A stretch of 64,000 nt of DNA. It comes from Comamonas resistens. GTDB taxonomy: Bacteria; Pseudomonadota; Gammaproteobacteria; Burkholderiales; Burkholderiaceae_C. Both the position numbers and the translations under genes were made by a program. The stretch spans positions 930,001-994,000 of the forward strand of contig NZ_CP125947.1 in assembly GCF_030064165.1 (NCBI RefSeq). Reading direction: 5' to 3'. Shown in pieces: positions 1-64,000 of the stretch. The notes beneath the pieces were generated by a model that had not been told where the DNA came from, ran no database searches, and was given only the letters and a program-made list of their open reading frames with translations. How positions within the stretch are numbered: the stretch's first letter is position 1; each line of letters starts with the position of its first letter.

Positions 1-484
<484 letters not shown>

Positions 485-522
485 AGCCTTTCTGGGAGAA
501 ATCCCAGGCCCATCAAGCGCTG

Positions 523-551
523 ATAGCTCCTTTTCAAGGAGCTATTTTTTA
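523..551 (+). terminator. Intrinsic terminator after the ferredoxin gene
   Basis: A hairpin with arms ATAGCTCCTT / AAGGAGCTAT and a TTC loop is followed by a run of T on the plus strand. It lies between two convergent genes and touches the pth stop codon (549-551). It could therefore also end minus-strand transcription. Confidence 0.8.
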
Positions 552-1190
552 TTCAGGCTGGCTTTGCGGGTTGGCTGCGGCTTCGGGTGCGGGCTTGCGT
601 GGGGGCTTGGGACGTGGCGCCTTGGTGGTATGGATGGCGAGAGTGGCCTTGTCCATCTGGCCGGCCACCATCTCGGGCCAGGCCTTGAGCGAATGTGAGA
701 TCGCGTCTTCGATCAGCTTGAGCTGATCGGGAGCTGGCTTCTTGAGCACCCAGTTGGCGACTTCGCCCTTGTTGCCGGGGTGGCCTATGCCCACGCGAAG
801 GCGCCAGTAGTTGGGTGAGCCCAGCTGCGCATGAATGTCGCGCAGACCGTTGTGGCCGCCATGGCTGCCGCCTTGCTTGAGTTTGACCACGCCAGGTTCA
901 AAGTCCAGCTCGTCATGCACGACCAGCACTTCCTCGGGCTGAATCTTGAAAAAGCGTGCCAGTGAGCCTACCGATTTGCCGGAGAGGTTCATGAAGGTCT
1001 GTGGCTCCAGCAGCCAGACGTTCTGACCGTGGATGGTGGTGCGTGCCATCAGGCCCCAGTAGCTGCGCTCGGGCACCAGTGTGACCTTGAGTTCGCGCGC
1101 CAGTGCATCAATCCACCAGAAGCCTGCGTTATGGCGCGTATCTTCGTATTCAGGGCCAGGATTGCCGAGGCCGACAAACAGTTTGATCAT
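549..1190 (-). CDS. pth: Peptidyl-tRNA hydrolase
   Basis: Hydrolyses the ester bond of peptidyl-tRNAs released from stalled ribosomes, recycling tRNA in the cytoplasm. The 213-residue product starts [12 protein letters not shown] with Asn10 and the catalytic His20 (TRHN). It carries FMNLSG, the HDELD segment and SHGGHNGL. A longer frame opens upstream to 1310 but runs through the rplY terminator, so the ATG at 1190 is the right start. The last 25 residues form a Pro/Ala/Lys tail beyond the usual 190-residue family length. It follows rplY and prs in the same direction, a conserved betaproteobacterial order. Confidence 0.95.
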
Positions 1191-1240
1191 GGCTTGATTA
1201 TCTTCTTGCTGAAAAAGGTGGACGAGGGATTGGCAAGGTT

Positions 1241-1278
1241 CCAAAGAAAAAGCCCACCGAAGTGGGCTTTTTCTTTGG
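1241..1278 (-). terminator. Hairpin terminator between rplY and pth
   Basis: A near-perfect palindrome (CCAAAGAAAAAGCCCAC ... GTGGGCTTTTTCTTTGG) has T-runs on both strands. It lies between the rplY stop at 1314 and the pth start at 1190. It should end or attenuate transcription from rplY, so pth may rely partly on its own promoter or on read-through. Confidence 0.75.
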
Positions 1279-1313
1279 ATACAGCGGCAGGCGCTGTACC
1301 TGGGACACAAGAA

Positions 1314-1937
1314 TTACTTCTTGCCCTTCTTGGCGGGAGCAGCTGCGGGAGCAGGTGCGGCGCCTTCGGCAGGAGCCACTTCGGGCAGCTTGATGGACAC
1401 CAGAGCGGGGTTCTTGTTGGCGCCACGCACCACAGCCTTCACGCCGTTGGGCAGCTTCAGAGCTTGCAGGCCCAGCACGGATTTGGAGGTCAGGGCGCTC
1501 AGGTCCACCTTGATGAACTCGGGCAGGCTTGCGGGTTCGCAGATCACTTGCAGTTCGTGCATCAGAGGAGTCACGGTGCAGTTCTCGACCTTCACGGCGG
1601 GGGATTCAGCAGCGCCTTCGAAGTGCAGAGGCACGTTCATGTGCAGCTTGGTGTTGGCGTCCACGCGCTGGAAGTCGATGTGTTGCACCAGCTTCTTGTA
1701 GGGGTGGAACTGCACGTCGCGCAGCACAACCTTGGTCACTTGACCGTTGATTTCCATGTCCAGGATGCTGGAGTGGAAAGCTTCCTTGTGCACAGCGTGC
1801 CACAGGGCGTTGTGATCGATTTCGATCAGTTGGGCTTCACCAGCACCGTAGACGATACCGGGGGTCTTGCCCGACAGACGCAGACGGCGGCTCGCACCCG
1901 TACCTTGCTTGGCGCGCTCAGTAGCGACGAATTGCAT
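1314..1937 (-). CDS. rplY: 50S ribosomal protein L25 (CTC/TL5 form)
   Basis: Binds 5S rRNA in the large ribosomal subunit. The 207-residue product is the long form. An N-terminal L25 domain (residues 1-90; KQGTGASRRLR, GKTPGIVYG, LRDVQFHPYKK, VQHIDFQRV) is followed by a TL5-type beta domain (about 95-185) and an Ala/Pro/Lys-rich tail ending in KKGKK. It lies 156 bp downstream of prs in the same direction, as is usual for this group. Confidence 0.93.
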   Translation of the reverse strand: MQFVATERAKQGTGASRRLRLSGKTPGIVYGAGEAQLIEIDHNALWHAVHKEAFHSSILDMEINGQVTKVVLRDVQFHPYKKLVQHIDFQRVDANTKLHMNVPLHFEGAAESPAVKVENCTVTPLMHELQVICEPASLPEFIKVDLSALTSKSVLGLQALKLPNGVKAVVRGANKNPALVSIKLPEVAPAEGAAPAPAAAPAKKGKK

Positions 1938-2041
1938 AACTAACTCCTTGATGGGCGGACCGCGACCAGTCTCGCCCGATTGAAAAAAGAATCTGTACCT
2001 ACTAGAAAGGCCCTGGACTCTTGCGGTGGCCTCGAAACAGT

Positions 2042-2063
2042 CAAACCTCCCGAAGGAGGTTTG
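2042..2063 (-). terminator. Hairpin between prs and rplY
   Basis: A perfect stem CAAACCTCC / GGAGGTTTG with a four-base loop lies 31 bp downstream of the prs stop. The T-run on the minus strand is weak, so it may act as a processing or attenuation hairpin rather than a strong terminator. Confidence 0.5.
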
Positions 2064-2093
2064 CTTGGGCCCGAAGCCGAAAAACCAGAGATT

Positions 2094-3053
2094 TTAAGCG
2101 GTAAACAGGCTGCTCACCGAATCACCTGTGGAAATGCGGTGAATTGTCTCGGCAAACAAGCCGGCCACGGACAGCTGGCGGATCTTGCCGCACTGCTGGG
2201 CAGCGGGGCTCAGGGGGATGGTGTTGGTCACAACCACTTCGTCCAGAGCGCTGCCGTTGCCGATGCGCTCCAGGGCCGGGCCCGAGAAGATGGGGTGCGA
2301 GCAGTAGGCGTACACGTTCTTGGCACCGCGCTGCTTGAGCACTTCGGCAGCCTTTACCAGGGTGCCGGCGGTGTCGATCATGTCGTCCATGATCACGCAG
2401 TTGCGGCCGTCGATATCGCCGATCACATGCATGACTTCAGACACGTTGGCCTTGGGGCGACGCTTGTCGATGATGGCCAGATCGCAACCCAGTTCCTTGG
2501 CCAGGGCGCGAGCACGCACCACGCCGCCAACGTCGGGGGAGACAACGATCAGGTCTTCGTAGTTCTTCTGACGCAGGTCACCCAACAGCACGGGGGTGGC
2601 GTAGATGTTGTCCACGGGGATGTCGAAGAAACCCTGGATCTGGTCGGCGTGCAGGTCCATGGTCAGCACACGTTCCACGCCGACGGCCTGCAGCATGTTG
2701 GCAACCACCTTGGCGGTGATGGGCACGCGGCTGGAGCGGGGGCGGCGGTCTTGACGGGCGTAGCCGAAGTAGGGGATCACGGCGCAGATGCGCTCGGCAG
2801 ATGCGCGCTTGAGGGCATCCACCATGACCAGCAACTCCATCAGGTTGTCGTTGGTCGGTGCGCAGGTGGACTGAACCACGAACACGTCGCGGGCGCGAAC
2901 GTTCTGCTTGATCTCGACTGCGACTTCTCCGTCGGAGAAGCGGCCAACGTCGGCAGCACCCAGGGTAGTGCCAAGGTGCTTAACAATCTCTTCAGCCATG
3001 CCAGGGTTGGCATTGCCTGTGAAGACCATGAAATCAGAGTGATGTGAATGCAT
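2094..3053 (-). CDS. prs: Ribose-phosphate pyrophosphokinase (PRPP synthetase)
   Basis: Makes 5-phosphoribosyl-1-pyrophosphate from ribose 5-phosphate and ATP, feeding nucleotide, His, Trp and NAD synthesis. The 319-residue product matches the family length. It shows the N-terminal [13 protein letters not shown], the ATP-binding [11 protein letters not shown] segment and the PRPP loop DDMIDTAGT. The start is the ATG at 3053 (MHSHHSDF). The frame stays open upstream only because it runs through the tRNA-Gln gene. It lies 44 bp after tRNA-Gln, and the two are probably co-transcribed. Confidence 0.96.
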
Positions 3054-3097
3054 TGTGCGTCCCAGTGCTGTGGGTTGCTTTGACGCAAGAAGATGTT

Positions 3098-3174
3098 TGG
3101 CAGGGGAGGAAGGATTCGAACCTTCGCATGCTGGAATCAAAATCCAGTGCCTTAACCAACTTGGCGACTCCCCT
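3098..3174 (-). tRNA. tRNA-Gln (anticodon TTG)
   Basis: A 77-nt cloverleaf on the minus strand with acceptor arms AGGGGAG / CTCCCCT, an anticodon loop TTTTGAT giving TTG, the T-arm GGTTCGAATCC and an encoded CCA end (3098-3100). It sits between ispE and prs, a conserved arrangement in betaproteobacteria, so it is probably cut from a longer transcript. Confidence 0.95.
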
Positions 3175-3204
3175 ACACAGGCTTTCTGTCGGAAACAAAA
3201 AGCC

Positions 3205-4068
3205 TTAAAACTTTTGATCTGAAACCCAACTTGAAAGCGGATGAATTTCGAGATTTTTGCAGATTTTGACTTCCCATGTGCGAGCTGCACTATTGATGTC
3301 AATAGTCTGCGTCAGCGGTGCAAAGACTGCACTTCCTGAGCCGGTCATTCTAGCATGCAATTTGAATGATTCCAGCCATTGTATGGCTTGGCTCACTTCA
3401 GGCTGCAGACTTTCTGCGACTGGCTGCAAGTCGTTATGACCGAAGTCATAGTGCTTTGCAACGAAGTCGGCGATTATAGCAGGCTTTGTGTCGCGCTTGA
3501 GCGCACTGCTGGTGAAAATCTTGCCCGTATCCAGTCCGTGTTCGGGCTTGACCACGACGAACTGCTGGCTGGGCAGTGCATGGTTGCCCGTCAGCGGCTC
3601 GATGATTTCGCCGATACCGCCGACCCAGGCCGAATGACCGCAAAGGAAAAACGGCACATCGGCGCCCAGCGCAAGGCCAATGGACTGCAACTGCTGCCGT
3701 GTCAGACCCAGGTTCCAGAGCCGGTTCAGCGCAATCAGGGTGCTGGCCGCGTCCGATGAGCCGCCTCCCATGCCGGCCTGAGCGGGCAGATTCTTGTGGA
3801 TGCCGATATGCACGCCTTGTGTGCAGCCCGTGGCTTGCTGCAGCGCGCGCGCCGCGCGGGTGATGAGGTCATCAGCCGGCAAGGCCATGCCGCTGAGATC
3901 TTCCCGGCTGATCTGTGCGGTGCTGCTGCGCTCGAAATGCAGCACGTCGTGCCAGTCGAGCAGCATGAAGACCGATTCCAGAAGGTGGTAGCCGTCGGGC
4001 CTGCGGCCGGTGATATGCAGAAAAAGATTGAGCTTGGCCGGAGCCGGCACGTCATAGAGCGAGTGCAT
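3205..4068 (-). CDS. ispE: 4-diphosphocytidyl-2-C-methyl-D-erythritol kinase
   Basis: Phosphorylates the 2-hydroxyl of CDP-methylerythritol in the non-mevalonate isoprenoid pathway. It is a GHMP kinase of 287 residues, the usual length. Visible features are the N-terminal [21 protein letters not shown] substrate segment, the ATP loop [14 protein letters not shown] and the C-terminal [10 protein letters not shown] motif. It lies between lolB and tRNA-Gln in the same direction. A 141-bp gap with a dispersed repeat separates it from lolB. Confidence 0.95.
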
Positions 4069-4087
4069 GGCGAAATAGAGGATGGGA

Positions 4088-4162
4088 CTTGCGCAAACAA
4101 GGGGTCGCCAGGGATTGCCGCCTTGAGGCGAAGCTTTGGCCTGAATCTAATTTGCGTAAGCC
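4088..4162. repeat. Dispersed 75-bp intergenic repeat, copy 1
   Basis: A second, diverged copy in the same orientation lies at 12628-12701. Both contain CCTTGAGGCGAAG. Both have roughly inverted ends (here CTTGCGCAAA and TTTGCGTAAG), like a REP or miniature element. Both copies lie between genes. Confidence 0.55.
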
Positions 4163-4209
4163 GTGTATTGGAGAGGGAACGGCGCAACCTTAGCACCGAA
4201 AAACAGTTC

Positions 4210-4713
4210 TCAGCGCGCGTCCTGATCGAGAACAATGCGCAGAGACGCTTCTGGCGGCGGGCTGAAACGGTCGGCGCGCAGGCGTCCCTGGGTCAGATTG
4301 CTCAGATCGGTCTTCCAGCCGCCAACTGCCGTGTTCTTGCCTTGCAGCCAGTCAAACAGCGCCGTCACCGGAATGTCGCTGCCGGTCATGCGGTTGATGA
4401 GTTCGGGCAAAGATGCGGACTCGGTAATGTTCTCGCCTTGCTGCAGGGTTGCGCCCTGAGGCGTCCATTGCAAGCGTGCAATGACCGAGCCCAGAGGGTT
4501 GAAGACCAGCAGCGTGCCTTGTTCGGGGCGGCCCTGCAGCTCGAACCCGGCGCTGAAGGATTGCTGCTGCGAGTCCTGCACCTGAAGTGCCATGCGACCA
4601 GACCAGTGATGGCTTGCGCCGACCTCGCCTTGCAACTGGCGCACGGGCTGGGCGCAGCCCGCGAGAAGGGCGCTCAGTACAAGCAGAGCGGACAGAGGGC
4701 GCGGCAGTCTCAT
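4210..4713 (-). CDS. lolB: Outer-membrane lipoprotein LolB
   Basis: Receives lipoproteins from LolA and inserts them in the outer membrane. The 167-residue product starts with a lipoprotein signal ending LLAG-C20. It continues with LQGEVGASHHWSGRMALQV and QSFSAGFELQGRPEQGTLLVFNPLGS, the LolB beta-half-barrel pattern. It is slightly short compared with the E. coli protein (207). Its start overlaps the stop of the upstream TPR gene by 4 bp, so translation is probably coupled. It is followed by ispE, as in many beta- and gammaproteobacteria. Confidence 0.88.
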   Translation of the reverse strand: MRLPRPLSALLVLSALLAGCAQPVRQLQGEVGASHHWSGRMALQVQDSQQQSFSAGFELQGRPEQGTLLVFNPLGSVIARLQWTPQGATLQQGENITESASLPELINRMTGSDIPVTALFDWLQGKNTAVGGWKTDLSNLTQGRLRADRFSPPPEASLRIVLDQDAR

Positions 4714-6497
4714 GGCTTGACGTTCAGGCGCTTGAGGGTTTCGAGCAGGGTGGCGTTGCTGTCATCGGTCTGCAGGCCTTCGCGCCAGACTTTCAGGGCG
4801 CGGTCGCGCTTGTTCTGCGCCCAGAGCACTTCACCGAGGTGGGCCGCAATTTCGGCATCCTGTCGGGTTTCGTAGGCTTGCTCCAGCAGTTTTTCCGCCT
4901 CGTCGAGATGGCCGCGGCGGAAATGCACCCAGGCCAGGCTATCGGTAATGAAGGGGTCGCCGGGCGTCATGTCCAGCGCTTTCTGGATCAGTGCCTGGGC
5001 TTCTTCAAGCTTGATGTTGCGGTCTGCGTAGGAGTAGCCCAGGGCGTTGTAGGCATGCTGGAAATCGGGCTTGCGCTCGATGATGCTGCGCAGCAGGCGC
5101 TCCATCTCGTGGGTCTTGCCGGCTCTTTCGGCCATCAGCGCCGTGTCGTAGGCCAGCTCGATATCGTCGGGGAACTGGGTCTGCAAACGGGCCTGCAGCG
5201 CATAGGCTTCCTGGGGCAGGTTGGCATCGCGCAGCAGCTGAATTTCGGCGATCTGCTTGAGCCTCTGCTGGTTCGGCCCTTCGGCCGGGACGGCGCGGAT
5301 GATGGCGCGGGCTTCCCTGATCTTGCCCTGACGGGCCAGCAGGTCGGCGCGGCGGGCCTGTACGCTCAGCAGATTGGGGGCATCTGGAATAAGCTGGAGA
5401 TAGGCATCCGCTTCGTCATAGCGTTTGCGCTTTTCGGCCAGATCGGCCTGCAGCAGATACAGCTGAGCCTGGCCCGCCTTGCGTGCCACGCCATCGGGCA
5501 GCCTGGGTTGCAGGGCTGCAAATTGCGTGATGGATTGCTCGGCCTCGTCATATTCCTTGTCCTGCAATTGCAGATTGGCAAGGACGGCCCAGGCTTCAGG
5601 AAACTCGGGTGACTCACTGGTAATCGCCTTGATCTGGGCCTTGGCGTCGGCAGGCCGCTTCTGGCCAATCAGCACGCGGGCAAAAGCCATGCGCAACTGG
5701 GGCGAAGGGTTCTTGTTGATGTAGCGCTGTACCAGTGGCTCCACCTCGGCAGAGCCCGATTCCAGCAGCTCCATGCCCAGCAGGGCGACGGCGCTGGAGT
5801 CGGGGTTCAGCTTTTCACCGTTTTGCAGAGCTTGCAATGCGGCGGGCTTTTGCCCCGCGACCAAGCGCATATGACCGATGGCGGCCCAGGCCATGGGGCC
5901 GGTTTGCGGATCTCTGAGGCTGCTCTCAAGGGCCTGTTCAACCACATCGGCAGCCAGGGGTTTGTCCGAAGCATTGCCATAGAGCTGGGTGATTGCCAAA
6001 AAAGTGGAGCCGCGTCTCTCGGCAGGCGTCAGCTCCACCTCGCGGCGCAGATAGCTGGCGGAGTCGGCAATGCGGTTCATCGTCACCATCAGCCGCAGCA
6101 CGGCGCGATTGGCATCTCGGGATTCGGGGTAGGCGTTGAGCCAGGCGCGGGCGTTGCGCAATGCCTGCTCACCGGATCGAGACTGCACGGCCAGTTCGGT
6201 TGCGCGGCGATACAGCTTTTCGTTGTCGCTGTTGCGAGCGGCCTCCATCATCAGGGCCTGGGCATCGGTCAGGGCACCTTCCTGGGCGGCCATTTCCCCT
6301 ACCAGGATTTCATAGAACAGCTCGGCAGACATGGCTGCCTGGCGGTTCTCGGTCTCCATGGCTTTTTCCAGGTCAGAGGTTTGCTCCGATTCGGCAGGCT
6401 TGGCCGGTGGGTCTGAAGGTTGGGCGGAAGCGATTGCTGTTCCCATGGCCAGAATGGCGGCCACGGCGAGTCCCTGAAAACGATGAGGATGAGCCAT
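4710..6497 (-). CDS. Exported tetratricopeptide-repeat protein
   Basis: The 595-residue product has a cleavable signal peptide (about 1-26, AVAAILAMGTAIASA-Q) and a long series of TPR-like helical pairs from about residue 55 to the C-terminus. The repeats are clearest near the end (HAYNALGYSYADRN, TDSLAWVHFRRG, AEIAAHLGEVLWAQ). Such proteins usually act as periplasmic scaffolds. Its 4-bp overlap with lolB suggests a link to lipoprotein or envelope assembly, which is inference. It is the first gene of the minus-strand group running to pth, divergent from mutM with a 50-bp gap. Confidence 0.85.
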   Translation of the reverse strand: MAHPHRFQGLAVAAILAMGTAIASAQPSDPPAKPAESEQTSDLEKAMETENRQAAMSAELFYEILVGEMAAQEGALTDAQALMMEAARNSDNEKLYRRATELAVQSRSGEQALRNARAWLNAYPESRDANRAVLRLMVTMNRIADSASYLRREVELTPAERRGSTFLAITQLYGNASDKPLAADVVEQALESSLRDPQTGPMAWAAIGHMRLVAGQKPAALQALQNGEKLNPDSSAVALLGMELLESGSAEVEPLVQRYINKNPSPQLRMAFARVLIGQKRPADAKAQIKAITSESPEFPEAWAVLANLQLQDKEYDEAEQSITQFAALQPRLPDGVARKAGQAQLYLLQADLAEKRKRYDEADAYLQLIPDAPNLLSVQARRADLLARQGKIREARAIIRAVPAEGPNQQRLKQIAEIQLLRDANLPQEAYALQARLQTQFPDDIELAYDTALMAERAGKTHEMERLLRSIIERKPDFQHAYNALGYSYADRNIKLEEAQALIQKALDMTPGDPFITDSLAWVHFRRGHLDEAEKLLEQAYETRQDAEIAAHLGEVLWAQNKRDRALKVWREGLQTDDSNATLLETLKRLNVKP

Positions 6498-6547
6498 CAG
6501 CCCATAATAATCGAAGCCTGTTGAACACTTGCCGAAGATGAGATTGC

Positions 6548-7378
6548 ATGCCTGAGTTGCCAGAAGTCGAGGTCACGCGCCGCTCCTTTGCCGAGCGCAT
6601 TGCCGGTGCACGCATTGTTTCCTCAGTCTTGGGCAAGCCTTTGCGCTGGCCACTGGGCCTGCAGCCCCAGGCATTGCAGGGGCGGCTGGTGCAGGGCGTG
6701 CGGCGCAGGGGCAAATATCTGCTGCTGGACCTGAACGAGGGTCTGCTGCTGATTCATCTGGGCATGTCGGGCAGTCTGCGCTTTGTGGGCGGTGATGAAG
6801 AACCTCTGGGGCCGGCCGGGGTGCATGATCATTTCGACCTGCAGACCACGCGCGGATTGCTGCGGCTTCATGATCCGCGCCGCTTCGGGGCAGTGATCTA
6901 TGTGCCGTCCGAAACCGATGCACTGGCGCGCAAGCTGCTCGATCATCTGGGCATGGAGCCTCTGGGCGACGGCTTTACCCTGCCTGACTTCAAAGCAGGG
7001 CTGGCGGCCAGCCGTGCGCCCATCAAGCAGTTGCTGCTCAGTGGCAGCGTGGTGGTGGGCGTGGGCAATATCTATGCGTCCGAGGTTCTGTTCCTCTCCA
7101 GAATTCACCCGGCAACGCCGGCGCGGGACATCGGTCCGCGCAAGGTCAAGGCTTTGTACGAATCCATCCGTGAGGTGCTGGCTCTGGCCGTGGAGCAAGG
7201 CGGCACCACCTTGCGCGATTTCTCGTCGGCCAACGGCATGGAGGGGCACTTTCAGCTGCAGGCCAAGGTCTATGGGCGTGAAGGCATGCCTTGTACCCAT
7301 TGCGGAGCCCCCATCCGGTTGCTCAAGCAGGGGCAGCGCAGCACCTATTACTGCGCTCGTTGCCAGAAATCGTCCTGA
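6548..7378 (+). CDS. mutM: Formamidopyrimidine-DNA glycosylase
   Basis: Excises 8-oxoguanine and ring-opened purines and cleaves the AP site. The 276-residue product starts M-PELPEVE, so Pro2 is the Schiff-base nucleophile and Glu3 the general acid. [10 protein letters not shown] holds the conserved Lys. [10 protein letters not shown] is the helix-2-turn-helix. The C-terminal zinc finger is CTHCGAPI ... TYYCARC. With mutY two genes downstream it forms a GO repair cluster, interrupted by a dynamin-like gene. Confidence 0.96.
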
Positions 7379-7445
7379 TTTATCAAGATTGATAGCTGTC
7401 TGCGCTTATGAGATAAGCGTTATCAGCCTTTTCTATGAATTTTGG
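7379..7445. repeat. Comamonadaceae-type extragenic repeat after mutM
   Basis: The segment after the mutM stop contains TTGATAGCTGTCTGCGCTTA and the hairpin GCTTATGAGATAAGC. This matches a sequence type I recall from intergenic regions of Comamonas, Delftia and Acidovorax. The rest of the gap to 7645 shows no gene. Confidence 0.45.
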
Positions 7446-7645
7446 CGTAGTGCTTGATATGTGTCAGAGGGCGGACGCAAGCGGGCCGTCTCCTGGGGTT
7501 GAGGGACAGGCAGGCGCGATACTTCATACCGTCAAAAAGCATCGGGCCTAGCCCTGTGCCGCTCTGTCACGGGCCAGTGCTATATTTTGTAAGGCTCGGC
7601 AGCAGGCGCTGCCAGGGCCTACAGCAAGAATAAAGAGGGATTCAC

Positions 7646-9640
7646 GTGGGAGCTTCATTCAACGAGCAGTTTGACCAGCATGGCGCATGGCGAAGAGGCT
7701 TTGCCGCGCAACTGCAGGAGCTGCGCGAGTGGCTGATGGCCCAGGAGTTGCTGGACGCTTCCGTACAGGAGCGTCTGCAGAGGCTGGAAGAGCAGATGCG
7801 CAGTGACAAGGTCATGGTGGCCTTTGTGGCTGAGTTCTCGCGTGGCAAGTCCGAGCTGATCAATGCCATCTTCTTTGCCCATTACGGGCGCCGCTTGATG
7901 CCGGCCAGCGCAGGCCGCACCACCATGTGCCCGGCCGAGCTGGCCTGGGATTCAGAGCTGCAACCCTGCTTGCGTCTGCTGCCCATCGAAACCCGTGCCT
8001 CGACGGAAAGCCTGGGCCAGTGGCGCATGCGCTCCGACGCCTGGCAGCAGCATATGCTGGACATCGCCAGCGCGCAGCAGATTGCCGACACCCTGGCCAA
8101 GGTGGCCGAGGTGCGCAAGGTCAGCATCGACGAGGCGCGTGAGTGGGGACTGTGGCATGACGACGAAGCGGCAGACAACCCCTTGGTCGATGCACAGGGC
8201 ATGGTGGAAGTGCCCATGTGGCGCCATGCCCTGATCAATATGCCGCACCCGCTGCTGCGTCAGGGGCTGGTGATTCTGGATACACCGGGTCTCAACGCCG
8301 TGGGCGCAGAGCCTGAGTTGACCGTCAACCTGATTCCCCAGGCCCATGCGGTCGTGTTTGTGCTGGGTGCCGATACAGGGGTGACCAAGTCCGATCTCGC
8401 CATCTGGCGCGACCATGTGCTGCCTGCGGGCGCGGGCAAGCTCGCAGGGGACGAGGCTTTGACGGCTTCGCGGCTGGTGGTCCTCAACAAGATAGACACC
8501 TTGTGGGACAGCCTGAGCTCGGGGGCGCAGGTGCAGGCCCAGCTGCGTCGCCAGCAGCAGGATTCAGCCCATCTGTTGGGCCTGCCCGAAGACCGAGTGC
8601 TGCCAGTGTCCGCGCAGAAGGGACTGGTTGCCAAGGTTGGCAAGAACGATGCCTTGCTGCAGGCCAGTGGCCTGCCGGCTTTCGAGGATTTGCTGGCCAA
8701 CGGCATCATGGGGCGACGCCAGCAGGTGCTGCAGGCCGCCATGCAGGCCAATGTGACCCGGCTGCAGGGCGAAGTCGAGCGCGTCATCAATATGCGCCGC
8801 AGCGATCTCGATGATCAACTGGCGGAGCTGTGCAGCCTGCGCGGTAAGAACGTCAATGTGATTGCCGGCATGCGCAGCCGTATCGAGGCCGAACAAAAAG
8901 AGTTCGAGCAAAGCACGAGCAAGATTCTGGCCATGCGTGCGATACATATGCGCATGCTCAAGGAGCTGTTTCAGCTGCTCAGCTCTGGCGCGCTCAAGAC
9001 CGAGCTGGCCGAACTCAAGGACGCGCTGGCCCAGCGGGGCTTGAAGCTGGGCGCGCGCAAGGTCTATGCTCATACCTTCGAGCGCTTGCATGCCATTGCC
9101 GCCAAGGCACAGGCGCAGGCCGAGGAGATCCACGCCATGCTCAGTTCCGCGTTCAAGGAGCTCAATGCCGAATATGGCTTCTCGCTGCAGGCGCCGCCGC
9201 AGCTGGTGCTGCCGGAGTTCACGGATGACCTGCGCAGCATCGAGGCCAGCTATACCCAGTACCTGGGCCTGAGCAGCGCCATCAAGCTTAGCAGTGCGGC
9301 TTTTTCTCAGCGCCTGATCAAGGCGCTGGCGCTGCGCATGCGCACCGTGTTCGAAGCGGCATCCAATGATGTGGATATGTGGAGCAAATCCCTGACTGCG
9401 CCAGTCGATGCACAATTGCGGGAACGTAAACGCAGCTATACACGTCGCCTGGAAGCCGTGGACCGCATACAAGGTGCGGCCACAGGTCTGGAGGAGCGTA
9501 TTTCCGAGATGGAGAGCGCCCAGGTCCGGCTTGGCATGCTGCAGTCACAACTGGCCAGCGTGACAGGGCAATTGCTGCATTCTTTGGTGTCCACAAAGCA
9601 GGCAGGTGCCGTGCTGCTGGACATCAATCTGGTAGCCTGA
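7646..9640 (+). CDS. Dynamin-like large GTPase
   Basis: The 664-residue protein has a dynamin-type GTPase domain. The P-loop is FSRGKSELINAI (about 64-75), with GRTTMCP as switch 1, LVILDTPGLNA as G3 and LNKID as G4. A long helical region (about 370-660) has coiled-coil character and a hydrophobic stretch (IKLSSAAFSQRLIKALALRM) that could be a membrane paddle. Bacterial dynamin-like proteins remodel or repair membranes, and some act in phage defence. The start is GTG at 7646 (AAGAGGGA 11 bp before). mutY starts 4 bp after its stop, so the two are probably co-transcribed. Confidence 0.85.
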   Translation: MGASFNEQFDQHGAWRRGFAAQLQELREWLMAQELLDASVQERLQRLEEQMRSDKVMVAFVAEFSRGKSELINAIFFAHYGRRLMPASAGRTTMCPAELAWDSELQPCLRLLPIETRASTESLGQWRMRSDAWQQHMLDIASAQQIADTLAKVAEVRKVSIDEAREWGLWHDDEAADNPLVDAQGMVEVPMWRHALINMPHPLLRQGLVILDTPGLNAVGAEPELTVNLIPQAHAVVFVLGADTGVTKSDLAIWRDHVLPAGAGKLAGDEALTASRLVVLNKIDTLWDSLSSGAQVQAQLRRQQQDSAHLLGLPEDRVLPVSAQKGLVAKVGKNDALLQASGLPAFEDLLANGIMGRRQQVLQAAMQANVTRLQGEVERVINMRRSDLDDQLAELCSLRGKNVNVIAGMRSRIEAEQKEFEQSTSKILAMRAIHMRMLKELFQLLSSGALKTELAELKDALAQRGLKLGARKVYAHTFERLHAIAAKAQAQAEEIHAMLSSAFKELNAEYGFSLQAPPQLVLPEFTDDLRSIEASYTQYLGLSSAIKLSSAAFSQRLIKALALRMRTVFEAASNDVDMWSKSLTAPVDAQLRERKRSYTRRLEAVDRIQGAATGLEERISEMESAQVRLGMLQSQLASVTGQLLHSLVSTKQAGAVLLDINLVA

Positions 9641-9644
9641 GATC

Positions 9645-10712
9645 TTGACTCTTCCTTCGATTGCCACCGCCGTCGTGCAGTGGCAGGCCAGCCATGGCCG
9701 CAACCACCTGCCCTGGCAGCAAACCCGTGATCCTTACCGTGTCTGGCTGTCGGAGATCATGCTGCAGCAGACCCAGGTCAGCACCGTGCTGGGCTACTAC
9801 CAGCGCTTTCTCGACGCTTTTCCCGATGTCGCCAGTCTGGCCGCCGCTCCGCAGGACGCGGTGCTGGCGCTGTGGAGCGGCCTGGGCTACTACAGCCGCG
9901 CGCGCAATCTGCACAAGTGCGCGCAGGCCGTGATGGAACTGTGGGGCGGAGCCTTCCCCGGCAGGGCCGAAGACCTGGAAACATTGCCCGGCATTGGCCG
10001 TTCGACGGCGGGCGCGATTGCCTCGTTCTGCTTTTCCGAGCGAGTGCCGATTCTCGACGCCAATGTGCGGCGCGTGCTCACGCGCGTACTGGCTTTTGAC
10101 GGCGATCTGGCCCAATCCCGCAATGAAAAGCAGCTCTGGGAGCATGCCCAGCAACTATGCCCCACGCAGGATCTGCAGCAGTCCATGCCGCGCTACACCC
10201 AGGGCATGATGGATCTGGGCGCCAGCATCTGCACGCCGCGCAAGCCCAGCTGTCTGGTCTGTCCTTTGCACGGTGAATGCCGTGCAGGCCGCGCAGGCAA
10301 TCCGGAAAACTATCCCGTACGCACCCGCAAGGTCAAACGCACGGCGCAGGCCTGGTGGTTGCTGATCGTCATGGATGGGCGGGGGCGTGTCTGGCTGCAA
10401 AAGCGCCCGCAGGCGGGTATTTGGGCCGGGCTCTACAGTCCGCCTGTGCTTGACAGCTATGAAGCATTGCAGAGTTATGCGCAGCAGCGCTGGCCGGAAA
10501 GCACTGCGCAATCTTGGCGGGAGCTACCAGGATTCCTGCATGTGCTGACCCATAAGGACTTGCATCTGCATCCTGTTGTGGTGCCCGTTGCTAGTGTGCA
10601 AGCAGCTATGGTTTGCGAAGCGGATGAGTCCTGCTGGGCTGATGCCGCGGGTTGGGCAGACCTGGGGCTGCCGGCGCCCATACGCAAATTGCTGGATACC
10701 GAATTGAGTTGA
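9645..10712 (+). CDS. mutY: Adenine DNA glycosylase
   Basis: Removes adenine mispaired with 8-oxoguanine. The 355-residue product has SEIMLQQTQV near the N-terminus and the helix-hairpin-helix LPGIGRSTAGA. The catalytic Asp lies in ILDANVRRVL. The [4Fe-4S] ligands are C-x6-C-x2-C-x5-C (CTPRKPSCLVCPLHGEC). A NUDIX-like 8-oxoG recognition domain (about 225-350) follows. The start is TTG at 9645, just after the GTPase stop. A later start is unlikely because the N-terminal helix would be lost. Confidence 0.94.
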   Translation: MTLPSIATAVVQWQASHGRNHLPWQQTRDPYRVWLSEIMLQQTQVSTVLGYYQRFLDAFPDVASLAAAPQDAVLALWSGLGYYSRARNLHKCAQAVMELWGGAFPGRAEDLETLPGIGRSTAGAIASFCFSERVPILDANVRRVLTRVLAFDGDLAQSRNEKQLWEHAQQLCPTQDLQQSMPRYTQGMMDLGASICTPRKPSCLVCPLHGECRAGRAGNPENYPVRTRKVKRTAQAWWLLIVMDGRGRVWLQKRPQAGIWAGLYSPPVLDSYEALQSYAQQRWPESTAQSWRELPGFLHVLTHKDLHLHPVVVPVASVQAAMVCEADESCWADAAGWADLGLPAPIRKLLDTELS

Positions 10713-10732
10713 TCCGGTTCGGCGCGTTCCAT

Positions 10733-10769
10733 AAAAAAAGCTGAGCCTGCAAAGGTCTCAGCTTTTTTT
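10733..10769 (+). terminator. Bidirectional intrinsic terminator after mutY
   Basis: An interrupted hairpin has arms AAAAAAAGCTGAG and CTCAGCTTTTTTT. The A/T runs on both sides suit the convergent layout of mutY (plus) and the creD-side gene (minus). Confidence 0.85.
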
Positions 10770-10786
10770 GGGTCTTGCAGACGGTT

Positions 10787-11071
10787 TTAGAAACGCATGC
10801 GTGGCATCAGCATGGAGCAGCGCAAGCCCATCAAGGCCAGGCACAGCGCTTTGGCTCTTGGGTCGCCGCGCCTTGCCTGCAGTTGACGGCCCGCTGCTGC
10901 TACCAGCTCGCGTATGGATTGCTGGGCCTGGCGGTTACCGCTGCTCTGCGCCACCTGCCATAGTTGCCGGTATTGCTGCACGCGGGTTTGCCAGTCTTCT
11001 TCGCTGAGCAGGTGGCGGGCCGAGATTTCCAGCAGCGCAGCAGCATGCGGATTCAGGTTGGCATTGTTCAT
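10787..11071 (-). CDS. Small conserved protein of unknown function downstream of creD
   Basis: A 94-residue, Gln/Arg/Leu-rich, probably all-helical soluble protein with no signal peptide or cysteine motif. I do not recognise a family. Its start overlaps the creD stop by 4 bp (11068-11071), which argues for coupled translation and a real gene. It ends just before the shared terminator with mutY. A role in the CreBC response is suggested only by position. Confidence 0.6.
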   Translation of the reverse strand: MNNANLNPHAAALLEISARHLLSEEDWQTRVQQYRQLWQVAQSSGNRQAQQSIRELVAAAGRQLQARRGDPRAKALCLALMGLRCSMLMPRMRF

Positions 11072-12522
11072 GGTTCCTGCTCCTGGATGGAGATGGCTTG
11101 CGTGGCAGATTTGGCATCAGTACCTTGGCCAAACGCATACCAGTCCACGCGGCGGGTGCAGATCATGACCAGAGTCAGCACGGCGAACAGCGCGATGGAG
11201 CCCACGACCAGCGCGGTCTGCTCCAGCTGCAGCAGCACGAACAGCAACCCGTAGAGCGCAGCAATGGCGGCCGCAAACGGCAGGCCGCGCCTTATGCTGC
11301 CGAGAATGTGGCTGGCATAGAAGGCGAGCAAGGCAACGCAGGCACTGGCTGCAATCGCATAGGCAGTGGCAAAGCCCAGGTGCTCGGACAGACTGATCAG
11401 CAGCAGGAAAAAGCTGCACAGCGCCGTGCCCACCAGCAGGTATTGCACGGGGTGAACACGCAGCTTTTTCAGAACCTCGAACAGGCCCACGGCCACAAAG
11501 GTCAGCACCACAAACAGCAAGCCATACTTGGTGGCGCGCTCGCTCAGCGAGTAGATGTTGACGGGGTTGACGAACTCCGTGCCCATGGTCTCGATGCAAG
11601 AGTCATCCTCGCCGGAGGCCGCAGCGTTCATGGTGTGAGCGAATGCTAAGTTGCCCTGATCCACGCACAATGGTTGCTGGCGATTGAAGGCGGTGCTGGA
11701 CGAGGTGGCCAGCGAGGAAATCTCCCAGTCGGCGGTAAAGCCGTTGTTCGTCACTTCACGGCGTGTGGGCAGAAAGCTGCCGCCGAACGAGGGGTGGGGC
11801 CAGTCTGCCGTCAGCGTGACTTTGTTCTCGGTGGCGATAGGCGTGAAGGCCAGGCGTTCCGTGCCCAGCAGTTGCAGCTTGAGGCTGATGTTCAGCGGCT
11901 CGCCTTTCTTCAGGGCAGAGGTATTGACCTCGGCTTGAATGCCTTTGCTGTAGCGCTGCAGCGAGGTGCCGGTCTCTACCGACAGCTCCTTGTCATTGGC
12001 CTGCATGGTGGCGCTGCGAATGCCACGGGGGTCGCTGAGCGCAAATGTCAGATAGAGCTTTTCGCAGCTGACGACTGTCTTGCCGGCAGCCGGCGACTTG
12101 CTCAGACGCTCAGAACCACCAGATCCCGGGGGCTGGGCAAATTGCTCGGCATTGCTAAAGCTGGCCTGAATCTGGTCATGCAGCACATAGGCATTGACGC
12201 GGTGCAGGCCGCGCGCACGTTCCTCCATCGTGGCGTTGGCGTTGTGATGCACGCTGTCGGGCAGCAACTGGCGCTGGAATTCGCGCGTGGTGTATTCGAT
12301 CTTCTTGCCATTGGGTATGGCCGTGGTTTCGGTGCAGCTTTGCACCAGAGCCGGACCTATCAGCGTCTGCGAGCCTGCAAGGCTGGAGACCACGCTTTGC
12401 ACCGCATATTCACGGTTGTTGATGCGGTCTCTGACCACGTCCTGGATGATGTTCAGTCCAAGCATCAGCAAGGCCAGAACAATGAGCAGCGAGACTGTCT
12501 TGAATATCCGCTGGTGTTTCAT
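11068..12522 (-). CDS. creD: Inner-membrane protein CreD
   Basis: The CreD family is an inner-membrane stress protein induced by the CreBC two-component system. In some species it affects envelope integrity and beta-lactam tolerance. The 484-residue product has an N-terminal membrane segment (about 8-27), a large periplasmic domain (RINNREYAVQSVVSSLAGSQTLIGPALV ... ADWPHPSFGGSFLP) and a C-terminal group of about five membrane segments (about 330-465; LFVVLTFVAVGLFEVL, VQYLLVGTALCSFFLLLIS). An exact cre-tag lies 67 bp upstream of the start. Confidence 0.9.
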   Translation of the reverse strand: MKHQRIFKTVSLLIVLALLMLGLNIIQDVVRDRINNREYAVQSVVSSLAGSQTLIGPALVQSCTETTAIPNGKKIEYTTREFQRQLLPDSVHHNANATMEERARGLHRVNAYVLHDQIQASFSNAEQFAQPPGSGGSERLSKSPAAGKTVVSCEKLYLTFALSDPRGIRSATMQANDKELSVETGTSLQRYSKGIQAEVNTSALKKGEPLNISLKLQLLGTERLAFTPIATENKVTLTADWPHPSFGGSFLPTRREVTNNGFTADWEISSLATSSSTAFNRQQPLCVDQGNLAFAHTMNAAASGEDDSCIETMGTEFVNPVNIYSLSERATKYGLLFVVLTFVAVGLFEVLKKLRVHPVQYLLVGTALCSFFLLLISLSEHLGFATAYAIAASACVALLAFYASHILGSIRRGLPFAAAIAALYGLLFVLLQLEQTALVVGSIALFAVLTLVMICTRRVDWYAFGQGTDAKSATQAISIQEQEP

Positions 12523-12588
12523 GAATGCTCCCGAAGTTCAGATTCGAGAGCGAGTGTGGACAGGGTCTGTGTGCCGCCAATGAAGTCT

Positions 12589-12604
12589 GTGAAGGCAGTG
12601 TGAA
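12589..12604 (-). promoter_or_regulatory. cre-tag (CreB binding site) upstream of creD
   Basis: Read on the minus strand the sequence is TTCAC-ACTGCC-TTCAC, an exact match to the known CreB/BlrA tag TTCAC-N6-TTCAC. It is 67 bp upstream of the creD start and in the same orientation, where an activator would act. The regulator genes creB and creC lie next door. Confidence 0.85.
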
Positions 12605-12627
12605 GTCGGCTTCAAATCACTTGGGTC

Positions 12628-12701
12628 TTATGCAGACAAGGGTGTGGCAAGGACTGCTGCCCTTGAGGCGAAGTGCTTGGCCGAGCCTGATTGGCGTAAG
12701 T
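12628..12701. repeat. Dispersed 75-bp intergenic repeat, copy 2
   Basis: The diverged partner of 4088-4162, in the same orientation. It begins CTTATGCAGACAAGG, contains CCTTGAGGCGAAG and ends TTGGCGTAAG. It fills most of the gap between the cre-tag and the creC stop codon. Confidence 0.55.
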
Positions 12702-12705
12702 CTTT

Positions 12706-14160
12706 TCACTTCTCAGGAGCAAAGTCCAGTGAGACGGCAAGACCGGGGTGCAGATTGCGCACGCTCATATAGCCGCCGTGCAAATGCATGATGCGGGTGA
12801 CGATGGACAGGCCCAGTCCCGTGCCGCTGCGCTCGCCATTGGGCCTGGGCGTGGTCAGGAATCGCTCGCCCAGGCGGGCCAGCATGGTTTCGGGGACGCC
12901 CGGCCCCTGGTCGCTGATGGTGATGCGATGCGGCGCCAGTGTGGCCGTGATGCAGCTGCCGTCAGGTGAAAAATCGAGTGCGTTCTGTAGCAGATTGCTG
13001 ATGGCCAGCACGATCAGACCTGCTTCCCAGGGACCGGTGCTGTCCACGCCTTGCAGCTGCAGCGTGATGCCGCGCTGGCTGGCATGGCCGTTCAGGGCCT
13101 GGATGGCTTGTTGAGTGCAGTCCATCAGGCTGCAGCTATGGCTTTTGTCCAGTTGCTGGCGCTGCTCCAGGCGGCTGAGCTGGAGCAACTGGTCGATCAG
13201 GTTTTGCAGGCGCAGGCTCTGGTCGACCACCTGGCGCGCAAACATTTCGCGGTCCTGCGCAGGCAGGTCCTCCTGCAGCAGCTCGCCCGCGCCGCGTATG
13301 GCGGCCACAGGGCTTTTGAGCTCGTGGGTCAGGGCGCGCACATAGCCTTCGATGTAGTCGCGTCCCTCCAGGCGTTTGCGCATGGTGTCCATGGCCAGGG
13401 CCAGCTCGCCCAGCTCGCCAGGCATTTGCGGCACTGCGAGTGCGGGGCTGGCCTGATCGGGGTGAAGAGCCTCGTTGAGCGTGGGTGCCTGTACCTGCTG
13501 GGCATAGCGGCGCAGCCTGCGCACATGGGCCACAAACCACAGGGTCACGGCGCAGCCCACACCAGCCGAGAGCAGCACAAACAGCAGGCCGCCGCGCAGG
13601 ATCTTGCGCTCGGCTCCATCCACGATTTTCTGTACCGAGCGGGAGGGTTTGGAGGCCGTCAGCACTCCGGCAATCCTGCCGTCCACCATGATGGGGGCAG
13701 AGACATGCATGACGCTGCTGGACTCATCGTCCTTGACCGCGCGTGTGGTGCGGGCGCCGTATTCGCCGCGCAGCGTGAGATAGACATCGCGCCAGCGCGA
13801 ATAGTCGGCGCATTCGTCCTTGCCGTCCGAATCAAACAGCACCATGCCTTGTGCATCGGTGACCGTGATGCGCATGTCCAGCGTGGTCTTGCGCGTGTCC
13901 CAGATCCAGGCCTGGATGGGGCGCTGCGTATAGCCCGTCAGCTGCTGGCGGAACTGGCTGTTCTTGCCCGGTTGCAACTGGCCGCTGGCCAGGTCAGGGC
14001 TGGCCAGCGCGGCCAGGGCATAGGCAGTCTCGACCAGAGTGTCCTCCGTCACCTTGCGCACGCTGGGCTTGATCTCGACCATGAAGACGCGCAGCACAAA
14101 AAATGCGGCCAGCCCGTTGATCAGGAAGAAGGCAAAGAACAGGCGCAGGCCCAGGCGCAT
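12706..14160 (-). CDS. creC: Sensor histidine kinase CreC
   Basis: A membrane sensor of 484 residues that phosphorylates CreB. It has membrane segments at about 6-27 and 185-205 flanking a periplasmic sensor domain (RPIQAWIWDTRKTTLDMRIT, VFDSDGKDE-like). A HAMP-like linker follows, then the dimerisation box with His279 (ALTHELKSPVAAIRGA). The ATPase has an N-box (ISNLLQNALDFSP), G1 (ISDQGPGVPE) and G2 (GTGLGLSIV). Its start lies 5 bp after the creB stop, so the two form an operon. Confidence 0.93.
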   Translation of the reverse strand: MRLGLRLFFAFFLINGLAAFFVLRVFMVEIKPSVRKVTEDTLVETAYALAALASPDLASGQLQPGKNSQFRQQLTGYTQRPIQAWIWDTRKTTLDMRITVTDAQGMVLFDSDGKDECADYSRWRDVYLTLRGEYGARTTRAVKDDESSSVMHVSAPIMVDGRIAGVLTASKPSRSVQKIVDGAERKILRGGLLFVLLSAGVGCAVTLWFVAHVRRLRRYAQQVQAPTLNEALHPDQASPALAVPQMPGELGELALAMDTMRKRLEGRDYIEGYVRALTHELKSPVAAIRGAGELLQEDLPAQDREMFARQVVDQSLRLQNLIDQLLQLSRLEQRQQLDKSHSCSLMDCTQQAIQALNGHASQRGITLQLQGVDSTGPWEAGLIVLAISNLLQNALDFSPDGSCITATLAPHRITISDQGPGVPETMLARLGERFLTTPRPNGERSGTGLGLSIVTRIMHLHGGYMSVRNLHPGLAVSLDFAPEK

Positions 14161-14165
14161 GGCAG

Positions 14166-14864
14166 CTAGACGGGCAGGCTCAGGCTATAGCCCAGGCCGC
14201 GGTGGGTGGCGATGATTTCCCTGTCGGGCAGATGCTCGCGCAGCTTGGCTCTCAGGGTTTTGATGTGGGTGTCCACCGTGCGGTCCGTGCTTTCGCTGTC
14301 CAGTCCCCAGATCTGCTCGAGCAGATGCTCGCGGCTCAGAATGCGGCCCGCGCCTTGCATCAGGCATTGCAGCAACTGGTACTCGCGGCGTGTCAGGTCC
14401 AGTGTCTTGGCGTGAACCAGTGCACGCTGACCTTGCTCATCTATTTGAAGTGCTGCCGCTGGCTGGGCTTGCGCTGCAGGCTGAAATTGCCTTAAGCGGC
14501 GCAGCAGGGCGCGTGTGCGGGCCAGCAGCTCGCGCGGGCTGAAGGGCTTGGTCAAATAGTCGTCTGCACCGAGCTCCAGCCCCAGCACCTTGTCCATTTC
14601 TTCACCACGTGCGCTGAGCACCAGAACAGGCGCGATGGAGCCTGCAGAGCGCAGCTCGCGGCACCAGTCCAGGCCGTTGCCGTCGGGCAGGCCCACATCC
14701 ATCAGCAGCACATCAAATGGTCTGCTGCCCCATTGCCGACGTGCGTCGGCAATCAGCAGGCTGTGGGTGACGGCAATGCCCTCGCGCTCCAGCGCATAGC
14801 AGATGGTGCGGGCAATGGCCGGATCATCTTCGAGAAGCAAGACCTGGGGCGCGTTGGCGGGCAT
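14166..14864 (-). CDS. creB: Response regulator CreB
   Basis: An OmpR/PhoB-type regulator of 232 residues. The receiver domain has the acidic pocket LLLEDD, phosphoacceptor Asp56 (LLMDVGLPDGNG) and LTKPFSPREL. The C-terminal winged helix includes LTRREYQLLQCL, VDTHIKTLRAKL and HRGLGYSL. It should bind the cre-tag upstream of creD. It starts 6 bp after rapZ ends, so rapZ, creB and creC may share a transcript. Confidence 0.93.
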   Translation of the reverse strand: MPANAPQVLLLEDDPAIARTICYALEREGIAVTHSLLIADARRQWGSRPFDVLLMDVGLPDGNGLDWCRELRSAGSIAPVLVLSARGEEMDKVLGLELGADDYLTKPFSPRELLARTRALLRRLRQFQPAAQAQPAAALQIDEQGQRALVHAKTLDLTRREYQLLQCLMQGAGRILSREHLLEQIWGLDSESTDRTVDTHIKTLRAKLREHLPDREIIATHRGLGYSLSLPV

Positions 14865-14870
14865 GCGGAA

Positions 14871-15788
14871 TCAACCGGCGGCGGGGGCTGCCAAAAACTG
14901 CTGGGAAACCTGCATGAAGTGACCGCGGAAGTCTAGCGAGCGATGGCGGCGCACCGTGGGCCATGTTTTCTCGAAGTGCCTGGCCAGTGCCTCCACCAGA
15001 TAGACCGAGCGGTGCTGTCCGCCCGTGCAGCCAATGCCGATGGTGACGTAGCTGCGATGATCCTTGGCCAGCAGCGGCAGCCAGCGTTCCAGGAACTGCT
15101 GTATGTCCTGCTGCATCTGCTGCACCTCGGGCAGGTTGCGTAGATAGCTGGCCACCGGCTCGTCCAGTCCGGTCAGAGGGCGCAGGTCTTTCTCGTAGTG
15201 CGGATTGGGCAGCATGCGTACATCGAACACATAGTCTGAGTCCGTGGGCATGCGGTGCTTGAAGCCAAAGGACTGGAACATCAGCGTCATCTGGCTCTCG
15301 GGAGCCTGGATGGTCTGCTTGATATAGCTTTGCAGCTGCGCGGACTTCAGGTCGCTGGTATCGATGACGGTGGAGCGATCGCGCAGCGCACCCAGCAGTT
15401 CTCGCTCCTTGTCGATGTCCTGCACCAGTGCCTGACGCTCTGACACCGAGGGACCCGGCGAAAGCGGGTGACGCCTGCGGGTTTCGGAAAAGCGCCGTAT
15501 CAGGGTGGAGGTGCTGGCGTCGAGAAAGATCAGATGGGGTTGAATGCCCAGTGCCGAGCACAGATGCTCCAGCTGCTCCGGCAACTGGGGCAGGCCCTGG
15601 GCACTGCGTGCATCCATGGCAATCGCCACCTTGTCGTTGCTCTGGCTGAGCTTGAGTTCCACAAAGGCTTGCAGCAGCTCGGGCGGCAGATTGTCCACGC
15701 AGTAATAGCCTGCATCTTCCAGCGCATGCAGTGCAACGGATTTGCCCGATCCGGACATGCCGCTGATCAGAACAAGCTCCATAGACAT
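14871..15788 (-). CDS. rapZ: RNase adapter / nucleotide-binding protein RapZ
   Basis: In E. coli RapZ guides RNase E to the GlmZ sRNA and so controls amino-sugar synthesis. The protein is also a P-loop nucleotide binder. The 305-residue product has Walker A GMSGSGKS (10-17), [12 protein letters not shown] and the C-terminal sensory/RNA-binding segment [19 protein letters not shown]. The start may be Met1 or Met3 (MELVLISG), two codons apart. It is packed between recN (4-bp gap) and creB (6-bp gap). Confidence 0.93.
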
Positions 15789-15792
15789 GATT

Positions 15793-17535
15793 TCAGACTC
15801 CTCTGACTCTGCTGCCCGTTTTGCGGGCCGCAGTCGTCGATTTGTTGTCCCGGAGGCCGGGCGTATTCAGATGGGGGGTGGACGTCAATCTTGCCATGCC
15901 CAGCATTTCTCTGGCATGTGCCATGGTCGCTTCGGACAGGTGCTCTCCGCCCAGCATGCGAGCCATTTCCATTTCGCGCTCCGCGCCTTCCAGGGGGTCC
16001 ACGCTGCTGATCGTGGTGTTGGACTTGGGACGCTTGGTGACGCGGTAATGCTGGTCGGCATAGGCCGCCACCTGGGGCAGATGGGTCACGGCCAGCACCT
16101 GGCGAGATACACCCAGCGAGCGCATGAGGCGACCCACCGTCTCTGCAACGGCTCCGCCGACGCCGGAATCCACCTCGTCAAAAATCAGCGTGCCGGCTTG
16201 GCCCAGTTCACTGGTCGTGACGGCAATTGCCAGCGAGATGCGAGACAGCTCGCCACCCGATGCCACCTTGGCAATCGGTTTGGGGGTTGCGCCAGTATGG
16301 CCTGCGACCAGAAAAGTCACATTGTCCGTGCCTGCAGGGCTGTTGGTCTGGGAGGATTCCAGCTGAACTTCGAAGCGACCGCCTTTCATGCCCAGGCTTT
16401 GCATGGATTGCGTGATGGCACGCGACAGGCGCGGGGCGGCCAGGCTGCGTTGCTGAGAGACCTGACGCGCTTCGGTCTGAAAGCGCTGCAAGGCCGCTTG
16501 CTCCGTAGCGCGCAGACCATCCACATCCACGGCAGCATCCAACTGGCGCAGCTCCTGCTTCCAGCCCTGCAGCAGACTAGGCAGCTCCTGCGGTGTGCGC
16601 TTGTAGCGGCGTGCCAGCTGCATCCAGAGCGACAGGCGCTGATCCAGATCGGCCAGTTGTTCCGGGTCCAGGTCTGCGCGGCGCAAATAGGCCTGCAGTG
16701 AATGGCGAGCATCATGCAGCTGGGCCACGCAGGAGCCCAACACATCGGCGATGTCCTTGAATTCCGGCTCCAGATGTTCCTGATCCTGAAGCATGTGGTG
16801 AGCTCTGCCCAATGGCGTAGCCGCACCGGCATCGTCATCCTCCAGCAACTGCAGGCAGGTCTGGGCGCTGTCCATCAAGGTCTGCGCATGGGACAGTCGC
16901 GTGTGCTGCGCGTTGAGCTCCTCCCACTCATCGTCGCGCGGGGCGAGTTTGTCCAGCTCGGAAATCTGCCATTGCAGGCGTTCACGCTCGCGCTGCAGAT
17001 TGTCCTGGGCTGCCAGGGCCTGCTCCAGTGCCTGGCTGGCCGAGCGCCAGTTGGACCACAGTGTTTTGAGGCCGCTGGTGTCTATGCTTCCGTAGGTGTC
17101 CAGCATGGCGCGCGCCGCATCGGGGCGTGTCAGGCTTTGCCAGGCATGCTGGCCATGGATGTCGATCAGCTGATCGCCGAGCTGGCGCAACTGGGTGGCC
17201 GTAGCCGGGGTGCCGTTGATCCAGGCACGGCTGCGGCCCTGGTTGTCGATCACGCGGCGCAGCAGCAATTCAGGCTCTTGCGCAAAGCCGGCCTCTTCCA
17301 GCCAGGTCTGCAATGAAGCGGGGCAGTCAAATGCCGCGCAGATGTCTGCCTGGTTGCAGCCTTCACGCACAACCTGAGCGTCGGCGCGTGCACCCAGCAC
17401 CAGTTGCAAGGCGTCGAGCATGATGGATTTGCCGGCCCCGGTCTCGCCGGTCAGCACCGTGAAACCTGCCTGCCAGTCCAGATCCAGCGACTGCACGATC
17501 ACAAAGTCCCTCAGGACGATGCGCTTCAAGGCCAT
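15793..17535 (-). CDS. recN: DNA repair protein RecN
   Basis: An SMC-like ATPase that helps double-strand break repair. The 580-residue product has Walker A GETGAGKS (30-37) and a central coiled coil (about 150-360, rich in Gln/Leu/Glu heptads). The ABC signature region is [13 protein letters not shown], Walker B is [12 protein letters not shown], and an H-loop [12 protein letters not shown] follows. It lies 2 bp after nadK, a common pairing. The C-terminal tail (about 555-580) is basic and variable. Confidence 0.95.
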
Positions 17536-17537
17536 GA

Positions 17538-18437
17538 TCAGGAACCTCCCTCGTTCCAGCCCAGCTTTTTGCGCAGCGTGGCAAAGTAATTCCAGCCCTT
17601 GGGATGCAGAAAGTGCACGCTGTGGTCGGCTCGCTTGACCAGAATCCGGTCACCATGCTGCAGCGATGCCAGCGACTGCATATCGAAATTGGCACTGACG
17701 TCACCGCGACCGCCAACAACTTCGATCGTGATTTCCTGCGCGTCCGAAAGCACGATGGGGCGGTTGGAGAGGTTGTGCGGCGCAATCGGCACCATGACCC
17801 AGGCCGGGATGGATGGGTGCAGCATGGGGCCGCCTGCGGACAATGCATAGGCGGTGGAGCCTGTGGGTGTCGCCACGATCAGGCCGTCGGCGCGCTGGTT
17901 GGAGACGAAATGACCGCCGACTTCGATACGTAGCTCCACCATGCCGGAGGTGGAGCCGCGATTGACCACCACATCGTTCATGGCCTGGGCCTCGAAGACG
18001 CAGACATCGTCGCGCATGACGCGCGCATGCATCAGCGGGCGCTCATCTTCTTCGTACTCGCCCTGCAGGATGGAGGAGATGGAAGACTCGAAATCATCGA
18101 GTGCGATATCGGTCACAAAGCCCAGGCGACCCTGGTTGATGCCCACCAGCGGCGTGCCATAGCGCGCAAGATGGCGGCTGACACCCAGCATGGTGCCGTC
18201 TCCGCCCACGACCAGACCCAGGTCGCAATGCTTGCCCAGCCCGTCCACGTCCATGCTGGGGTAGTCGGTCATGCCTGCATAAATGGCGGATTGGGTATCC
18301 AGAATCACTTCACAACCCAGGCTGCGCACATGGGCGGCAATGCGCTGCAGCGACGCGCTCGACTCAGCCGACGGAGCCGCTGCAGAAGGGGTGTGGTACT
18401 TGCCTATCAAGGCAATATGGCGAAACGTGGATGTCAT
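17538..18437 (-). CDS. nadK: NAD kinase
   Basis: Phosphorylates NAD to NADP. The 299-residue product has the GGDG motif ([16 protein letters not shown]), the NAD-binding [12 protein letters not shown] segment, VVNRG and the C-terminal [20 protein letters not shown] signature. It is divergent from hrcA with only 29 bp between the starts, so promoters must overlap the neighbouring coding regions. recN follows closely. Confidence 0.95.
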
Positions 18438-18466
18438 CTGGGAAATTACATCATTAAAATGAAATC

Positions 18467-19474
18467 ATGCTCGACGAACGTGCCAAGTTATTGCTCAAAG
18501 CGCTGATCGAGCGTTATATCGCTGACGGTCAACCAGTCGGCTCGCGCACACTCTCACGTGCATCCGGGCTTGAATTGTCGCCTGCCACCATACGCAATGT
18601 GATGGCCGACCTGGAAGAAATGGGGCTGATCATCAGTCCCCATACCTCGGCGGGCCGGGTGCCCACAGCCAGAGGTTATCGCCTGTTTGTGGACACCATG
18701 CTCACCGTGGACCGGGCGAACCTTGTAACGCCGGATCTGGTGCCCGAGCAGCCGCAGAAGGTCATTGCCAATGCGGCCAATCTGCTCTCCAACCTCTCCC
18801 AGTTTGTGGGCGTGGTCATGGTGCCGCGCCGCAGTTCCGTCTTCAAGCATATCGAGTTTGTAAGACTGTCCGAGCGGCGCTTTCTGGTCATCATTGTTTC
18901 GCCCGAGGGAGATGTGCAGAACCGGGTGATCTTCACGGATGTGGATTACGGCTCCTCGCAGCTCATCGAAGCCTCCAACTTCCTTAACCGCCACTATGCA
19001 GGACTGACCATGGAGGAGGTTCGCGTGCGCCTGAAGACCGAGGTCGAGCAGTTGCGCGGAGAAGTGGCCAGCCTTATGCAGGCTGCCGTTAATGTGGGCG
19101 CAGAGGTCATGAGCGGCAACGAACAGGAGGATGTGGTCATCGCTGGCGAGCGCAATCTGCTGTCCGTCAGCGATTTCTCCAGCGACATGGGCAATCTGCG
19201 CCGAGCCTTCGATCTGTTCGAGCAGAAAACCCAGATTCTGCGGCTGCTGGATTTTTCCAATCAGGCCGATGGCGTGCGCATCTACATTGGCGGTGAAAGC
19301 CAGACTGTGCCGTTCGAGGACCTCTCGGTCGTCAGCGCGCCCTATGAGCTCGATGGGCAGGTGGTGGGCACGCTGGGTGTGATCGGACCCACGCGCATGC
19401 ACTACGACAAGATGATCCAGATTGTCGATATCACATCCAAACTGGTGAGTAATGCTCTAAGTCACAAGCGTTAG
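18467..19474 (+). CDS. hrcA: Heat-inducible transcription repressor HrcA
   Basis: Represses groE/dnaK-type operons by binding CIRCE operators; its activity depends on GroEL. The 335-residue product has an N-terminal winged helix ([49 protein letters not shown]) and the dimerisation/GAF-like core ([32 protein letters not shown]). I saw no CIRCE element in the window, so its targets lie elsewhere. It ends 52 bp before the tRNA gene where the island begins. Confidence 0.95.
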
Positions 19475-19526
19475 GCCCTACAATGGTGGAGTTTTTCTGT
19501 CGGCAGCCATGGCTGTTGTCAGTGTT

Positions 19527-19603
19527 GGGGCGTTAGCTCAGTTGGTTAGAGCAGAGGACTCATAATCCTTTGGTCGTCGGTTCAAGTCCGCCACGCCCTA
19601 CCA
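19527..19603 (+). tRNA. tRNA with CAT anticodon (elongator Met or Ile2)
   Basis: A 77-nt cloverleaf: acceptor GGGGCGT / ACGCCCT, D-arm GCTCAGTTGGTTAGAGC, anticodon loop CTCATAA (CAT), T-arm with GGTTCAAGTCC and encoded CCA. The anticodon arm and variable loop (TTTGGTCG) resemble the Ile2 tRNA, whose C34 is modified to lysidine, but sequence alone does not settle Met versus Ile2. Its 3' 46 bp are duplicated at 58735-58780, so this is the island attachment gene and it remains intact. Confidence 0.9.
19558..19603 (+). other. attL: island attachment site in the tRNA 3' half
   Basis: These 46 bp, from the anticodon loop to the encoded CCA, occur again exactly at 58735-58780 in the same orientation. 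With the integrase gene just inside, this fixes the island boundaries at about 39.2 kb. Confidence 0.93.
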
Positions 19604-19708
19604 TTTTTTCTAATGGAAACAACAGATTAGGCTTGCACTGTTGTAGCGAAGGCTATTCACCATAGCCCCTGAGGTAACAGTTTCGGTACATTGAACCGAA
19701 GGCACCTC

Positions 19709-20764
19709 ATGGCAAGCATCATCAAAACCCCCTCTGGCACCTGGAAGGCCATCATCCGCAAGCGCGGCTTTCCCACCACCATCAAGACTTTCCGCGTCAA
19801 GCGAGATGCCGATGATTGGGCTCGCACGACTGAGGATGAAATGGTGCGCGGCTTGTACATTCGTAGACAGTCCGCCGATCGCATGACGTTGGTCCAGGCT
19901 CTGGAGCGCTATGCGGCTGAAGTCACTCCCACCAAAAAGCATTACACCCAGCTCGGTGAGCGATCGCATCTTGCTGCCTTGACGAAGTTCTTTGGGGCGT
20001 ACTCCATGAGTGCAGTGACGCCCGAGCTGGTAGCTAAATTCCGTGATCAGCGTTTGGCTGATGGCAAGGCTGCCAACACAGTGCGGCTTGACTTAGCGCT
20101 GTTAGGCCATCTGTACGCTGTGGCTATGCGTGAATGGGGTGTAGGGCTCGTTTACAACCCGGTGCGCTTGATTAGGAAGCCTACTCCTGGCGCTGCCCGC
20201 GACCGGCGTTTGGATGCTGGTGAAGAAGCTCGATTGTTTGCCGCAGTGGCAGCACATAGCAATCCCATGTTGAAGTGGATTGTGGAGCTGGCTATTGAGA
20301 CTGGAATGCGCCGATCCGAAATAACTTCATTAAAGCTAGAGCACGTGGACATGGAGCGGCGTATCGTCAGACTGCTTGACACTAAAAATGGTGAGCCACG
20401 AACCGTTCCTCTCAGTCGGCGGGCTACCGAAGTGATGCAAGAGGCTATTTCTAACCCTGTTCGTCCTGACGATACCCGTCTTATATTTTTTGGAGAACCT
20501 GGCCGGGATGGTCAGAGAAGACCATGGCAATATGATCGAGTTTGGCGCCAAATTTTGACGAAGAAAGGGTTCCGTGACCTTCACTTTCACGATCTTCGCC
20601 ATGAGGCTGTAAGCCGTCTAGTTGAGCAAGGTTTCAGCGATCAAGAGGTGTCTGCGATCAGTGGGCACAAATCCATGCAGATGCTGAAGCGCTATACCCA
20701 CTTAAGGGCAGAAGATTTGGTTGCGAAGCTGGACAAGAGAAGTGAATCAAACTTACTCGATTGA
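19709..20764 (+). CDS. int: Tyrosine-recombinase integrase of the island
   Basis: Catalyses integration and excision at the tRNA site. The likely product is 351 residues from the ATG at 19709 (MASIIKTPSGTWKAIIRKRG); a start 6 codons earlier is possible. An N-terminal arm-binding beta domain (1-60) and a SAM-like core-binding domain (about 65-160) precede the catalytic domain. The catalytic domain has Arg in ETGMRRSEITSL, HDLRHEAVSRL, GHKSMQML and the Tyr in KRYTHL. All catalytic residues are present, so it looks intact. An inverted repeat TTCGGT / ACCGAA lies just before the start (19682-19700). No excisionase gene is evident in the 230 bp downstream. Confidence 0.93.
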   Translation: MASIIKTPSGTWKAIIRKRGFPTTIKTFRVKRDADDWARTTEDEMVRGLYIRRQSADRMTLVQALERYAAEVTPTKKHYTQLGERSHLAALTKFFGAYSMSAVTPELVAKFRDQRLADGKAANTVRLDLALLGHLYAVAMREWGVGLVYNPVRLIRKPTPGAARDRRLDAGEEARLFAAVAAHSNPMLKWIVELAIETGMRRSEITSLKLEHVDMERRIVRLLDTKNGEPRTVPLSRRATEVMQEAISNPVRPDDTRLIFFGEPGRDGQRRPWQYDRVWRQILTKKGFRDLHFHDLRHEAVSRLVEQGFSDQEVSAISGHKSMQMLKRYTHLRAEDLVAKLDKRSESNLLD

Positions 20765-20994
20765 CGGCATTTTGGAGCTGAGCACAACTTGTCTAGATAG
20801 CGCTTTGCAACGATTGCTGCTGGTTGAGTTGTTTGCTTTTTAGGTGAGGTTTCACCGTCGGGAGCGGGCGCTTGCCATCAACAGCTTCGCCTCATCGCGT
20901 ATGGAGATCAAGCGCTTAGATTTGTCGTTTAGTTCGAATAATGCGAGCGCATATCAATCGTCTGGTTCGCGCAATGAAATCAGGCATCGAAGGA

Positions 20995-22068
20995 CTATGC
21001 CAATTCTTCTCTCGAAGCCTCGGTCTGAAGTAGTCGACCGCCTGTCGAGATGTTGAATAGTACCCTCGACGCACGTTCAAGCGTGATATATGGCGCGCCC
21101 GTTCCTCGATAGGCAGACGCAAAAGTAGGCCAGTCGGCGAGCACCATTTGCCTTAACAACTCAACCTCGGTCTCCGACTCGCAAGCCACGCCAAGAACAC
21201 AGTCCGACAAGGTCACTCGTCGACCTTTGCCGAGCACGCACAACTTACCCGGCGTGACGAGCCCGACGCGAGGGAAGAGGAGAGCTGGACCAGTAAGGAC
21301 CGCCCCCACGACATACACCCCGGAGCTCGTTACGGCGCCATTCTGCAAGTGGTTCGTGTGGACCAACGGTTTTCCTGCTCGGGACGAGACTACTTTGCGG
21401 GAGTGCATCTGAACGCAGCCGCGCACAATCGCAAGCGTTGGTGGGCTGGCAACATGCTCGGAGGCAGCCAAAGGTATGCTCAACTTCGTCATACGAACTA
21501 GGCATGTGCGTGCCCTTACGCCCTGGAATGCAGACCGAGCGTTGTCGCGAATCACCTCGACTTTGAACTGCTTGTGCAGAGCCCTCCACACAGGCTCATC
21601 ATGTTTACTCACCAGACATCCGTCAGGTAGAACTGCCAAGATGGCGCCATCCGTCCTCAGGAACGGAATGCTGTTGACGACAAACGCCATTGCAATGCTG
21701 GCGTGAAATATCTCATCTCCAAACGCAACCTCGAAAGTCTGTCGGTTTCTACGCGAGAACGGAGGGTTCAGCAGGACCAGGTCGACGCCTGTAAGGTGAT
21801 TCCGGAGCGAAGACGACCGTACAGAGCGTGGGTTCAGGAAGTCCGAACATGCTGTCCGCCACTTCGGCCGGCTCTTCCGCAGGCTGCCCACCGATGCTGC
21901 GGAGACGTCATTGGCGATCATCAAAGCCGCTGGCCAGCGCCGCTCGGCGGCCAGCAACAGGCTGCCTTCGCCACATGCAAAGTCGGCAATCGTAAGCGTA
22001 CGACGATGCAACGTTGCGAGGCCAACCAGTGCATCGGCAAGTTCGGGCGATGTGTAGAAGCGGTCCAT
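20995..22068 (-). CDS. NPPF-type (N6-adenine) DNA methyltransferase-like protein of the five-gene system
   Basis: A SAM-dependent methylase fold of 357 residues. It has SAM motif I DFACGEGS (29-36), ANDVSAASVG and the catalytic motif LLNPPF (99-104), typical of N6-adenine or N4-cytosine methylases of the N6_Mtase type. The C-terminal half (LFPRVGLVTPGKLCVLGKGR ... APYITLERASRVLF) resembles the region seen in Type I/BREX-like methylases that follows the catalytic domain. There is no obvious target-recognition domain, and it is much shorter than BREX PglX. It is the last gene of the operon and overlaps the preceding stop by 1 bp. Whether it methylates DNA as a self-marking step is inference. 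Confidence 0.75.
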   Translation of the reverse strand: MDRFYTSPELADALVGLATLHRRTLTIADFACGEGSLLLAAERRWPAALMIANDVSAASVGSLRKSRPKWRTACSDFLNPRSVRSSSLRNHLTGVDLVLLNPPFSRRNRQTFEVAFGDEIFHASIAMAFVVNSIPFLRTDGAILAVLPDGCLVSKHDEPVWRALHKQFKVEVIRDNARSAFQGVRARTCLVRMTKLSIPLAASEHVASPPTLAIVRGCVQMHSRKVVSSRAGKPLVHTNHLQNGAVTSSGVYVVGAVLTGPALLFPRVGLVTPGKLCVLGKGRRVTLSDCVLGVACESETEVELLRQMVLADWPTFASAYRGTGAPYITLERASRVLFNISTGGRLLQTEASREELA

Positions 22069-23048
22069 TAGTACCGCCCCACTCCGGTCGTCATTGAGTT
22101 GCCGCCCGCGCCTGCGGTGATGGCGCCAACGTGATAGACCAAGAGCCTATCTAGGCCGTCAGTTCGGCCCTCCTTACGAATCGGGTTGTCATAGATGAGC
22201 TCAATGCGATTCGGTGACGTCAACGCGAACATCACCGCCCCCAGTGCGTGTGGCTTCGTGCCAATCATGGCAACCTTCAACGTGGAGTTGGGATGGTACT
22301 GAGCCAATTCCTGCAGAAGGTAGAAGCAACTGAAGGGGCAGTTCGCCGGCACGAACTCAATGTGGTGCCAGGCGCTCGTTTCCTCTAGCGCCGCCCTGTT
22401 CCCCATGTAGGCTTCGAAGACGTACCAGGGTTTGAAGCCTGGGATGCCCACCACTGGCACCATCCGCTCGTTGCTTGGCTGCACTTGCTCGATGACATGA
22501 CGAAACCTTGCACCTTCGAACCCCAGCAGAGGCACAAAGACTGATTCCTCCGTTGTGGAAATTGTTGCGAAGCCCGGCATTGGCGCGATACCTGCGATGC
22601 GTGCACTGAGGTCGTAGATTTGGCCTTCAAGCGGTGCTGCACTTCGCTTGTACCGATACGGTTCCACATAGACAGCACGCACCTCCATCCTTGCGGCGAT
22701 GGCTGCCCGGATGAGCGCAGCCCAGGTCGGATGGCTTAGGCCGGTGATGTCGACATAGAGGACTCGACCGGTTCCCAATGGAGCAAGCAGCCTCGAAAGC
22801 GATGCGGCGCTCCGCAGGAAGAATTCCTCCTCGCCTCCAGAAATCTGGAAACCAGAGACGGATTCAGTGGTGACCTCGATGAACTGAACATCCTTGCAGC
22901 TCTGTTGCCATTGTCCGGTGTGACCGCTGCGGTCTTCACTGCTGACGCGATAGATGTACACGCTTCCAGGCACGGGCGTAAACAGGTTGACCGACTCGAA
23001 GGTGTCAGTAAGAATCGGCTCGCGCTTCAACTCACGCATAGAAATCAC
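22068..23048 (-). CDS. Uncharacterised alpha/beta protein of the five-gene system
   Basis: I do not recognise a named family. The 326-residue protein looks like two Rossmann-like halves. The first has VLYVDITGLSHPTWAALI followed by MEVRAVYVEPYRYKRS. The second has ERMVPVVGIPGFKPWYVFEAY and LKVAMIGTKPHALGAVMFAL. This arrangement recalls nucleotide-sensing folds such as CARF-like domains, but the resemblance is only in pattern. There is no signal peptide, no membrane segment and no clear metal site. It overlaps the ATPase stop by 17 bp and the methylase start by 1 bp, so translation should be coupled. It may be a sensor or adaptor. Confidence 0.6.
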   Translation of the reverse strand: MISMRELKREPILTDTFESVNLFTPVPGSVYIYRVSSEDRSGHTGQWQQSCKDVQFIEVTTESVSGFQISGGEEEFFLRSAASLSRLLAPLGTGRVLYVDITGLSHPTWAALIRAAIAARMEVRAVYVEPYRYKRSAAPLEGQIYDLSARIAGIAPMPGFATISTTEESVFVPLLGFEGARFRHVIEQVQPSNERMVPVVGIPGFKPWYVFEAYMGNRAALEETSAWHHIEFVPANCPFSCFYLLQELAQYHPNSTLKVAMIGTKPHALGAVMFALTSPNRIELIYDNPIRKEGRTDGLDRLLVYHVGAITAGAGGNSMTTGVGRY

Positions 23049-24912
23049 CGAACAACTGCATCTGATCGGGAAGGTCTGCTTCAGACTCCCTGTGGTTGAG
23101 CTTTAAGACGGCTTCGATGCCCTCTCTAGGCTTGTCCACCAAGCTCAACAGGTTCGCCGTCGACAGCAGAATTTTTCGTTTCTTTCGGTGGCTGAAGACA
23201 AAGAAGGGCGCAAAGATGGGGTGAATCATGTAGTCGTAGGCCTTGGTGTCCCGCTCGTCCAGTAACTTGCTGCCGGCATACCTGACCAACGCCAAATGCA
23301 TCACCGAATGCTTGAGCAGGTCCATTGCCTTCCCGTCACTATCGGACTCCTGCTCCTCGCGGAGGTGGAACTGGTTCGCCTCAGGCGTGTGTCCAGCTGG
23401 CGACTCAGCCAGAACGCCAAAGACCCGGCCGAGGCTTAAAAGTAGCTTCGTTAACCGCGCGCCGTCGACGCTGAGACCCTCCAGCTCGGATAGGTTCTTC
23501 CGCCCGACTGCTTGGGCAGCTCGGGTCTGAACTTCGGGGCTGATGGGCAATAGCGGCTCGCCACCTTCTTCGTCGTGAAGGAGAAGCGCTGAGTGCACCA
23601 GCTCAAGAAGGTAGCGGATGTTGCCTTCACAGAGCGCCAGGTAAACATCCCAGCCACTGTAGTACTTTCGGATGCCCCGCTTGCCGTTGCGAATAGCGAA
23701 CAGTGACGCATGAAAGTGGTTGTTGAAACGGTCCTTGCTGGAAGATTTTTCCGAAAGCCACCCATCAATCTCGTCGGACAGCGTAGTCGTTCCCTTGTGA
23801 GAACTCGCCCAATAGTCCAAAAAATACTGAACGCCAATCGGAAGCGCCTTGGCAGCCTCGAGCTGCTCTGGAGAGCTGGCTGCTGCAATCGCCTTGCGAA
23901 CCCGAGCTTCTTGACCCTTGTCAATCAGGCGCGCGGCCTCATTGAGTTCATCCAGCTTAGGAAACAGTGAAGGGAAATCTGCAACAACGGCAGTTCCCTC
24001 AACTGCTCCCTGGTATCGCGCCGACAGAACGCCCTCAGCGAACGATTTGAAGCGAGATTCCGTCAGCATCTCCGCGATGGAGATGCGTGCGTAGTCAGCC
24101 GGAGAGGTCAACTGCTCGTTCTCATTCAACGTTGATCGCTCTCGCCATCCAAGCTCTCGCACACCGACCTTAAATGTGTAGGCGCTCTGCGAGTGCTTGA
24201 TGATGGTGTTGAGGATGCGCTGCTGATAATCCTCAAAGTTTTCAAATTCGTCGATGAGAAAATAGAACTGCTTGCCTGCCAACTCCTTCGTACCGAGTAG
24301 CGCGGAGGCAAGCGTGTCAACTGGCGTGCCCTGCATTGACAGGAAGGTCGGTGGCGAATCTATGATGCTGTTGATAGATGCTTCAAACACCAACATCTGA
24401 AGCCTGACTTCCTGGGCCAAGTCAGCGAGGCGGCCAGTGGACTTGAGGTTTAGGGTCGCTCGGAACGCGGCTAATTCGTTCGGGGCCAGTGACAGATCTC
24501 GACCCGTCTGAAGTTCGTACCAGCAGGCAAACTCCAGGAGCTGCATGCAGAACACCAAGTTTAGATAGTGGGCAAAGCAAGCGCGCCACCTTTCTTCAGA
24601 CAGCTCCGGTCCCCGGAAGGCCGTCACGCGGTTGGTGTTGACGCGGTGGTAGAGGCCAAAGAACTGCCAAGTGTCGATGACCTCCTTGTTAGATTTAGCT
24701 AAGGCGAATTGACCTTGATACGAGAGTCCCTGCAGGACAGTCGTCTTCCCCGTGCCCCGTCCTCCAATAAGTACACAAGGGCGGTTCGTCTTCAGTAAGT
24801 CGAAGTACCCCGGCACCGAAAATAAATCGAACAGCTGCTCACGAAGCCATTCAGCCTTGTATAGGCCAAGCACCGTACTCAGCTTATCGATAGACCCGTT
24901 CTGGCTTGTCAT
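23032..24912 (-). CDS. ORC/CDC6-like AAA+ ATPase of the five-gene system
   Basis: A 626-residue P-loop ATPase. Walker A is GGRGTGKTT (about 50-58) and Walker B is FLIDEFENFED (about 215-225). A helical C-terminal region follows, with several His/Trp-rich segments and an HR-type motif near 340-420. The order and the DEFEN Walker B suit ORC/CDC6-like ATPases found in predicted prokaryotic conflict modules. The C-terminus (MIHPIFAPFFVFSHRKKRK) has a basic patch that could contact nucleic acid. It begins 1 bp after the PRTase stop and is the largest gene of the operon, so it is probably its energy-driven switch. Confidence 0.72.
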   Translation of the reverse strand: MTSQNGSIDKLSTVLGLYKAEWLREQLFDLFSVPGYFDLLKTNRPCVLIGGRGTGKTTVLQGLSYQGQFALAKSNKEVIDTWQFFGLYHRVNTNRVTAFRGPELSEERWRACFAHYLNLVFCMQLLEFACWYELQTGRDLSLAPNELAAFRATLNLKSTGRLADLAQEVRLQMLVFEASINSIIDSPPTFLSMQGTPVDTLASALLGTKELAGKQFYFLIDEFENFEDYQQRILNTIIKHSQSAYTFKVGVRELGWRERSTLNENEQLTSPADYARISIAEMLTESRFKSFAEGVLSARYQGAVEGTAVVADFPSLFPKLDELNEAARLIDKGQEARVRKAIAAASSPEQLEAAKALPIGVQYFLDYWASSHKGTTTLSDEIDGWLSEKSSSKDRFNNHFHASLFAIRNGKRGIRKYYSGWDVYLALCEGNIRYLLELVHSALLLHDEEGGEPLLPISPEVQTRAAQAVGRKNLSELEGLSVDGARLTKLLLSLGRVFGVLAESPAGHTPEANQFHLREEQESDSDGKAMDLLKHSVMHLALVRYAGSKLLDERDTKAYDYMIHPIFAPFFVFSHRKKRKILLSTANLLSLVDKPREGIEAVLKLNHRESEADLPDQMQLFGDFYA

Positions 24913-24913
24913 G

Positions 24914-25834
24914 TTATCTCTGCTTCAGAAGCGGCTTCCAGCCATTCTTTTGGTGTGTGAAGATAGGCAGCACCGCGTCTGGCCACCCATGCTCGAAGGC
25001 AAGCGCCAAGCCAAGCCCTCGGTAGCCCGTCCAACAGCCTTCTTGTCCCTCGCGAAAGGGGATACCCGCCCTCTCGCTTGCGCGTTTGACGAAGAGTGGG
25101 CCATCCTCTTGCATGTCATCCCGCCATATCACGGAGTTAACAGACAAGGCGCTGTAGGTTTCTGGCAGTACGTGGGCTGGTACTACCTTCACCCAAGGAC
25201 AGTTGTCCGAGATGTGCTTACGGCCGCGCTCGGTGCAAATCAGTGGACAGTAATAAAATCCCACAGTGCCTGAGCCGATAGCGCTGACCAGCGAGTTGAA
25301 TGACGCGGAGGCGAAGCCAGACAGCCAGTGATTCTTGGTCCAGGTGTCCTGGAACTGCTCACCCGAACCTACGAAGTCGTCCACAAAGACGACATTTCCG
25401 CGCGGTGTTGCCCGCAGCTTCTCCAGTGCCTTCGCCGGCGAAAGAAGCTGCTCTTCCTGCACACCAAGCTTGTTGCGCGCCAGCCTGGTGAAGATGAAGC
25501 CGCTGTCAGCGTCGCTGCTGTAGTTGCCCTCGGCGCGAACGACAATGACCGACTCTAGGAACTGGGTCCACTGGGTGCTGGCGGAGAAGTAGTTGTTTTT
25601 ATTCTGAACTACGAGCTGCGAGAGGTTCTGGAAGGCCGCCTGGAACAATGCCTCAATCAGCTCATCCGCGAAGTAGGTGAAGCCCTCCAACAAGCGGATT
25701 GCGTATTTTTGGTCAGCCTCATCGAAGTTCGTGAGCCAGCCCTTGGGGTCAAAACGGGCTGCACGAGGCCACAGCTGCGCGTTAACAAAGAACTTCCAGT
25801 TCTCGGCAACCGTAGGTGGTAACTCAACGGTCAC
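24914..25834 (-). CDS. Phosphoribosyltransferase-like protein of the five-gene system
   Basis: The 306-residue protein carries a clear type I PRTase PRPP-binding loop, VVFVDDFVGSGEQ (about 147-160): hydrophobic strand, two Asp and the SG turn. A helical N-terminal cap lies at about 1-110. Such PRTase-like proteins paired with ORC/CDC6-like ATPases have been proposed as conflict effectors, as I recall. The substrate is unknown; it could modify a nucleotide or nucleic acid using PRPP, or act as a non-catalytic binder. Its start overlaps the dUTPase-like gene by 11 bp. Confidence 0.7.
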   Translation of the reverse strand: MTVELPPTVAENWKFFVNAQLWPRAARFDPKGWLTNFDEADQKYAIRLLEGFTYFADELIEALFQAAFQNLSQLVVQNKNNYFSASTQWTQFLESVIVVRAEGNYSSDADSGFIFTRLARNKLGVQEEQLLSPAKALEKLRATPRGNVVFVDDFVGSGEQFQDTWTKNHWLSGFASASFNSLVSAIGSGTVGFYYCPLICTERGRKHISDNCPWVKVVPAHVLPETYSALSVNSVIWRDDMQEDGPLFVKRASERAGIPFREGQEGCWTGYRGLGLALAFEHGWPDAVLPIFTHQKNGWKPLLKQR

Positions 25835-26528
25835 GCATTACCTCGGCATACTTCTTTGAAAGCTGACCGTAGAGCTCGACTGCGAAGGTGGTCGGGTTCT
25901 TGTCCAAGCCCGCCGCGAACTCAACCAACCACACGTTGTCCTCGCGGCCGTCCCAGGTCTTGATGTACGTGCCCGCCTTGTAACCATGGTCCTGCCGGAA
26001 CGCGTTGAGCACGTTCTTCCCGACGTACATCTCGTAGAGGGTTTGCTCTTCTAGGCCGACGGCACTGGCGAGCTCGCAGAACCCAGCTAGGTCGAAGCGC
26101 CTCGTCGTCAAGACGAACGTCGCAAAAGCTTCCACCAGAGTGATGCGTGCCGTGGAGTCGTCAACGCCTGCACCGCTGCGCTTTCCGTAGACGACGTAGG
26201 CACTGAGGAGCTGCGTTGTTGCCGCGTTCGGCGTCCCGTGCTGCTGCAGAAGCTCGCTCAACCCGAAGTGAAAGATGTCGACCAGCTCCAAGTGGACCTG
26301 AAGGATGTCTGGCGATTGATGCTTCCACCACTTCCAGCCGATGTGGTCCACGAGCTCCGCACATTCCGTCCAAATCGCCCGGAACCAAGCGTTGTTCGCG
26401 TTGCGCCAGTCGGGACGAATCTTGCTATTGATGCCATCCTGAAGCTCGAGCATGGACTGCAGCCTGCTCTTGAAAATGACGTCGTCTACACCATTCATAT
26501 CGTTAAGCCTAATATTTGTCCAGGGCAT
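25824..26528 (-). CDS. Dimeric (all-alpha) dUTPase-like nucleotidohydrolase
   Basis: The 234-residue, all-helical product has the metal-binding pattern of dimeric dUTPases/MazG-like NTP pyrophosphatases: TECAEL (Glu55, Glu58), GWKWWKH (64-70) and ELVDIFHF (Glu81, Asp84). These enzymes cleave dUTP or dUDP to dUMP. They are common in phages and some bacteria. The start may be Met1 (26528) or Met11 (26498). It is the first gene of the operon, so the promoter should lie in the 370-bp gap to its right. It overlaps the PRTase-like gene by 11 bp, which ties nucleotide hydrolysis to PRPP chemistry. Confidence 0.75.
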   Translation of the reverse strand: MPWTNIRLNDMNGVDDVIFKSRLQSMLELQDGINSKIRPDWRNANNAWFRAIWTECAELVDHIGWKWWKHQSPDILQVHLELVDIFHFGLSELLQQHGTPNAATTQLLSAYVVYGKRSGAGVDDSTARITLVEAFATFVLTTRRFDLAGFCELASAVGLEEQTLYEMYVGKNVLNAFRQDHGYKAGTYIKTWDGREDNVWLVEFAAGLDKNPTTFAVELYGQLSKKYAEVMRDR

Positions 26529-26897
26529 TCTAAGTGGGAACCGAGCTATGAAGCCCCTGGGCGATACCAGATCTCGACGGGCTTCTCTACTGCCGCTTCA
26601 GTCGATAGCGGCCCCGACCGCGAAGCATGCAGCGAATGGCTGCAATTAGCTGCCTGAAGCTGACACTGGTGTAGATCAGGCAGGTCGGTGCTTAGTTAGC
26701 CGCTGTCGTGATTTCCAAGATATCTAAGCCGTTCTCACAGGTGGTGAAGTAAAAGAATTTTTAAAAAACATATATATGACAACATGTTAAGGGTTTCTGT
26801 CTCATTTTTACTATATTCACCATACTTCCGCTGATCAGTTCATTTGCTCAAACTCCGCTCATACCCGATGTGTTTCGGTTGTTTGTGGAGTAAGAAC
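26529..26897. other. Divergent intergenic region between the five-gene operon and the replicon
   Basis: No gene is supported here. The stretch from about 26750 to 26830 is very AT-rich (TTTTTAAAAAACATATATAT). It should hold the minus-strand promoter of the five-gene operon and a plus-strand promoter for the replicon genes. I could not pick unambiguous -35/-10 pairs. Confidence 0.5.
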
Positions 26898-27113
26898 ATG
26901 ACAAAAGAACAAGCCCTAATCAGCAAGTACGGCACCTTGATGACATTGGTGCATTTGGCTCAAGAACTTCACCGTTCACCCGATGGCCTGCGTATCAGTT
27001 TGCGTAGCAATGCCGTATGGGCAAGTCAGGTCAATGCCGCACGCAAAAAATTCGGGCGACGCGTTTATTTCGACACTGCGCAGATCGCAGCCATCATTGA
27101 TTCAATGAACTGA
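26898..27113 (+). CDS. Small plasmid-type DNA-binding protein next to the replication gene
   Basis: A 71-residue protein with a helix-turn-helix-like pattern (LMTLVHLAQELHRSPDGLRI) and a second basic helix (SQVNAARKKFGRRVYF). Proteins of this kind are often found just before TrfA-like initiator genes on small plasmids and integrated elements, and are usually called plasmid-related proteins. The ATG at 26898 is preferred over an upstream in-frame ATG because it begins the conserved MTKEQALISKYG segment. It lies 73 bp before the initiator gene and may regulate it. Confidence 0.7.
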   Translation: MTKEQALISKYGTLMTLVHLAQELHRSPDGLRISLRSNAVWASQVNAARKKFGRRVYFDTAQIAAIIDSMN

Positions 27114-27186
27114 TCTGGGTTTCGGCATGTTGATGTCAGAACTCGTTGACGCGCCGCAAATTGAGGCGTTGCAGCGGTAGTCGCGT

Positions 27187-28041
27187 ATGGAAGATTCCTT
27201 CGAGTGGCTTAAACAGCGTGTATACGAGGCACAGGCTTATACAGAGCCGCCACAAGTAGCTCGTAAGCCCGTTGAATTGTTTCTTCGTGGCATGGATGAT
27301 CTCAGGCGAGCAATGCCGAATCAGATAGCAAGATCGTCACTCTTTGCCCCTCTAGCTAGAGGGCGGCGAGAGCAGCTCACCGAGGCGCAGCTTGTAACGC
27401 GCGCAGATGCTGTCATGAGCTATTCGGGAGAGCAGCTTGATGAAGCTGATGCGGATATTGCGTTGCAGCTATTCTTCGAGGCCAAAAATCAACCGTTGGG
27501 CTTGCCAATGAAGCTTAATCGTGCAGCTTTTCTGCGTGCAATGGGCAGGCAAACAAGCGTGAGCCAGTACCAGTGGCTCATGAGGCGGATGAAAGCGCTA
27601 ACCAAGGCAACACTCATCGTTGAAGCAAGGAGATCGGACGGCAACAGGAAGTACCGAGTGGGAAAAGCTGATGCGTTTCACATTGTTCAGAGCTTTTGCT
27701 ATGACCCCGTCACAAAGAGCTATACCTTCACGTTGGATTCGCGGTGGGCAGTACTGTTTGGCAACGACGAGTATGCCCTTCTGGACTGGCAGAAACGAAA
27801 GCAAATAGCTAGGGGGCAAGATATGGCTAAGGCTCTTCAGCGGCTTGTAGCAACCTCTAGTGACCCCATACAACGCTATTCGCTTGAACGGCTCAAGGAA
27901 AAAATGCAGTATCAGGGGCGGATGCGAGATTTCAAGAAGGCACTCGTGCGTGCGTGCCAGGAACTTGAGCGTTTGAGCATCGTTGTCAATAGCAAAATCG
28001 AGATGAGTACCAAGGGCGGGCGTGTCCGAATTTTTGTGTAA
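27187..28041 (+). CDS. trfA: TrfA-like plasmid replication initiator with an IS-altered C-terminus
   Basis: The 284-residue product has the TrfA-family pattern: ARSSLFAPLARGRRE, LDEADADIALQLFFEAK, YQWLMRRMKALTKATLIVEARR and a C-terminal winged-helix half (YTFTLDSRWAVLF, LLDWQKRKQI). It should bind the iterons at 29389 and 30703-30782. The last codons (GRVRIFV) come from the inverted repeat of the inserted IS256-family element. Without the insertion the frame continues after KG with 12 other codons and stops at 29396, inside an iteron. The change is small, so activity may persist. Confidence 0.85.
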   Translation: MEDSFEWLKQRVYEAQAYTEPPQVARKPVELFLRGMDDLRRAMPNQIARSSLFAPLARGRREQLTEAQLVTRADAVMSYSGEQLDEADADIALQLFFEAKNQPLGLPMKLNRAAFLRAMGRQTSVSQYQWLMRRMKALTKATLIVEARRSDGNRKYRVGKADAFHIVQSFCYDPVTKSYTFTLDSRWAVLFGNDEYALLDWQKRKQIARGQDMAKALQRLVATSSDPIQRYSLERLKEKMQYQGRMRDFKKALVRACQELERLSIVVNSKIEMSTKGGRVRIFV

Positions 28042-29349
28042 ACGGTTCGGACTTCAATTGACGGAGATGCGGTCTCCGAACTGAATGGTAAAGCGGGTCA
28101 GCGCAGCCTTCCAATCCCGGATGGGCATGGTCCACTTCTGACTGATGTTGCGCAGGGCCAGATAGAACAGTTTGGTCAGCGCTTCGTCACTGGGGAACGA
28201 GCCCCGGTTCTTGGTCAGCTTCCTCAGGCTCATGTTGACCGACTCGATGGCGTTGGTGGTGTAGATGACCTTGCGGATTTCGGGTGGGTAGTCAAAGAAC
28301 GGAATCAGCCGGCTCCAGTTCCTGCGCCAGGACTGGCCGATGGGTTGGTACTCGGCATCCCAGCGGGCCTCGAATTCACCGAGCATCAGCTCGGCCTCCT
28401 CGGCGGTGGTTGCCGTGTAGATGCGTCGCAGGTCGGCGGCCACTTCTTTGCGACGCTTCCACGAGACGTAGTTCAGGCTGTGGCGCACCATGTGCACGAT
28501 GCACAGTTGCACCACCGCCTTGGGGAATACCGCCTCAATGGCGTCGGGGAAGCCTTTGAGCCCGTCGACGCAGGCGATGAAGATGTCCTGCACGCCCCGG
28601 TTGCGAAGTTCGGTGACGACCTGCAGCCAGAACTTGGCACCCTCGGTTTGCGCCAGCCACAGGCCCAGCACCTCCTTGTCACCCGTCATGGTGATGCCGA
28701 TGGCCAAGTACACCGCCTTGACCCGCACAGCGCCCTCGCGCACCTTCACATGGATGCAGTCCAGATAGACGATGGGGTAGATTGCATCGAGCGGGCGGGC
28801 TTGCCAGGTCTTGACCTCATCGGCCACGGCGTCGGTCACCGAGGAAATCAGGCTGGGCGAGACCTCGGTGCCGTACATCTCCTCCAGGTGGGCCTGTATC
28901 TCGCGCACCGTCATGCCGCGGGCGTACAGCGAGATGATTTTGTCGTCGAAGCCGGCCCAGCGGGTCTGGTGCTTGGGGATGAGCTGGGGCTCGAAGCTGC
29001 CATGGCGGTCACGTGGCACCTCGATGGGCAACTCGCCGAAATCGCCCTTGAGGGTCTTCTTGCTCTTGCCATTGCGGGTGTTGCCAGTGGTGTTGGCTAC
29101 CGCTTCGTTGCGTTCGTGGCCCAGATGCTCGGTCAGTTCGGCGTCTAGGGCTCGCTCCACCAGCAGCTTGGTCAACTGCTTGAGCAGGCCGTTCTCGCCG
29201 ATGAGGTCTTCGGGCTTCTTGTAGTTGGCCAGCAGGCCAGACAGCAGTTCTTCGGGTACGTCGTGTTTCTTGATGCTCATTGTGCTTACGGACAGGCCGG
29301 CTTGCGCCGGCGGTTGATTGTCCGTTTACACAAAATTCTGCACACCCTC
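28018..29349 (-). mobile_element. IS256-family insertion sequence
   Basis: A 1332-bp element with 28-bp imperfect inverted repeats sharing TTTTGTGTAAACGG at their inner ends. It is flanked by an exact 8-bp target duplication CCAAGGGC (28010-28017 and 29350-29357). It encodes one transposase and landed at the 3' end of the trfA-like gene. Confidence 0.93.
28054..29280 (-). CDS. tnpA: IS256-family transposase
   Basis: A mutator-type DDE transposase of 408 residues. It has VYLDCIHVKVREGAVR with the first catalytic Asp, ACVDGLKGFPDAIEAVFPKA with the second, the CIVHMVRHSL segment, and TTNAIESVNMSLRK with the catalytic Glu. The length is typical and the frame is intact, so the element could be active. 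The exact IS name cannot be assigned without a database. Confidence 0.95.
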   Translation of the reverse strand: MSIKKHDVPEELLSGLLANYKKPEDLIGENGLLKQLTKLLVERALDAELTEHLGHERNEAVANTTGNTRNGKSKKTLKGDFGELPIEVPRDRHGSFEPQLIPKHQTRWAGFDDKIISLYARGMTVREIQAHLEEMYGTEVSPSLISSVTDAVADEVKTWQARPLDAIYPIVYLDCIHVKVREGAVRVKAVYLAIGITMTGDKEVLGLWLAQTEGAKFWLQVVTELRNRGVQDIFIACVDGLKGFPDAIEAVFPKAVVQLCIVHMVRHSLNYVSWKRRKEVAADLRRIYTATTAEEAELMLGEFEARWDAEYQPIGQSWRRNWSRLIPFFDYPPEIRKVIYTTNAIESVNMSLRKLTKNRGSFPSDEALTKLFYLALRNISQKWTMPIRDWKAALTRFTIQFGDRISVN

Positions 29350-29388
29350 CCAAGGGCAAGCAACAACTATCGCTCTGGATGGCTGTCT

Positions 29389-29404
29389 CCGCATAGCGTC
29401 GCTC
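29389..29404 (+). repeat. Isolated iteron at the original end of the trfA-like gene
   Basis: CCGCATAGCGTCGCTC matches the unit of the main iteron array at 30703-30782. It contains the original stop codon of the trfA-like gene (29394-29396) and is now separated from the rest by about 1.3 kb. The gap from 29405 to 29628 holds no supported gene. Confidence 0.75.
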
Positions 29405-29628
29405 CTAGCATCGAGCAACGTATCCCTGCCGGATTCAGCGCTTGTCCTGGTTAAGATGGATCGGTTTGCTGGTCGTGACCTACTGAGTTCAGCTGTAGAA
29501 GTTCAGCCAACAGTAGTCGGCATCAACCCTTTAAGGATGACTGCTTCGGACGGGGCGCGGATATTGAACTCATACCACCCGGGGGTGCCTCAACAATGGA
29601 GACGCTCAACCCTCTCTTGTGGCTTTTT

Positions 29629-30453
29629 CTAGCCCCGATCCCGGTCTGCTGCATAGCGGCCTGAGCAGTAATAGCAGCGGTACTCAACTCCGTGTTCGTC
29701 ACTCCAAGTTTCTAGGTCGCCGGATGTCATGTGCGCGCCGCAGATTGTGCAGTTGGCAGGCAATTCATCTCCATATTCGTTATCGCAGAACGTACAGCGA
29801 TAGCCCGTTCCAGATTCTTTATTGACCACCATCGTGTGGTTACCGCACTCCTCGCAATCCATGCGAACAGGATCGATTTCAGGATCCATTGGATCGGTAG
29901 GGTTCGCCTTCTCGACTTCATCTGCGGTCTTGAGGGCATCGTGCAGCTTGAACTGGTACTCATCGGAGAGAACCGAGAAGATCGCTTTGGTCTCTTCCGG
30001 GATTCGCTTCTCAACGTCTACGACCCCGTAGTAGTCGAGGAATTCCAGAACAGAGCGGAAAAGACGGCCGATGGCGATCCGAGCGGTAGGCACGTCCATC
30101 TCGAACTTGTGGTGCTCGATGTCGTTCCGCAATTTCTTTAGCCACTCCAAATCCTTTCTGAAATCTCCTGCAACGGCGTCCTTTTCTTCGTTATTGATGA
30201 AGTTGACCGCCTCCCATAGGCCGATGGTCTTAGCAGTCGCTGGGTCTATCTTTGCCGCGAAAGGGTTGGCGTAAATTAGCAGCGGGTGCTTCTCGGTAAT
30301 GTGGTGCTTGAAGATCAGCTCAATGAAGTGCGCCATGTGGAGCACGCAGAACTTGTAGGCCTTATGGTCACCTTCGTCTCCTTCTTGAAACTTCTTCAGC
30401 GCCTCTTCCAGGCTGTCCATCGCATTGCCGAGCAAATCTAGCTTGTGGCTCAT
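29629..30453 (-). CDS. HEPN-like protein with C-terminal zinc ribbons
   Basis: The likely product is 274 residues from the ATG at 30453, which has a GGGAGGG ribosome site 8 bp upstream; the frame opens 23 codons earlier. The helical N-terminal half holds R-N-D-I-E-H, a HEPN-type R-x4-H motif, after EWLKKL. Many HEPN proteins are RNases or toxin-like. The C-terminal third has CxxC pairs (CEECGNH, CTFCDNEYGDEL, CTICGAH, CYYCSGRY), suggesting two zinc ribbons. It lies inside the replicon between iterons and looks like an inserted cargo gene. No antitoxin partner is evident. The function is not known. Confidence 0.68.
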   Translation of the reverse strand: MSHKLDLLGNAMDSLEEALKKFQEGDEGDHKAYKFCVLHMAHFIELIFKHHITEKHPLLIYANPFAAKIDPATAKTIGLWEAVNFINNEEKDAVAGDFRKDLEWLKKLRNDIEHHKFEMDVPTARIAIGRLFRSVLEFLDYYGVVDVEKRIPEETKAIFSVLSDEYQFKLHDALKTADEVEKANPTDPMDPEIDPVRMDCEECGNHTMVVNKESGTGYRCTFCDNEYGDELPANCTICGAHMTSGDLETWSDEHGVEYRCYYCSGRYAADRDRG

Positions 30454-30702
30454 GTGAGCACCCTCCCGTGGTTGTCTTTCGATAGTGCGTGCATGCCGTA
30501 GACAGGCATCCGCTTTTGCCACAATTGTCGCGACTTCGGCCGACCGTTAGGCATCTTGACGCTCCTGCAACTGGCAAACGAATTCATCATGAAGAGACCC
30601 AACTGCAGATGACATTCAGATGGCGGCTGGCCAATTCATTCAACACGCTGGACTACAGAACTCTGGTCGATTCAGTTTAGGTACTGAAGTTGCTCAGAAC
30701 AT

Positions 30703-30881
30703 CCGCATAGCGTCGCGCCCCTTTCCGCATAGCATCGCTCTTCATCTGCATAGCGTCGCGCTTTATCCGCATAGCATCGCGCAGGGTGTCTGCAAGGTAT
30801 TGTCACCATTGGTTTTTTTGACACTTTTTTGCCCTTTACCTTCTTATTACCTTCTTTTTACCTAGCGTGACCTGTGGATAG
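30703..30881 (+). other. oriV: Origin-like region: iterons, AT-rich tract and DnaA-box-like site
   Basis: Four direct repeats of CYGCATAGCRTCGC start at 30703, 30725, 30746 and 30767, a 21-22-bp spacing (two helical turns). An AT-rich pyrimidine-biased tract follows, with three TTACC-ended units (30834-30862). TGTGGATAG (30873-30881) matches 8 of 9 bases of the DnaA box TTATCCACA on the opposite strand. With the TrfA-like gene this is a plasmid-type origin. Positions 30882-31089 hold a 70-codon frame (30874-31086) that I do not consider a supported gene. Confidence 0.78.
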
Positions 30882-31089
30882 ACAGTTATGCATGGGCTTT
30901 ATCGAGCAACTGCTGGGGCTGGCCATCCGCCCACGCTCCGCTTGGAAAAACTGGCCTCTGCTTTTTGGACGCTGGCGTTACTTGGATTTTTTCCAGGCCT
31001 TGGCCGGTGCGGGTCTGCCCAATGGATGGCCTGAGGGGAAAGTGGAAATGCGCGTCCTTAAGCGCATCCTGAGGTCAACTCTTTAGAGC

Positions 31090-31151
31090 TTGCTGATCTT
31101 TTGCTTATGTTTTGCTGATGCCCTATTGAGAGTTGCTGATGTTTTGCTGAT
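31090..31151 (+). repeat. TTGCTGAT direct-repeat array with about 11-bp spacing
   Basis: TTGCTGAT starts at 31090, 31112, 31133 and 31144, with a variant TTGCTTAT at 31101. Steps are 11, 11, 21 and 11 bp, so all copies face the same side of the helix. The function is unknown; it lies downstream of the iterons and may bind a replication or partition protein. Confidence 0.65.
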
Positions 31152-31369
31152 CCCGACTGCATTGCGGAACGTGGTCGATATTCGATGGAGTGTCTTGGAC
31201 ACTGCGGCAACTCAACTGAACGAACTTCGCTGCTTAGTGGAACATAAAGAACGTGCCACGTTGCAGGTTGTTTTCAATGATTTTTCTTTGTAAATCATTG
31301 AGTTAGTGAGTGGCACATGCAAGCCGCAATGTGCTCCATTTCGAGCACATGTCATGACGTCCTGTTGGG

Positions 31370-31411
31370 GCAGTGAATTTGCAGTGAAACTGCAGTGAAC
31401 TTGCGGTGTAA
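31370..31411 (+). repeat. GCAGTGA 11-bp repeat array, left half
   Basis: GCAGTGAA units start at 31370, 31381 and 31392, then a variant GCGGTGTA at 31403. The spacing is exactly 11 bp. The last unit runs into the TGTAA target duplication of the transposon, and the array continues in register at 58184-58230. Confidence 0.8.
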
Positions 31412-31449
31412 GGGGTCGCCTCAGAAAACGGAAAATAAAGCACGTTAAG
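31412..31449 (+). repeat. Left terminal inverted repeat of the transposon
   Basis: The 38-bp Tn21-type end begins GGGGTCGCCTCAGAAAACGG and continues to GTTAAG. It pairs with 58146-58183 at 37 of 38 positions and starts directly after the TGTAA target copy. Confidence 0.93.
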
Positions 31450-31487
31450 GCAAAACGGCTCCGCCGTTGGGCATCAATACGGCTTTG

Positions 31488-31823
31488 TCATTGACGCGCT
31501 GTCGCGCATTCCTGGCAGAACACAACAGCAGGATCGGCGTTCAACAGTTCCGGCTCCAAATCACTGTGACAGGCGCAGCACAGCCCATAGGTGCCAGAGT
31601 CGAGGCGGGCCAGCGCAGCTTCGACCTTGCGCTTGCGAATGGTCAGCCGCTCCCGCAATCCTTGGGCGAGAGCCTGCTGTTGGAGGGCGTCGATACGCGA
31701 CACCCTACCGACACAGGATTGATCCAGCTCGACCGGCGCGGCGGACTGTTGAGCCTGCTGGATTGCCTCAACGGTTTCCCTTTGCTCGATCAGCAGTCGA
31801 GCGCGGAACTGTTCCATGTCCAT
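31488..31823 (-). CDS. DksA/TraR-family zinc-finger protein
   Basis: The 111-residue product has an N-terminal coiled coil (QFRARLLIEQRETVEAIQQA ... RKRKVEAALARL) and a C-terminal C4 finger (YGLCCACHSDLEP ... FCQECA). DksA/TraR proteins bind the RNA polymerase secondary channel and can alter stress transcription. Together with the adjacent usp fragment it matches the dksA-uspA pair I recall from Tn1403-like transposons. It lies 38 bp inside the left end, so this is accessory cargo. Confidence 0.85.
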   Translation of the reverse strand: MDMEQFRARLLIEQRETVEAIQQAQQSAAPVELDQSCVGRVSRIDALQQQALAQGLRERLTIRKRKVEAALARLDSGTYGLCCACHSDLEPELLNADPAVVFCQECATARQ

Positions 31824-31839
31824 TGAGGCGACTCCTTCG

Positions 31840-32292
31840 CTATCGCAGTAGAAGCGTGGGGACGGTCGAGGAACGCAGCAGGTCAGCGGTCTTGCTGCCG
31901 AACATCAAAGTGCGCAGCGGCGAGTGACCGAATGCGCCCATGATGAGCATGTCGATGGACTGCTCCTTGACCGTCTTGGCGATGATGTTTTCCGCATCGC
32001 CGGGGATCAGCGAGGCGGTCACATTGAAGCCAGAGGCCTCCAAGGTGGTCTTGGCCCAATCAAGCTGCTTGGGTGCGTCCTGGCTTTCCTTTCCCGACAT
32101 CAGCAGGGTGATTGGCAAGCCACGGAACAGCGGGCTGCCTGCGACCATTTCGACGCCACGCCGGGTCACGGTACTACCGTCGAAGGCGATCATCACGCGC
32201 TGCGGCTCTTTGAAGCCTTCGGTCACGGTCAGGATCGGTTTGTGCAGGGACCGCACTACCTGTTCCACATTGCGGCCCAAGTCGCGCTGTGT
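31840..32292 (-). pseudogene. uspA: Universal stress protein, 5' end removed by IS6100
   Basis: About 150 codons of a UspA-type protein remain (RVMIAFDGSTVTRRGVEM, then the ATP-binding GAFGHSPLRTLMFGSKTADLLRSS near the C-terminus). The frame runs open into the IS6100 edge at 32293 with no proper start, so the first domain of a two-domain Usp is missing. It lies 16 bp upstream of the dksA-like gene in the same direction. Confidence 0.85.
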
Positions 32293-33172
32293 GGCTCTGT
32301 TGCAAAGATTGGCGGCAGTCAGAGGTAGGCTGTCGCTCTGCGCCGATCAGGCGGCTGCTGCGAAATGGTGGTTGAGCATGCCCATGGCCTCCGTCAGCGC
32401 CGAGGGCCCAATGCCAAAAGCTCTCTCCACAAGGCGCACCTCGCCCCTGATGCCGGGCTGCAGGCACCAGGGGCGAGCCTGTCCTTTGCGCAGGGCTCGC
32501 ATGACTTCGAATCCCTTGATCGTGGCATAGGCCGTGGGGATCGATTTGAAACCGCGCACCGGCTTGATCAGTATCTTGAGCTTTCCGTGATCGGCCTCGA
32601 TCACGTTATTGAGATACTTCACCTGCCGGTGGGCCGTCTCCCGGTCCAGCTTTCCTTCGCGCTTCAATTCGGTGATCGCTGCACCATAGCTCGGCGCTTT
32701 GTCGGTATTGAGCGTGGCAGGCTTTTCCCAGTGCTTCAGGCCTCGCAGGGCCTTGCCCAGGAACCGCTTCGCTGCCTTGGCGCTGCGGGTCGGCGACAGG
32801 TAGAAATCGATCGTGTCGCCCCGCTTGTCGACTGCCCGGTACAGGTAGGTCCACTTGCCCCGCACCTTGACGTAGGTTTCATCCAGGCGCCAGCTCGGAT
32901 CAAAGCCACGCCGCCAGAACCAGCGCAGCCGCTTCTCCATCTCCGGGGCGTAGCACTGGACCCAGCGATAGATCGTCGTATGGTCGACCGAAATGCCGCG
33001 TTCCGCCAGCATTTCCTCAAGGTCGCGATAGCTGATCGGATAGCGACAATACCAGCGCACCGCCCACAGGATCACATCACCCTGGAAATGGCGCCACTTG
33101 AAATCCGTCATCGTTCCGTCCGTCCAATCTCCGCCAAGCATGCTCAAGCTTCACGATTTTTGCAACAGAGCC
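32293..33172 (-). mobile_element. IS6100 (IS6 family)
   Basis: Exactly 880 bp with terminal repeats GGCTCTGTTGCAAA / TTTGCAACAGAGCC. The 8-bp flanks (CGCTGTGT and GGCCAGCG) differ, so it has no target duplication. It joins two unrelated fragments: the broken usp gene and a broken efflux gene. This is typical of IS6-family cointegrate and deletion events. Confidence 0.95.
32347..33111 (-). CDS. tnpA: IS6100 transposase
   Basis: An IS6-family DDE transposase of 254 residues, starting MTDFKWRHFQGDVILWAVRW. The catalytic residues are in RLDETYVKVRGKW (Asp), NTDKAPSYG (Asp) and NNVIEADHGKLK (Glu). A longer frame starts 12 codons earlier, but MTDFKWRHF is the usual start. It looks intact. Confidence 0.95.
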   Translation of the reverse strand: MTDFKWRHFQGDVILWAVRWYCRYPISYRDLEEMLAERGISVDHTTIYRWVQCYAPEMEKRLRWFWRRGFDPSWRLDETYVKVRGKWTYLYRAVDKRGDTIDFYLSPTRSAKAAKRFLGKALRGLKHWEKPATLNTDKAPSYGAAITELKREGKLDRETAHRQVKYLNNVIEADHGKLKILIKPVRGFKSIPTAYATIKGFEVMRALRKGQARPWCLQPGIRGEVRLVERAFGIGPSALTEAMGMLNHHFAAAA

Positions 33173-33914
33173 GGCCAGCGTGCCGGTGCAGATCGCCGCC
33201 CGGCGGCTGGCGCAGTACCGGATCGCGGTGCTGGCGGGCCTGCGGCCGGTGGAGCTGGGCGAACTGGACGGGGACAGGGTGCTGCCGCCGCTGGACACCC
33301 GTCTGCCGATCGGCGACGTGAGCGCCTTGCTGTCGCGCCGCCCCGACGTGCTGGCGGCCGAACGCAACATGGCCGCCGCCAACGCCGACGTGGGGGTGGC
33401 GACCGCCGAGCTGTACCCGCGCATAGACCTGGGCGGCTTCCTGGGCTTCGTCGCCTTGCGCGGCGCGGATTTCGGTTCGTCGGCCAGCCGCGCCTTCAGC
33501 GTCGCGGCCAATGCCAATTGGCCCGCCTTCCACCTGCCGACGGCACTGGCGCGCAAGCGCGGCGCGGTGGCGCGCTCCGATGGCGCCGTCGCCAGCTACG
33601 AGCAGACCGTGCTGCGCGCGGTCGAGGAGCTGGAGTCGGCGCTGACGGAATACGGTCAGACGCAGCAGCGGTTGGGCAGCCTGGCGCAGGCCGCCGTGCA
33701 TAGCGGCAGGGCGGCGGAGCTGGCGCAGCTGCGCTACCGCGAAGGCAGCGCGCCGTATTTGACGGTGCTGGACGCGCAGCGTACGCTTTTGCGCGCCCAG
33801 GACGCCGTGGCCGTCGCCGAGACCGAGTCCTATACCCGCCTGATCGCGCTGTACAAGGCGCTGGGCGGCGGCTGGGAAGCGCCCGAGGCGGCGCCGCAAG
33901 CGGCCGCCGGCTGA
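33173..33914 (+). pseudogene. RND-type outer-membrane efflux lipoprotein, 5' truncated by IS6100
   Basis: The last 246 codons of a NodT/OprM-family outer-membrane factor remain (SRRPDVLAAERNMAAANADVGVATAELYPRIDLGG, then LRYREGSAPYLTVLDAQRTLLRAQDAVAVAE). The frame is open into IS6100, so the signal peptide and first half are lost. It is a different gene from the intact factor at 34694-36091. Very high GC and GC3 suggest a source such as Achromobacter or Bordetella. Confidence 0.88.
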
Positions 33915-33967
33915 CCGCCAGGCGCGGTTCGTGGCACCATAGGCACCTATCCGGAGACCCCACATCC

Positions 33968-34621
33968 ATGTCCGACAGCCCGTCCCATCCCGTCGCCTGG
34001 CAGCATCAACCGGCGGACCGCGTGCTCATGACCCTGAAGACGCGCGGCCCGCAATCGGTCGCGGTCATCGCCAAGGCCATGGACGTGACGGCCGAGGCCG
34101 TGCGCCAGCAGATGGCCCGCCTGCATGCCGAGGGATTGGTAGATTCGGAAAGCCAGAGCGCGGGCCGGGGCCGGCCTACGCAGATCTGGTTCCTGACGGA
34201 AGCGGGGCATGGGCGCTTTCCGGACACGCATGCCGAAATGACGGTGCAGATGATAGGCGCCATCCGCCAGGTGTTCGGCGAGGATGGCGTCGAAAAGCTG
34301 ATCCAGGCGCGCGAGACGGCCATGCTGAACGGCTACCGCCAGGCCATGCAAGGCGCCCGCAGCCTCAAGGAAAGGCTGGAGCGGCTGGTGGAAGTGCGGT
34401 CCGCGGAAGGCTACATGGCCGAGCTGCGCAAGGACGGCAAGGACTATCTCTTCATCGAGAACCATTGCCCGATCTGCTCCGCGGCCAAAGCCTGTATGGG
34501 CTTTTGCCGCAGCGAGCTGGAACTCTTCCACAAGGTGCTGGGCGACGAGGTCCAGGTGCGGCGCGAAGAGCATATCCTTGCGGGCGCGCGCCGCTGCGCC
34601 TATCGCATCGAGAAAAGCTGA
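33968..34621 (+). CDS. Winged-helix regulator with a cysteine cluster (SufR-like)
   Basis: The 217-residue product has an N-terminal winged helix (ADRVLMTLKTRGPQSVAVIAKAMDVTAEAVRQQMARL, then SAGRGRPTQIWFLTEAG). The C-terminal half has HCPICSAAKACMGFCRSEL and a later RRCAYRIE, enough Cys to hold a metal or Fe-S cluster as in SufR-type regulators. It lies 53 bp after the broken efflux gene and is convergent with the RND operon. It may have come with that chromosomal segment. Control of the pump is not shown. Confidence 0.75.
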   Translation: MSDSPSHPVAWQHQPADRVLMTLKTRGPQSVAVIAKAMDVTAEAVRQQMARLHAEGLVDSESQSAGRGRPTQIWFLTEAGHGRFPDTHAEMTVQMIGAIRQVFGEDGVEKLIQARETAMLNGYRQAMQGARSLKERLERLVEVRSAEGYMAELRKDGKDYLFIENHCPICSAAKACMGFCRSELELFHKVLGDEVQVRREEHILAGARRCAYRIEKS

Positions 34622-34693
34622 CGGCGGGATGGGGCCGCGTCGAAAGGCCGGAACAGGAATTCCGGCCTGCGGCGCGCGTAGCCCGCCAGCGCA

Positions 34694-36091
34694 TCAACCG
34701 GAAATGCCCGGCGGGTCCGCCTGTTCCCAGCCTCCCAAGGCCTTGTACAACTCCACCGCATTGACCAGCCGGCGCTGTTGCAGCCGGATGAACTCCTGCT
34801 CGGATTCGAACAGGCTGCGCTGCGCTTCCAGCATTTCCAGGTAGCTGGCCACGCCGCGTTCGTAGCGTCTTTCGGTCAGGCGCTGGCGGTCGCGGTCGGC
34901 GTCGCGGACCTTGCGCTGGGCGTCGATCTGGGCGCGCAGCGTGTCGCGCGCGGACAGGGCGTCGGCCACTTCGCGGAAGGCTTGCTGGATGCTGCCTTCG
35001 TACTGCGCCACCGCGATGTCCTTGCGCGTTTCGGCCAGCGACAGGTTGGCGCTGTTGCGCCCGGCGTTGAAGATGGGCAGCGTCAGCTTGGGCACGAAGC
35101 TCCAGGTGCCCGTGCCTGAACCGAACAGGTCCGAGAAGCTGCCGGCGGTGGTGCCGATGTCCGTCGTCAGCTGCACCGACGGAAAGAACGCCGCGCGCGC
35201 CGCGCCGATGTCGGCGTTGGCGGCGCGCAGCGTGTCTTCGGCTTGGCGCAGGTCCGGGCGCCGGACCAGCAGCGTGGACGGCAGGCCGGCCGCCAGCGGC
35301 GTCAGGCTTTGGCTTTCCAGCGTGACGGCGTCGGCGTCGGGCGGCAGGGAAAAGTCGCCCGCCAGCAGGCCCAGCGTATGCACGGCCTGGCGGTACTCGC
35401 GGCTCAGCTCGGCGTGCGTGGCGCGCGACGACTCCACCAGCATCTGCGCGGTGCGCAGTCCCACGGCCGTTTCCAATCCAGCGTCATAGCGGCGCTGCGT
35501 GAGTTTGAGCGAGGCCTCGCGCACCGCCAGGGTGCTCTCGGTCAGGCGCAACTGCTCGGCCAGCGAGCGCTGGTTGAAATAGGCCGTCGCCGTTTCCGAG
35601 ACCAGCGACAGCGTGGCGGCGCGGTGCGCCTCCTCGCTGGCCAGGTAGCGCGACAAGGCGGCGTCGCTCAGGCTTTTCACGCGGCCGAAGAAATCCAGCT
35701 CGAACGCGGAAATGCCGACGGCGGCGCGGTAGCGGTCCGCCACGGGCATGCGCGGCTGGCCGGGTTCGGCGTCGCGGCCGCGGCTGTACTCGCCCACGCC
35801 GTCGATGGACGGCAGGCGGTCGGCCTGTTGCACGCCATAGAGCGCGCGCGCTTCCTGGATGCGGAGCGCCGCCACCCGCAGGTTGCGGTTGTTCTTCAGC
35901 GCGGCTTCGATCCAGGCTTGCAGCGCCGGGTCGTTGAAGTAGCCGCGCCAATCCTGCGGCATGGCCGCCAGGCCTTCGGCGGCGGGCGTGTCATAGGCCT
36001 GCGGGACCGGCGCGGCCGGGCGTTCGTACTTGGGGGCCAGCGAGCAGCCGGCCAGGGCCAGCGCAAGCAGGGTCATTGCCATAGCCTTCAT
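34694..36091 (-). CDS. RND efflux outer-membrane factor (OprM/NodT family lipoprotein)
   Basis: The 465-residue product has a lipoprotein signal (LLALALAGC-SLAP) and two outer-membrane-factor repeats (about 60-250 and 260-455), including LRVAALRIQEARALYGVQQADRLPS and RPDLRQAEDTLRAANADIGAARAAFFPS. It forms the outer-membrane channel of the tripartite pump. Its start overlaps the RND gene stop by 4 bp. It is the third gene of an adaptor-pump-channel operon of the MexAB-OprM layout and looks complete. Confidence 0.92.
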   Translation of the reverse strand: MKAMAMTLLALALAGCSLAPKYERPAAPVPQAYDTPAAEGLAAMPQDWRGYFNDPALQAWIEAALKNNRNLRVAALRIQEARALYGVQQADRLPSIDGVGEYSRGRDAEPGQPRMPVADRYRAAVGISAFELDFFGRVKSLSDAALSRYLASEEAHRAATLSLVSETATAYFNQRSLAEQLRLTESTLAVREASLKLTQRRYDAGLETAVGLRTAQMLVESSRATHAELSREYRQAVHTLGLLAGDFSLPPDADAVTLESQSLTPLAAGLPSTLLVRRPDLRQAEDTLRAANADIGAARAAFFPSVQLTTDIGTTAGSFSDLFGSGTGTWSFVPKLTLPIFNAGRNSANLSLAETRKDIAVAQYEGSIQQAFREVADALSARDTLRAQIDAQRKVRDADRDRQRLTERRYERGVASYLEMLEAQRSLFESEQEFIRLQQRRLVNAVELYKALGGWEQADPPGISG

Positions 36092-39000
36092 GGCGAGGTC
36101 TCCAGCGTTTCGCGGCCTTGCGGACGCAAGGGGCGGACGCGCGTGCCCAGCACGCGGCCCACGATGAGAAAGAACAGCGGCACCAGGAAGATGGCCAGCA
36201 CCGTCGCGGTGATGATGCCGCCCAGCACGCCCGTGCCGATCGCGGCCTGGGCGCCCGAGGCCGCGCCGGTGGCCAGCGCCAGGGGCAGCACGCCCACGCC
36301 GAAGGCCAGCGAGGTCATCACGATGGGGCGCAGCCGCAGCCTTGCCGCCTCCAGGGTGGCGGACACGATGCCCTGGCCGTCGCGCACCAGGTCCTTGGCC
36401 ACTTCCACGATCAGGATCGCGTTCTTGGCCGACAGCCCGATGGTGGCGATGAGGCCGACCTTGAAGTAGATGTCGTTGGGCATGCCGCGCAACGTCACCC
36501 CCAGCACCGCGCCGATCACGCCCAGCGGCACCACCAGGATCACCGCCAGCGGGATGGACCAGCTTTCATACAGCGCGGCCAGCGCCAGGAACACCACCAG
36601 CACCGACAGCGCGAACAGCACGGGCGCCTGGTTGCCGGACAGCCGTTCCTCGTAGGACTGGCCCGACCAGTCGAAGCCGATGCCGCGCGGCAGGTCGGCC
36701 GCCAGGGCTTCCATGGCGCGCATGGCTTCGCCGCTGCTGTGACCCGGCGCCGCCGAGCCGTTGATCGTGAACGAAGGGAAGCCGTTGTAGCGGTTGAGCT
36801 GCGGCGGCCCCATCGACCACGTCAGGGTGGCGAAGGCGGACAGCGGCACCATCTGGCCCTGCAGGTTGCGCACGTGCAGGCGCGACACGTCGTCCACCTT
36901 GACGCGGCTCTTGCCGTCGGCCTGCACGGTCACGCGCCGCACCTGGCCGTTGAGCATGAAGTCGCCGATGTAGTCCGATCCATACATCACCGCCAGCGCC
37001 GTGTTGATCTCGTCGATCGTCACGCCCATGGCCTGGGCCTTGTCGCGGTCGACGAACAGCTGCAGCTGGGGGGCGTCTTCCTGGCCGGCGAAGACGACCT
37101 CGGTGAGCGCGGGATGCTTGGCCGCCGCCGCCAGCAGCTGCTGGCGGGCCTGGGTCAGGGCCTCGTAGCCCAGGCCGCCGCGGTCCTGCAGGCGGAAGTC
37201 GAAGCCGGAGGTGGAGCCCAGGTCGGGCAGCGGCGGCGAGTTCAGCGCGTGCACCATGACGTTCTTGCGGTCGGCGAAGGCGGCGTTGATGCGTTCGACC
37301 ACCGCATTCACGTGCAGGTCGGCGGCGCCGCGCTGCTTCCAGTCCTTCAGCGTGACGAAGAACATGGCCGAGTTCGGTCCGCTGCCGTAGTTGCTGAAGC
37401 CGTTGACCGAATAAACGTATGCGACGGGCTCGTGCTCCATCATGTAGCGCTCGACCTCCTTCACCATCGCCATGGTCTCGGCCTGCGGCGAGCCCTGGGG
37501 CAGGATGACCATGGCCATGAAGCTGCCCTGGTCCTCGTCCGGCAGGAAGGAGGAGGGCAGGCGCGCGAACAGCAGCGCCACCGCGGCGATCACCGCCAGG
37601 TAGGCCAGGCCGAAGCGCACTGGCCGCGCCAGCACGCCCGAGACCCGCGCCGTATAGCGCGTGGTCAGGCGCGCGAAGGCCCGGTTGAACCAGCCGAAGA
37701 AGCCGCGCTTCTCGTGGTGGCCCGCGGCGATGGGCTTGAGCATGCTGGCGCACAGCGCCGGCGTCAGCGACAGCGCCAGGAAGGCCGAGAACGCGATCGA
37801 CACGGCCAGCGTCACCGCGAACTGGCGGTAGATGTTGCCCACCGCGCCGTCGAAGAAGGCCATGGGCACGAACACCGACACCAGCACCACCGTGATGCCC
37901 ACGATGGCGCCGCTGATCTGGCCCATGGCCTTCACCGTGGCCTCGCGCGGCGGCAGGCCTTCCTCGGCCATGATGCGCTCGACGTTCTCCACCACGACGA
38001 TGGCGTCGTCCACCAGGATGCCGATGGCCAGCACCATGCCGAACATCGTCAGCACGTTGATGGAATAGCCCAGGCCCAGCATCACGCCCAGCGTGCCCAG
38101 CAGGGCCACGGGCACGACCAGCGTCGGAATGAGCGTGGCGCGGAAGTTCTGCATGAACAGGTACATCACGCAGAACACCAGGGCCACGGCTTCCAGCAGC
38201 GTCATCAGCACCTTCTTGATGGAGATCTCCACGAAGGTGGAGGTCTCGTACGGAATGTCCCAGGTCACCCCCGGCGGGAAGTACTGGGCCAGCTCCTGCA
38301 TCGTGGCGCGGATGCGCTTGGTGGTTTCCACCGCGTTCGACCCGGGCGCCAGCTTGATGCCCAGGCCGGTGCCGGTCATGCCGTTGACGCGCGACAGGTA
38401 CATATAGTCGGTGCCGCCCAGCTCGACCCGGGCCACGTCCTTCAGGCGCAGCGTGGCGCCGTCCGGCTGCGCGCGCAGCGGGATGTTGCCGAACTGCTCG
38501 GGCGTGCGCAGGGATTCGCCGGCGACGATGCTGGCGTTCAGCGGGGCGTCCTTGGGCACGGCCTGGTTGCCGAGTTCGCCGATGGTGACCCGCGCGTTAT
38601 GGCTGCGCAGGGCCGTGACGATGTCGCCCGGGGTCAGGGACATGGCCGTCAGCTTGGCCGGATCGGGCCAGATGCGCATGGCGGCTTCGGCGCCGAAGGA
38701 TTGCACCTTGCCCACGCCTTCCACGCGGCGCAGGGCCTGCAGCACGTTGGAGGCGGCCAGCTCGCCCAGCTGGATGTCGTCCAGGCTGCCGTCCGATTTC
38801 AGCGACACCACCAGCTGGATGTTGTCGGCCGCCTTCTCCACGCGCACGCCGTCGCGACGCACCGATTCGGGCAGGCGCGGCTCCACCGCCTTCAGGCGGT
38901 TCTGCACTTCCACGGCCGCCAGGTCCGGATTGGTGCCTTGCTTGAAGGTCAGGTTGATGCTGGCCCAGCCCGTCGAATCGCTGCTGGACGAGGTGTACAT

Positions 39001-39225
39001 CAGCCCCGGGGCGCCGTTCATCTCGCGTTCGATGATGGCGGTGACGGCCTCTTCGACCACCTTGGCCGAGGCGCCGGGATAGCTGGCGCCGACGTTGACC
39101 ACCGGCGGAGCGATGTCGGGATACTGAGCCACCGGCAACGCGCGGATCGACAGGATGCCGACCAGCACGATCAGTAGCGAGATCACCCAGGCGAAGACCG
39201 GGCGATCGATAAAAAAACGCGCCAT
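36088..39225 (-). CDS. RND multidrug efflux pump, AcrB/MexB type (HAE1)
   Basis: A proton-driven inner-membrane pump of 1045 residues, the usual AcrB length. The N-terminus MARFFIDRPVFAWVISLLIVL is typical. The proton relay is present: ILVDDAIVVVENVERI (the two Asp of TM4) and TIGLSAKNAILIVEVAKDL (Lys of TM10). Two large periplasmic loops follow TM1 and TM7. By family it should export hydrophobic drugs such as tetracyclines, phenicols, macrolides or fluoroquinolones. It is 6 bp downstream of the adaptor gene. The very high GC sets it apart from the rest of the island. Confidence 0.93.
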   Translation of the reverse strand: MARFFIDRPVFAWVISLLIVLVGILSIRALPVAQYPDIAPPVVNVGASYPGASAKVVEEAVTAIIEREMNGAPGLMYTSSSSDSTGWASINLTFKQGTNPDLAAVEVQNRLKAVEPRLPESVRRDGVRVEKAADNIQLVVSLKSDGSLDDIQLGELAASNVLQALRRVEGVGKVQSFGAEAAMRIWPDPAKLTAMSLTPGDIVTALRSHNARVTIGELGNQAVPKDAPLNASIVAGESLRTPEQFGNIPLRAQPDGATLRLKDVARVELGGTDYMYLSRVNGMTGTGLGIKLAPGSNAVETTKRIRATMQELAQYFPPGVTWDIPYETSTFVEISIKKVLMTLLEAVALVFCVMYLFMQNFRATLIPTLVVPVALLGTLGVMLGLGYSINVLTMFGMVLAIGILVDDAIVVVENVERIMAEEGLPPREATVKAMGQISGAIVGITVVLVSVFVPMAFFDGAVGNIYRQFAVTLAVSIAFSAFLALSLTPALCASMLKPIAAGHHEKRGFFGWFNRAFARLTTRYTARVSGVLARPVRFGLAYLAVIAAVALLFARLPSSFLPDEDQGSFMAMVILPQGSPQAETMAMVKEVERYMMEHEPVAYVYSVNGFSNYGSGPNSAMFFVTLKDWKQRGAADLHVNAVVERINAAFADRKNVMVHALNSPPLPDLGSTSGFDFRLQDRGGLGYEALTQARQQLLAAAAKHPALTEVVFAGQEDAPQLQLFVDRDKAQAMGVTIDEINTALAVMYGSDYIGDFMLNGQVRRVTVQADGKSRVKVDDVSRLHVRNLQGQMVPLSAFATLTWSMGPPQLNRYNGFPSFTINGSAAPGHSSGEAMRAMEALAADLPRGIGFDWSGQSYEERLSGNQAPVLFALSVLVVFLALAALYESWSIPLAVILVVPLGVIGAVLGVTLRGMPNDIYFKVGLIATIGLSAKNAILIVEVAKDLVRDGQGIVSATLEAARLRLRPIVMTSLAFGVGVLPLALATGAASGAQAAIGTGVLGGIITATVLAIFLVPLFFLIVGRVLGTRVRPLRPQGRETLETSP

Positions 39226-39231
39226 TGCGGT

Positions 39232-40443
39232 TTATCCTTTTTTGCCCTCGGCGGCCGTCCTTGCCTGGACGCCGGCCTCGGGATTTTCTGCGGCGGCGGC
39301 CTGCGCGCTGGGCGCGGCCCGTTCCACCGGTTTGATTTTCTGGCCCGCGGCCAGGTGCGCGGCGTTCTCGACGACGATGCGCTCGCCGCCCGCCAGTCCC
39401 TGCGTGACGATCCAGTTGGCGCCCTGCAGCCGATGCGCCGTGACGGCGATCTTCTTCAGTTCGCCGTCCGGCCCGGCGGCCAGCACGTGCGCGCCTTCGG
39501 CGTTGCGCAGCAGGGCGTTGCGCGGAACCAGGTAGGTGTCGCGATTGATCGCCTGCTCCAGCCGCACCCGCACGTACATGCCCGGCAGCAGGTCGCGGCC
39601 CGGGTTCTCGAACAGCGCCCGCATGGTGACGTTGTCCGTGCCCGGATCGACCGCCAGGTCGGCAAACGACAGCGTGCCGCCGCGCGCGTACTCGGAACCG
39701 TCAGGCAGCAGCAGCCGCACCCGAACCTGGTCCGGCGCCACGCTTTCCAGGGCGCCGGCGCGGATCTGCTTCTGCAGCTGCATCACCTCGGCGGCGGGCT
39801 GCGCGAAGTTCACGTAGATGGGATCGATCTGCTGCACCACCGTCAGCGGCGTGGCCTGGCCTTCGCCGACCAGCGCGCCTTCCGTCACCAGCGCGCGCCG
39901 CGCCCGCCCGTCGATGGGCGAGGTGACGCGGGCGTAGTCCAGCTTCAGCTTGGCGCTTTGCAGGTTGGCGCGGGCCAGGGCGACCTCGGCCCGGGCCTGG
40001 CGTTCCTGTGCCACGCTTTCGGCGTGGTCGCGTTCGCTGATGGCGCGGTCCGACACCAGGTCCGCGTAGCGGCGCAGCTTGTCGGCGGCGGCGGACAGGT
40101 TCGCCTGCGCCCGCGCCAGGTTGGCGGCTTCGGAATCGTAGGCGGCCTGCAAGGGGGCGGGATCGATCTGGAACAGGGCGGCGCCGCGCGCCACGTCCTG
40201 GCCTTCCTCGTACAGGCGCGCGGTGACGATGCCCGCCACGCGGGCGCGCACCTCGGCCTCGCGATAGGGTTCCAGCCGGCCCGGCAGTTCGGTGGCGACG
40301 CTGGTGGGCGTGGCCGCCGCGACGATGACGCCGACCTCGGCGGGTTCCTGGGCGGCTTGCTGGGCTTCCGGCTTCGAGCAACCAGTAATAAGAACTACTA
40401 CGGATAAAAGGGCGAGCGTGCGTAGAGAGACTCTTTGCTTCAT
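39232..40443 (-). CDS. RND efflux periplasmic adaptor (membrane fusion protein)
   Basis: The 403-residue lipoprotein links the pump to the channel. Its own start is the ATG at 40443 (MKQRVSLRTLALL), giving a lipoprotein signal ending VVLITGC. It has the lipoyl/barrel-sandwich halves (VRARVAGIVTARLYEEGQDV ... KLKLDYARVTSPIDGRA) with an alpha-helical hairpin between, and a beta-barrel domain (about 215-300). The same frame runs open without a stop into a truncated tet(G) upstream, so a 649-residue fusion can also be read. Its native upstream DNA ends about 87 bp before the start. Confidence 0.9.
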   Translation of the reverse strand: MKQRVSLRTLALLSVVVLITGCSKPEAQQAAQEPAEVGVIVAAATPTSVATELPGRLEPYREAEVRARVAGIVTARLYEEGQDVARGAALFQIDPAPLQAAYDSEAANLARAQANLSAAADKLRRYADLVSDRAISERDHAESVAQERQARAEVALARANLQSAKLKLDYARVTSPIDGRARRALVTEGALVGEGQATPLTVVQQIDPIYVNFAQPAAEVMQLQKQIRAGALESVAPDQVRVRLLLPDGSEYARGGTLSFADLAVDPGTDNVTMRALFENPGRDLLPGMYVRVRLEQAINRDTYLVPRNALLRNAEGAHVLAAGPDGELKKIAVTAHRLQGANWIVTQGLAGGERIVVENAAHLAAGQKIKPVERAAPSAQAAAAENPEAGVQARTAAEGKKG

Positions 40444-40530
40444 TTTTAAAATTGTCGTGGTGTGGCCGCAGGGGGCCGTGGTGGGGAAAGGCGCCGACTT
40501 TCCCGGTGGGGAAGCGAGTCTATCATTTAA

Positions 40531-41181
40531 GAAAACTGCGAAAAGCGCACCTAGCCCGCGCAATGCATCATCCAGCCGTAACAGAACGAATGGTTTGATG
40601 CGAACCGGCTTTCCGGTCCCGCCATGGCTGTGATGAGTCTCCTTGAGGAAAATGCAGGCAAGCAGGAACGCGAACCCGTTGAGAAGGGCGGCGGCGATAA
40701 ACGGGGCATGAGCAGAGATACCACCGAGCATGCCACCAAGTGCTGGCCCGGCAATCATGCCCGCCCCATAACAGGCCCCCATGTAGCCGAACCAGCGTGC
40801 GCGAGAACCTTCCCCCGTCGAATCGGCAATGGTTGAGGCTGCTACAGCTCCGGTTGCGCCCGTGACGCCGGACACGAGTCGGCCGATATAGAGCACCCAT
40901 AAGACCGGCGCTGATGCCATAATCGTGTAATCGACTGCGGCTCCTGCAAGAGAAGCCAGAAGTACCGGACGCCGACCGTAAGAATCCGAAAGCTGTCCAA
41001 GCATGGGCGCGAAGACGACCTGCATCAATGCATAGAGCGACAGCAAGGCACCATAGTGTCCAGCGACCTGCTCTGCTGGCACAAGCTCACGCAGAAGCGT
41101 CGGAAGGACGGGCATGATGAGGCCGAGACCCATGGCGTCAAGACCCACGATCAGCAGGGCAATGATGGCAGAGCTGCGCAC
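40531..41181 (-). pseudogene. tet(G): Truncated tet(G) tetracycline efflux gene fused to the RND adaptor frame
   Basis: The first 217 codons match Tet(G) (MRSSAIIALLIVGLDAMGLG, YGRRPVLLASLAGAAVDY, RLVSGVTGATGAVAA) up to GALFAVF. There the sequence switches to the DNA upstream of the RND adaptor. The remaining 170 or so residues of the 12-helix transporter are missing, so Tet(G) activity should be lost. The break leaves the frame open into the adaptor gene. Confidence 0.93.
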
Positions 41182-41212
41182 CTGAAACTCCAGCGCCGCT
41201 CAATGGAGCGAC

Positions 41213-41257
41213 TTTATCAACGATAAGGAGATGGAAATATAACTTATCGGTGATAAA
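41213..41257. promoter_or_regulatory. tetO: Two TetR(G) operators between tetR(G) and truncated tet(G)
   Basis: Palindromic tet operators TTTATCAACGATAAG (41213-41227) and CTTATCGGTGATAAA (41243-41257) lie in the divergent promoter region. They should place both tetR(G) and the tet(G)-RND transcript under tetracycline-inducible control. Confidence 0.85.
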
Positions 41258-41284
41258 TTGTCAAGCACTGGCGAAGGAACGTGA

Positions 41285-41911
41285 ATGACCAAACTGGACA
41301 AGGGCACCGTGATCGCGGCGGCGCTAGAGCTGTTGAACGAGGTTGGCATGGACAGCCTGACGACGCGGAAGCTCGCTGAACGCCTCAAGGTTCAGCAGCC
41401 TGCGCTTTACTGGCATTTCCAGAACAAGCGAGCGCTGCTTGATGCGCTCGCCGAGGCGATGCTGGCGGAACGCCATACCCGCTCGCTACCCGAAGAGAAT
41501 GAGGACTGGCGGGTGTTCCTGAAAGAGAATGCCCTGAGCTTCAGAACGGCGTTGCTCTCTTATCGGGACGGCGCGCGTATCCATGCCGGCACTCGACCGA
41601 CAGAACCGAATTTTGGCACCGCCGAGACGCAAATACGCTTTCTCTGCGCGGAGGGCTTTTGTCCGAAGCGCGCCGTTTGGGCGCTCCGGGCGGTCAGTCA
41701 CTATGTGGTCGGTTCCGTTCTCGAGCAGCAGGCATCTGATGCCGATGAGAGAGTTCCGGACAGGCCAGATGTGTCCGAGCAAGCACCGTCGTCCTTCCTG
41801 CACGATCTGTTTCACGAGTTGGAAACAGACGGCATGGATGCTGCGTTCAACTTCGGACTCGACAGCCTCATCGCTGGTTTCGAGCGGCTGCGTTCATCTA
41901 CAACAGATTAG
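41285..41911 (+). CDS. tetR(G): Tetracycline repressor TetR, class G
   Basis: The 208-residue repressor has an N-terminal helix-turn-helix (MTKLDKGTVIAAALELLNEV ... LTTRKLAERLKVQQPALYWHF) and a C-terminal tetracycline-binding domain (SYRDGARIHAGTRP). It is complete and divergent from truncated tet(G), with two operators between. With tet(G) broken, its remaining downstream target is the RND operon. The order floR-tetR(G)-tet(G) is that of the SGI1-type resistance region. Confidence 0.93.
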   Translation: MTKLDKGTVIAAALELLNEVGMDSLTTRKLAERLKVQQPALYWHFQNKRALLDALAEAMLAERHTRSLPEENEDWRVFLKENALSFRTALLSYRDGARIHAGTRPTEPNFGTAETQIRFLCAEGFCPKRAVWALRAVSHYVVGSVLEQQASDADERVPDRPDVSEQAPSSFLHDLFHELETDGMDAAFNFGLDSLIAGFERLRSSTTD

Positions 41912-41919
41912 AGGCTTAT

Positions 41920-42090
41920 GCCCCTTTGCCGCCCCAACTGCCACGACACCGATCCGCTTTGCACGATGCCCATGACCTCACGGCCGAGCTGGCGGTCGAT
42001 GACCGGCCGCCACGGGACAAGGGAAATGAGCGGTATCTTGCCAGACAGGATACCGCCATTCACGAGGTTTCGAAGATTATTGCGCCGCAT
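41920..42090 (-). pseudogene. Relaxase C-terminal fragment, copy 1
   Basis: The minus-strand frame ends with LVPWRPVIDRQLGREVMGIV and SGSVSWQLGRQRG, the C-terminal signature of DUF3363-type relaxases. A diverged copy lies at the end of the sul1 fusion (43549-43992). The two copies flank floR as direct repeats. Only about 50 codons remain here. Confidence 0.7.
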
Positions 42091-42117
42091 CGGAGCGGGC
42101 TTGCTTCCAGTCGTCGG

Positions 42118-43332
42118 CTAGACGACTGGCGACTTCTCGGTGGCAGCATCACGGGATCGAAGGAGCGCCAGCCCCAACGACACCAGCACTGCCATTGCCG
42201 TGGCGTAACAAATCACGGGCCACGCTGTATCGCCGTTTAACAGCGTCACCGCCAATGTCCCGACGATACTGACTATCAGGCTTTGGATGCAGAAGTAGAA
42301 CGCAACCGCTGATCCAGCGATGTCGTCGAACTCTGCCAAAGCGCCGTTCGCGGTAACGGACACCGTGAAGACAATACCGACCGCGACAACCCACATCGGT
42401 AGGATGAAGGTGAGGAATGACGGCGAGCCGTAAAGTTCGCCGATCCCCAACAGGACCGCTCCGCAAACAAGCAACGCCATCCCACGCGCCACGCATCCTG
42501 CGATGCCCCATCTGGCGACAAAGGACTTCGCGAAACGGGTTGTCACGATCATTACAAGCGCGACAGTGGCGAAGGCAAAGCTGAATCCGATCTCGGAATA
42601 TTCCGCTTGGCCTATGAGCACACGGGGAGCCGTCGAGAAGAAGACGAAGTAGGTGCCCATACCGGCGCTAAAGCCGACAGTGTAAACCCAAAAAGCCGGA
42701 CTCGCGAAGATCGGCAAGACAGATCGGCGCGTCTTGACTTGATCCAGAGGGCGGGTTTCGTGCCACCTGAAACCCGCATTTAGGAGTGCGAGCATCGCCA
42801 GTATAGCCAAAGTAATGAATATCGCCTGCCATCCCAAGAACTCGCCGATCAATACTCCGGCGATAGGGCCGAGCGCAGGCACGAACGCCAGCATCGAACT
42901 GAAAAGGCCGTAGATGACGACACCCTCAGGACGGTTGGCATAAACGTCGCGAACCGTCGCGAACGTCGCCACCAGCATGGCCGACGCGCCCACTGCTTGA
43001 AGTAGACGGAAAGCGACAAAGGCCGGTGCAGTTGAAGACCAAGCTGCTCCCAGAGACGCAATGACGAAAGCCGTTGCGCCCGCAAGTAGAATTGGCCGTC
43101 GCCCGATTCTGTCTGAGAGCGGACCAAAAATCACCTGGCCCACGCCGAGCATCACCATATAGAGGCTCAACGTGAGTTGGATCATAGCGGGCGTCGTGTT
43201 CAGGATGCCGGGCATCGCTGGAACGACAGGGAGATAAATATCCATCGCCAGTGAAGCGAGGATGTCGAAAGGAGCCATCAGCAGCAGTGCTGCCGGCAGC
43301 GTATAGGCCCACGCGGGGCGTGTGGTGGTCAT
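42118..43332 (-). CDS. floR: Chloramphenicol/florfenicol exporter FloR
   Basis: An MFS (DHA1, 12-14 helix) drug/proton antiporter of 404 residues, giving resistance to phenicols including florfenicol. It begins MTTTRPAWAYTLPAALLLMA and has the motif-A loop GPLSDRIGRRPILLAG and motif C LAFVPALGPIAGVLIGEFLG. The length is that of the known FloR. A leader peptide and hairpin lie upstream (43410-43468), so expression may be inducible. The gene is flanked by two relaxase fragments. Confidence 0.95.
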   Translation of the reverse strand: MTTTRPAWAYTLPAALLLMAPFDILASLAMDIYLPVVPAMPGILNTTPAMIQLTLSLYMVMLGVGQVIFGPLSDRIGRRPILLAGATAFVIASLGAAWSSTAPAFVAFRLLQAVGASAMLVATFATVRDVYANRPEGVVIYGLFSSMLAFVPALGPIAGVLIGEFLGWQAIFITLAILAMLALLNAGFRWHETRPLDQVKTRRSVLPIFASPAFWVYTVGFSAGMGTYFVFFSTAPRVLIGQAEYSEIGFSFAFATVALVMIVTTRFAKSFVARWGIAGCVARGMALLVCGAVLLGIGELYGSPSFLTFILPMWVVAVGIVFTVSVTANGALAEFDDIAGSAVAFYFCIQSLIVSIVGTLAVTLLNGDTAWPVICYATAMAVLVSLGLALLRSRDAATEKSPVV

Positions 43333-43409
43333 GACGAATCAACCCTCGATTAAGGAATACCGGGCGACGTCTGCTCGTCAGCAATCAGATGAGACTAGCC
43401 TTACAGAGC

Positions 43410-43438
43410 GCCGCAACAACAATACTGGTTGTTGCGGC
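43410..43438 (-). promoter_or_regulatory. Hairpin in the floR leader
   Basis: A perfect 11-bp stem (GCCGCAACAAC / GTTGTTGCGGC, 7-base loop) begins directly after the stop codon of a 9-codon leader frame. A second inverted pair, AATCAGATG (minus strand, covering the leader ATG) and CATCTGATT (43383-43391), could form a competing structure. The floR ribosome site (GAGGG, about 43343-43347) lies downstream. Confidence 0.65.
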
Positions 43439-43468
43439 TTACTTGTCTGCTGACTTGGAATTTCCCAT
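43439..43468 (-). CDS. floR leader peptide (9 aa), attenuation-type
   Basis: The frame reads MGNSKSADK followed by TAA. It closely resembles the CmlA leader peptide (MSTSKNADK, as I recall), where a chloramphenicol-stalled ribosome opens a hairpin that hides the exporter start. Here the hairpin follows at once. This is too short for normal gene calling. Function is inferred from the likeness. Confidence 0.65.
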   Translation of the reverse strand: MGNSKSADK

Positions 43469-43548
43469 CTGATTACTCCACGCTTACGAATATGAATTGC
43501 TACATTTTATCCGATTATCTTTTGCTTCGCAATGCGGCATGGGCGCAC

Positions 43549-44520
43549 TCAGCGTTCCAGCCCCCTCTGCCGCCCTAACTGCCACGACACCGACCCGCCC
43601 TGCACGATGCCCATAACCTCGCGGCCGAGTTGGCGGTCGATGATCGGCCGCCACGGGACAAGGGTGAACTCATGGGATTTCTCGACCACGGCGAACTTGC
43701 CGCTCGATAGATGCACGGTTCCGGTAAACTTGCCGCTGACGCTCTCGCCGTCCGTGGCGGCGCGGAACGGCAGGCCCTTACTCAAAGCCATATCCGATCC
43801 GACGCCGGCTACCTCGCGCTCCCGCAGGATGGCGAGAAGGTTGCGCCGGTAGAAGACGCGGCTGTCCCGGCTGCGGGTGGCGTCGCCCTGTTCGATATGG
43901 TGCTCGCGGCGCTGGTCCATGGCTTCGCGGACTTGTTGCCCGAAGCCGGTTGGCGCAAGGTCGGCCGTCTCGCCGTGGATCAGCCGCCGGTCCATCCCCG
44001 GATCGAGGATGAGCCGGTCGGCAGCGACCCCGCTCCGTCGCAAGGCGGAAACCCGCGCCTCGAAGAACCGCACAATCTCGTCGAGCGCGTCTTCGGGTCG
44101 AAGGTGACCGGTGCGGGTGGCGATGCCATCCCGCTGCGCTGAGTGCATAACCACCAGCCTGCAGTCCGCCTCAGCAATATCGGGATAGAGCGCAGGGTCA
44201 GGAAATCCTTGGATATCGTTCAGGTAGCCCACGCCGCGCTTGAGCGCATAGCGCTGGGTTTCCGGTTGGAAGCTGTCGATTGAAACACGGTGCATCTGAT
44301 CGGACAGGGCGTCTAAGAGCGGCGCAATACGTCTGATCTCATCGGCCGGCGATACAGGCCTCGCGTCCGGATGGCTGGCGGCCGGTCCGACATCCACGAC
44401 GTCTGATCCGACTCGCAGCATTTCGATCGCCGCGGTGACAGCGCCGGCGGGGTCTAGCCGCCGGCTCTCATCGAAGAAGGAGTCCTCGGTGAGATTCAGA
44501 ATGCCGAACACCGTCACCAT
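43549..44520 (-). pseudogene. sul1: Truncated sul1 fused to a relaxase fragment
   Basis: Codons 1-176 match Sul1, the sulfonamide-insensitive dihydropteroate synthase ([20 protein letters not shown] to RLILDPGM). At about 43993 the frame passes directly into a relaxase C-terminal segment ending REVMGIVQGGSVSWQLGRQR. The last 100 or so residues of the TIM barrel, with part of the active site, are missing, so sulfonamide resistance is not expected from this copy. The start is the ATG at 44520, overlapping qacEdelta1 by 7 bp as usual. The same junction is known from SGI1-type integrons, as I recall. Confidence 0.9.
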
Positions 44521-44861
44521 GGCGTCGGCCTCCGCAGCGACTTCCACGATGGGGATCGGGCGAGCAAAAAGGCAGCAATTATGAGCCCCATACCTACAAA
44601 GCCCCACGCATCAAGCTTTTGCCCATGAAGCAACCAGGCAATGGCTGTAATTATGACGACGCCGAGTCCCGACCAGACTGCATAAGCAACACCGACAGGG
44701 ATGGATTTCAGAACCAGAGAAAGAAAATAAAATGCGATGCCATAACCGATTATGACAACGGCGGAAGGGGCAAGCTTAGTAAAGCCCTCGCTAGATTTTA
44801 ATGCGGATGTTGCGATTACTTCGCCAACTATTGCGATAACAAGAAAAAGCCAGCCTTTCAT
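44514..44861 (-). CDS. qacEdelta1: Small multidrug exporter QacEdelta1
   Basis: An SMR-family exporter of 115 residues with four membrane helices (about 2-22, 32-50, 57-80, 85-104). It begins [20 protein letters not shown], with the conserved Glu14. It is the shortened form of the class 1 integron 3' conserved segment, whose C-terminus ([13 protein letters not shown]) is altered. It gives low-level resistance to quaternary ammonium compounds. The 3' conserved segment starts at about 44970. Confidence 0.95.
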
Positions 44862-44963
44862 GATATATCTCCCAATTTGTGTAGGGCTTATTATGCACGC
44901 TTAAAAATAATAAAAGCAGACTTGACCTGATAGTTTGGCTGTGAGCAATTATGTGCTTAGTGC

Positions 44964-45035
44964 ATCTAACGTTTGACATGAGGGGCGGCCAAGGGCGCCA
45001 GCCCTTGGACGTCCCCCTCGATGGAAGGGTTAGGC
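44964..45035 (-). other. attC: attC site of the aminoglycoside cassette
   Basis: It runs from the GCCTAAC core (45029-45035, minus strand), through an imperfect stem including CCAAGGGC / GCCCTTGG, to the GTTAGATGC junction with the 3' conserved segment. The aac stop codon overlaps the first core site. Confidence 0.88.
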
Positions 45036-45584
45036 ATCACTGCGTGTTCGCTCGAATGCCTGGCGTGTTTGAACCATGTACACGGCTGGACCATCTGGGG
45101 TGGTTACGGTACCTTGCCTCTCAAACCCCGCTTTCTCGTAGCATCGGATCGCTCGCAAGTTGCTCGGCGACGGGTCCGTTTGGATCTTGGTGACCTCGGG
45201 ATCATTGAACAGCAACTCAACCAGTGCTCGAACCAGCTTGGTTCCCAAGCCTTTGCCCAGTTGTGATGCATTCGCCAGTGACTGGTCTATTCCGCGTACT
45301 CCTGGATCGGTTTCTTCTTCCCACCATCCGTCCCCGCTTCCAAGAGCAACGTACGACTGGGCATACCCAATCGGCTCTCCATTCAGCATTGCAATGTATG
45401 GAGTGACGGACTCTTGCGCTAAAACGCTTGGCAAGTACTGTTCCTGTACGTCAGCAAGTGTCGGGCGTGCTTCTTCTCCGCCCCACCACTCGACGATATG
45501 AGATCGATTTAGCCACTCATAGAGCATCGCAAGGTCATGCTCAGTCATGAGGCGCAGTGTGACGGAATCGTTGCTGTTGGTCAC
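45030..45584 (-). CDS. aac(6')-Ib': Aminoglycoside 6'-N-acetyltransferase, AAC(6')-Ib' type
   Basis: A GNAT acetyltransferase of 184 residues that modifies the 6'-amino group of tobramycin, kanamycin and related drugs. The GTG start at 45584 ([11 protein letters not shown]) lies inside the cassette; a longer frame runs back into the previous attC. Residue 102 is Ser ([10 protein letters not shown]), where AAC(6')-Ib has Leu (117 or 119 in longer numberings). That change is known to shift activity from amikacin toward gentamicin. The fluoroquinolone variant is excluded: GDGWWEEE keeps Trp and TTPDGPAV keeps Asp. It is the second cassette from the promoter. Confidence 0.93.
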
Positions 45585-45602
45585 GATGCTGTACTTTGTG
45601 AT

Positions 45603-45735
45603 GCCTAACGCCGAGTTCAGCCGCAGGCTGTAAGTTGGTTTTTTGTGGAATACTTTTGCGTAGCAAAACCACAAAAAGGCAACTTACAGGCTGTCGAGTG
45701 CGCGAAGCGCACGCTGCTGGAACGATTTGTTAGGC
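45603..45735 (-). other. attC: attC site of the arr cassette
   Basis: A long hairpin-forming site bounded by GTTAGGC (45729-45735) and GCCTAAC (45603-45609). The arms include GCAGGCTGTAAGTTG and CAACTTACAGGCTG, with inner arms TTTTTTGTGG and CCACAAAAA. At about 133 bp it is one of the longer attC types. Confidence 0.88.
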
Positions 45736-45744
45736 AGGCTCCGC

Positions 45745-46197
45745 TTAATCATATATGACATGAAGTCCATTGCGCTTTAGATTCTCCAAGGAATCCAGCA
45801 TCGCTTTCAGGGCTTCAGCGGAGTGTCCCTCCCACTCTTCAACGACCCCCACAATCTGGAGAGGCTCAGAAGTTCGATAGGACATTGTTGGATTTCCTGG
45901 AAATTTTTTATTGGTAAGATTCGGGTCATCCTCGAAAGGTCCAGTTGGTTCAACTAAGTATATGTATCCCCGGCCATCTAGACCAGACAGTGAAACAGCG
46001 AGTTCAGCCCCCCAAATTGCTGGCTCAAGCATAGCTGAAAAATAAACGTGCTTGAGTGTGCGACCCTCTTCAAAATGAGTGTTGAACCCAGTTGTTAGGA
46101 GTTCACCTACCGATAATTTAGCTTTGGTACCATGATAAAACGGTCCCTGCATATTTTTACAATTTTCATGTGTGGTTGGAATCCAATCTTTAATCAT
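45745..46197 (-). CDS. arr: Rifampin ADP-ribosyltransferase Arr
   Basis: Inactivates rifamycins by ADP-ribosylation at the C23 hydroxyl, using NAD. The 150-residue product has GPFYHGTKAKLSVGELL, KHVYFSAMLEPAIWGAELA and IYLVEPTGPFEDDPNLTNKK, the Arr fold and NAD-site segments. It differs at many positions from the common Arr-2/Arr-3 sequences as I recall them, so it may be a less common allele. It is the first cassette after attI1 and should be the better expressed of the two. Confidence 0.92.
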   Translation of the reverse strand: MIKDWIPTTHENCKNMQGPFYHGTKAKLSVGELLTTGFNTHFEEGRTLKHVYFSAMLEPAIWGAELAVSLSGLDGRGYIYLVEPTGPFEDDPNLTNKKFPGNPTMSYRTSEPLQIVGVVEEWEGHSAEALKAMLDSLENLKRNGLHVIYD

Positions 46198-46230
46198 TCT
46201 TCACTCCGAAGGTTGGGAAAAGGTTTGACA

Positions 46231-46300
46231 GCCTAACTTTGTTTTAGGGCGACTGCCCTGCTGCGTAACATCGTTGCTGCTCCATAACATCAAACATCGA
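46231..46300 (-). other. attI1: attI1 recombination site
   Basis: The class 1 integron insertion site between intI1 and the first cassette. GCCTAAC at 46231-46237 is the crossover core, and the typical attI1 arm sequence (AACATCGTTGCTGC, GCGTAACG) extends toward intI1. Confidence 0.9.
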
Positions 46301-46372
46301 CCCACGGCGTAACGCGCTTGCTGCTTGGATGCCCGAGGCATAGACTGTACAAAAAAACAGTCATAACAAGCC

Positions 46373-47170
46373 ATGAAAACCGCCACTGCGCCGTTACCAC
46401 CGCTGCGTTCGGTCAAGGTTCTGGACCAGTTGCGTGAGCGCATACGCTACTTGCATTACAGCTTACGAACCGAACAGGCTTATGTCCACTGGGTTCGTGC
46501 CTTCATCCGTTTCCACGGTGTGCGTCACCCGGCAACCTTGGGCAGCAGCGAAGTCGAGGCATTTCTGTCCTGGCTGGCGAACGAGCGCAAGGTTTCGGTC
46601 TCCACGCATCGTCAGGCATTGGCGGCCTTGCTGTTCTTCTACGGCAAGGTGCTGTGCACGGATCTGCCCTGGCTTCAGGAGATCGGAAGACCTCGGCCGT
46701 CGCGGCGCTTGCCGGTGGTGCTGACCCCGGATGAAGTGGTTCGCATCCTCGGTTTTCTGGAAGGCGAGCATCGTTTGTTCGCCCAGCTTCTGTATGGAAC
46801 GGGCATGCGGATCAGTGAGGGTTTGCAACTGCGGGTCAAGGATCTGGATTTCGATCACGGCACGATCATCGTGCGGGAGGGCAAGGGCTCCAAGGATCGG
46901 GCCTTGATGTTACCCGAGAGCTTGGCACCCAGCCTGCGCGAGCAGCTGTCGCGTGCACGGGCATGGTGGCTGAAGGACCAGGCCGAGGGCCGCAGCGGCG
47001 TTGCGCTTCCCGACGCCCTTGAGCGGAAGTATCCGCGCGCCGGGCATTCCTGGCCGTGGTTCTGGGTTTTTGCGCAGCACACGCATTCGACCGATCCACG
47101 GAGCGGTGTCGTGCGTCGCCATCACATGTATGACCAGACCTTTCAGCGCGCCTTCAAACGTGCCGTAGAA
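46373..47170 (+). pseudogene. intI1: Class 1 integron integrase, 3' truncated by IS26
   Basis: The first 266 codons match IntI1 ([32 protein letters not shown] holds the first catalytic Arg; [15 protein letters not shown] is the IntI-specific patch). IS26 begins at 47171 after KRAVE. The HTLRHSFAT, GHSDVSTT and catalytic Tyr segments are lost, so it cannot catalyse recombination. Arg32 and His39 are the residues that go with the PcW promoter. The frame runs on into IS26 for about 54 codons. Confidence 0.95.
46460..46488 (-). promoter_or_regulatory. Pc: Integron cassette promoter Pc, weak PcW form
   Basis: On the minus strand, TGGACA (46483-46488) and TAAGCT (46460-46465) are separated by 17 bp: the weak PcW variant, inside intI1. 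The second site P2 (TTGTTA, TACAGT near 46348-46373) has a 14-bp spacer and so should be inactive. Cassette expression is thus expected to be low. Confidence 0.9.
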
Positions 47171-47990
47171 GGCACTGTTGCAAAGTTAGCGATGAGGCAG
47201 CCTTTTGTCTTATTCAAAGGCCTTACATTTCAAAAACTCTGCTTACCAGGCGCATTTCGCCCAGGGGATCACCATAATAAAATGCTGAGGCCTGGCCTTT
47301 GCGTAGTGCACGCATCACCTCAATACCTTTGATGGTGGCGTAAGCCGTCTTCATGGATTTAAATCCCAGCGTGGCGCCGATTATCCGTTTCAGTTTGCCA
47401 TGATCGCATTCAATCACGTTGTTCCGGTACTTAATCTGTCGGTGTTCAACGTCAGACGGGCACCGGCCTTCGCGTTTGAGCAGAGCAAGCGCGCGACCAT
47501 AGGCGGGCGCTTTATCCGTGTTGATGAATCGCGGGATCTGCCACTTCTTCACGTTGTTGAGGATTTTACCCAGAAACCGGTATGCAGCTTTGCTGTTACG
47601 ACGGGAGGAGAGATAAAAATCGACAGTGCGGCCCCGGCTGTCGACGGCCCGGTACAGATACGCCCAGCGGCCATTGACCTTCACGTAGGTTTCATCCATG
47701 TGCCACGGGCAAAGATCGGAAGGGTTACGCCAGTACCAGCGCAGCCGTTTTTCCATTTCAGGCGCATAACGCTGAACCCAGCGGTAAATCGTGGAGTGAT
47801 CGACATTCACTCCGCGTTCAGCCAGCATCTCCTGCAGCTCACGGTAACTGATGCCGTATTTGCAGTACCAGCGTACGGCCCACAGAATGATGTCACGCTG
47901 AAAATGCCGGCCTTTGAATGGGTTCATGTGCAGCTCCATCAGCAAAAGGGGATGATAAGTTTATCACCACCGACTATTTGCAACAGTGCC
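47171..47990 (-). mobile_element. IS26, left copy
   Basis: Exactly 820 bp with ends GGCACTGTTGCAAA / TTTGCAACAGTGCC. It has the same orientation and the same transposase as the copy at 50824-51643. The flanking 8-bp sequences do not match, so no target duplication remains. It cuts intI1 and borders mph(E). Confidence 0.96.
47223..47927 (-). CDS. tnpA: IS26 transposase (left copy)
   Basis: An IS6-family DDE transposase of 234 residues starting [20 protein letters not shown]. The catalytic Asp lie in [13 protein letters not shown] and [11 protein letters not shown], and the Glu in [12 protein letters not shown]. It is intact, so IS26 conservative or copy-in cointegrate formation should be possible. 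Confidence 0.96.
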
Positions 47991-48010
47991 TCAGCAATCA
48001 TATTTTTAAA

Positions 48011-48895
48011 TTATATAACTCCCAACTGAGCTTTTGCTCCAACGATAAGGCTTTCATTTTGAGTTTCTAAGGCAAATAAACCATACATCAAAGGAGAGGC
48101 CGCTGCTCTTTCTAAAGTCTGTTCATATAGTTTATTCCAAACTTTACCCCCTAGTTTTTCATACTCGATGATTAGAGTTTTGAGGCTTTCTTCTCCAAAC
48201 AAAGTTACATGCCCAGCAAAATCAATCGCTGGGTCATCTATATGGGCTGTTGACCAATCAATAACGCCTGAAACAGCTCCATCCTTTGAAGCTAGTACAT
48301 GCCCAGCATATAAATCGCCATGTATAAATTGGGTGAAATCTGCCCATAGAACATCATTATCCAACCATTTTCTGTAGCGGGTTTCCAATTGCTCACTTAT
48401 ACCAATTTCAGATTTTACTAACTGCAAATTGTTTGCTATTTCAGGTCTTAAATCTGAAGGTTTCATAATTTTCAAATCATTTTCCCGAACTTCTTTTTCA
48501 GGAATACTATGGATTTCAAATAAGGTTTTTGCCAAAGATGTTATGTATTTCGGGCTATCTTTGTCCATATTCCAAATTATTTCATAGGTTTCAGCATCCA
48601 AATTTAAAACAGGATTATCTTTAAGTATGGGATAAGCCACTAATTCTGTAGATGAAATTCTCCAATCAGGAACCTCTACAGAAAGATGTTTTTTTACCAA
48701 TTCTAAAATGCGTTTTTCTTTCTTGATTTGTTCCCTCATGCCATCACGACGAGGAATACGCAGCAACCATTGTTGCCCCTTTGTATCAAGAGCAAAAACG
48801 ACCTTAAAATCAATGCCCATTTCATTGAAATTCATTTTGTCCGTAAGCAACAAGCCGTGTGCTTCAGCAAGTGATTGAATATCTTGAATTGTCAT
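48011..48895 (-). CDS. mph(E): Macrolide 2'-phosphotransferase Mph(E)
   Basis: Phosphorylates the 2'-hydroxyl of 14- and 15-membered macrolides using GTP. The 294-residue kinase has the N-terminal lobe (LTDKMNFNEMGIDFKVVFAL ... WLLRIPRR), the catalytic loop FIHGDLYAGHVLAS and the metal-binding VIDWSTAHIDDPAID. It is AT-rich compared with the surroundings. It lies 55 bp downstream of msr(E), the usual pairing first seen on Acinetobacter-type plasmids, and is probably co-transcribed with it. Confidence 0.96.
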   Translation of the reverse strand: MTIQDIQSLAEAHGLLLTDKMNFNEMGIDFKVVFALDTKGQQWLLRIPRRDGMREQIKKEKRILELVKKHLSVEVPDWRISSTELVAYPILKDNPVLNLDAETYEIIWNMDKDSPKYITSLAKTLFEIHSIPEKEVRENDLKIMKPSDLRPEIANNLQLVKSEIGISEQLETRYRKWLDNDVLWADFTQFIHGDLYAGHVLASKDGAVSGVIDWSTAHIDDPAIDFAGHVTLFGEESLKTLIIEYEKLGGKVWNKLYEQTLERAAASPLMYGLFALETQNESLIVGAKAQLGVI

Positions 48896-48950
48896 TTTTA
48901 ATTTCCTTTAAAGAGTTCAATAATTAATGTTCGGATTAGATTGGCTATCA

Positions 48951-50426
48951 TTAACAATCTCTCTCAAAAGTCTTGATGATTTTGTGGTCTTTGATCTCGT
49001 AGATAATGTCAGCAATATTATCGACCAATTGCTTGTCATGAGATACGAAGATAATAGTTCCTGCATAGGACTTCATCATTGTTTCTAATGCGGCAATACT
49101 TTTTAGGTCAAGATAGTTTCCTGGTTCATCCATAAGCAAAATATTATATTTTCCTAAAAGCATTTTGGATAAAAGCAGTTTGATGATTTCACCTCCCGAT
49201 AAGTCGGATAAGTTTTTTTGAATATCATTCGCTCCGATCCCCATTGAAGCCAATACTGCACGAATTTCCGCAACTGTGTACTCGCACTCTTCCTGCATAA
49301 AGGAGAGCACAGATTTATGCGTGTTAAATTTATATCCTGTTTGTGTAAAGTAGCCAATTTCAGCTTTTGGAGATATGGTTAATCCATCAGCACGTTCTGA
49401 TATCATTTTTAACAAGGACGTTTTCCCTGTTCCATTCGATCCAGTTATAGCGACTTTAGCGCCAAGCGGTATTATAAAGTTAGCGTCATCAAAGATAGTA
49501 CGGCTACCAAATTTTAAGCTCAGACCATCTGCCGTAATCGGGAACTTATTGTGCAGTTCTAGGGCTGAACTTTGACGAAAACGAATAGAACGCAAATGCT
49601 CTGGTGCTTGAATATCTTCTAATGCAGCCAAACGCTTTTCCATACTCTTAGCTGCCTGATACAGTTTTCTTTGCTTGGTGCCAGTCATTTTTGCATGCCC
49701 AAGTCGTCCAGCACTTTCGGTAGAGTTTTTGGATTTTTCTCCTTTTTTCTTATTGTCTAATCGATTAGCTTGCTGGCGTTTTTCTTGCACAGCAGATTCT
49801 AATCGCTCCCGTTCCTTCATCATCAGCTCATATTCTACGGCTTGGTGTTGTCGCTCTTCTTCTTTTTGACGCAAGTAATCCGAGTAACCACCCCAATATT
49901 CCGTAATTTTACCGTCTTTTAACTCCCATATCTTGTCTACAACCATATCAAGAAAATATCGGTCATGACTGATAACAAGTAATGCTCCATCAAATGCTTT
50001 AAGTTGACCAATAAGTAGATCTATTCCATTGAGATCAAGGTGGCTGGTTGGTTCATCCGCTAGAATGCCATGTACTTGTTGGGAAAATGCGGCAGCAATT
50101 TTTGCACGAGTTTCCTCTCCGCCACTCATTGTGTCGTTTTGTACATTGGAAACACCAAGGCGAGATAACATTGCCCGGTCTTCGACCGTTTCTATTTCGA
50201 TTCCGCCCAGTTGGCTGATATGTGCAAAATCACCAAAACGCTGTAATGTCGCTTCGGCTAAAACAATTTCGCCATTAAGTACTTTGAGTAAACTACTCTT
50301 TCCTGCTCCGTTATCACCCACAAGACCAATACGGTCATAAGAGTGAATTTCCAATTCATCAATATCCAAAACATCACGCCCAGCATAATCCAAGCGTATG
50401 TTTCTCGCTTTAATAATTAAACTCAT
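48951..50426 (-). CDS. msr(E): ABC-F ribosomal protection protein Msr(E)
   Basis: A cytoplasmic ABC-F protein of 491 residues that removes macrolides and streptogramin B from the ribosome. It has two ATPase domains: first GDNGAGKSS, with [10 protein letters not shown] and [11 protein letters not shown]; second GSNGTGKTS, with LSGGE and [14 protein letters not shown] charged linker (about 185-300, [20 protein letters not shown]) reaches the drug site. There are no membrane segments. A hairpin with a T-run sits in its leader (50515-50554). It is low in GC, like mph(E). Confidence 0.96.
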
Positions 50427-50514
50427 TTTTATTTACTCCTGTTTAGCTCTTGAAATTTTTTATGCAGCAAACAGGATTTAGGTGAAAACAAAAGCTAGCA
50501 TCACAGTGTCCTCC

Positions 50515-50554
50515 CAAAAAAAAAGCTATTCATCCACAGGGTGGACAAATAGCT
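50515..50554 (-). terminator. Terminator-like attenuator in the msr(E) leader
   Basis: On the minus strand, AGCTATTTGTCCAC / GTGGATGAATAGCT forms a stem followed by about 10 T, 90-130 bp upstream of msr(E). It fits antibiotic-controlled transcription attenuation. The rest of the 50427-50823 gap is AT-rich and holds a further 10-bp inverted pair AAGACACAAC / GTTGTGTCTT (50645-50654, 50694-50703). Confidence 0.7.
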
Positions 50555-50823
50555 AGTCAATTAAGTTATAACTGGAAACTATGCACTAAAAGCATACTTA
50601 TAAATTAAGCATACTTTTACTTTATATATCCGCATATATTCTTAAAGACACAACAAAAGCCCACCATTATAAAATAGTGTCACTATGCAAATAGTTGTGT
50701 CTTAACGAATGCGGATAGAATGCATAAACTTACCTAAAAAATAAAATTCAGTTTTATGATAACTTTACTGTTAAAAGAAGTCTAGACAACCTTGTTTTAT
50801 GCTTGGATATAAGGCTTATTTTA

Positions 50824-51643
50824 GGCACTGTTGCAAAGTTAGCGATGAGGCAGCCTTTTGTCTTATTCAAAGGCCTTACATTTCAAAAACTCTGCTTACC
50901 AGGCGCATTTCGCCCAGGGGATCACCATAATAAAATGCTGAGGCCTGGCCTTTGCGTAGTGCACGCATCACCTCAATACCTTTGATGGTGGCGTAAGCCG
51001 TCTTCATGGATTTAAATCCCAGCGTGGCGCCGATTATCCGTTTCAGTTTGCCATGATCGCATTCAATCACGTTGTTCCGGTACTTAATCTGTCGGTGTTC
51101 AACGTCAGACGGGCACCGGCCTTCGCGTTTGAGCAGAGCAAGCGCGCGACCATAGGCGGGCGCTTTATCCGTGTTGATGAATCGCGGGATCTGCCACTTC
51201 TTCACGTTGTTGAGGATTTTACCCAGAAACCGGTATGCAGCTTTGCTGTTACGACGGGAGGAGAGATAAAAATCGACAGTGCGGCCCCGGCTGTCGACGG
51301 CCCGGTACAGATACGCCCAGCGGCCATTGACCTTCACGTAGGTTTCATCCATGTGCCACGGGCAAAGATCGGAAGGGTTACGCCAGTACCAGCGCAGCCG
51401 TTTTTCCATTTCAGGCGCATAACGCTGAACCCAGCGGTAAATCGTGGAGTGATCGACATTCACTCCGCGTTCAGCCAGCATCTCCTGCAGCTCACGGTAA
51501 CTGATGCCGTATTTGCAGTACCAGCGTACGGCCCACAGAATGATGTCACGCTGAAAATGCCGGCCTTTGAATGGGTTCATGTGCAGCTCCATCAGCAAAA
51601 GGGGATGATAAGTTTATCACCACCGACTATTTGCAACAGTGCC
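50824..51643 (-). mobile_element. IS26, right copy
   Basis: 820 bp, with a transposase identical to the copy at 47171-47990 and in direct orientation, so the two bound a 4.5-kb mph(E)-msr(E) unit. No matching 8-bp target duplication is seen. It truncates a pecM-like gene at 51644. Confidence 0.96.
50876..51580 (-). CDS. tnpA: IS26 transposase (right copy)
   Basis: Has the same 234-residue sequence as the transposase of the left copy, with both catalytic Asp and the Glu. Direct copies like these allow loss of the central unit by homologous recombination, leaving one IS26. Confidence 0.96.
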   Translation of the reverse strand: MNPFKGRHFQRDIILWAVRWYCKYGISYRELQEMLAERGVNVDHSTIYRWVQRYAPEMEKRLRWYWRNPSDLCPWHMDETYVKVNGRWAYLYRAVDSRGRTVDFYLSSRRNSKAAYRFLGKILNNVKKWQIPRFINTDKAPAYGRALALLKREGRCPSDVEHRQIKYRNNVIECDHGKLKRIIGATLGFKSMKTAYATIKGIEVMRALRKGQASAFYYGDPLGEMRLVSRVFEM

Positions 51644-52171
51644 GTCCTGGGGGCTATTTGCGGAACTGCGGGCGTGGCGCTGTTGGTGTTGACACCAAAC
51701 GCAGCGCTAGATCCTGTCGGCGTCGCAGCGGGCCTGGCGGGGGCGGTTTCCATGGCGTTCGGAACCGTGCTGACCCGCAAGTGGCAACCTCCCGTGCCTC
51801 TGCTCACCTTTACCGCCTGGCAACTGGCGGCCGGAGGACTTCTGCTCGTTCCAGTAGCTTTAGTGTTTGATCCGCCAATCCCGATGCCTACAGGAACCAA
51901 TGTTCTCGGCCTGGCGTGGCTCGGCCTGATCGGAGCGGGTTTAACCTACTTCCTTTGGTTCCGGGGGATCTCGCGACTCGAACCTACAGTTGTTTCCTTA
52001 CTGGGCTTTCTCAGCCCGGGGACCGCCGTGTTGCTAGGATGGTTGTTCTTGGATCAGACGCTGAGTGCGCTTCAAATCATCGGCGTCCTGCTCGTGATCG
52101 GGAGTATCTGGCTGGGCCAACGTTCCAACCGCACTCCTAGGGCGCGTATAGCTTGCCGGAAGTCGCCTTGA
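51644..52171 (+). pseudogene. pecM: EamA/PecM-like transporter fragment of the tet(A) region
   Basis: About 175 codons of a DMT-superfamily transporter remain (LDPVGVAAGLAGAVSMAFGTVLTRK, LGLAWLGLIGAGLTYFLWFRG, LSALQIIGVLLVIGSIWLGQR). The 5' part is removed by IS26. This gene normally lies beside tet(A) in Tn1721-type regions, convergent with it, as here. Confidence 0.9.
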
Positions 52172-52202
52172 CCCGCATGGCATAGGCCTATCGTTTCCAC
52201 GA

Positions 52203-53402
52203 TCAGCGATCGGCTCGTTGCCCTGCGCCGCTCCAAAGCCCGCGACGCAGCGCCGGCAGGCAGAGCAAGTAGAGGGCAGCGCCTGCAATCCATGCCCACC
52301 CGTTCCACGTTGTTATAGAAGCCGCATAGATCGCCGTGAAGAGGAGGGGTCCGACGATCGAGGTCAGGCTGGTGAGCGCCGCCAGTGAGCCTTGCAGCTG
52401 CCCCTGACGTTCCTCATCCACCTGCCTGGACAACATTGCTTGCAGCGCCGGCATTCCGATGCCACCCGAAGCAAGCAGGACCATGATCGGGAACGCCATC
52501 CATCCCCGTGTCGCGAAGGCAAGCAGGATGTAGCCTGTGCCGTCGGCAATCATTCCGAGCATGAGTGCCCGCCTTTCGCCGAGCCGGGCGGCTACAGGGC
52601 CGGTGATCATTGCCTGGGCGAGTGAATGCAGAATGCCAAATGCGGCAAGCGAAATGCCGATCGTGGTCGCGTCCCAGTGAAAGCGATCCTCGCCGAAAAT
52701 GACCCAAAGCGCGGCCGGCACCTGTCCGACAAGTTGCATGATGAAGAAGACCGCCATCAGGGCGGCGACGACGGTCATGCCCCGGGCCCACCGGAACGAA
52801 GCGAGCGGGTTGAGAGCCTCCCGGCGTAACGGCCGGCGTTCGCCTTTGTGCGACTCCGGCAAAAGGAAACAGCCCGTCAGGAAATTGAGGCCGTTCAAGG
52901 CTGCCGCGGCGAAGAACGGAGCGTGGGGGGAGAAACCGCCCATCAGCCCACCGAGCACAGGTCCCGCGACCATCCCGAACCCGAAACAGGCGCTCATGAA
53001 GCCGAAGTGCCGCGCGCGCTCATCGCCATCAGTGATATCGGCAATATAAGCGCCGGCTACCGCCCCAGTCGCCCCGGTGATGCCGGCCACGATCCGCCCG
53101 ATATAGAGAACCCAAAGGAAAGGCGCCGTCGCCATGATGGCGTAGTCGACAGCAGCGCCGGCCAGCGAGACGAGCAAGACCGGCCGCCGCCCGAAACGAT
53201 CCGACAGCGCGCCCAGCACAGGTGCGCAGGCAAATTGCATCAACGCATACAGCGCCAGCAGAATGCCATAGTGGGCGGTGACGTCGTTCGAGTGAACCAG
53301 ATCGCGCAGGAGGCCCGGCAGCACCGGCATAATCAGGCCGATGCCGACAGCGTCGAGCGCGACAGTGCTCAGAATTACGATCAGGGGTCTGTTGGGTTTC
53401 AC
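52203..53402 (-). CDS. tet(A): Tetracycline efflux protein Tet(A)
   Basis: A 12-helix MFS drug/proton antiporter of 399 residues that exports Mg-tetracycline. The start is GTG at 53402 (KPNRPLIVILSTVALDAVG). A 424-residue reading from an upstream ATG is sometimes used. Motif A is GALSDRFGRRPVLL; GDERARHFGFMSACFG lies in the central half. It is complete, unlike tet(G). Divergent tetR with two operators makes it tetracycline-inducible. It belongs to the Tn1721-type segment. Confidence 0.96.
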   Translation of the reverse strand: MKPNRPLIVILSTVALDAVGIGLIMPVLPGLLRDLVHSNDVTAHYGILLALYALMQFACAPVLGALSDRFGRRPVLLVSLAGAAVDYAIMATAPFLWVLYIGRIVAGITGATGAVAGAYIADITDGDERARHFGFMSACFGFGMVAGPVLGGLMGGFSPHAPFFAAAALNGLNFLTGCFLLPESHKGERRPLRREALNPLASFRWARGMTVVAALMAVFFIMQLVGQVPAALWVIFGEDRFHWDATTIGISLAAFGILHSLAQAMITGPVAARLGERRALMLGMIADGTGYILLAFATRGWMAFPIMVLLASGGIGMPALQAMLSRQVDEERQGQLQGSLAALTSLTSIVGPLLFTAIYAASITTWNGWAWIAGAALYLLCLPALRRGLWSGAGQRADR

Positions 53403-53451
53403 GTCTGGCCTCCGGACCAGCCTCCGCTGGTCCGATTGAACGCGCGGATTC

Positions 53452-53499
53452 TTTATCACTGATAAGTTGGTGGACATATTATTGTTTATCAGTGATAAA
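53452..53499. promoter_or_regulatory. tetO: Two TetR(A) operators between tetR and tet(A)
   Basis: Palindromes TTATCACTGATAA (53453-53465) and TTATCAGTGATAA (53486-53498) are 33 bp apart in the divergent promoter region, as in the classical tet regulation unit. Confidence 0.93.
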
Positions 53500-53508
53500 G
53501 TGTCAAGC

Positions 53509-54159
53509 ATGACAAAGTTGCAGCCGAATACAGTGATCCGTGCCGCCCTGGACCTGTTGAACGAGGTCGGCGTAGACGGTCTGACGACACGCAAACTGGC
53601 GGAACGGTTGGGGGTTCAGCAGCCGGCGCTTTACTGGCACTTCAGGAACAAGCGGGCGCTGCTCGACGCACTGGCCGAAGCCATGCTGGCGGAGAATCAT
53701 ACGCATTCGGTGCCGAGAGCCGACGACGACTGGCGCTCATTTCTGATCGGGAATGCCCGCAGCTTCAGGCAGGCGCTGCTCGCCTACCGCGATGGCGCGC
53801 GCATCCATGCCGGCACGCGACCGGGCGCACCGCAGATGGAAACGGCCGACGCGCAGCTTCGCTTCCTCTGCGAGGCGGGTTTTTCGGCCGGGGACGCCGT
53901 CAATGCGCTGATGACAATCAGCTACTTCACTGTTGGGGCCGTGCTTGAGGAGCAGGCCGGCGACAGCGATGCCGGCGAGCGCGGCGGCACCGTTGAACAG
54001 GCTCCGCTCTCGCCGCTGTTGCGGGCCGCGATAGACGCCTTCGACGAAGCCGGTCCGGACGCAGCGTTCGAGCAGGGACTCGCGGTGATTGTCGATGGAT
54101 TGGCGAAAAGGAGGCTCGTTGTCAGGAACGTTGAAGGACCGAGAAAGGGTGACGATTGA
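53509..54159 (+). CDS. tetR(A): Tetracycline repressor TetR, class A
   Basis: The 216-residue repressor starts at the ATG at 53509 (MTKLQPNTVIRAALDLL). An in-frame ATG 14 codons earlier lies within the operator region. It has the DNA-binding helices LTTRKLAERLGVQQPALYWHF and the drug-binding core (YRDGARIHAGTRPG). It is clearly related to TetR(G) at 41285, so the transposon carries two TetR systems that might cross-talk at similar operators. Confidence 0.95.
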   Translation: MTKLQPNTVIRAALDLLNEVGVDGLTTRKLAERLGVQQPALYWHFRNKRALLDALAEAMLAENHTHSVPRADDDWRSFLIGNARSFRQALLAYRDGARIHAGTRPGAPQMETADAQLRFLCEAGFSAGDAVNALMTISYFTVGAVLEEQAGDSDAGERGGTVEQAPLSPLLRAAIDAFDEAGPDAAFEQGLAVIVDGLAKRRLVVRNVEGPRKGDD

Positions 54160-54190
54160 TCAGGACCGCTGCCGGAGCGCAACCCACTCA

Positions 54191-54406
54191 CTACAGCAGA
54201 GCCATGTAGACAACATCCCCTCCCCCTTTCCACCGCGTCAGACGCCCGTAGCAGCCCGCTACGGGCTTTTTCATGCCCTGCCCTAGCGTCCAAGCCTCAC
54301 GGCCGCGCTCGGCCTCTCTGGCGGCCTTCTGGCGCTCCTGCTGCGGCGTCCGCTCGTGGGCCGTGGCGCGGGTCCGCGCGCCGGCCTCGTGCGCCTGGCG
54401 CTCGCG
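54191..54406 (-). pseudogene. Arg/Glu-rich reading-frame remnant, possibly a plasmid mobilisation gene tail
   Basis: The minus-strand frame is open from the internal inverted repeat to a TAG at 54191. It reads Arg/Glu/Ala-rich sequence (QQERQKAAREAERGREAWT) and then GQGMKKPVAGCYGRLTRW. It lacks a start. It recalls the charged tails of mobilisation proteins found next to tetR in IncP-type plasmids, but I cannot confirm this. The hairpin CGTAGC / GCTACG with GGGCTTTTT (54247-54272) could act as a terminator for tetR. Confidence 0.35.
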
Positions 54407-54444
54407 GGGGTCGATAGAGAAAACGGGAAATAAAGCACGGTAAG
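54407..54444 (+). repeat. Internal, decayed 38-bp Tn21-type inverted repeat
   Basis: It matches the left transposon end at about 32 of 38 positions, including GGGGTCG, AAAACGG and AAATAAAGCACG. The orientation is the same as the outer left end, so with 58146-58183 it bounds a 3.8-kb unit of res, tnpR and tnpA. Confidence 0.8.
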
Positions 54445-54623
54445 ACAGCGGCAGGCCATGCCATGCTTGGTCTTTCTGGAATGGTGTCCAGTTGAAGTAT
54501 ACCCTAATCTGGCGTCAATGATTGCTCCCGAAATCCGTCAGGATAGAGTGAGTTTTGATATTTGTTGACACGATCAACAAAGGGTCATAGATTCTTTTCT
54601 GACATTTTGCACGGGAGAGCATC
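54445..54623 (+). promoter_or_regulatory. res: Likely res site and promoter region upstream of tnpR
   Basis: The 179 bp before tnpR is the normal place for the three-subsite resolution region. It is AT-rich near 54540-54600 (TTTGATATTTGTTGACACG). I infer its role from position and did not resolve the individual subsites. Confidence 0.5.
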
Positions 54624-55181
54624 TTGAAGGGACAACGGATCGGGTACGTCCGGGTCAGCAGCTTCGATCAGAACCCGGAACGCCAGCTTGAGCAGACACA
54701 GGTGGACAAGGTGTTCACCGACAAGGCATCGGGCAAGGACATCCAGCGCCCAGAACTGGAAGCCCTGCTGGCCTTCGCCCGCGAGGGCGACACGGTGGTG
54801 GTGCATAGCATGGATCGTCTGGCGCGCAACCTCGATGACCTACGCCGTATGGTGCAGACGCTCACCAAGCGCGGGGTACGGATCGAATTCGTCAAGGAGT
54901 GCTTGACCTTCACCGGCGAGGACTCGCCGATGGCGAATCTGATGTTGTCGGTGATGGGCGCGTTCGCCGAGTTCGAGCGCGCCTTAATCCGTGAGCGGCA
55001 ACGCGAGGGCATTGCGTTGGCCAAGCAGCGGGGCGCGTATCGTGGACGCAAGAAAGCACTGTCCCCTGAGCGCGCCTCCGAATTGCGTCATCGCGCCGAG
55101 GCTGGCGAACAGAAATCGAAGCTGGCCCGTGAGTTCGGCGTCAGTCGGGAAACCCTGTACCAATACCTGAAAGATGCCTGA
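54624..55181 (+). CDS. tnpR: Tn3-family resolvase TnpR
   Basis: A serine recombinase of 185 residues that resolves cointegrates at res. The catalytic Ser12 lies in [14 protein letters not shown]. Conserved [15 protein letters not shown] and a C-terminal helix-turn-helix ([17 protein letters not shown]) follow. Same direction as tnpA, 2 bp apart, as in the Tn21 subgroup. Confidence 0.96.
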
Positions 55182-55183
55182 CG

Positions 55184-58150
55184 ATGCCCCGCCGATCGAT
55201 CCTGTCCGCCGCCGAGCGCGAAAGCCTGTTGGCGTTGCCGGACACCAAGGACGACCTGATCCGACATTACACATTCAGCGATACCGACTTCGCCATCATC
55301 CGGCAGCGGCGCGGCCCGGCCAACCGCCTGGGCTTCGCCGTGCAGCTTTGCTACCTGCGCTTTCCTGGCGTCATTCTTGGTGTCGATGAGGCGCCGTTTC
55401 CGCCCTTGCTGAAACTGGTCGCCGACCAGCTCAAGGTCGGCATTGAAAGCTGGGGCGAGTACGGGCAGCGGGAGCAGACCCGGCGCGAGCATCTGGTCGA
55501 ACTGCAAACGGTATTCGGCTTCCAGCCCTTCACCATGAGCCACTACCGGCAGGCCGTCCACACGCTGACCGAGCTGGCCATGCAAACCGACAAGGGTATT
55601 GTGCTGGCCAGCGCCTTGGTCGAACATCTACGGCGGCAGTCGATCATTCTGCCCGCGCTCAACGCTATCGAGCGGGCGAGCGCCGAGGCGATCACCCGCG
55701 CCAACCGGCGCATCTACGATTCCTTGGCCGAACCGCTGTCGGACGCACATCGCCGCCGTCTCGACGACTTGCTCAAGCGCCGGGACAACGGCAAGACGAC
55801 CTGGCTGGCCTGGCTACGCCAGTCACCGGTCAAGCCGAACTCGCGGCACATGCTCGAACACATCGAACGCCTCAAGGCGTGGCAGGCGCTCGATCTGCCT
55901 TCCGGCATCGAACGGTCGGTGCACCAGAACCGGCTGCTCAAGATCGCCCGCGAGGGCGGCCAGATGACGCCCGCTGACCTGGCCAAGTTCGAGCCGCAAC
56001 GGCGCTCCGCGACCCTGGTGGCGCTCGCCATCGAGGGCATGGCCACCGTCACCGACGAAATCATCGACCTGCACGACCGCATCCTGGGCAAGCTGTTCAA
56101 TGCCGCCAAGAACAAGCATCAGCAGCAGTTCCAGGCATCCGGCAAGGCGATCAACGCCAAGGTGCGGCTGTTCGGGCGCATCGGCCAGGCCCTGATCGAA
56201 GCCAAGCAAGCTGGCCGCGATCCGTTCGCCGCCATCGAGGCCGTCATGTCCTGGGACGCCTTCGCCGAGAGCGTCACCGAGGCGCAGAAACTCGCCCAAC
56301 CCGAGGACTTCGATTTCCTGCACCGCATCGGCGAGAGCTACGCCACGCTGCGCCGCTACGCGCCGGAATTCCTTGCCGTGCTCAAGCTGCGGGCCGCGCC
56401 CGCCGCCAAGGACGTACTCGACGCCATCGAGGTGCTGCGCGGCATGAACAGCGACAACGCCCGCAAGGTGCCCGCCGACGCGCCGACCGACTTCATTAAG
56501 CCGCGCTGGCAGAAGCTGGTGATGACCGACGCCGGCATCGACCGGCGCTACTACGAGCTGTGCGCACTATCGGAACTCAAGAACGCGCTGCGCTCGGGCG
56601 ACATCTGGGTGCAGGGATCGCGCCAGTTCAAGGACTTCGAGGACTACCTGGTGCCGCCCGCGAAATTCGCCAGCCTCAAGCTGGCCAGCGAATTGCCGCT
56701 GGCCGTGGCCACCGACTGCGACCAGTACCTGCATGAGCGGCTGACACTGCTGGAAACGCAACTTGTCACCGTCAACCGCATGGCAGCGGCCAATAACCTG
56801 CCGGATGCCATCATCACCGAGTCGGGCCTGAAGATCACGCCGCTCGATGCGGCGGTGCCCGACACCGCGCAGGCGTTGATCGACCAGACGGCGATGGTTC
56901 TGCCGCACGTCAAGATCACCGAACTGCTGCTGGAGGTGGACGAATGGACCGGTTTTACCCGTCACTTCGCGCACCTGAAGTCAGGCGACCTGGCCAAGGA
57001 CAAGAATCTGCTGCTGACCACGATCCTGGCCGACGCGATCAACCTGGGCTTGACCAAAATGGCCGAGTCCTGCCCCGGCACGACCTACGCCAAGCTGGCC
57101 TGGCTACAAGCCTGGCACATCCGCGACGAAACCTACGGGGCGGCCCTGGCCGAGCTGGTCAACGCGCAGTTCCGCCATCCCTTTGCCGAGCACTGGGGCG
57201 ACGGCACCACGTCATCGTCGGACGGTCAGAACTTCCGCACTGGCAGCAAGGCCGAGAGCACCGGCCACATCAACCCGAAATACGGCAGCAGCCCAGGGCG
57301 GACGTTCTATACCCACATCTCCGACCAGTACGCACCGTTCCACACCAAGGTAGTGAACGTCGGCGTGCGCGACTCGACCTACGTGCTCGACGGCCTGCTG
57401 TACCACGAATCCGACCTGCGCATCGAGGAACACTACACCGACACGGCCGGATTCACCGATCACGTCTTTGCGTTGATGCACCTGCTGGGCTTCCGCTTCG
57501 CCCCGCGCATCCGCGACCTGGGCGACACCAAGCTCTACATCCCGAAGGGCGATGCCGCCTATGAGGCGCTCAAGCCGATGATCGGCGGCACGCTCAATAT
57601 CAAGCACGTCCGCGCCCATTGGGACGAAATCCTGCGGCTGGCCACCTCGATCAAGCAGGGCACGGTGACGGCCTCGCTGATGCTCCGAAAACTCGGCAGC
57701 TACCCGCGTCAGAACGGCTTGGCCGTGGCGCTGCGCGAGCTGGGACGCATCGAGCGCACCCTGTTCATCCTGGACTGGCTGCAAAGCGTCGAGCTGCGCC
57801 GCCGCGTGCATGCCGGGCTGAACAAAGGCGAGGCACGCAACGCGCTGGCCCGCGCCGTGTTCTTCAACCGCCTGGGTGAAATCCGCGACCGCAGTTTCGA
57901 GCAGCAACGCTATCGCGCTTCCGGCCTCAACCTGGTGACGGCGGCCATAGTGTTGTGGAATACGGTCTATCTGGAGCGGGCCGCGAACGCCTTGCGTGGC
58001 CATGGCCAGACCGTCGATGACGGGCTGTTGCAGTACCTTTCGCCGCTCGGCTGGGAGCACATCAACCTGACCGGCGATTACCTCTGGCGCAGCAGCGCCA
58101 AGATCGGCCCGGGCAAGTTCAGGCCATTGCGACCGTTGCAACCGGCTTAG
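55184..58150 (+). CDS. tnpA: Tn21-subfamily transposase TnpA
   Basis: Carries out replicative transposition at the 38-bp ends. The 988-residue length is the Tn21-group size. It begins [20 protein letters not shown] and ends [20 protein letters not shown], both hallmarks of the group. The catalytic core covers about 680-900 ([41 protein letters not shown]). The frame is intact and its stop lies in the right inverted repeat. With both outer ends intact, the 26.8-kb unit may still be mobile. Confidence 0.97.
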
Positions 58151-58183
58151 CGTGCTTTATTTTCCGTTTTCTGAGGCGACCCC
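58146..58183 (-). repeat. Right terminal inverted repeat of the transposon
   Basis: The 38-bp end matches the left repeat at 37 of 38 positions. It includes the tnpA stop codon and is followed by the TGTAA target copy. Confidence 0.95.
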
Positions 58184-58230
58184 TGTAAGTGCAGTGATCA
58201 GGCCGTGAATTTGCAGTGCCAGTGCAGTAG
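58184..58230 (+). repeat. GCAGTGA 11-bp repeat array, right half
   Basis: GCAGTGAT (58191), GCCGTGAA (58202), GCAGTGCC (58213) and GCAGTAGT (58224) follow at exact 11-bp steps. Removing the transposon and one TGTAA copy puts them in register with the left half, giving eight units. Confidence 0.8.
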
Positions 58231-58241
58231 TCGCCGAGGGG

Positions 58242-58481
58242 CTATGTAAAGACAGGGCCGCGTGCTTTGCTCGCTAGGAATGCTTCCCAAGCGTCTGTAA
58301 CCGTCCCGCTCCCGCCTGAGTGGGCTATCCAGTGCTTGCGGTTGGCATCATCAAGTTGGATCCACCAATCTTCACGTGCCCGCTCGTAGGCGGTGGGCAG
58401 GTTTTCTGCCCAATCCGGTAATGGCAGATGTTGACCTGGTTGGAGGTACGCTCTAAAACAAGGAGTTGGTTCGCGCTTCAT
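58242..58481 (-). CDS. Small hypothetical protein at the island right end
   Basis: A 79-residue soluble protein rich in Trp (AREDWWIQLDDANRKHWIAHSGG). I do not recognise a family. The start is the ATG at 58481. There is no signal peptide or metal motif. It lies between the repeat array and the attachment end, so it belongs to the integrated element, but its role is unknown. Confidence 0.5.
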   Translation of the reverse strand: MKREPTPCFRAYLQPGQHLPLPDWAENLPTAYERAREDWWIQLDDANRKHWIAHSGGSGTVTDAWEAFLASKARGPVFT

Positions 58482-58596
58482 GCGTGTGGATCCTAGAGTT
58501 GTTGGTCGATGTGGAAAGCGGTCAAATTTTTAGCTTCTACCGGAAATTCAAACCCTCTTGTGAAGAGCTTGTTTGGCTTTTGACCTGGGATTTCTC

Positions 58597-58706
58597 GGTA
58601 CACCAGCGGTACACCCACCAGTTCTATCGAACTCCATCAAACTTCGCTAACTTACTGTCACTAAAATACTTTTAGCTTCTGCAGGTTTCGGTGCACTTCG
58701 GTACAC
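58597..58706 (+). promoter_or_regulatory. Candidate integrase arm-binding repeats
   Basis: Four GGTRCAC motifs lie at 58597, 58608, 58690 and 58700 just inside the right attachment site, in pairs 10-11 bp apart. A related GGTACAT lies near the left end at 19685. Paired direct repeats beside an att site are typical arm sites for tyrosine integrases. No gene is supported between 58482 and 58734. Confidence 0.5.
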
Positions 58707-58734
58707 TTCCCTAGGCAAGCACAAACCTGCCGAA

Positions 58735-58780
58735 ACTCATAATCCTTTGGTCGTCGGTTCAAGTCCGCCACGCCCTACCA
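58735..58780 (+). other. attR: right end of the island (tRNA 3' duplicate)
   Basis: An exact 46-bp copy of 19558-19603, including the CCA end. It is followed by a hairpin terminator that probably belonged to the tRNA before integration. Confidence 0.95.
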
Positions 58781-58789
58781 ATATTCATG

Positions 58790-58826
58790 AAAAGCCTGCT
58801 ACCTAAACCGTAGCGGGCTTTTTTTT
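58790..58826 (+). terminator. Intrinsic terminator after attR
   Basis: The stem AAAAGCCTGCTAC / GTAGCGGGCTTTT is followed by a T-run. It was likely the original terminator of the tRNA gene at 19527. Confidence 0.8.
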
Positions 58827-58897
58827 CGGGCTGATGGCGAAAAAATTCCGGATTTGGCCTGGAGCGTGTTCTTGCGCTGCTAGAATACAACCCTGTT

Positions 58898-58974
58898 GCG
58901 GCTGTAGCTCAGCTGGATAGAGTACTTGGCTACGAACCAAGGGGTCGTGGGTTCGATTCCTGCCAGCCGCACCA
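58898..58974 (+). tRNA. tRNA-Arg (anticodon ACG)
   Basis: A 77-nt cloverleaf: acceptor GCGGCTG / CAGCCGC, D-arm GCTCAGCTGGATAGAG, anticodon stem CTTGG / CCAAG with loop CTACGAA (ACG), T-arm GGTTCGATTCC and encoded CCA. Confidence 0.95.
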
Positions 58975-58981
58975 AAACGTC

Positions 58982-59014
58982 AATCCTCAGAATCGAAAGG
59001 TTCTGGGGATTTTT
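58982..59014 (+). terminator. Terminator after tRNA-Arg
   Basis: The hairpin AATCCTCAGAA / TTCTGGGGATT (one G-T pair) is followed by TTTTT. It ends the tRNA-Arg transcript before the convergent sensor-kinase gene. Confidence 0.8.
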
Positions 59015-59041
59015 CGTTTCCAGGGCTCTGGTTTGATGTGT

Positions 59042-61402
59042 TCAAGCCTTGGGAATCAGCAGGGTGAAGGTGCTGCCCTGACCTGGCGCACTCTGGATTT
59101 GCAGCTGGCCGCCATGTCGCTCAGCGACGGTTCGCACAAAGGCCAGGCCCAGACCCACTCCGTCCATGCGCTGATGCTGTTGCAGGCGCTCGAACGGCTG
59201 GCTCAGGCGGGCCAGCGACGCGGCATCCATGCCTGAGCCATGGTCGCGCACGGCAAGGCCCCAGAAGGCGTCGTTGTCGATCAGGCTGCATTCCACTGTG
59301 GCTGTGGCTGTGGCTTTGGTGTCTGATGGTTTGCCGTACTTGATGGCGTTGCTCAGCAGGTTGATGGTGGCACGGTAGAGCAAGCCCGGGTCGCCGCGCA
59401 CCATGGCTTCGGCTTCGGGGAGCTCGAATGCCAGCTTGACCTGCTGCTTCTGTGCAGCGGTCCAGCTGTCCGAGACGGCTTGATCGGCCAGCAAACCCAG
59501 GTCCAGCTCCTCGCTGCGGTAGCTCTGCTGCTGTGCACGGGCCAGATGGACAAAGTTGTCTGCAAGCTGCAAGGAAGACTGGGCATAGCCTTCGATGCGC
59601 GTGAACAGTTCTTTGTCAGCCTGCTGTGCCTGGCTGCCGCGCTGCATTTCCAGCAAGGTGATGATGGAGCCAATGGGGGCGCGTATGTCGTGCGAGATGA
59701 ACTGCATGGCCTGGTCGCGCTGGGTCTGGGCGCTGCGCAGCTCGCTGATATCGACCAGCGTGATGAGCCAGCCTGAATTGGGCGGTGCATCGAAAGCTTG
59801 GCTCAACAGCATCAGATTGCGGCCCTGAGCATCTCTGCCTTCGCTTTGCCTGGGCAAGCTGGATTGCAGCATCTCGGATCGCTGCAGCAGCGAGGTACGC
59901 TTGGCTGGCTGGCCGCTGGGTGATGCAGCCGGTTCCGCGCTACTTAGATTCGCCAGCAGGCTGACCAGGTCATCGCCTGTTTGCAGCGTGATTCCCAGGC
60001 TTGCGACATAGGCATGGGCTGCGGTATTGGCCAGCAGCACCCGGCCGTTGCGGTCGCAGACAAAGGTGGCAGATGGCAGCTGACGCAAGCTCTCACTGAC
60101 GAAATGGTGCAAAGAGCGCAGCTGGCGTGAGGCTTGTTCCACCGCCGCGATGCGCTGATCCAGCACATCGCCGGTCAGCACATTGGCGTTGCTGATGGGC
60201 AGGCCCTGGCCTTGCAGGTCTTGCAGCTCCAATGCCAGAAAATGGGTGGCCGAGCGCAGGCGCAGCCAGCTCCAGAGCGGATAGGCCAGCGCTAGTCCCA
60301 GCAAGGCCGCAGCCGGCTCGGTTTGAATATGTCCCCAGCGCGGCGCAAGGCCTGCAGTCAGCAGGACAAGCGCTGCCAGACCTGCGCATGCCAGCAGACC
60401 ACCGGAGGGGCCGAACCAGGCCAGACCCAGCAGGGCCAGCAGCACGGGCAGCAGGTTGAGAGCGCGGTTCCAGGGAGTGGAAGCAGGTTCCAGATGCAGG
60501 TGCAGCTGGATGCCGCTGAGCACATGGCCCAGCATTTCCACATTCGAGATCAGCCGTGCGCCAAAGCCCACGGGGGCCGTGAATTTTTCTCCCAGCCCGG
60601 CTGCCGTGGCGCCTATCAGCACATATTTGCCACGGAAAGCAGCGGCGGGAATATTGCCGCGCAGCACATCGATATACGAGTAGGTGGTGAAGGGAGAGCT
60701 GCCTTGCGATTCCTGCTCTTTTTGCGGTGCGGCGAAGGCCAGGATTTCAGGCTGCAGCTGCAACCATTGATGATCTGCTGCATCGGCTGCAGAAGCAGAG
60801 GCCGGTGCGATGCAGGCTGCGCCTGTTTCGGCCACGCAATGCAGGCTCAGCGCCATATGCCACTGCAGTGCGTCCCTGGGGCCTTCGATGGCGTTGAAGC
60901 GGCGCACCACGCCATCGGCATCCACCGGCATCTGGGTGTGGCCGACAGCGGCGGCAGCCTGGCGCAGGCTGGGCAGCGGCTCATTGAGCCTGCCCGCTGC
61001 ACTGCGGCTGACGGGCAGCACGGTGCGGCCGTTTTTTTGCAGGGCGCGCTGCAGCAGCAGGTCGTCGCCGGGGTAGTCCAGGTCCTCTTCGCTGAAGACA
61101 ATGTCCATGCCGATGGCGCGGGGCTGGCCTGCCGTGATGCGGTCAGTCACCGCCGCATGCAGAGCGCGGCGCCAGGGCCAGCGGCCTATGGCGTCTATGC
61201 TGTGGTCGTCGATGGCGACGATGACGATGTCGGCAGACGCCGGGCGCTGATGGAGCCAGGCCGAGGTGTCCTGCAGAGCGCCGTTGAATCGCGTGAGCTG
61301 CTTGGGTCCACTCAATACATAGACCAGGGTCAGCAAGAAGGCGCTGAGCAGCAACCAGCTGTAGCGCAGCTTTTGCGGTTTGCGGGTCGTGGCCTCAGGC
61401 AT
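59042..61402 (-). CDS. CHASE2-domain sensor histidine kinase
   Basis: A membrane sensor of 786 residues. A first membrane helix (about 14-32) leads into an extracytoplasmic CHASE2 domain (about 40-300; VIVAIDDHSIDAIGRWPWRR, GMDIVFSEED, KYVLIGATAAGLGEKF). Two or three helices follow (about 315-375), then a PAS-like domain (about 435-545; FVCDRNGRVLLANTAAHAYV). The kinase core has His571 (FISHDIRAPIGS), an N-box (NLLSNAIKYGKPS), G1 (VRDHGSGMD) and G2 (GVGLGLAFV). It probably pairs with the response regulator at 63364. The LysM/FecR gene lies between them. Confidence 0.92.
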   Translation of the reverse strand: MPEATTRKPQKLRYSWLLLSAFLLTLVYVLSGPKQLTRFNGALQDTSAWLHQRPASADIVIVAIDDHSIDAIGRWPWRRALHAAVTDRITAGQPRAIGMDIVFSEEDLDYPGDDLLLQRALQKNGRTVLPVSRSAAGRLNEPLPSLRQAAAAVGHTQMPVDADGVVRRFNAIEGPRDALQWHMALSLHCVAETGAACIAPASASAADAADHQWLQLQPEILAFAAPQKEQESQGSSPFTTYSYIDVLRGNIPAAAFRGKYVLIGATAAGLGEKFTAPVGFGARLISNVEMLGHVLSGIQLHLHLEPASTPWNRALNLLPVLLALLGLAWFGPSGGLLACAGLAALVLLTAGLAPRWGHIQTEPAAALLGLALAYPLWSWLRLRSATHFLALELQDLQGQGLPISNANVLTGDVLDQRIAAVEQASRQLRSLHHFVSESLRQLPSATFVCDRNGRVLLANTAAHAYVASLGITLQTGDDLVSLLANLSSAEPAASPSGQPAKRTSLLQRSEMLQSSLPRQSEGRDAQGRNLMLLSQAFDAPPNSGWLITLVDISELRSAQTQRDQAMQFISHDIRAPIGSIITLLEMQRGSQAQQADKELFTRIEGYAQSSLQLADNFVHLARAQQQSYRSEELDLGLLADQAVSDSWTAAQKQQVKLAFELPEAEAMVRGDPGLLYRATINLLSNAIKYGKPSDTKATATATVECSLIDNDAFWGLAVRDHGSGMDAASLARLSQPFERLQQHQRMDGVGLGLAFVRTVAERHGGQLQIQSAPGQGSTFTLLIPKA

Positions 61403-61518
61403 GAGGCGGGCCTGCCGATATGCTCATCAATGCATAGCTGCTTGCGCATGCCATGCATTGAGTTGAGATGAAAAGCGTATGAAGTTCTGCAGTCATCATG
61501 CGCTAGATGCTCACATTT

Positions 61519-63319
61519 TTATTGACGCATCAGGCGTACACCATCGCCGGATGACAGCGTCTGTCCGTCACCTGTGGTGACCCAGTTGCCCGTCTGGAAC
61601 TGGCGTGCGGGTGTGAAATTGCTGCGCAGGCCGTTGCGGTCTTCCACCTGCATCTGCAGGTAGTAGTGACCGGGCGCGAGATCCTGGGTGGCCCATTGCG
61701 GCTCGGTCAGCCAGGTGTCGACCACGGGCTGCGCAAAGCCGGCATCCTGGGCGACCACGATGTGATAGCGATGTCCTTCCTCGCCGGCCCAACGAATATT
61801 GCGGCTGCCTTCACCGGCGGCGCCGTCGAGTTGCAGCTCGGGCGAGCGTGGGGCTTCGGCCAGTTTCATGCGCTGTGCGGGGGCGAAGGGGCCAGGGTCC
61901 AGCTTGCCATCGGCCAGCGTGCGGATGCTGGCCGCCCGCCACAGATAGTCGCCCACGGGCAGTTGGGCCAGCGTTTGAGCGGGCAGGCTGCAGTCCTGCA
62001 GCAGATTGGCATCGATGAGTGGTTGGGCAAAGTCGCTGTCAGCCGGGGCGACCTGAATGCGGTAGGCCGATGCCTGATTGACCTTGGTGCACTCCAGGCC
62101 GCGCTGACTCAGGCCGACCACGGCATCGGGCTCGGGCGATTCATACAACGGCGGCACGGGCGTGGCCTTGACACGCAGGCTGTGCGTGCTGCGTGCTGCG
62201 TGCGCCGGGAATGCCGTTGGCATCTATGGCACGGATGGAGACCAGGTAGTCGCCATCGGCGACGCCGGTCAGGCGGGCGGGCGATTGCTGGAAAATGCCG
62301 CCACGCACGACCTGATTCAAGTCCTTTTTGGCGTCCTTTTGCTCAGCCAGTTGGATCTGATAGCGCACGGCGCCTGCCATGGTCGGCAGAGGCAGGCTGA
62401 CCCAGCTGGCATCTTCGGCCAGAGCGGGCCAGGAAGCGATGTCCGGTGCGGGCAGCATCTTGGTGGCTTTGCCCAGCTTGCCGTCGGCAGACACTGCCAC
62501 GCCTTGGCCGGGTTTGAGCAGGGTGGAGGGCTGGCCGGACTGCACGGCCACCGAGCCTTCGTCCACGGCGGCCGCTGTCTGGCCCTGGGCATCGGTCAGC
62601 ACCAGAAACTGGGTGCCGCGTACGCTGGTGGATGCTGCCGGAGTGCGGATCTCAAAACGGCGCTCGCGCTCAGACTGGGCCTGTTGGGTGACAGAGGCTT
62701 CAACGCCGCCCTCGCGCAGGTCCAGCACAGACTGTAAGGAGCCAGCGCGGCCCTTGCGGCGCATCTGGCGCAGTTGCACATCGGACTCGGACTGCACGCG
62801 CACCAGCGATCCATCAGCCAGACGTACGGAGACAAAGCCGTTGGCCGGGACCTTGAGCGAATCGCCTTCCTGCAGCAACTGGCCTTTTTGCACAGGCTGG
62901 CTGTCTGCCGCGGGCGAAGCCGCGGCTTCGGTGTCGGCCAGGTGGTTGAGCGAACGGCTGCTGCGCACATCGCCCTGTACAAACTCCACCGACGCCGCTG
63001 CGGCGCGCAGCAGCCTGGTGGGGATCTCCAGCATGGAGCCCGGGCGCAGCCGCAGGGGGTCCTGTACGCGGTTATGGCTTTGCAGCGCTGTCCAGCGGGT
63101 GTGGTCGCCCAGGTAGCGTGCTGCCAGCTGTTCCAGCGTATCGCCTGTCGTGACCCGGTGCTCCAGCACATCGCCCTTCGGTGATGCAGGGCGAATCTGC
63201 GCCGTTGCCTGGCCTGCCAGGGCCATACCGGCGGCGCCGGTACAGGCCAGTACTACCTGCATGCCAGACAGTGGCTTGCGGGAGTTGTGGGGCGGCTGAA
63301 CATGGAGGCAGATGGGCAT
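61519..63319 (-). pseudogene. LysM/FecR-domain exported protein, frameshifted by a 7-bp repeat
   Basis: The 5' part (63319 to 62141, 392 codons) has a signal peptide (ACTGAAGMALAGQATAQ), a LysM domain (HRVTTGDTLEQLAARYLGDH), a FecR domain (RTPAASTSVRGTQFLVLTD) and the start of a repeat-rich C-terminus. It reads DANGIPGARST and then leaves frame. The continuation (RSTHSLRVKATPVPPLYESP) lies in another frame to 61519. Removing one 7-bp unit (CAGCACG) near 62184-62204 restores one product of about 598 residues. It may be a true pseudogene, a slippage switch or a sequence error. Its neighbours suggest it is a peptidoglycan-linked partner of the CHASE2 kinase. Confidence 0.85.
62184..62204. repeat. 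Heptanucleotide tandem repeat at the frameshift
   Basis: On the plus strand GCGTGCT occurs twice in a row (62184-62197), followed by GCGTGCG. Seven bases change the frame by one, so gain or loss of one unit switches the downstream frame. Confidence 0.85.
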
Positions 63320-63363
63320 AAGGCGTAGATGGGGTATGCGCTATGAGCTATGAAAAAAGGAAA

Positions 63364-64000
63364 TCAGCTGGAGCTGGGCGTGGGCTGTGTTTCGGCTTCC
63401 GGCACATCGAGGCGGTAGCCATAGCCATAGATGGCGGAGATGGAGTAAGGCTGTCCGGCGCGCAGATTGAGCAGATTGCGCAGGCGCGAAACATGGGTGT
63501 CCAGAGAGCGTGATTGCACCTCGGAGTTATGGCCCCAGACCACTTCGCGCAGATGATCGCGAGAGAGCAGACGGCCCTGGTTCTGGAACAGGGTCAGCGC
63601 CAATGTGTATTCGCGGTGGGTGACTTCCACGGGCTGGCCATCCATCTCGATGCCGTTGGTGGCAGTGATGAAACGGTAGGGGCCGAAATTCAGCACGCTC
63701 TGGGAGGTCAGCGGATAGGCACGGCGCAGCAGAGCCGACATGCGCGCCCGCAGCTCGGCCGCGCGGATGGGCTTGATCATGAAATCGTCGGCCCCGCAGT
63801 TCAGACCTTCGACAATGTCGGCCTCTTCGCTGCGGTGGGTGATGAAGATGATGGGCAGCTCCTTGCTGATCTGCTCACGCACCCAGTGCACGACCTGCGT
63901 GCCGGGAATGTCGGGCAATTCCCAGTCCACCAGCAACAGGTCAAAGCTTTCACGGCGCAGCGCCTGCTGCAAGGCCGCTCCTTTGAGAAAGTTGTGGCAG
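63364..64000 (-). CDS. OmpR-type response regulator, 5' end beyond the window
   Basis: At least 211 residues are visible; the frame is open to the window edge (CHNFLKGAALQQALRRES...). The receiver domain has phosphoacceptor LLVDWELPDIPG, FITHRSEEADIV and the conserved Lys in FMIKPIRAAEL. The winged helix has VTHREYTLALTLF, SRDHLREVVWG, LDTHVSRLRNLL and YGYGYRL. It probably forms a pair with the CHASE2 kinase downstream. A TTG at 63972 is unlikely to be the start because the receiver N-terminus would be missing. Confidence 0.9.
   Translation of the reverse strand, partial: CHNFLKGAALQQALRRESFDLLLVDWELPDIPGTQVVHWVREQISKELPIIFITHRSEEADIVEGLNCGADDFMIKPIRAAELRARMSALLRRAYPLTSQSVLNFGPYRFITATNGIEMDGQPVEVTHREYTLALTLFQNQGRLLSRDHLREVVWGHNSEVQSRSLDTHVSRLRNLLNLRAGQPYSISAIYGYGYRLDVPEAETQPTPSSS

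Follow-up and report, generated by a model that had tools for sequence, protein, structure and literature searches.

Why does a genomic island carry, directly behind its integrase, five tightly packed genes that run from a dUTPase to a DNA methylase? The genes lie on the minus strand at 20995-26528 of a 64,000-nucleotide stretch of Comamonas resistens DNA (contig NZ_CP125947.1; the window). All five reading frames are open and overlap or stand 1 bp apart, forming the operon that the earlier note had described from overlaps of 1-17 bp and a 1-bp gap. The first gene encodes a dimeric all-alpha dUTPase (25824-26528; PF08761, 1.4e-26) and overlaps by 11 bp the gene for the predicted effector, a PRTase-CE protein (24914-25834; Pfam, 2.1e-43) with the PRPP loop FVDDFVGSGEQF. 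After a 1-bp gap comes an ORC-CDC6-like AAA+ ATPase gene (23032-24912; PF24389, 1.9e-140), followed by the gene for a 326-residue tandem-CARF protein of the CARF6 family (22068-23048), the predicted sensor of a nucleotide ligand, and, overlapping the latter by 1 bp, an N6 DNA methylase gene (20995-22068; PF02384, 4.7e-07; PF05175 (MTS), 6.7e-07). Counted from its GTG, the CARF gene overlaps the ATPase gene by 17 bp; aligned homologues begin at an ATG three codons downstream, which gives 8 bp. Comparison with loci L002 and L003 suggests that purifying selection acts on each of the five genes, with no stops and dN/dS of 0.05-0.18, several of the dS values exceeding 1 and being close to saturation.

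Pfam names four of the proteins as dUTPase_2, PRTase-CE, ORC-CDC6-like and N6_Mtase, and the motifs that had been quoted are present in the translations. The dUTPase matches the solved dUTPases 2cje, 2yay and 1w2y and carries the metal and uracil motifs of the dimeric family, with E..E, ELVDIFHF and GYK.G.Y retained; its score against the NCBIfam model dUTPaseEpsil (116.6 bits) lies under the equivalog cut-off of 300. The host genome holds a second dUTPase, of the PF00692 type (C1:1351713). The PRTase scores 149.5 bits against PF24390 (curated cut-off 27), and its predicted structure has a PRTase fold with the catalytic DD loop. Uracil PRTases top the list of matches to this fold; a uracil-specific identity was dropped, as a purine PRTase (HGXPRT, within 1 Z) ties with them. 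We know of no published substrate for PRTase-CE, a named effector family. The ATPase (469.8 bits against PF24389, cut-off 27) carries Walker A GGRGTGKTT and Walker B LIDEFENF and has weak matches only among PDB sequences, where searches with the CARF profile, the PRTase profile and the methylase gave no match.

The fourth protein had been taken for an unknown alpha/beta protein. It has no Pfam match, and PADLOC assigns it to CARF6 (PDLC01913; 3.4e-116, 386 bits). Its predicted structure shows a Rossmann-type CARF fold and matches Csm6, Card1 and Can1, and SAVED as well. These models suggest that a nucleotide-ligand sensor, missed by the earlier note, likely belongs to the core of the system. 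One protein, P0060, in which a CARF domain is joined to a shortened PRTase, was left out as the probable result of an assembly error or a deletion. The methylase has the motifs NPPF and FACGEG, the latter presumably the SAM motif, and matches PADLOC MTase_II (3.6e-15). Profile searches matched no nuclease family in the other four operon proteins. An ordinary Type II restriction-modification system was set aside, since no partner restriction endonuclease family was matched, though a novel nuclease is possible.

A ~39-kb island inserted in a tRNA-Met gene (19527-19603) carries the operon. A 46-bp exact direct repeat, which matches two places in the genome, stands at both ends on the plus strand: the attL-like copy is the 3' end of the tRNA gene (19558-19603) and the attR-like copy marks the distal boundary (58735-58780). 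The tyrosine integrase (19691-20764, plus strand; PF00589, 8.3e-34) does adjoin the operon, tail to tail, with 230 bp between them.

Do these genes travel together elsewhere? Recurrence was the refutation test set by the earlier note, and four genes out of five pass it. The PRTase-ATPase-CARF-methylase core is complete in 35 of the 40 loci found by a CARF scan, across many phyla, whereas loci with the alpha-helical dUTPase fall in a single ATPase clade; judged by these neighbourhoods, the predicted dUTPase of the operon appears to be an accessory to the four-gene core. A chance gene cluster is ruled out by this recurrence. Other parts of the core can be exchanged. Beside the shared ATPase and CARF pair, the effector is an HD-CE protein in L112 and L114 and a metallophosphoesterase in L113, with a dUTP/dTMP enzyme in none of these three loci, and the modification enzyme is an N6_N4 MTase in L048 and a C5 MTase in L112.

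The place taken by the dUTPase is itself variable. Of 53 loci, 23 have an alpha-helical dUTPase, a beta-barrel dUTPase or ThyX next to the core; the set is made up of the CARF-scan loci (L002-L041; 15/40), seven chosen records (L044-L050; 3/7), five loci chosen among the first eight matches listed (L133-L137; 4/5) and the window. This count drops L043 and L111 (the same locus as L034) and retains incomplete loci. Catalytic motifs are retained in the accessories, except for a split ThyX in L133. DCD-like genes (PF22769) raise the count to 25/53; those of L022 and L024 were rejected as dCTP deaminases, as they seem to lack catalytic residues, and hydrophobic C-terminal segments occur in two of the three DCD-like genes. 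Mapped on the ATPase tree, the absence of an accessory requires 10 changes, at least 7 of them on well-supported branches, with DCD-like genes counted as accessories; the branches of L048, L113 and L120 are long in this tree, which was built by a quick method from 50 rows and excludes L133-L137. L030 was set in its own group on account of a cross-hit. HMM searches of the distal flanks of these loci (~376 kb in all, each lying over 3 kb away from the PRTase-CARF stretch) found none of the accessory families, a control that is not independent, the HMMs having been built from the accessory genes themselves. One weak accessory-HMM match (8e-4) lies in the outgroup locus L117. From their sequences, unrelated dUTP-removing or thymidylate-making enzymes appear to have been recruited repeatedly and convergently beside the core, and the fact that unrelated members of one pathway stand in for the dUTPase in some lineages supports the earlier idea of a nucleotide-based system; altered dNTP or PRPP levels, or DNA marks, are the candidate triggers of the ATPase that the earlier note put forward. 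On a partial literature search, the convergent slot is the part that we did not find described elsewhere; we make no claim of absence.

The CARF protein matches 147 plasmid records, 128 of them from Klebsiella, and the Klebsiella matches listed have ~25% identity across about half of the protein; distant versions are common on conjugative plasmids. CARF and ATPase scans of viral_contigs confirmed no operon in phages, and the only two "phage" records that matched resemble a contig of a bacterial chromosome (efp, cstA, tRNA-Val). Defence matches among 46 flanking proteins comprise BrxL, PglZ, dGTPase, AriA, mad3 and mad8, one or two of each. A larger set of 107 flanking proteins (104 of 184 plus three accessory genes) was run as alignments against Pfam and PADLOC. 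These flank results give at most the best 25 families per search and cover loci other than those with the alpha-dUTPase and L045-L047 and L049. A simple exact-repeat test of the fetched loci made a single find, a GC-rich repeat in L035. The operon is mobile and probably directed against viruses.

How might it work? Gene content, predicted folds, conservation, the convergent slot and island carriage are established by computation. With a confidence that falls a little short of even, we read the operon as an island-borne defence against phages or other mobile DNA, marked by methylation, with a PRTase switched by the ATPase and the CARF protein and an accessory that lowers dUTP. This reading is favoured because the core is conserved across phyla and under purifying selection, contains a CARF fold and swaps its effector and modification enzymes, and because the accessory slot recurs, islands and plasmids carry the operon and defence genes are matched in its flanks. 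The N6 methylase would mark resident DNA. The ATPase and the tandem-CARF protein would form the sensing and switching unit, as suggested by their folds and by the constancy of the pair while effectors change; the ATPase may respond to DNA that is foreign, lacks the mark or is replicating, and the CARF protein to a nucleotide ligand. Once activated, PRTase-CE, with its DD PRPP loop intact, would cleave the base-sugar bond of nucleotides and so starve replication. The dUTPase would remove dUTP, giving dUMP, the precursor of thymidylate. Since other lineages have a beta-barrel dUTPase or ThyX in this position, the common need is probably for low dUTP and ample dTMP, in the simplest case to spare the host a dUTP/dTTP imbalance that would follow from a pyrimidine-draining effector. 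It is conceivable, if rather doubtful, that the whole forms a uracil/thymine-nucleotide immune pathway, in which pyrimidine (deoxy)nucleotides are the substrate of PRTase-CE, the ligand of CARF6 is a pyrimidine nucleotide or derivative and not cyclic oligoadenylate, and the two kinds of dUTPase and ThyX were independently recruited to set the dUMP/dTMP balance that is sensed and attacked.

Alternatively, the dUTPase, alpha-helical or beta-barrel, may be a second effector, turning dUTP or a broader range of dNTPs into monophosphates that feed PRTase-CE, so that pyrimidine deoxynucleotides are wholly destroyed. Some MazG-clan enzymes can act on dNTPs more broadly, and dGTPase, matched by PADLOC in one flank, is a known depletion defence. 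In the window the dUTPase gene adjoins and overlaps the PRTase gene, and DefensePredictor lists a dUTPase among predicted defence domains (PMC13092281). However, ThyX, which can fill this slot, produces dTMP and depletes no nucleotide, and the dUTPases match PDB enzymes titled dUTPase; we consider a second effector unlikely. The same enzymes might instead keep host DNA free of uracil and unattacked, with the ATPase triggered by dU-containing or unmodified DNA. Both dUTPase and ThyX reduce uracil in DNA, and the methylase and the dU-lowering enzymes alike alter the appearance of self DNA; yet a Pfam search identified no uracil-binding domain in the ATPase, and fewer than half of the 53 loci have the accessory, so that such a trigger is quite improbable.

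Could the operon serve the mobile element itself, as a regulatory or stabilising module (for example in replication or maintenance control), and not defence? The integrase is its neighbour in the island, a gene close by has a Pfam match to a replication initiator (RPA, 2.1e-4) that is weak and under the cut-off, many relatives are plasmid-borne and the ATPase family is ORC/CDC6-like. We give this little credence, as the loci are spread over many unrelated contexts, HD-CE or a phosphoesterase can occupy the effector place and apparently broken copies (L008, L031, L133, L134) point to a dispensable trait. Nor do we think it likely that the operon serves CBASS or type III CRISPR as an auxiliary effector, its CARF protein answering cyclic oligonucleotides made in trans. 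Can1 holds two CARF domains, and the tandem CARF arrangement, the SAVED and Csm6 matches and the PADLOC label "PRTase_III-A" of the PRTase would all suit that role, but no cyclase or Cas10 family is among the matches listed for the 107 flanking proteins (PADLOC; once the best 25 of 40 families), and nothing like a CRISPR array came up in the exact-repeat test of the fetched loci.

How does the putative defence operon compare with known systems? Its protein classes are already named by others. Pfam has families named PRTase-CE and ORC-CDC6-like, so that this class of conflict module had indeed been predicted before; Nicastro and colleagues reportedly set out PRTase-CE/ORC-CDC6-like/HD-CE conflict systems in 2023. 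Two of the five operon proteins are clear members of these families (PF24390, PF24389), and HD-CE (PF24391) is found as the effector in operon variants. The CARF6 family, reportedly described by Makarova and colleagues in 2020, takes in the 326-residue protein by its score against PDLC01913, although here no effector is fused to it. With the type III CRISPR ancillary effectors (Can1, Card1, Csm6) the operon shares the CARF fold and, with Can1, two CARF domains in one chain; unlike them, its CARF protein has no nuclease part, PRTase-CE is a separate protein and no Cas gene is among the five. Membership of CBASS or type III CRISPR does not apply, as a CD-NTase or Cas10 cyclase is absent from the five operon genes.

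The pairing of a DNA methylase with a P-loop ATPase recalls MADS and BREX, but PglZ, a kinase and the other core genes of MADS and BREX are absent from the five, and of the mad1-mad8 set the operon has only weak matches to mad2 (9.2e-12) and mad8 (4.7e-4). Defences that deplete dNTPs include dCTP deaminase and dGTPase. The operon likewise brings nucleotide-metabolism enzymes into defence, but its dUTPase or ThyX would be an accessory to a sensor-effector core. If the proposed reading proved right, CARF sensing, so far associated mainly with cyclic oligoadenylate and nucleases, would be tied to control of the dUTP and thymidylate pools, with a concrete lead to the substrate of PRTase-CE. Unrelated enzymes of one pathway converging beside a constant core let the chemistry of an unknown enzyme be guessed and tested.

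The core formed by the PRTase, the ATPase, the CARF protein and the methylase recurs well beyond the window. Scanning one-genome-per-species data with a profile of the CARF protein yields 40 loci in beta-, gamma- and alphaproteobacteria, Actinomycetes, Planctomycetota, Terriglobia, Myxococcia, Nitrospiria and Ignavibacteria. The core is complete in 35 of them; the other five reach a contig end (L007, L040) or are without some genes (L031, L032, L035). Gene order is near-invariant across loci. The methylase leads in L012 and L017, as it does in several of the plasmid versions, whereas in L046 it lies behind the other genes on the opposite strand. Core genes look broken in L008, L031, L133, L134 and L006 (split methylase, split ATPase, CARF stop). 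Such damage is common in dispensable defence genes, though it may instead stem from errors in sequencing. The close form of the operon is rare per genome. In the class of genome G103 it was found in one of 385 sampled genomes, the centre G103 itself, and among 61 genomes near that of the window it is limited to the window's own genome and one partial same-genus match. A record titled Akkermansia muciniphila MAG (L002) encodes operon proteins 83-92% identical to those of the window and is probably a misbinned contig. The CARF protein is also matched by 147 plasmid records, 128 of them from Klebsiella, and the one Klebsiella plasmid inspected has the order methylase-PRTase-ATPase-CARF. Among 5426 E. 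coli genomes this plasmid stretch turns up in 4, every copy plasmid-borne; the carriers, strains named as derivatives of C600 or J53, are read as laboratory transconjugants.

What varies beside this core is an enzyme of dUTP or dTMP metabolism. An alpha dUTPase, a beta-barrel dUTPase or ThyX adjoins it in 23 of 53 loci (15 of the 40 from the CARF scan alone): the dUTPase family of the window in 11 (the window, L002-L006, L008-L010, L044, L050), a beta-barrel dUTPase in L016, L017, L023, L026, L030 and L034, and ThyX in L016, in L027 and in five rhizobial plasmids (L048, L133, L134, L135, L136). All accessory genes, including the DCD-like ones of L022 and L024, lie at most 0.61 kb from a core gene, and HMMs made from the accessory genes themselves found none in about 376 kb of farther flank of the same loci. 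The dUTPases and ThyX proteins keep their catalytic motifs, the one exception being L133, whose ThyX gene is split. The beta-barrel dUTPases of L016 and L034 and the ThyX of L135 are on the other strand and are therefore neighbours, not operon members. In L135, a Bradyrhizobium plasmid, genes for a WYL protein, a nucleotidyltransferase and multiubiquitin/ThiF proteins directly follow the ThyX-bearing version (11775-16708). In a quick ATPase tree, the 11 loci with the window family form one side of a fully supported branch, and the beta-barrel label requires 4 changes. The state without an accessory gene requires 10, of which no fewer than 7 fall on well-supported branches. Since unrelated enzymes of the same pathway occupy the slot, tight to the core and with repeated changes on the tree, we read it as convergent recruitment for one function: dUTP down, dTMP up. 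The DCD-like domains (L022, 4684-5472; L024, 5056-5670), which have C-terminal hydrophobic segments, appear from their sequences to lack catalytic residues and look catalytically dead; they are possible membrane-bound nucleotide sensors. The window's genome has a second, beta-barrel dUTPase elsewhere and is the only one of 41 searched with PF08761 above cut-off, so the operon dUTPase is an extra copy, probably a specialised one.

The remaining parts also differ among variant loci, drawn as regions from ATPase and PRTase family matches. The ATPase and CARF genes are paired with a C5 methylase and HD-CE in L112, with HD-CE in L114 and with a calcineurin-like phosphoesterase in L113, and the L048 methylase is of N6_N4 type. 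Because the pair occurs with differing effectors and methylases, it looks like a constant switch to which effector, modification enzyme and pool enzyme are exchangeably attached. No dUTP/dTMP enzyme was found in L112-L114, three loci being few. L120 combines a SIS/HAD protein, PRTase-CE, the ATPase, a weak CARF match (3e-5) and a PfkB-type kinase, the PRTase lying between the SIS/HAD and PfkB-type proteins; that enzymes of sugar-phosphate type stand where the methylase would be may point to PRPP chemistry. PRTase-CE also works outside the ATPase partnership, since only 3 of 13 further regions found with its profile (L111, L116, L120) have a recognised ORC-CDC6-like ATPase. Across the phylum sample of 398 genomes, the ATPase is above cut-off in 14 and the PRTase in 18.

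Why would such a system keep a pool enzyme at its side? Gene content, predicted folds, conservation, island carriage and the convergent slot are established by computation, and selection on the operon genes corresponds to dN/dS of 0.05-0.18. In the mechanism we propose, methylation would mark self DNA, the ATPase would read foreign DNA, CARF would gate by ligand and PRTase-CE would destroy nucleotides, while the dUTPase or ThyX would spare the host. Host sparing is preferred over a co-effector role because ThyX supplies dTMP and depletes nothing.

The window operon is the first cargo after the tyrosine integrase of an island of about 39.2 kb. The 3' end of tRNA-Met is repeated exactly over 46 bp (19558-19603 and 58735-58780), and the genome holds this stretch in these two places only. 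The island also carries an IS240-type DDE protein (32347-33147), an outer-membrane efflux protein, a 1045-aa RND pump and MFS/HlyD-type transporters (34694-43332), and a Tn3-family transposase (55184-58150). An Aminoglycoside-leader/attI-type RNA (RF02912, 46213-46283) adjoins a 319-aa Phage_int_SAM_4 integrase (46373-47332), probably an integron within the same island. The stretch with an IS256-family transposase (28054-29280) shares 99.8% identity with a plasmid of Comamonas testosteroni.

Pfam lists PRTase-CE, HD-CE and ORC-CDC6-like as consecutive families, which reportedly stem from a single 2023 study on effectors that target nucleotides; the CARF6 family is present in PADLOC. CARF domains were proposed as nucleotide-ligand sensors in 2014 (PMC4012209), and PRTase domains in mobile-element conflicts were discussed in 2017 (PMC5512222). 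In the DefensePredictor paper, "PRTase" is an abbreviation in the legend of the validated-systems figure and dUTPase is among the domains predicted, untested there (PMC13092281); the available sections of a BREX survey (PMC12839542) and an NAD paper (PMC9503650) contain nothing on an operon of the window type. The protein classes are already known, and the convergent dUTP/thymidylate slot is the part worth testing.
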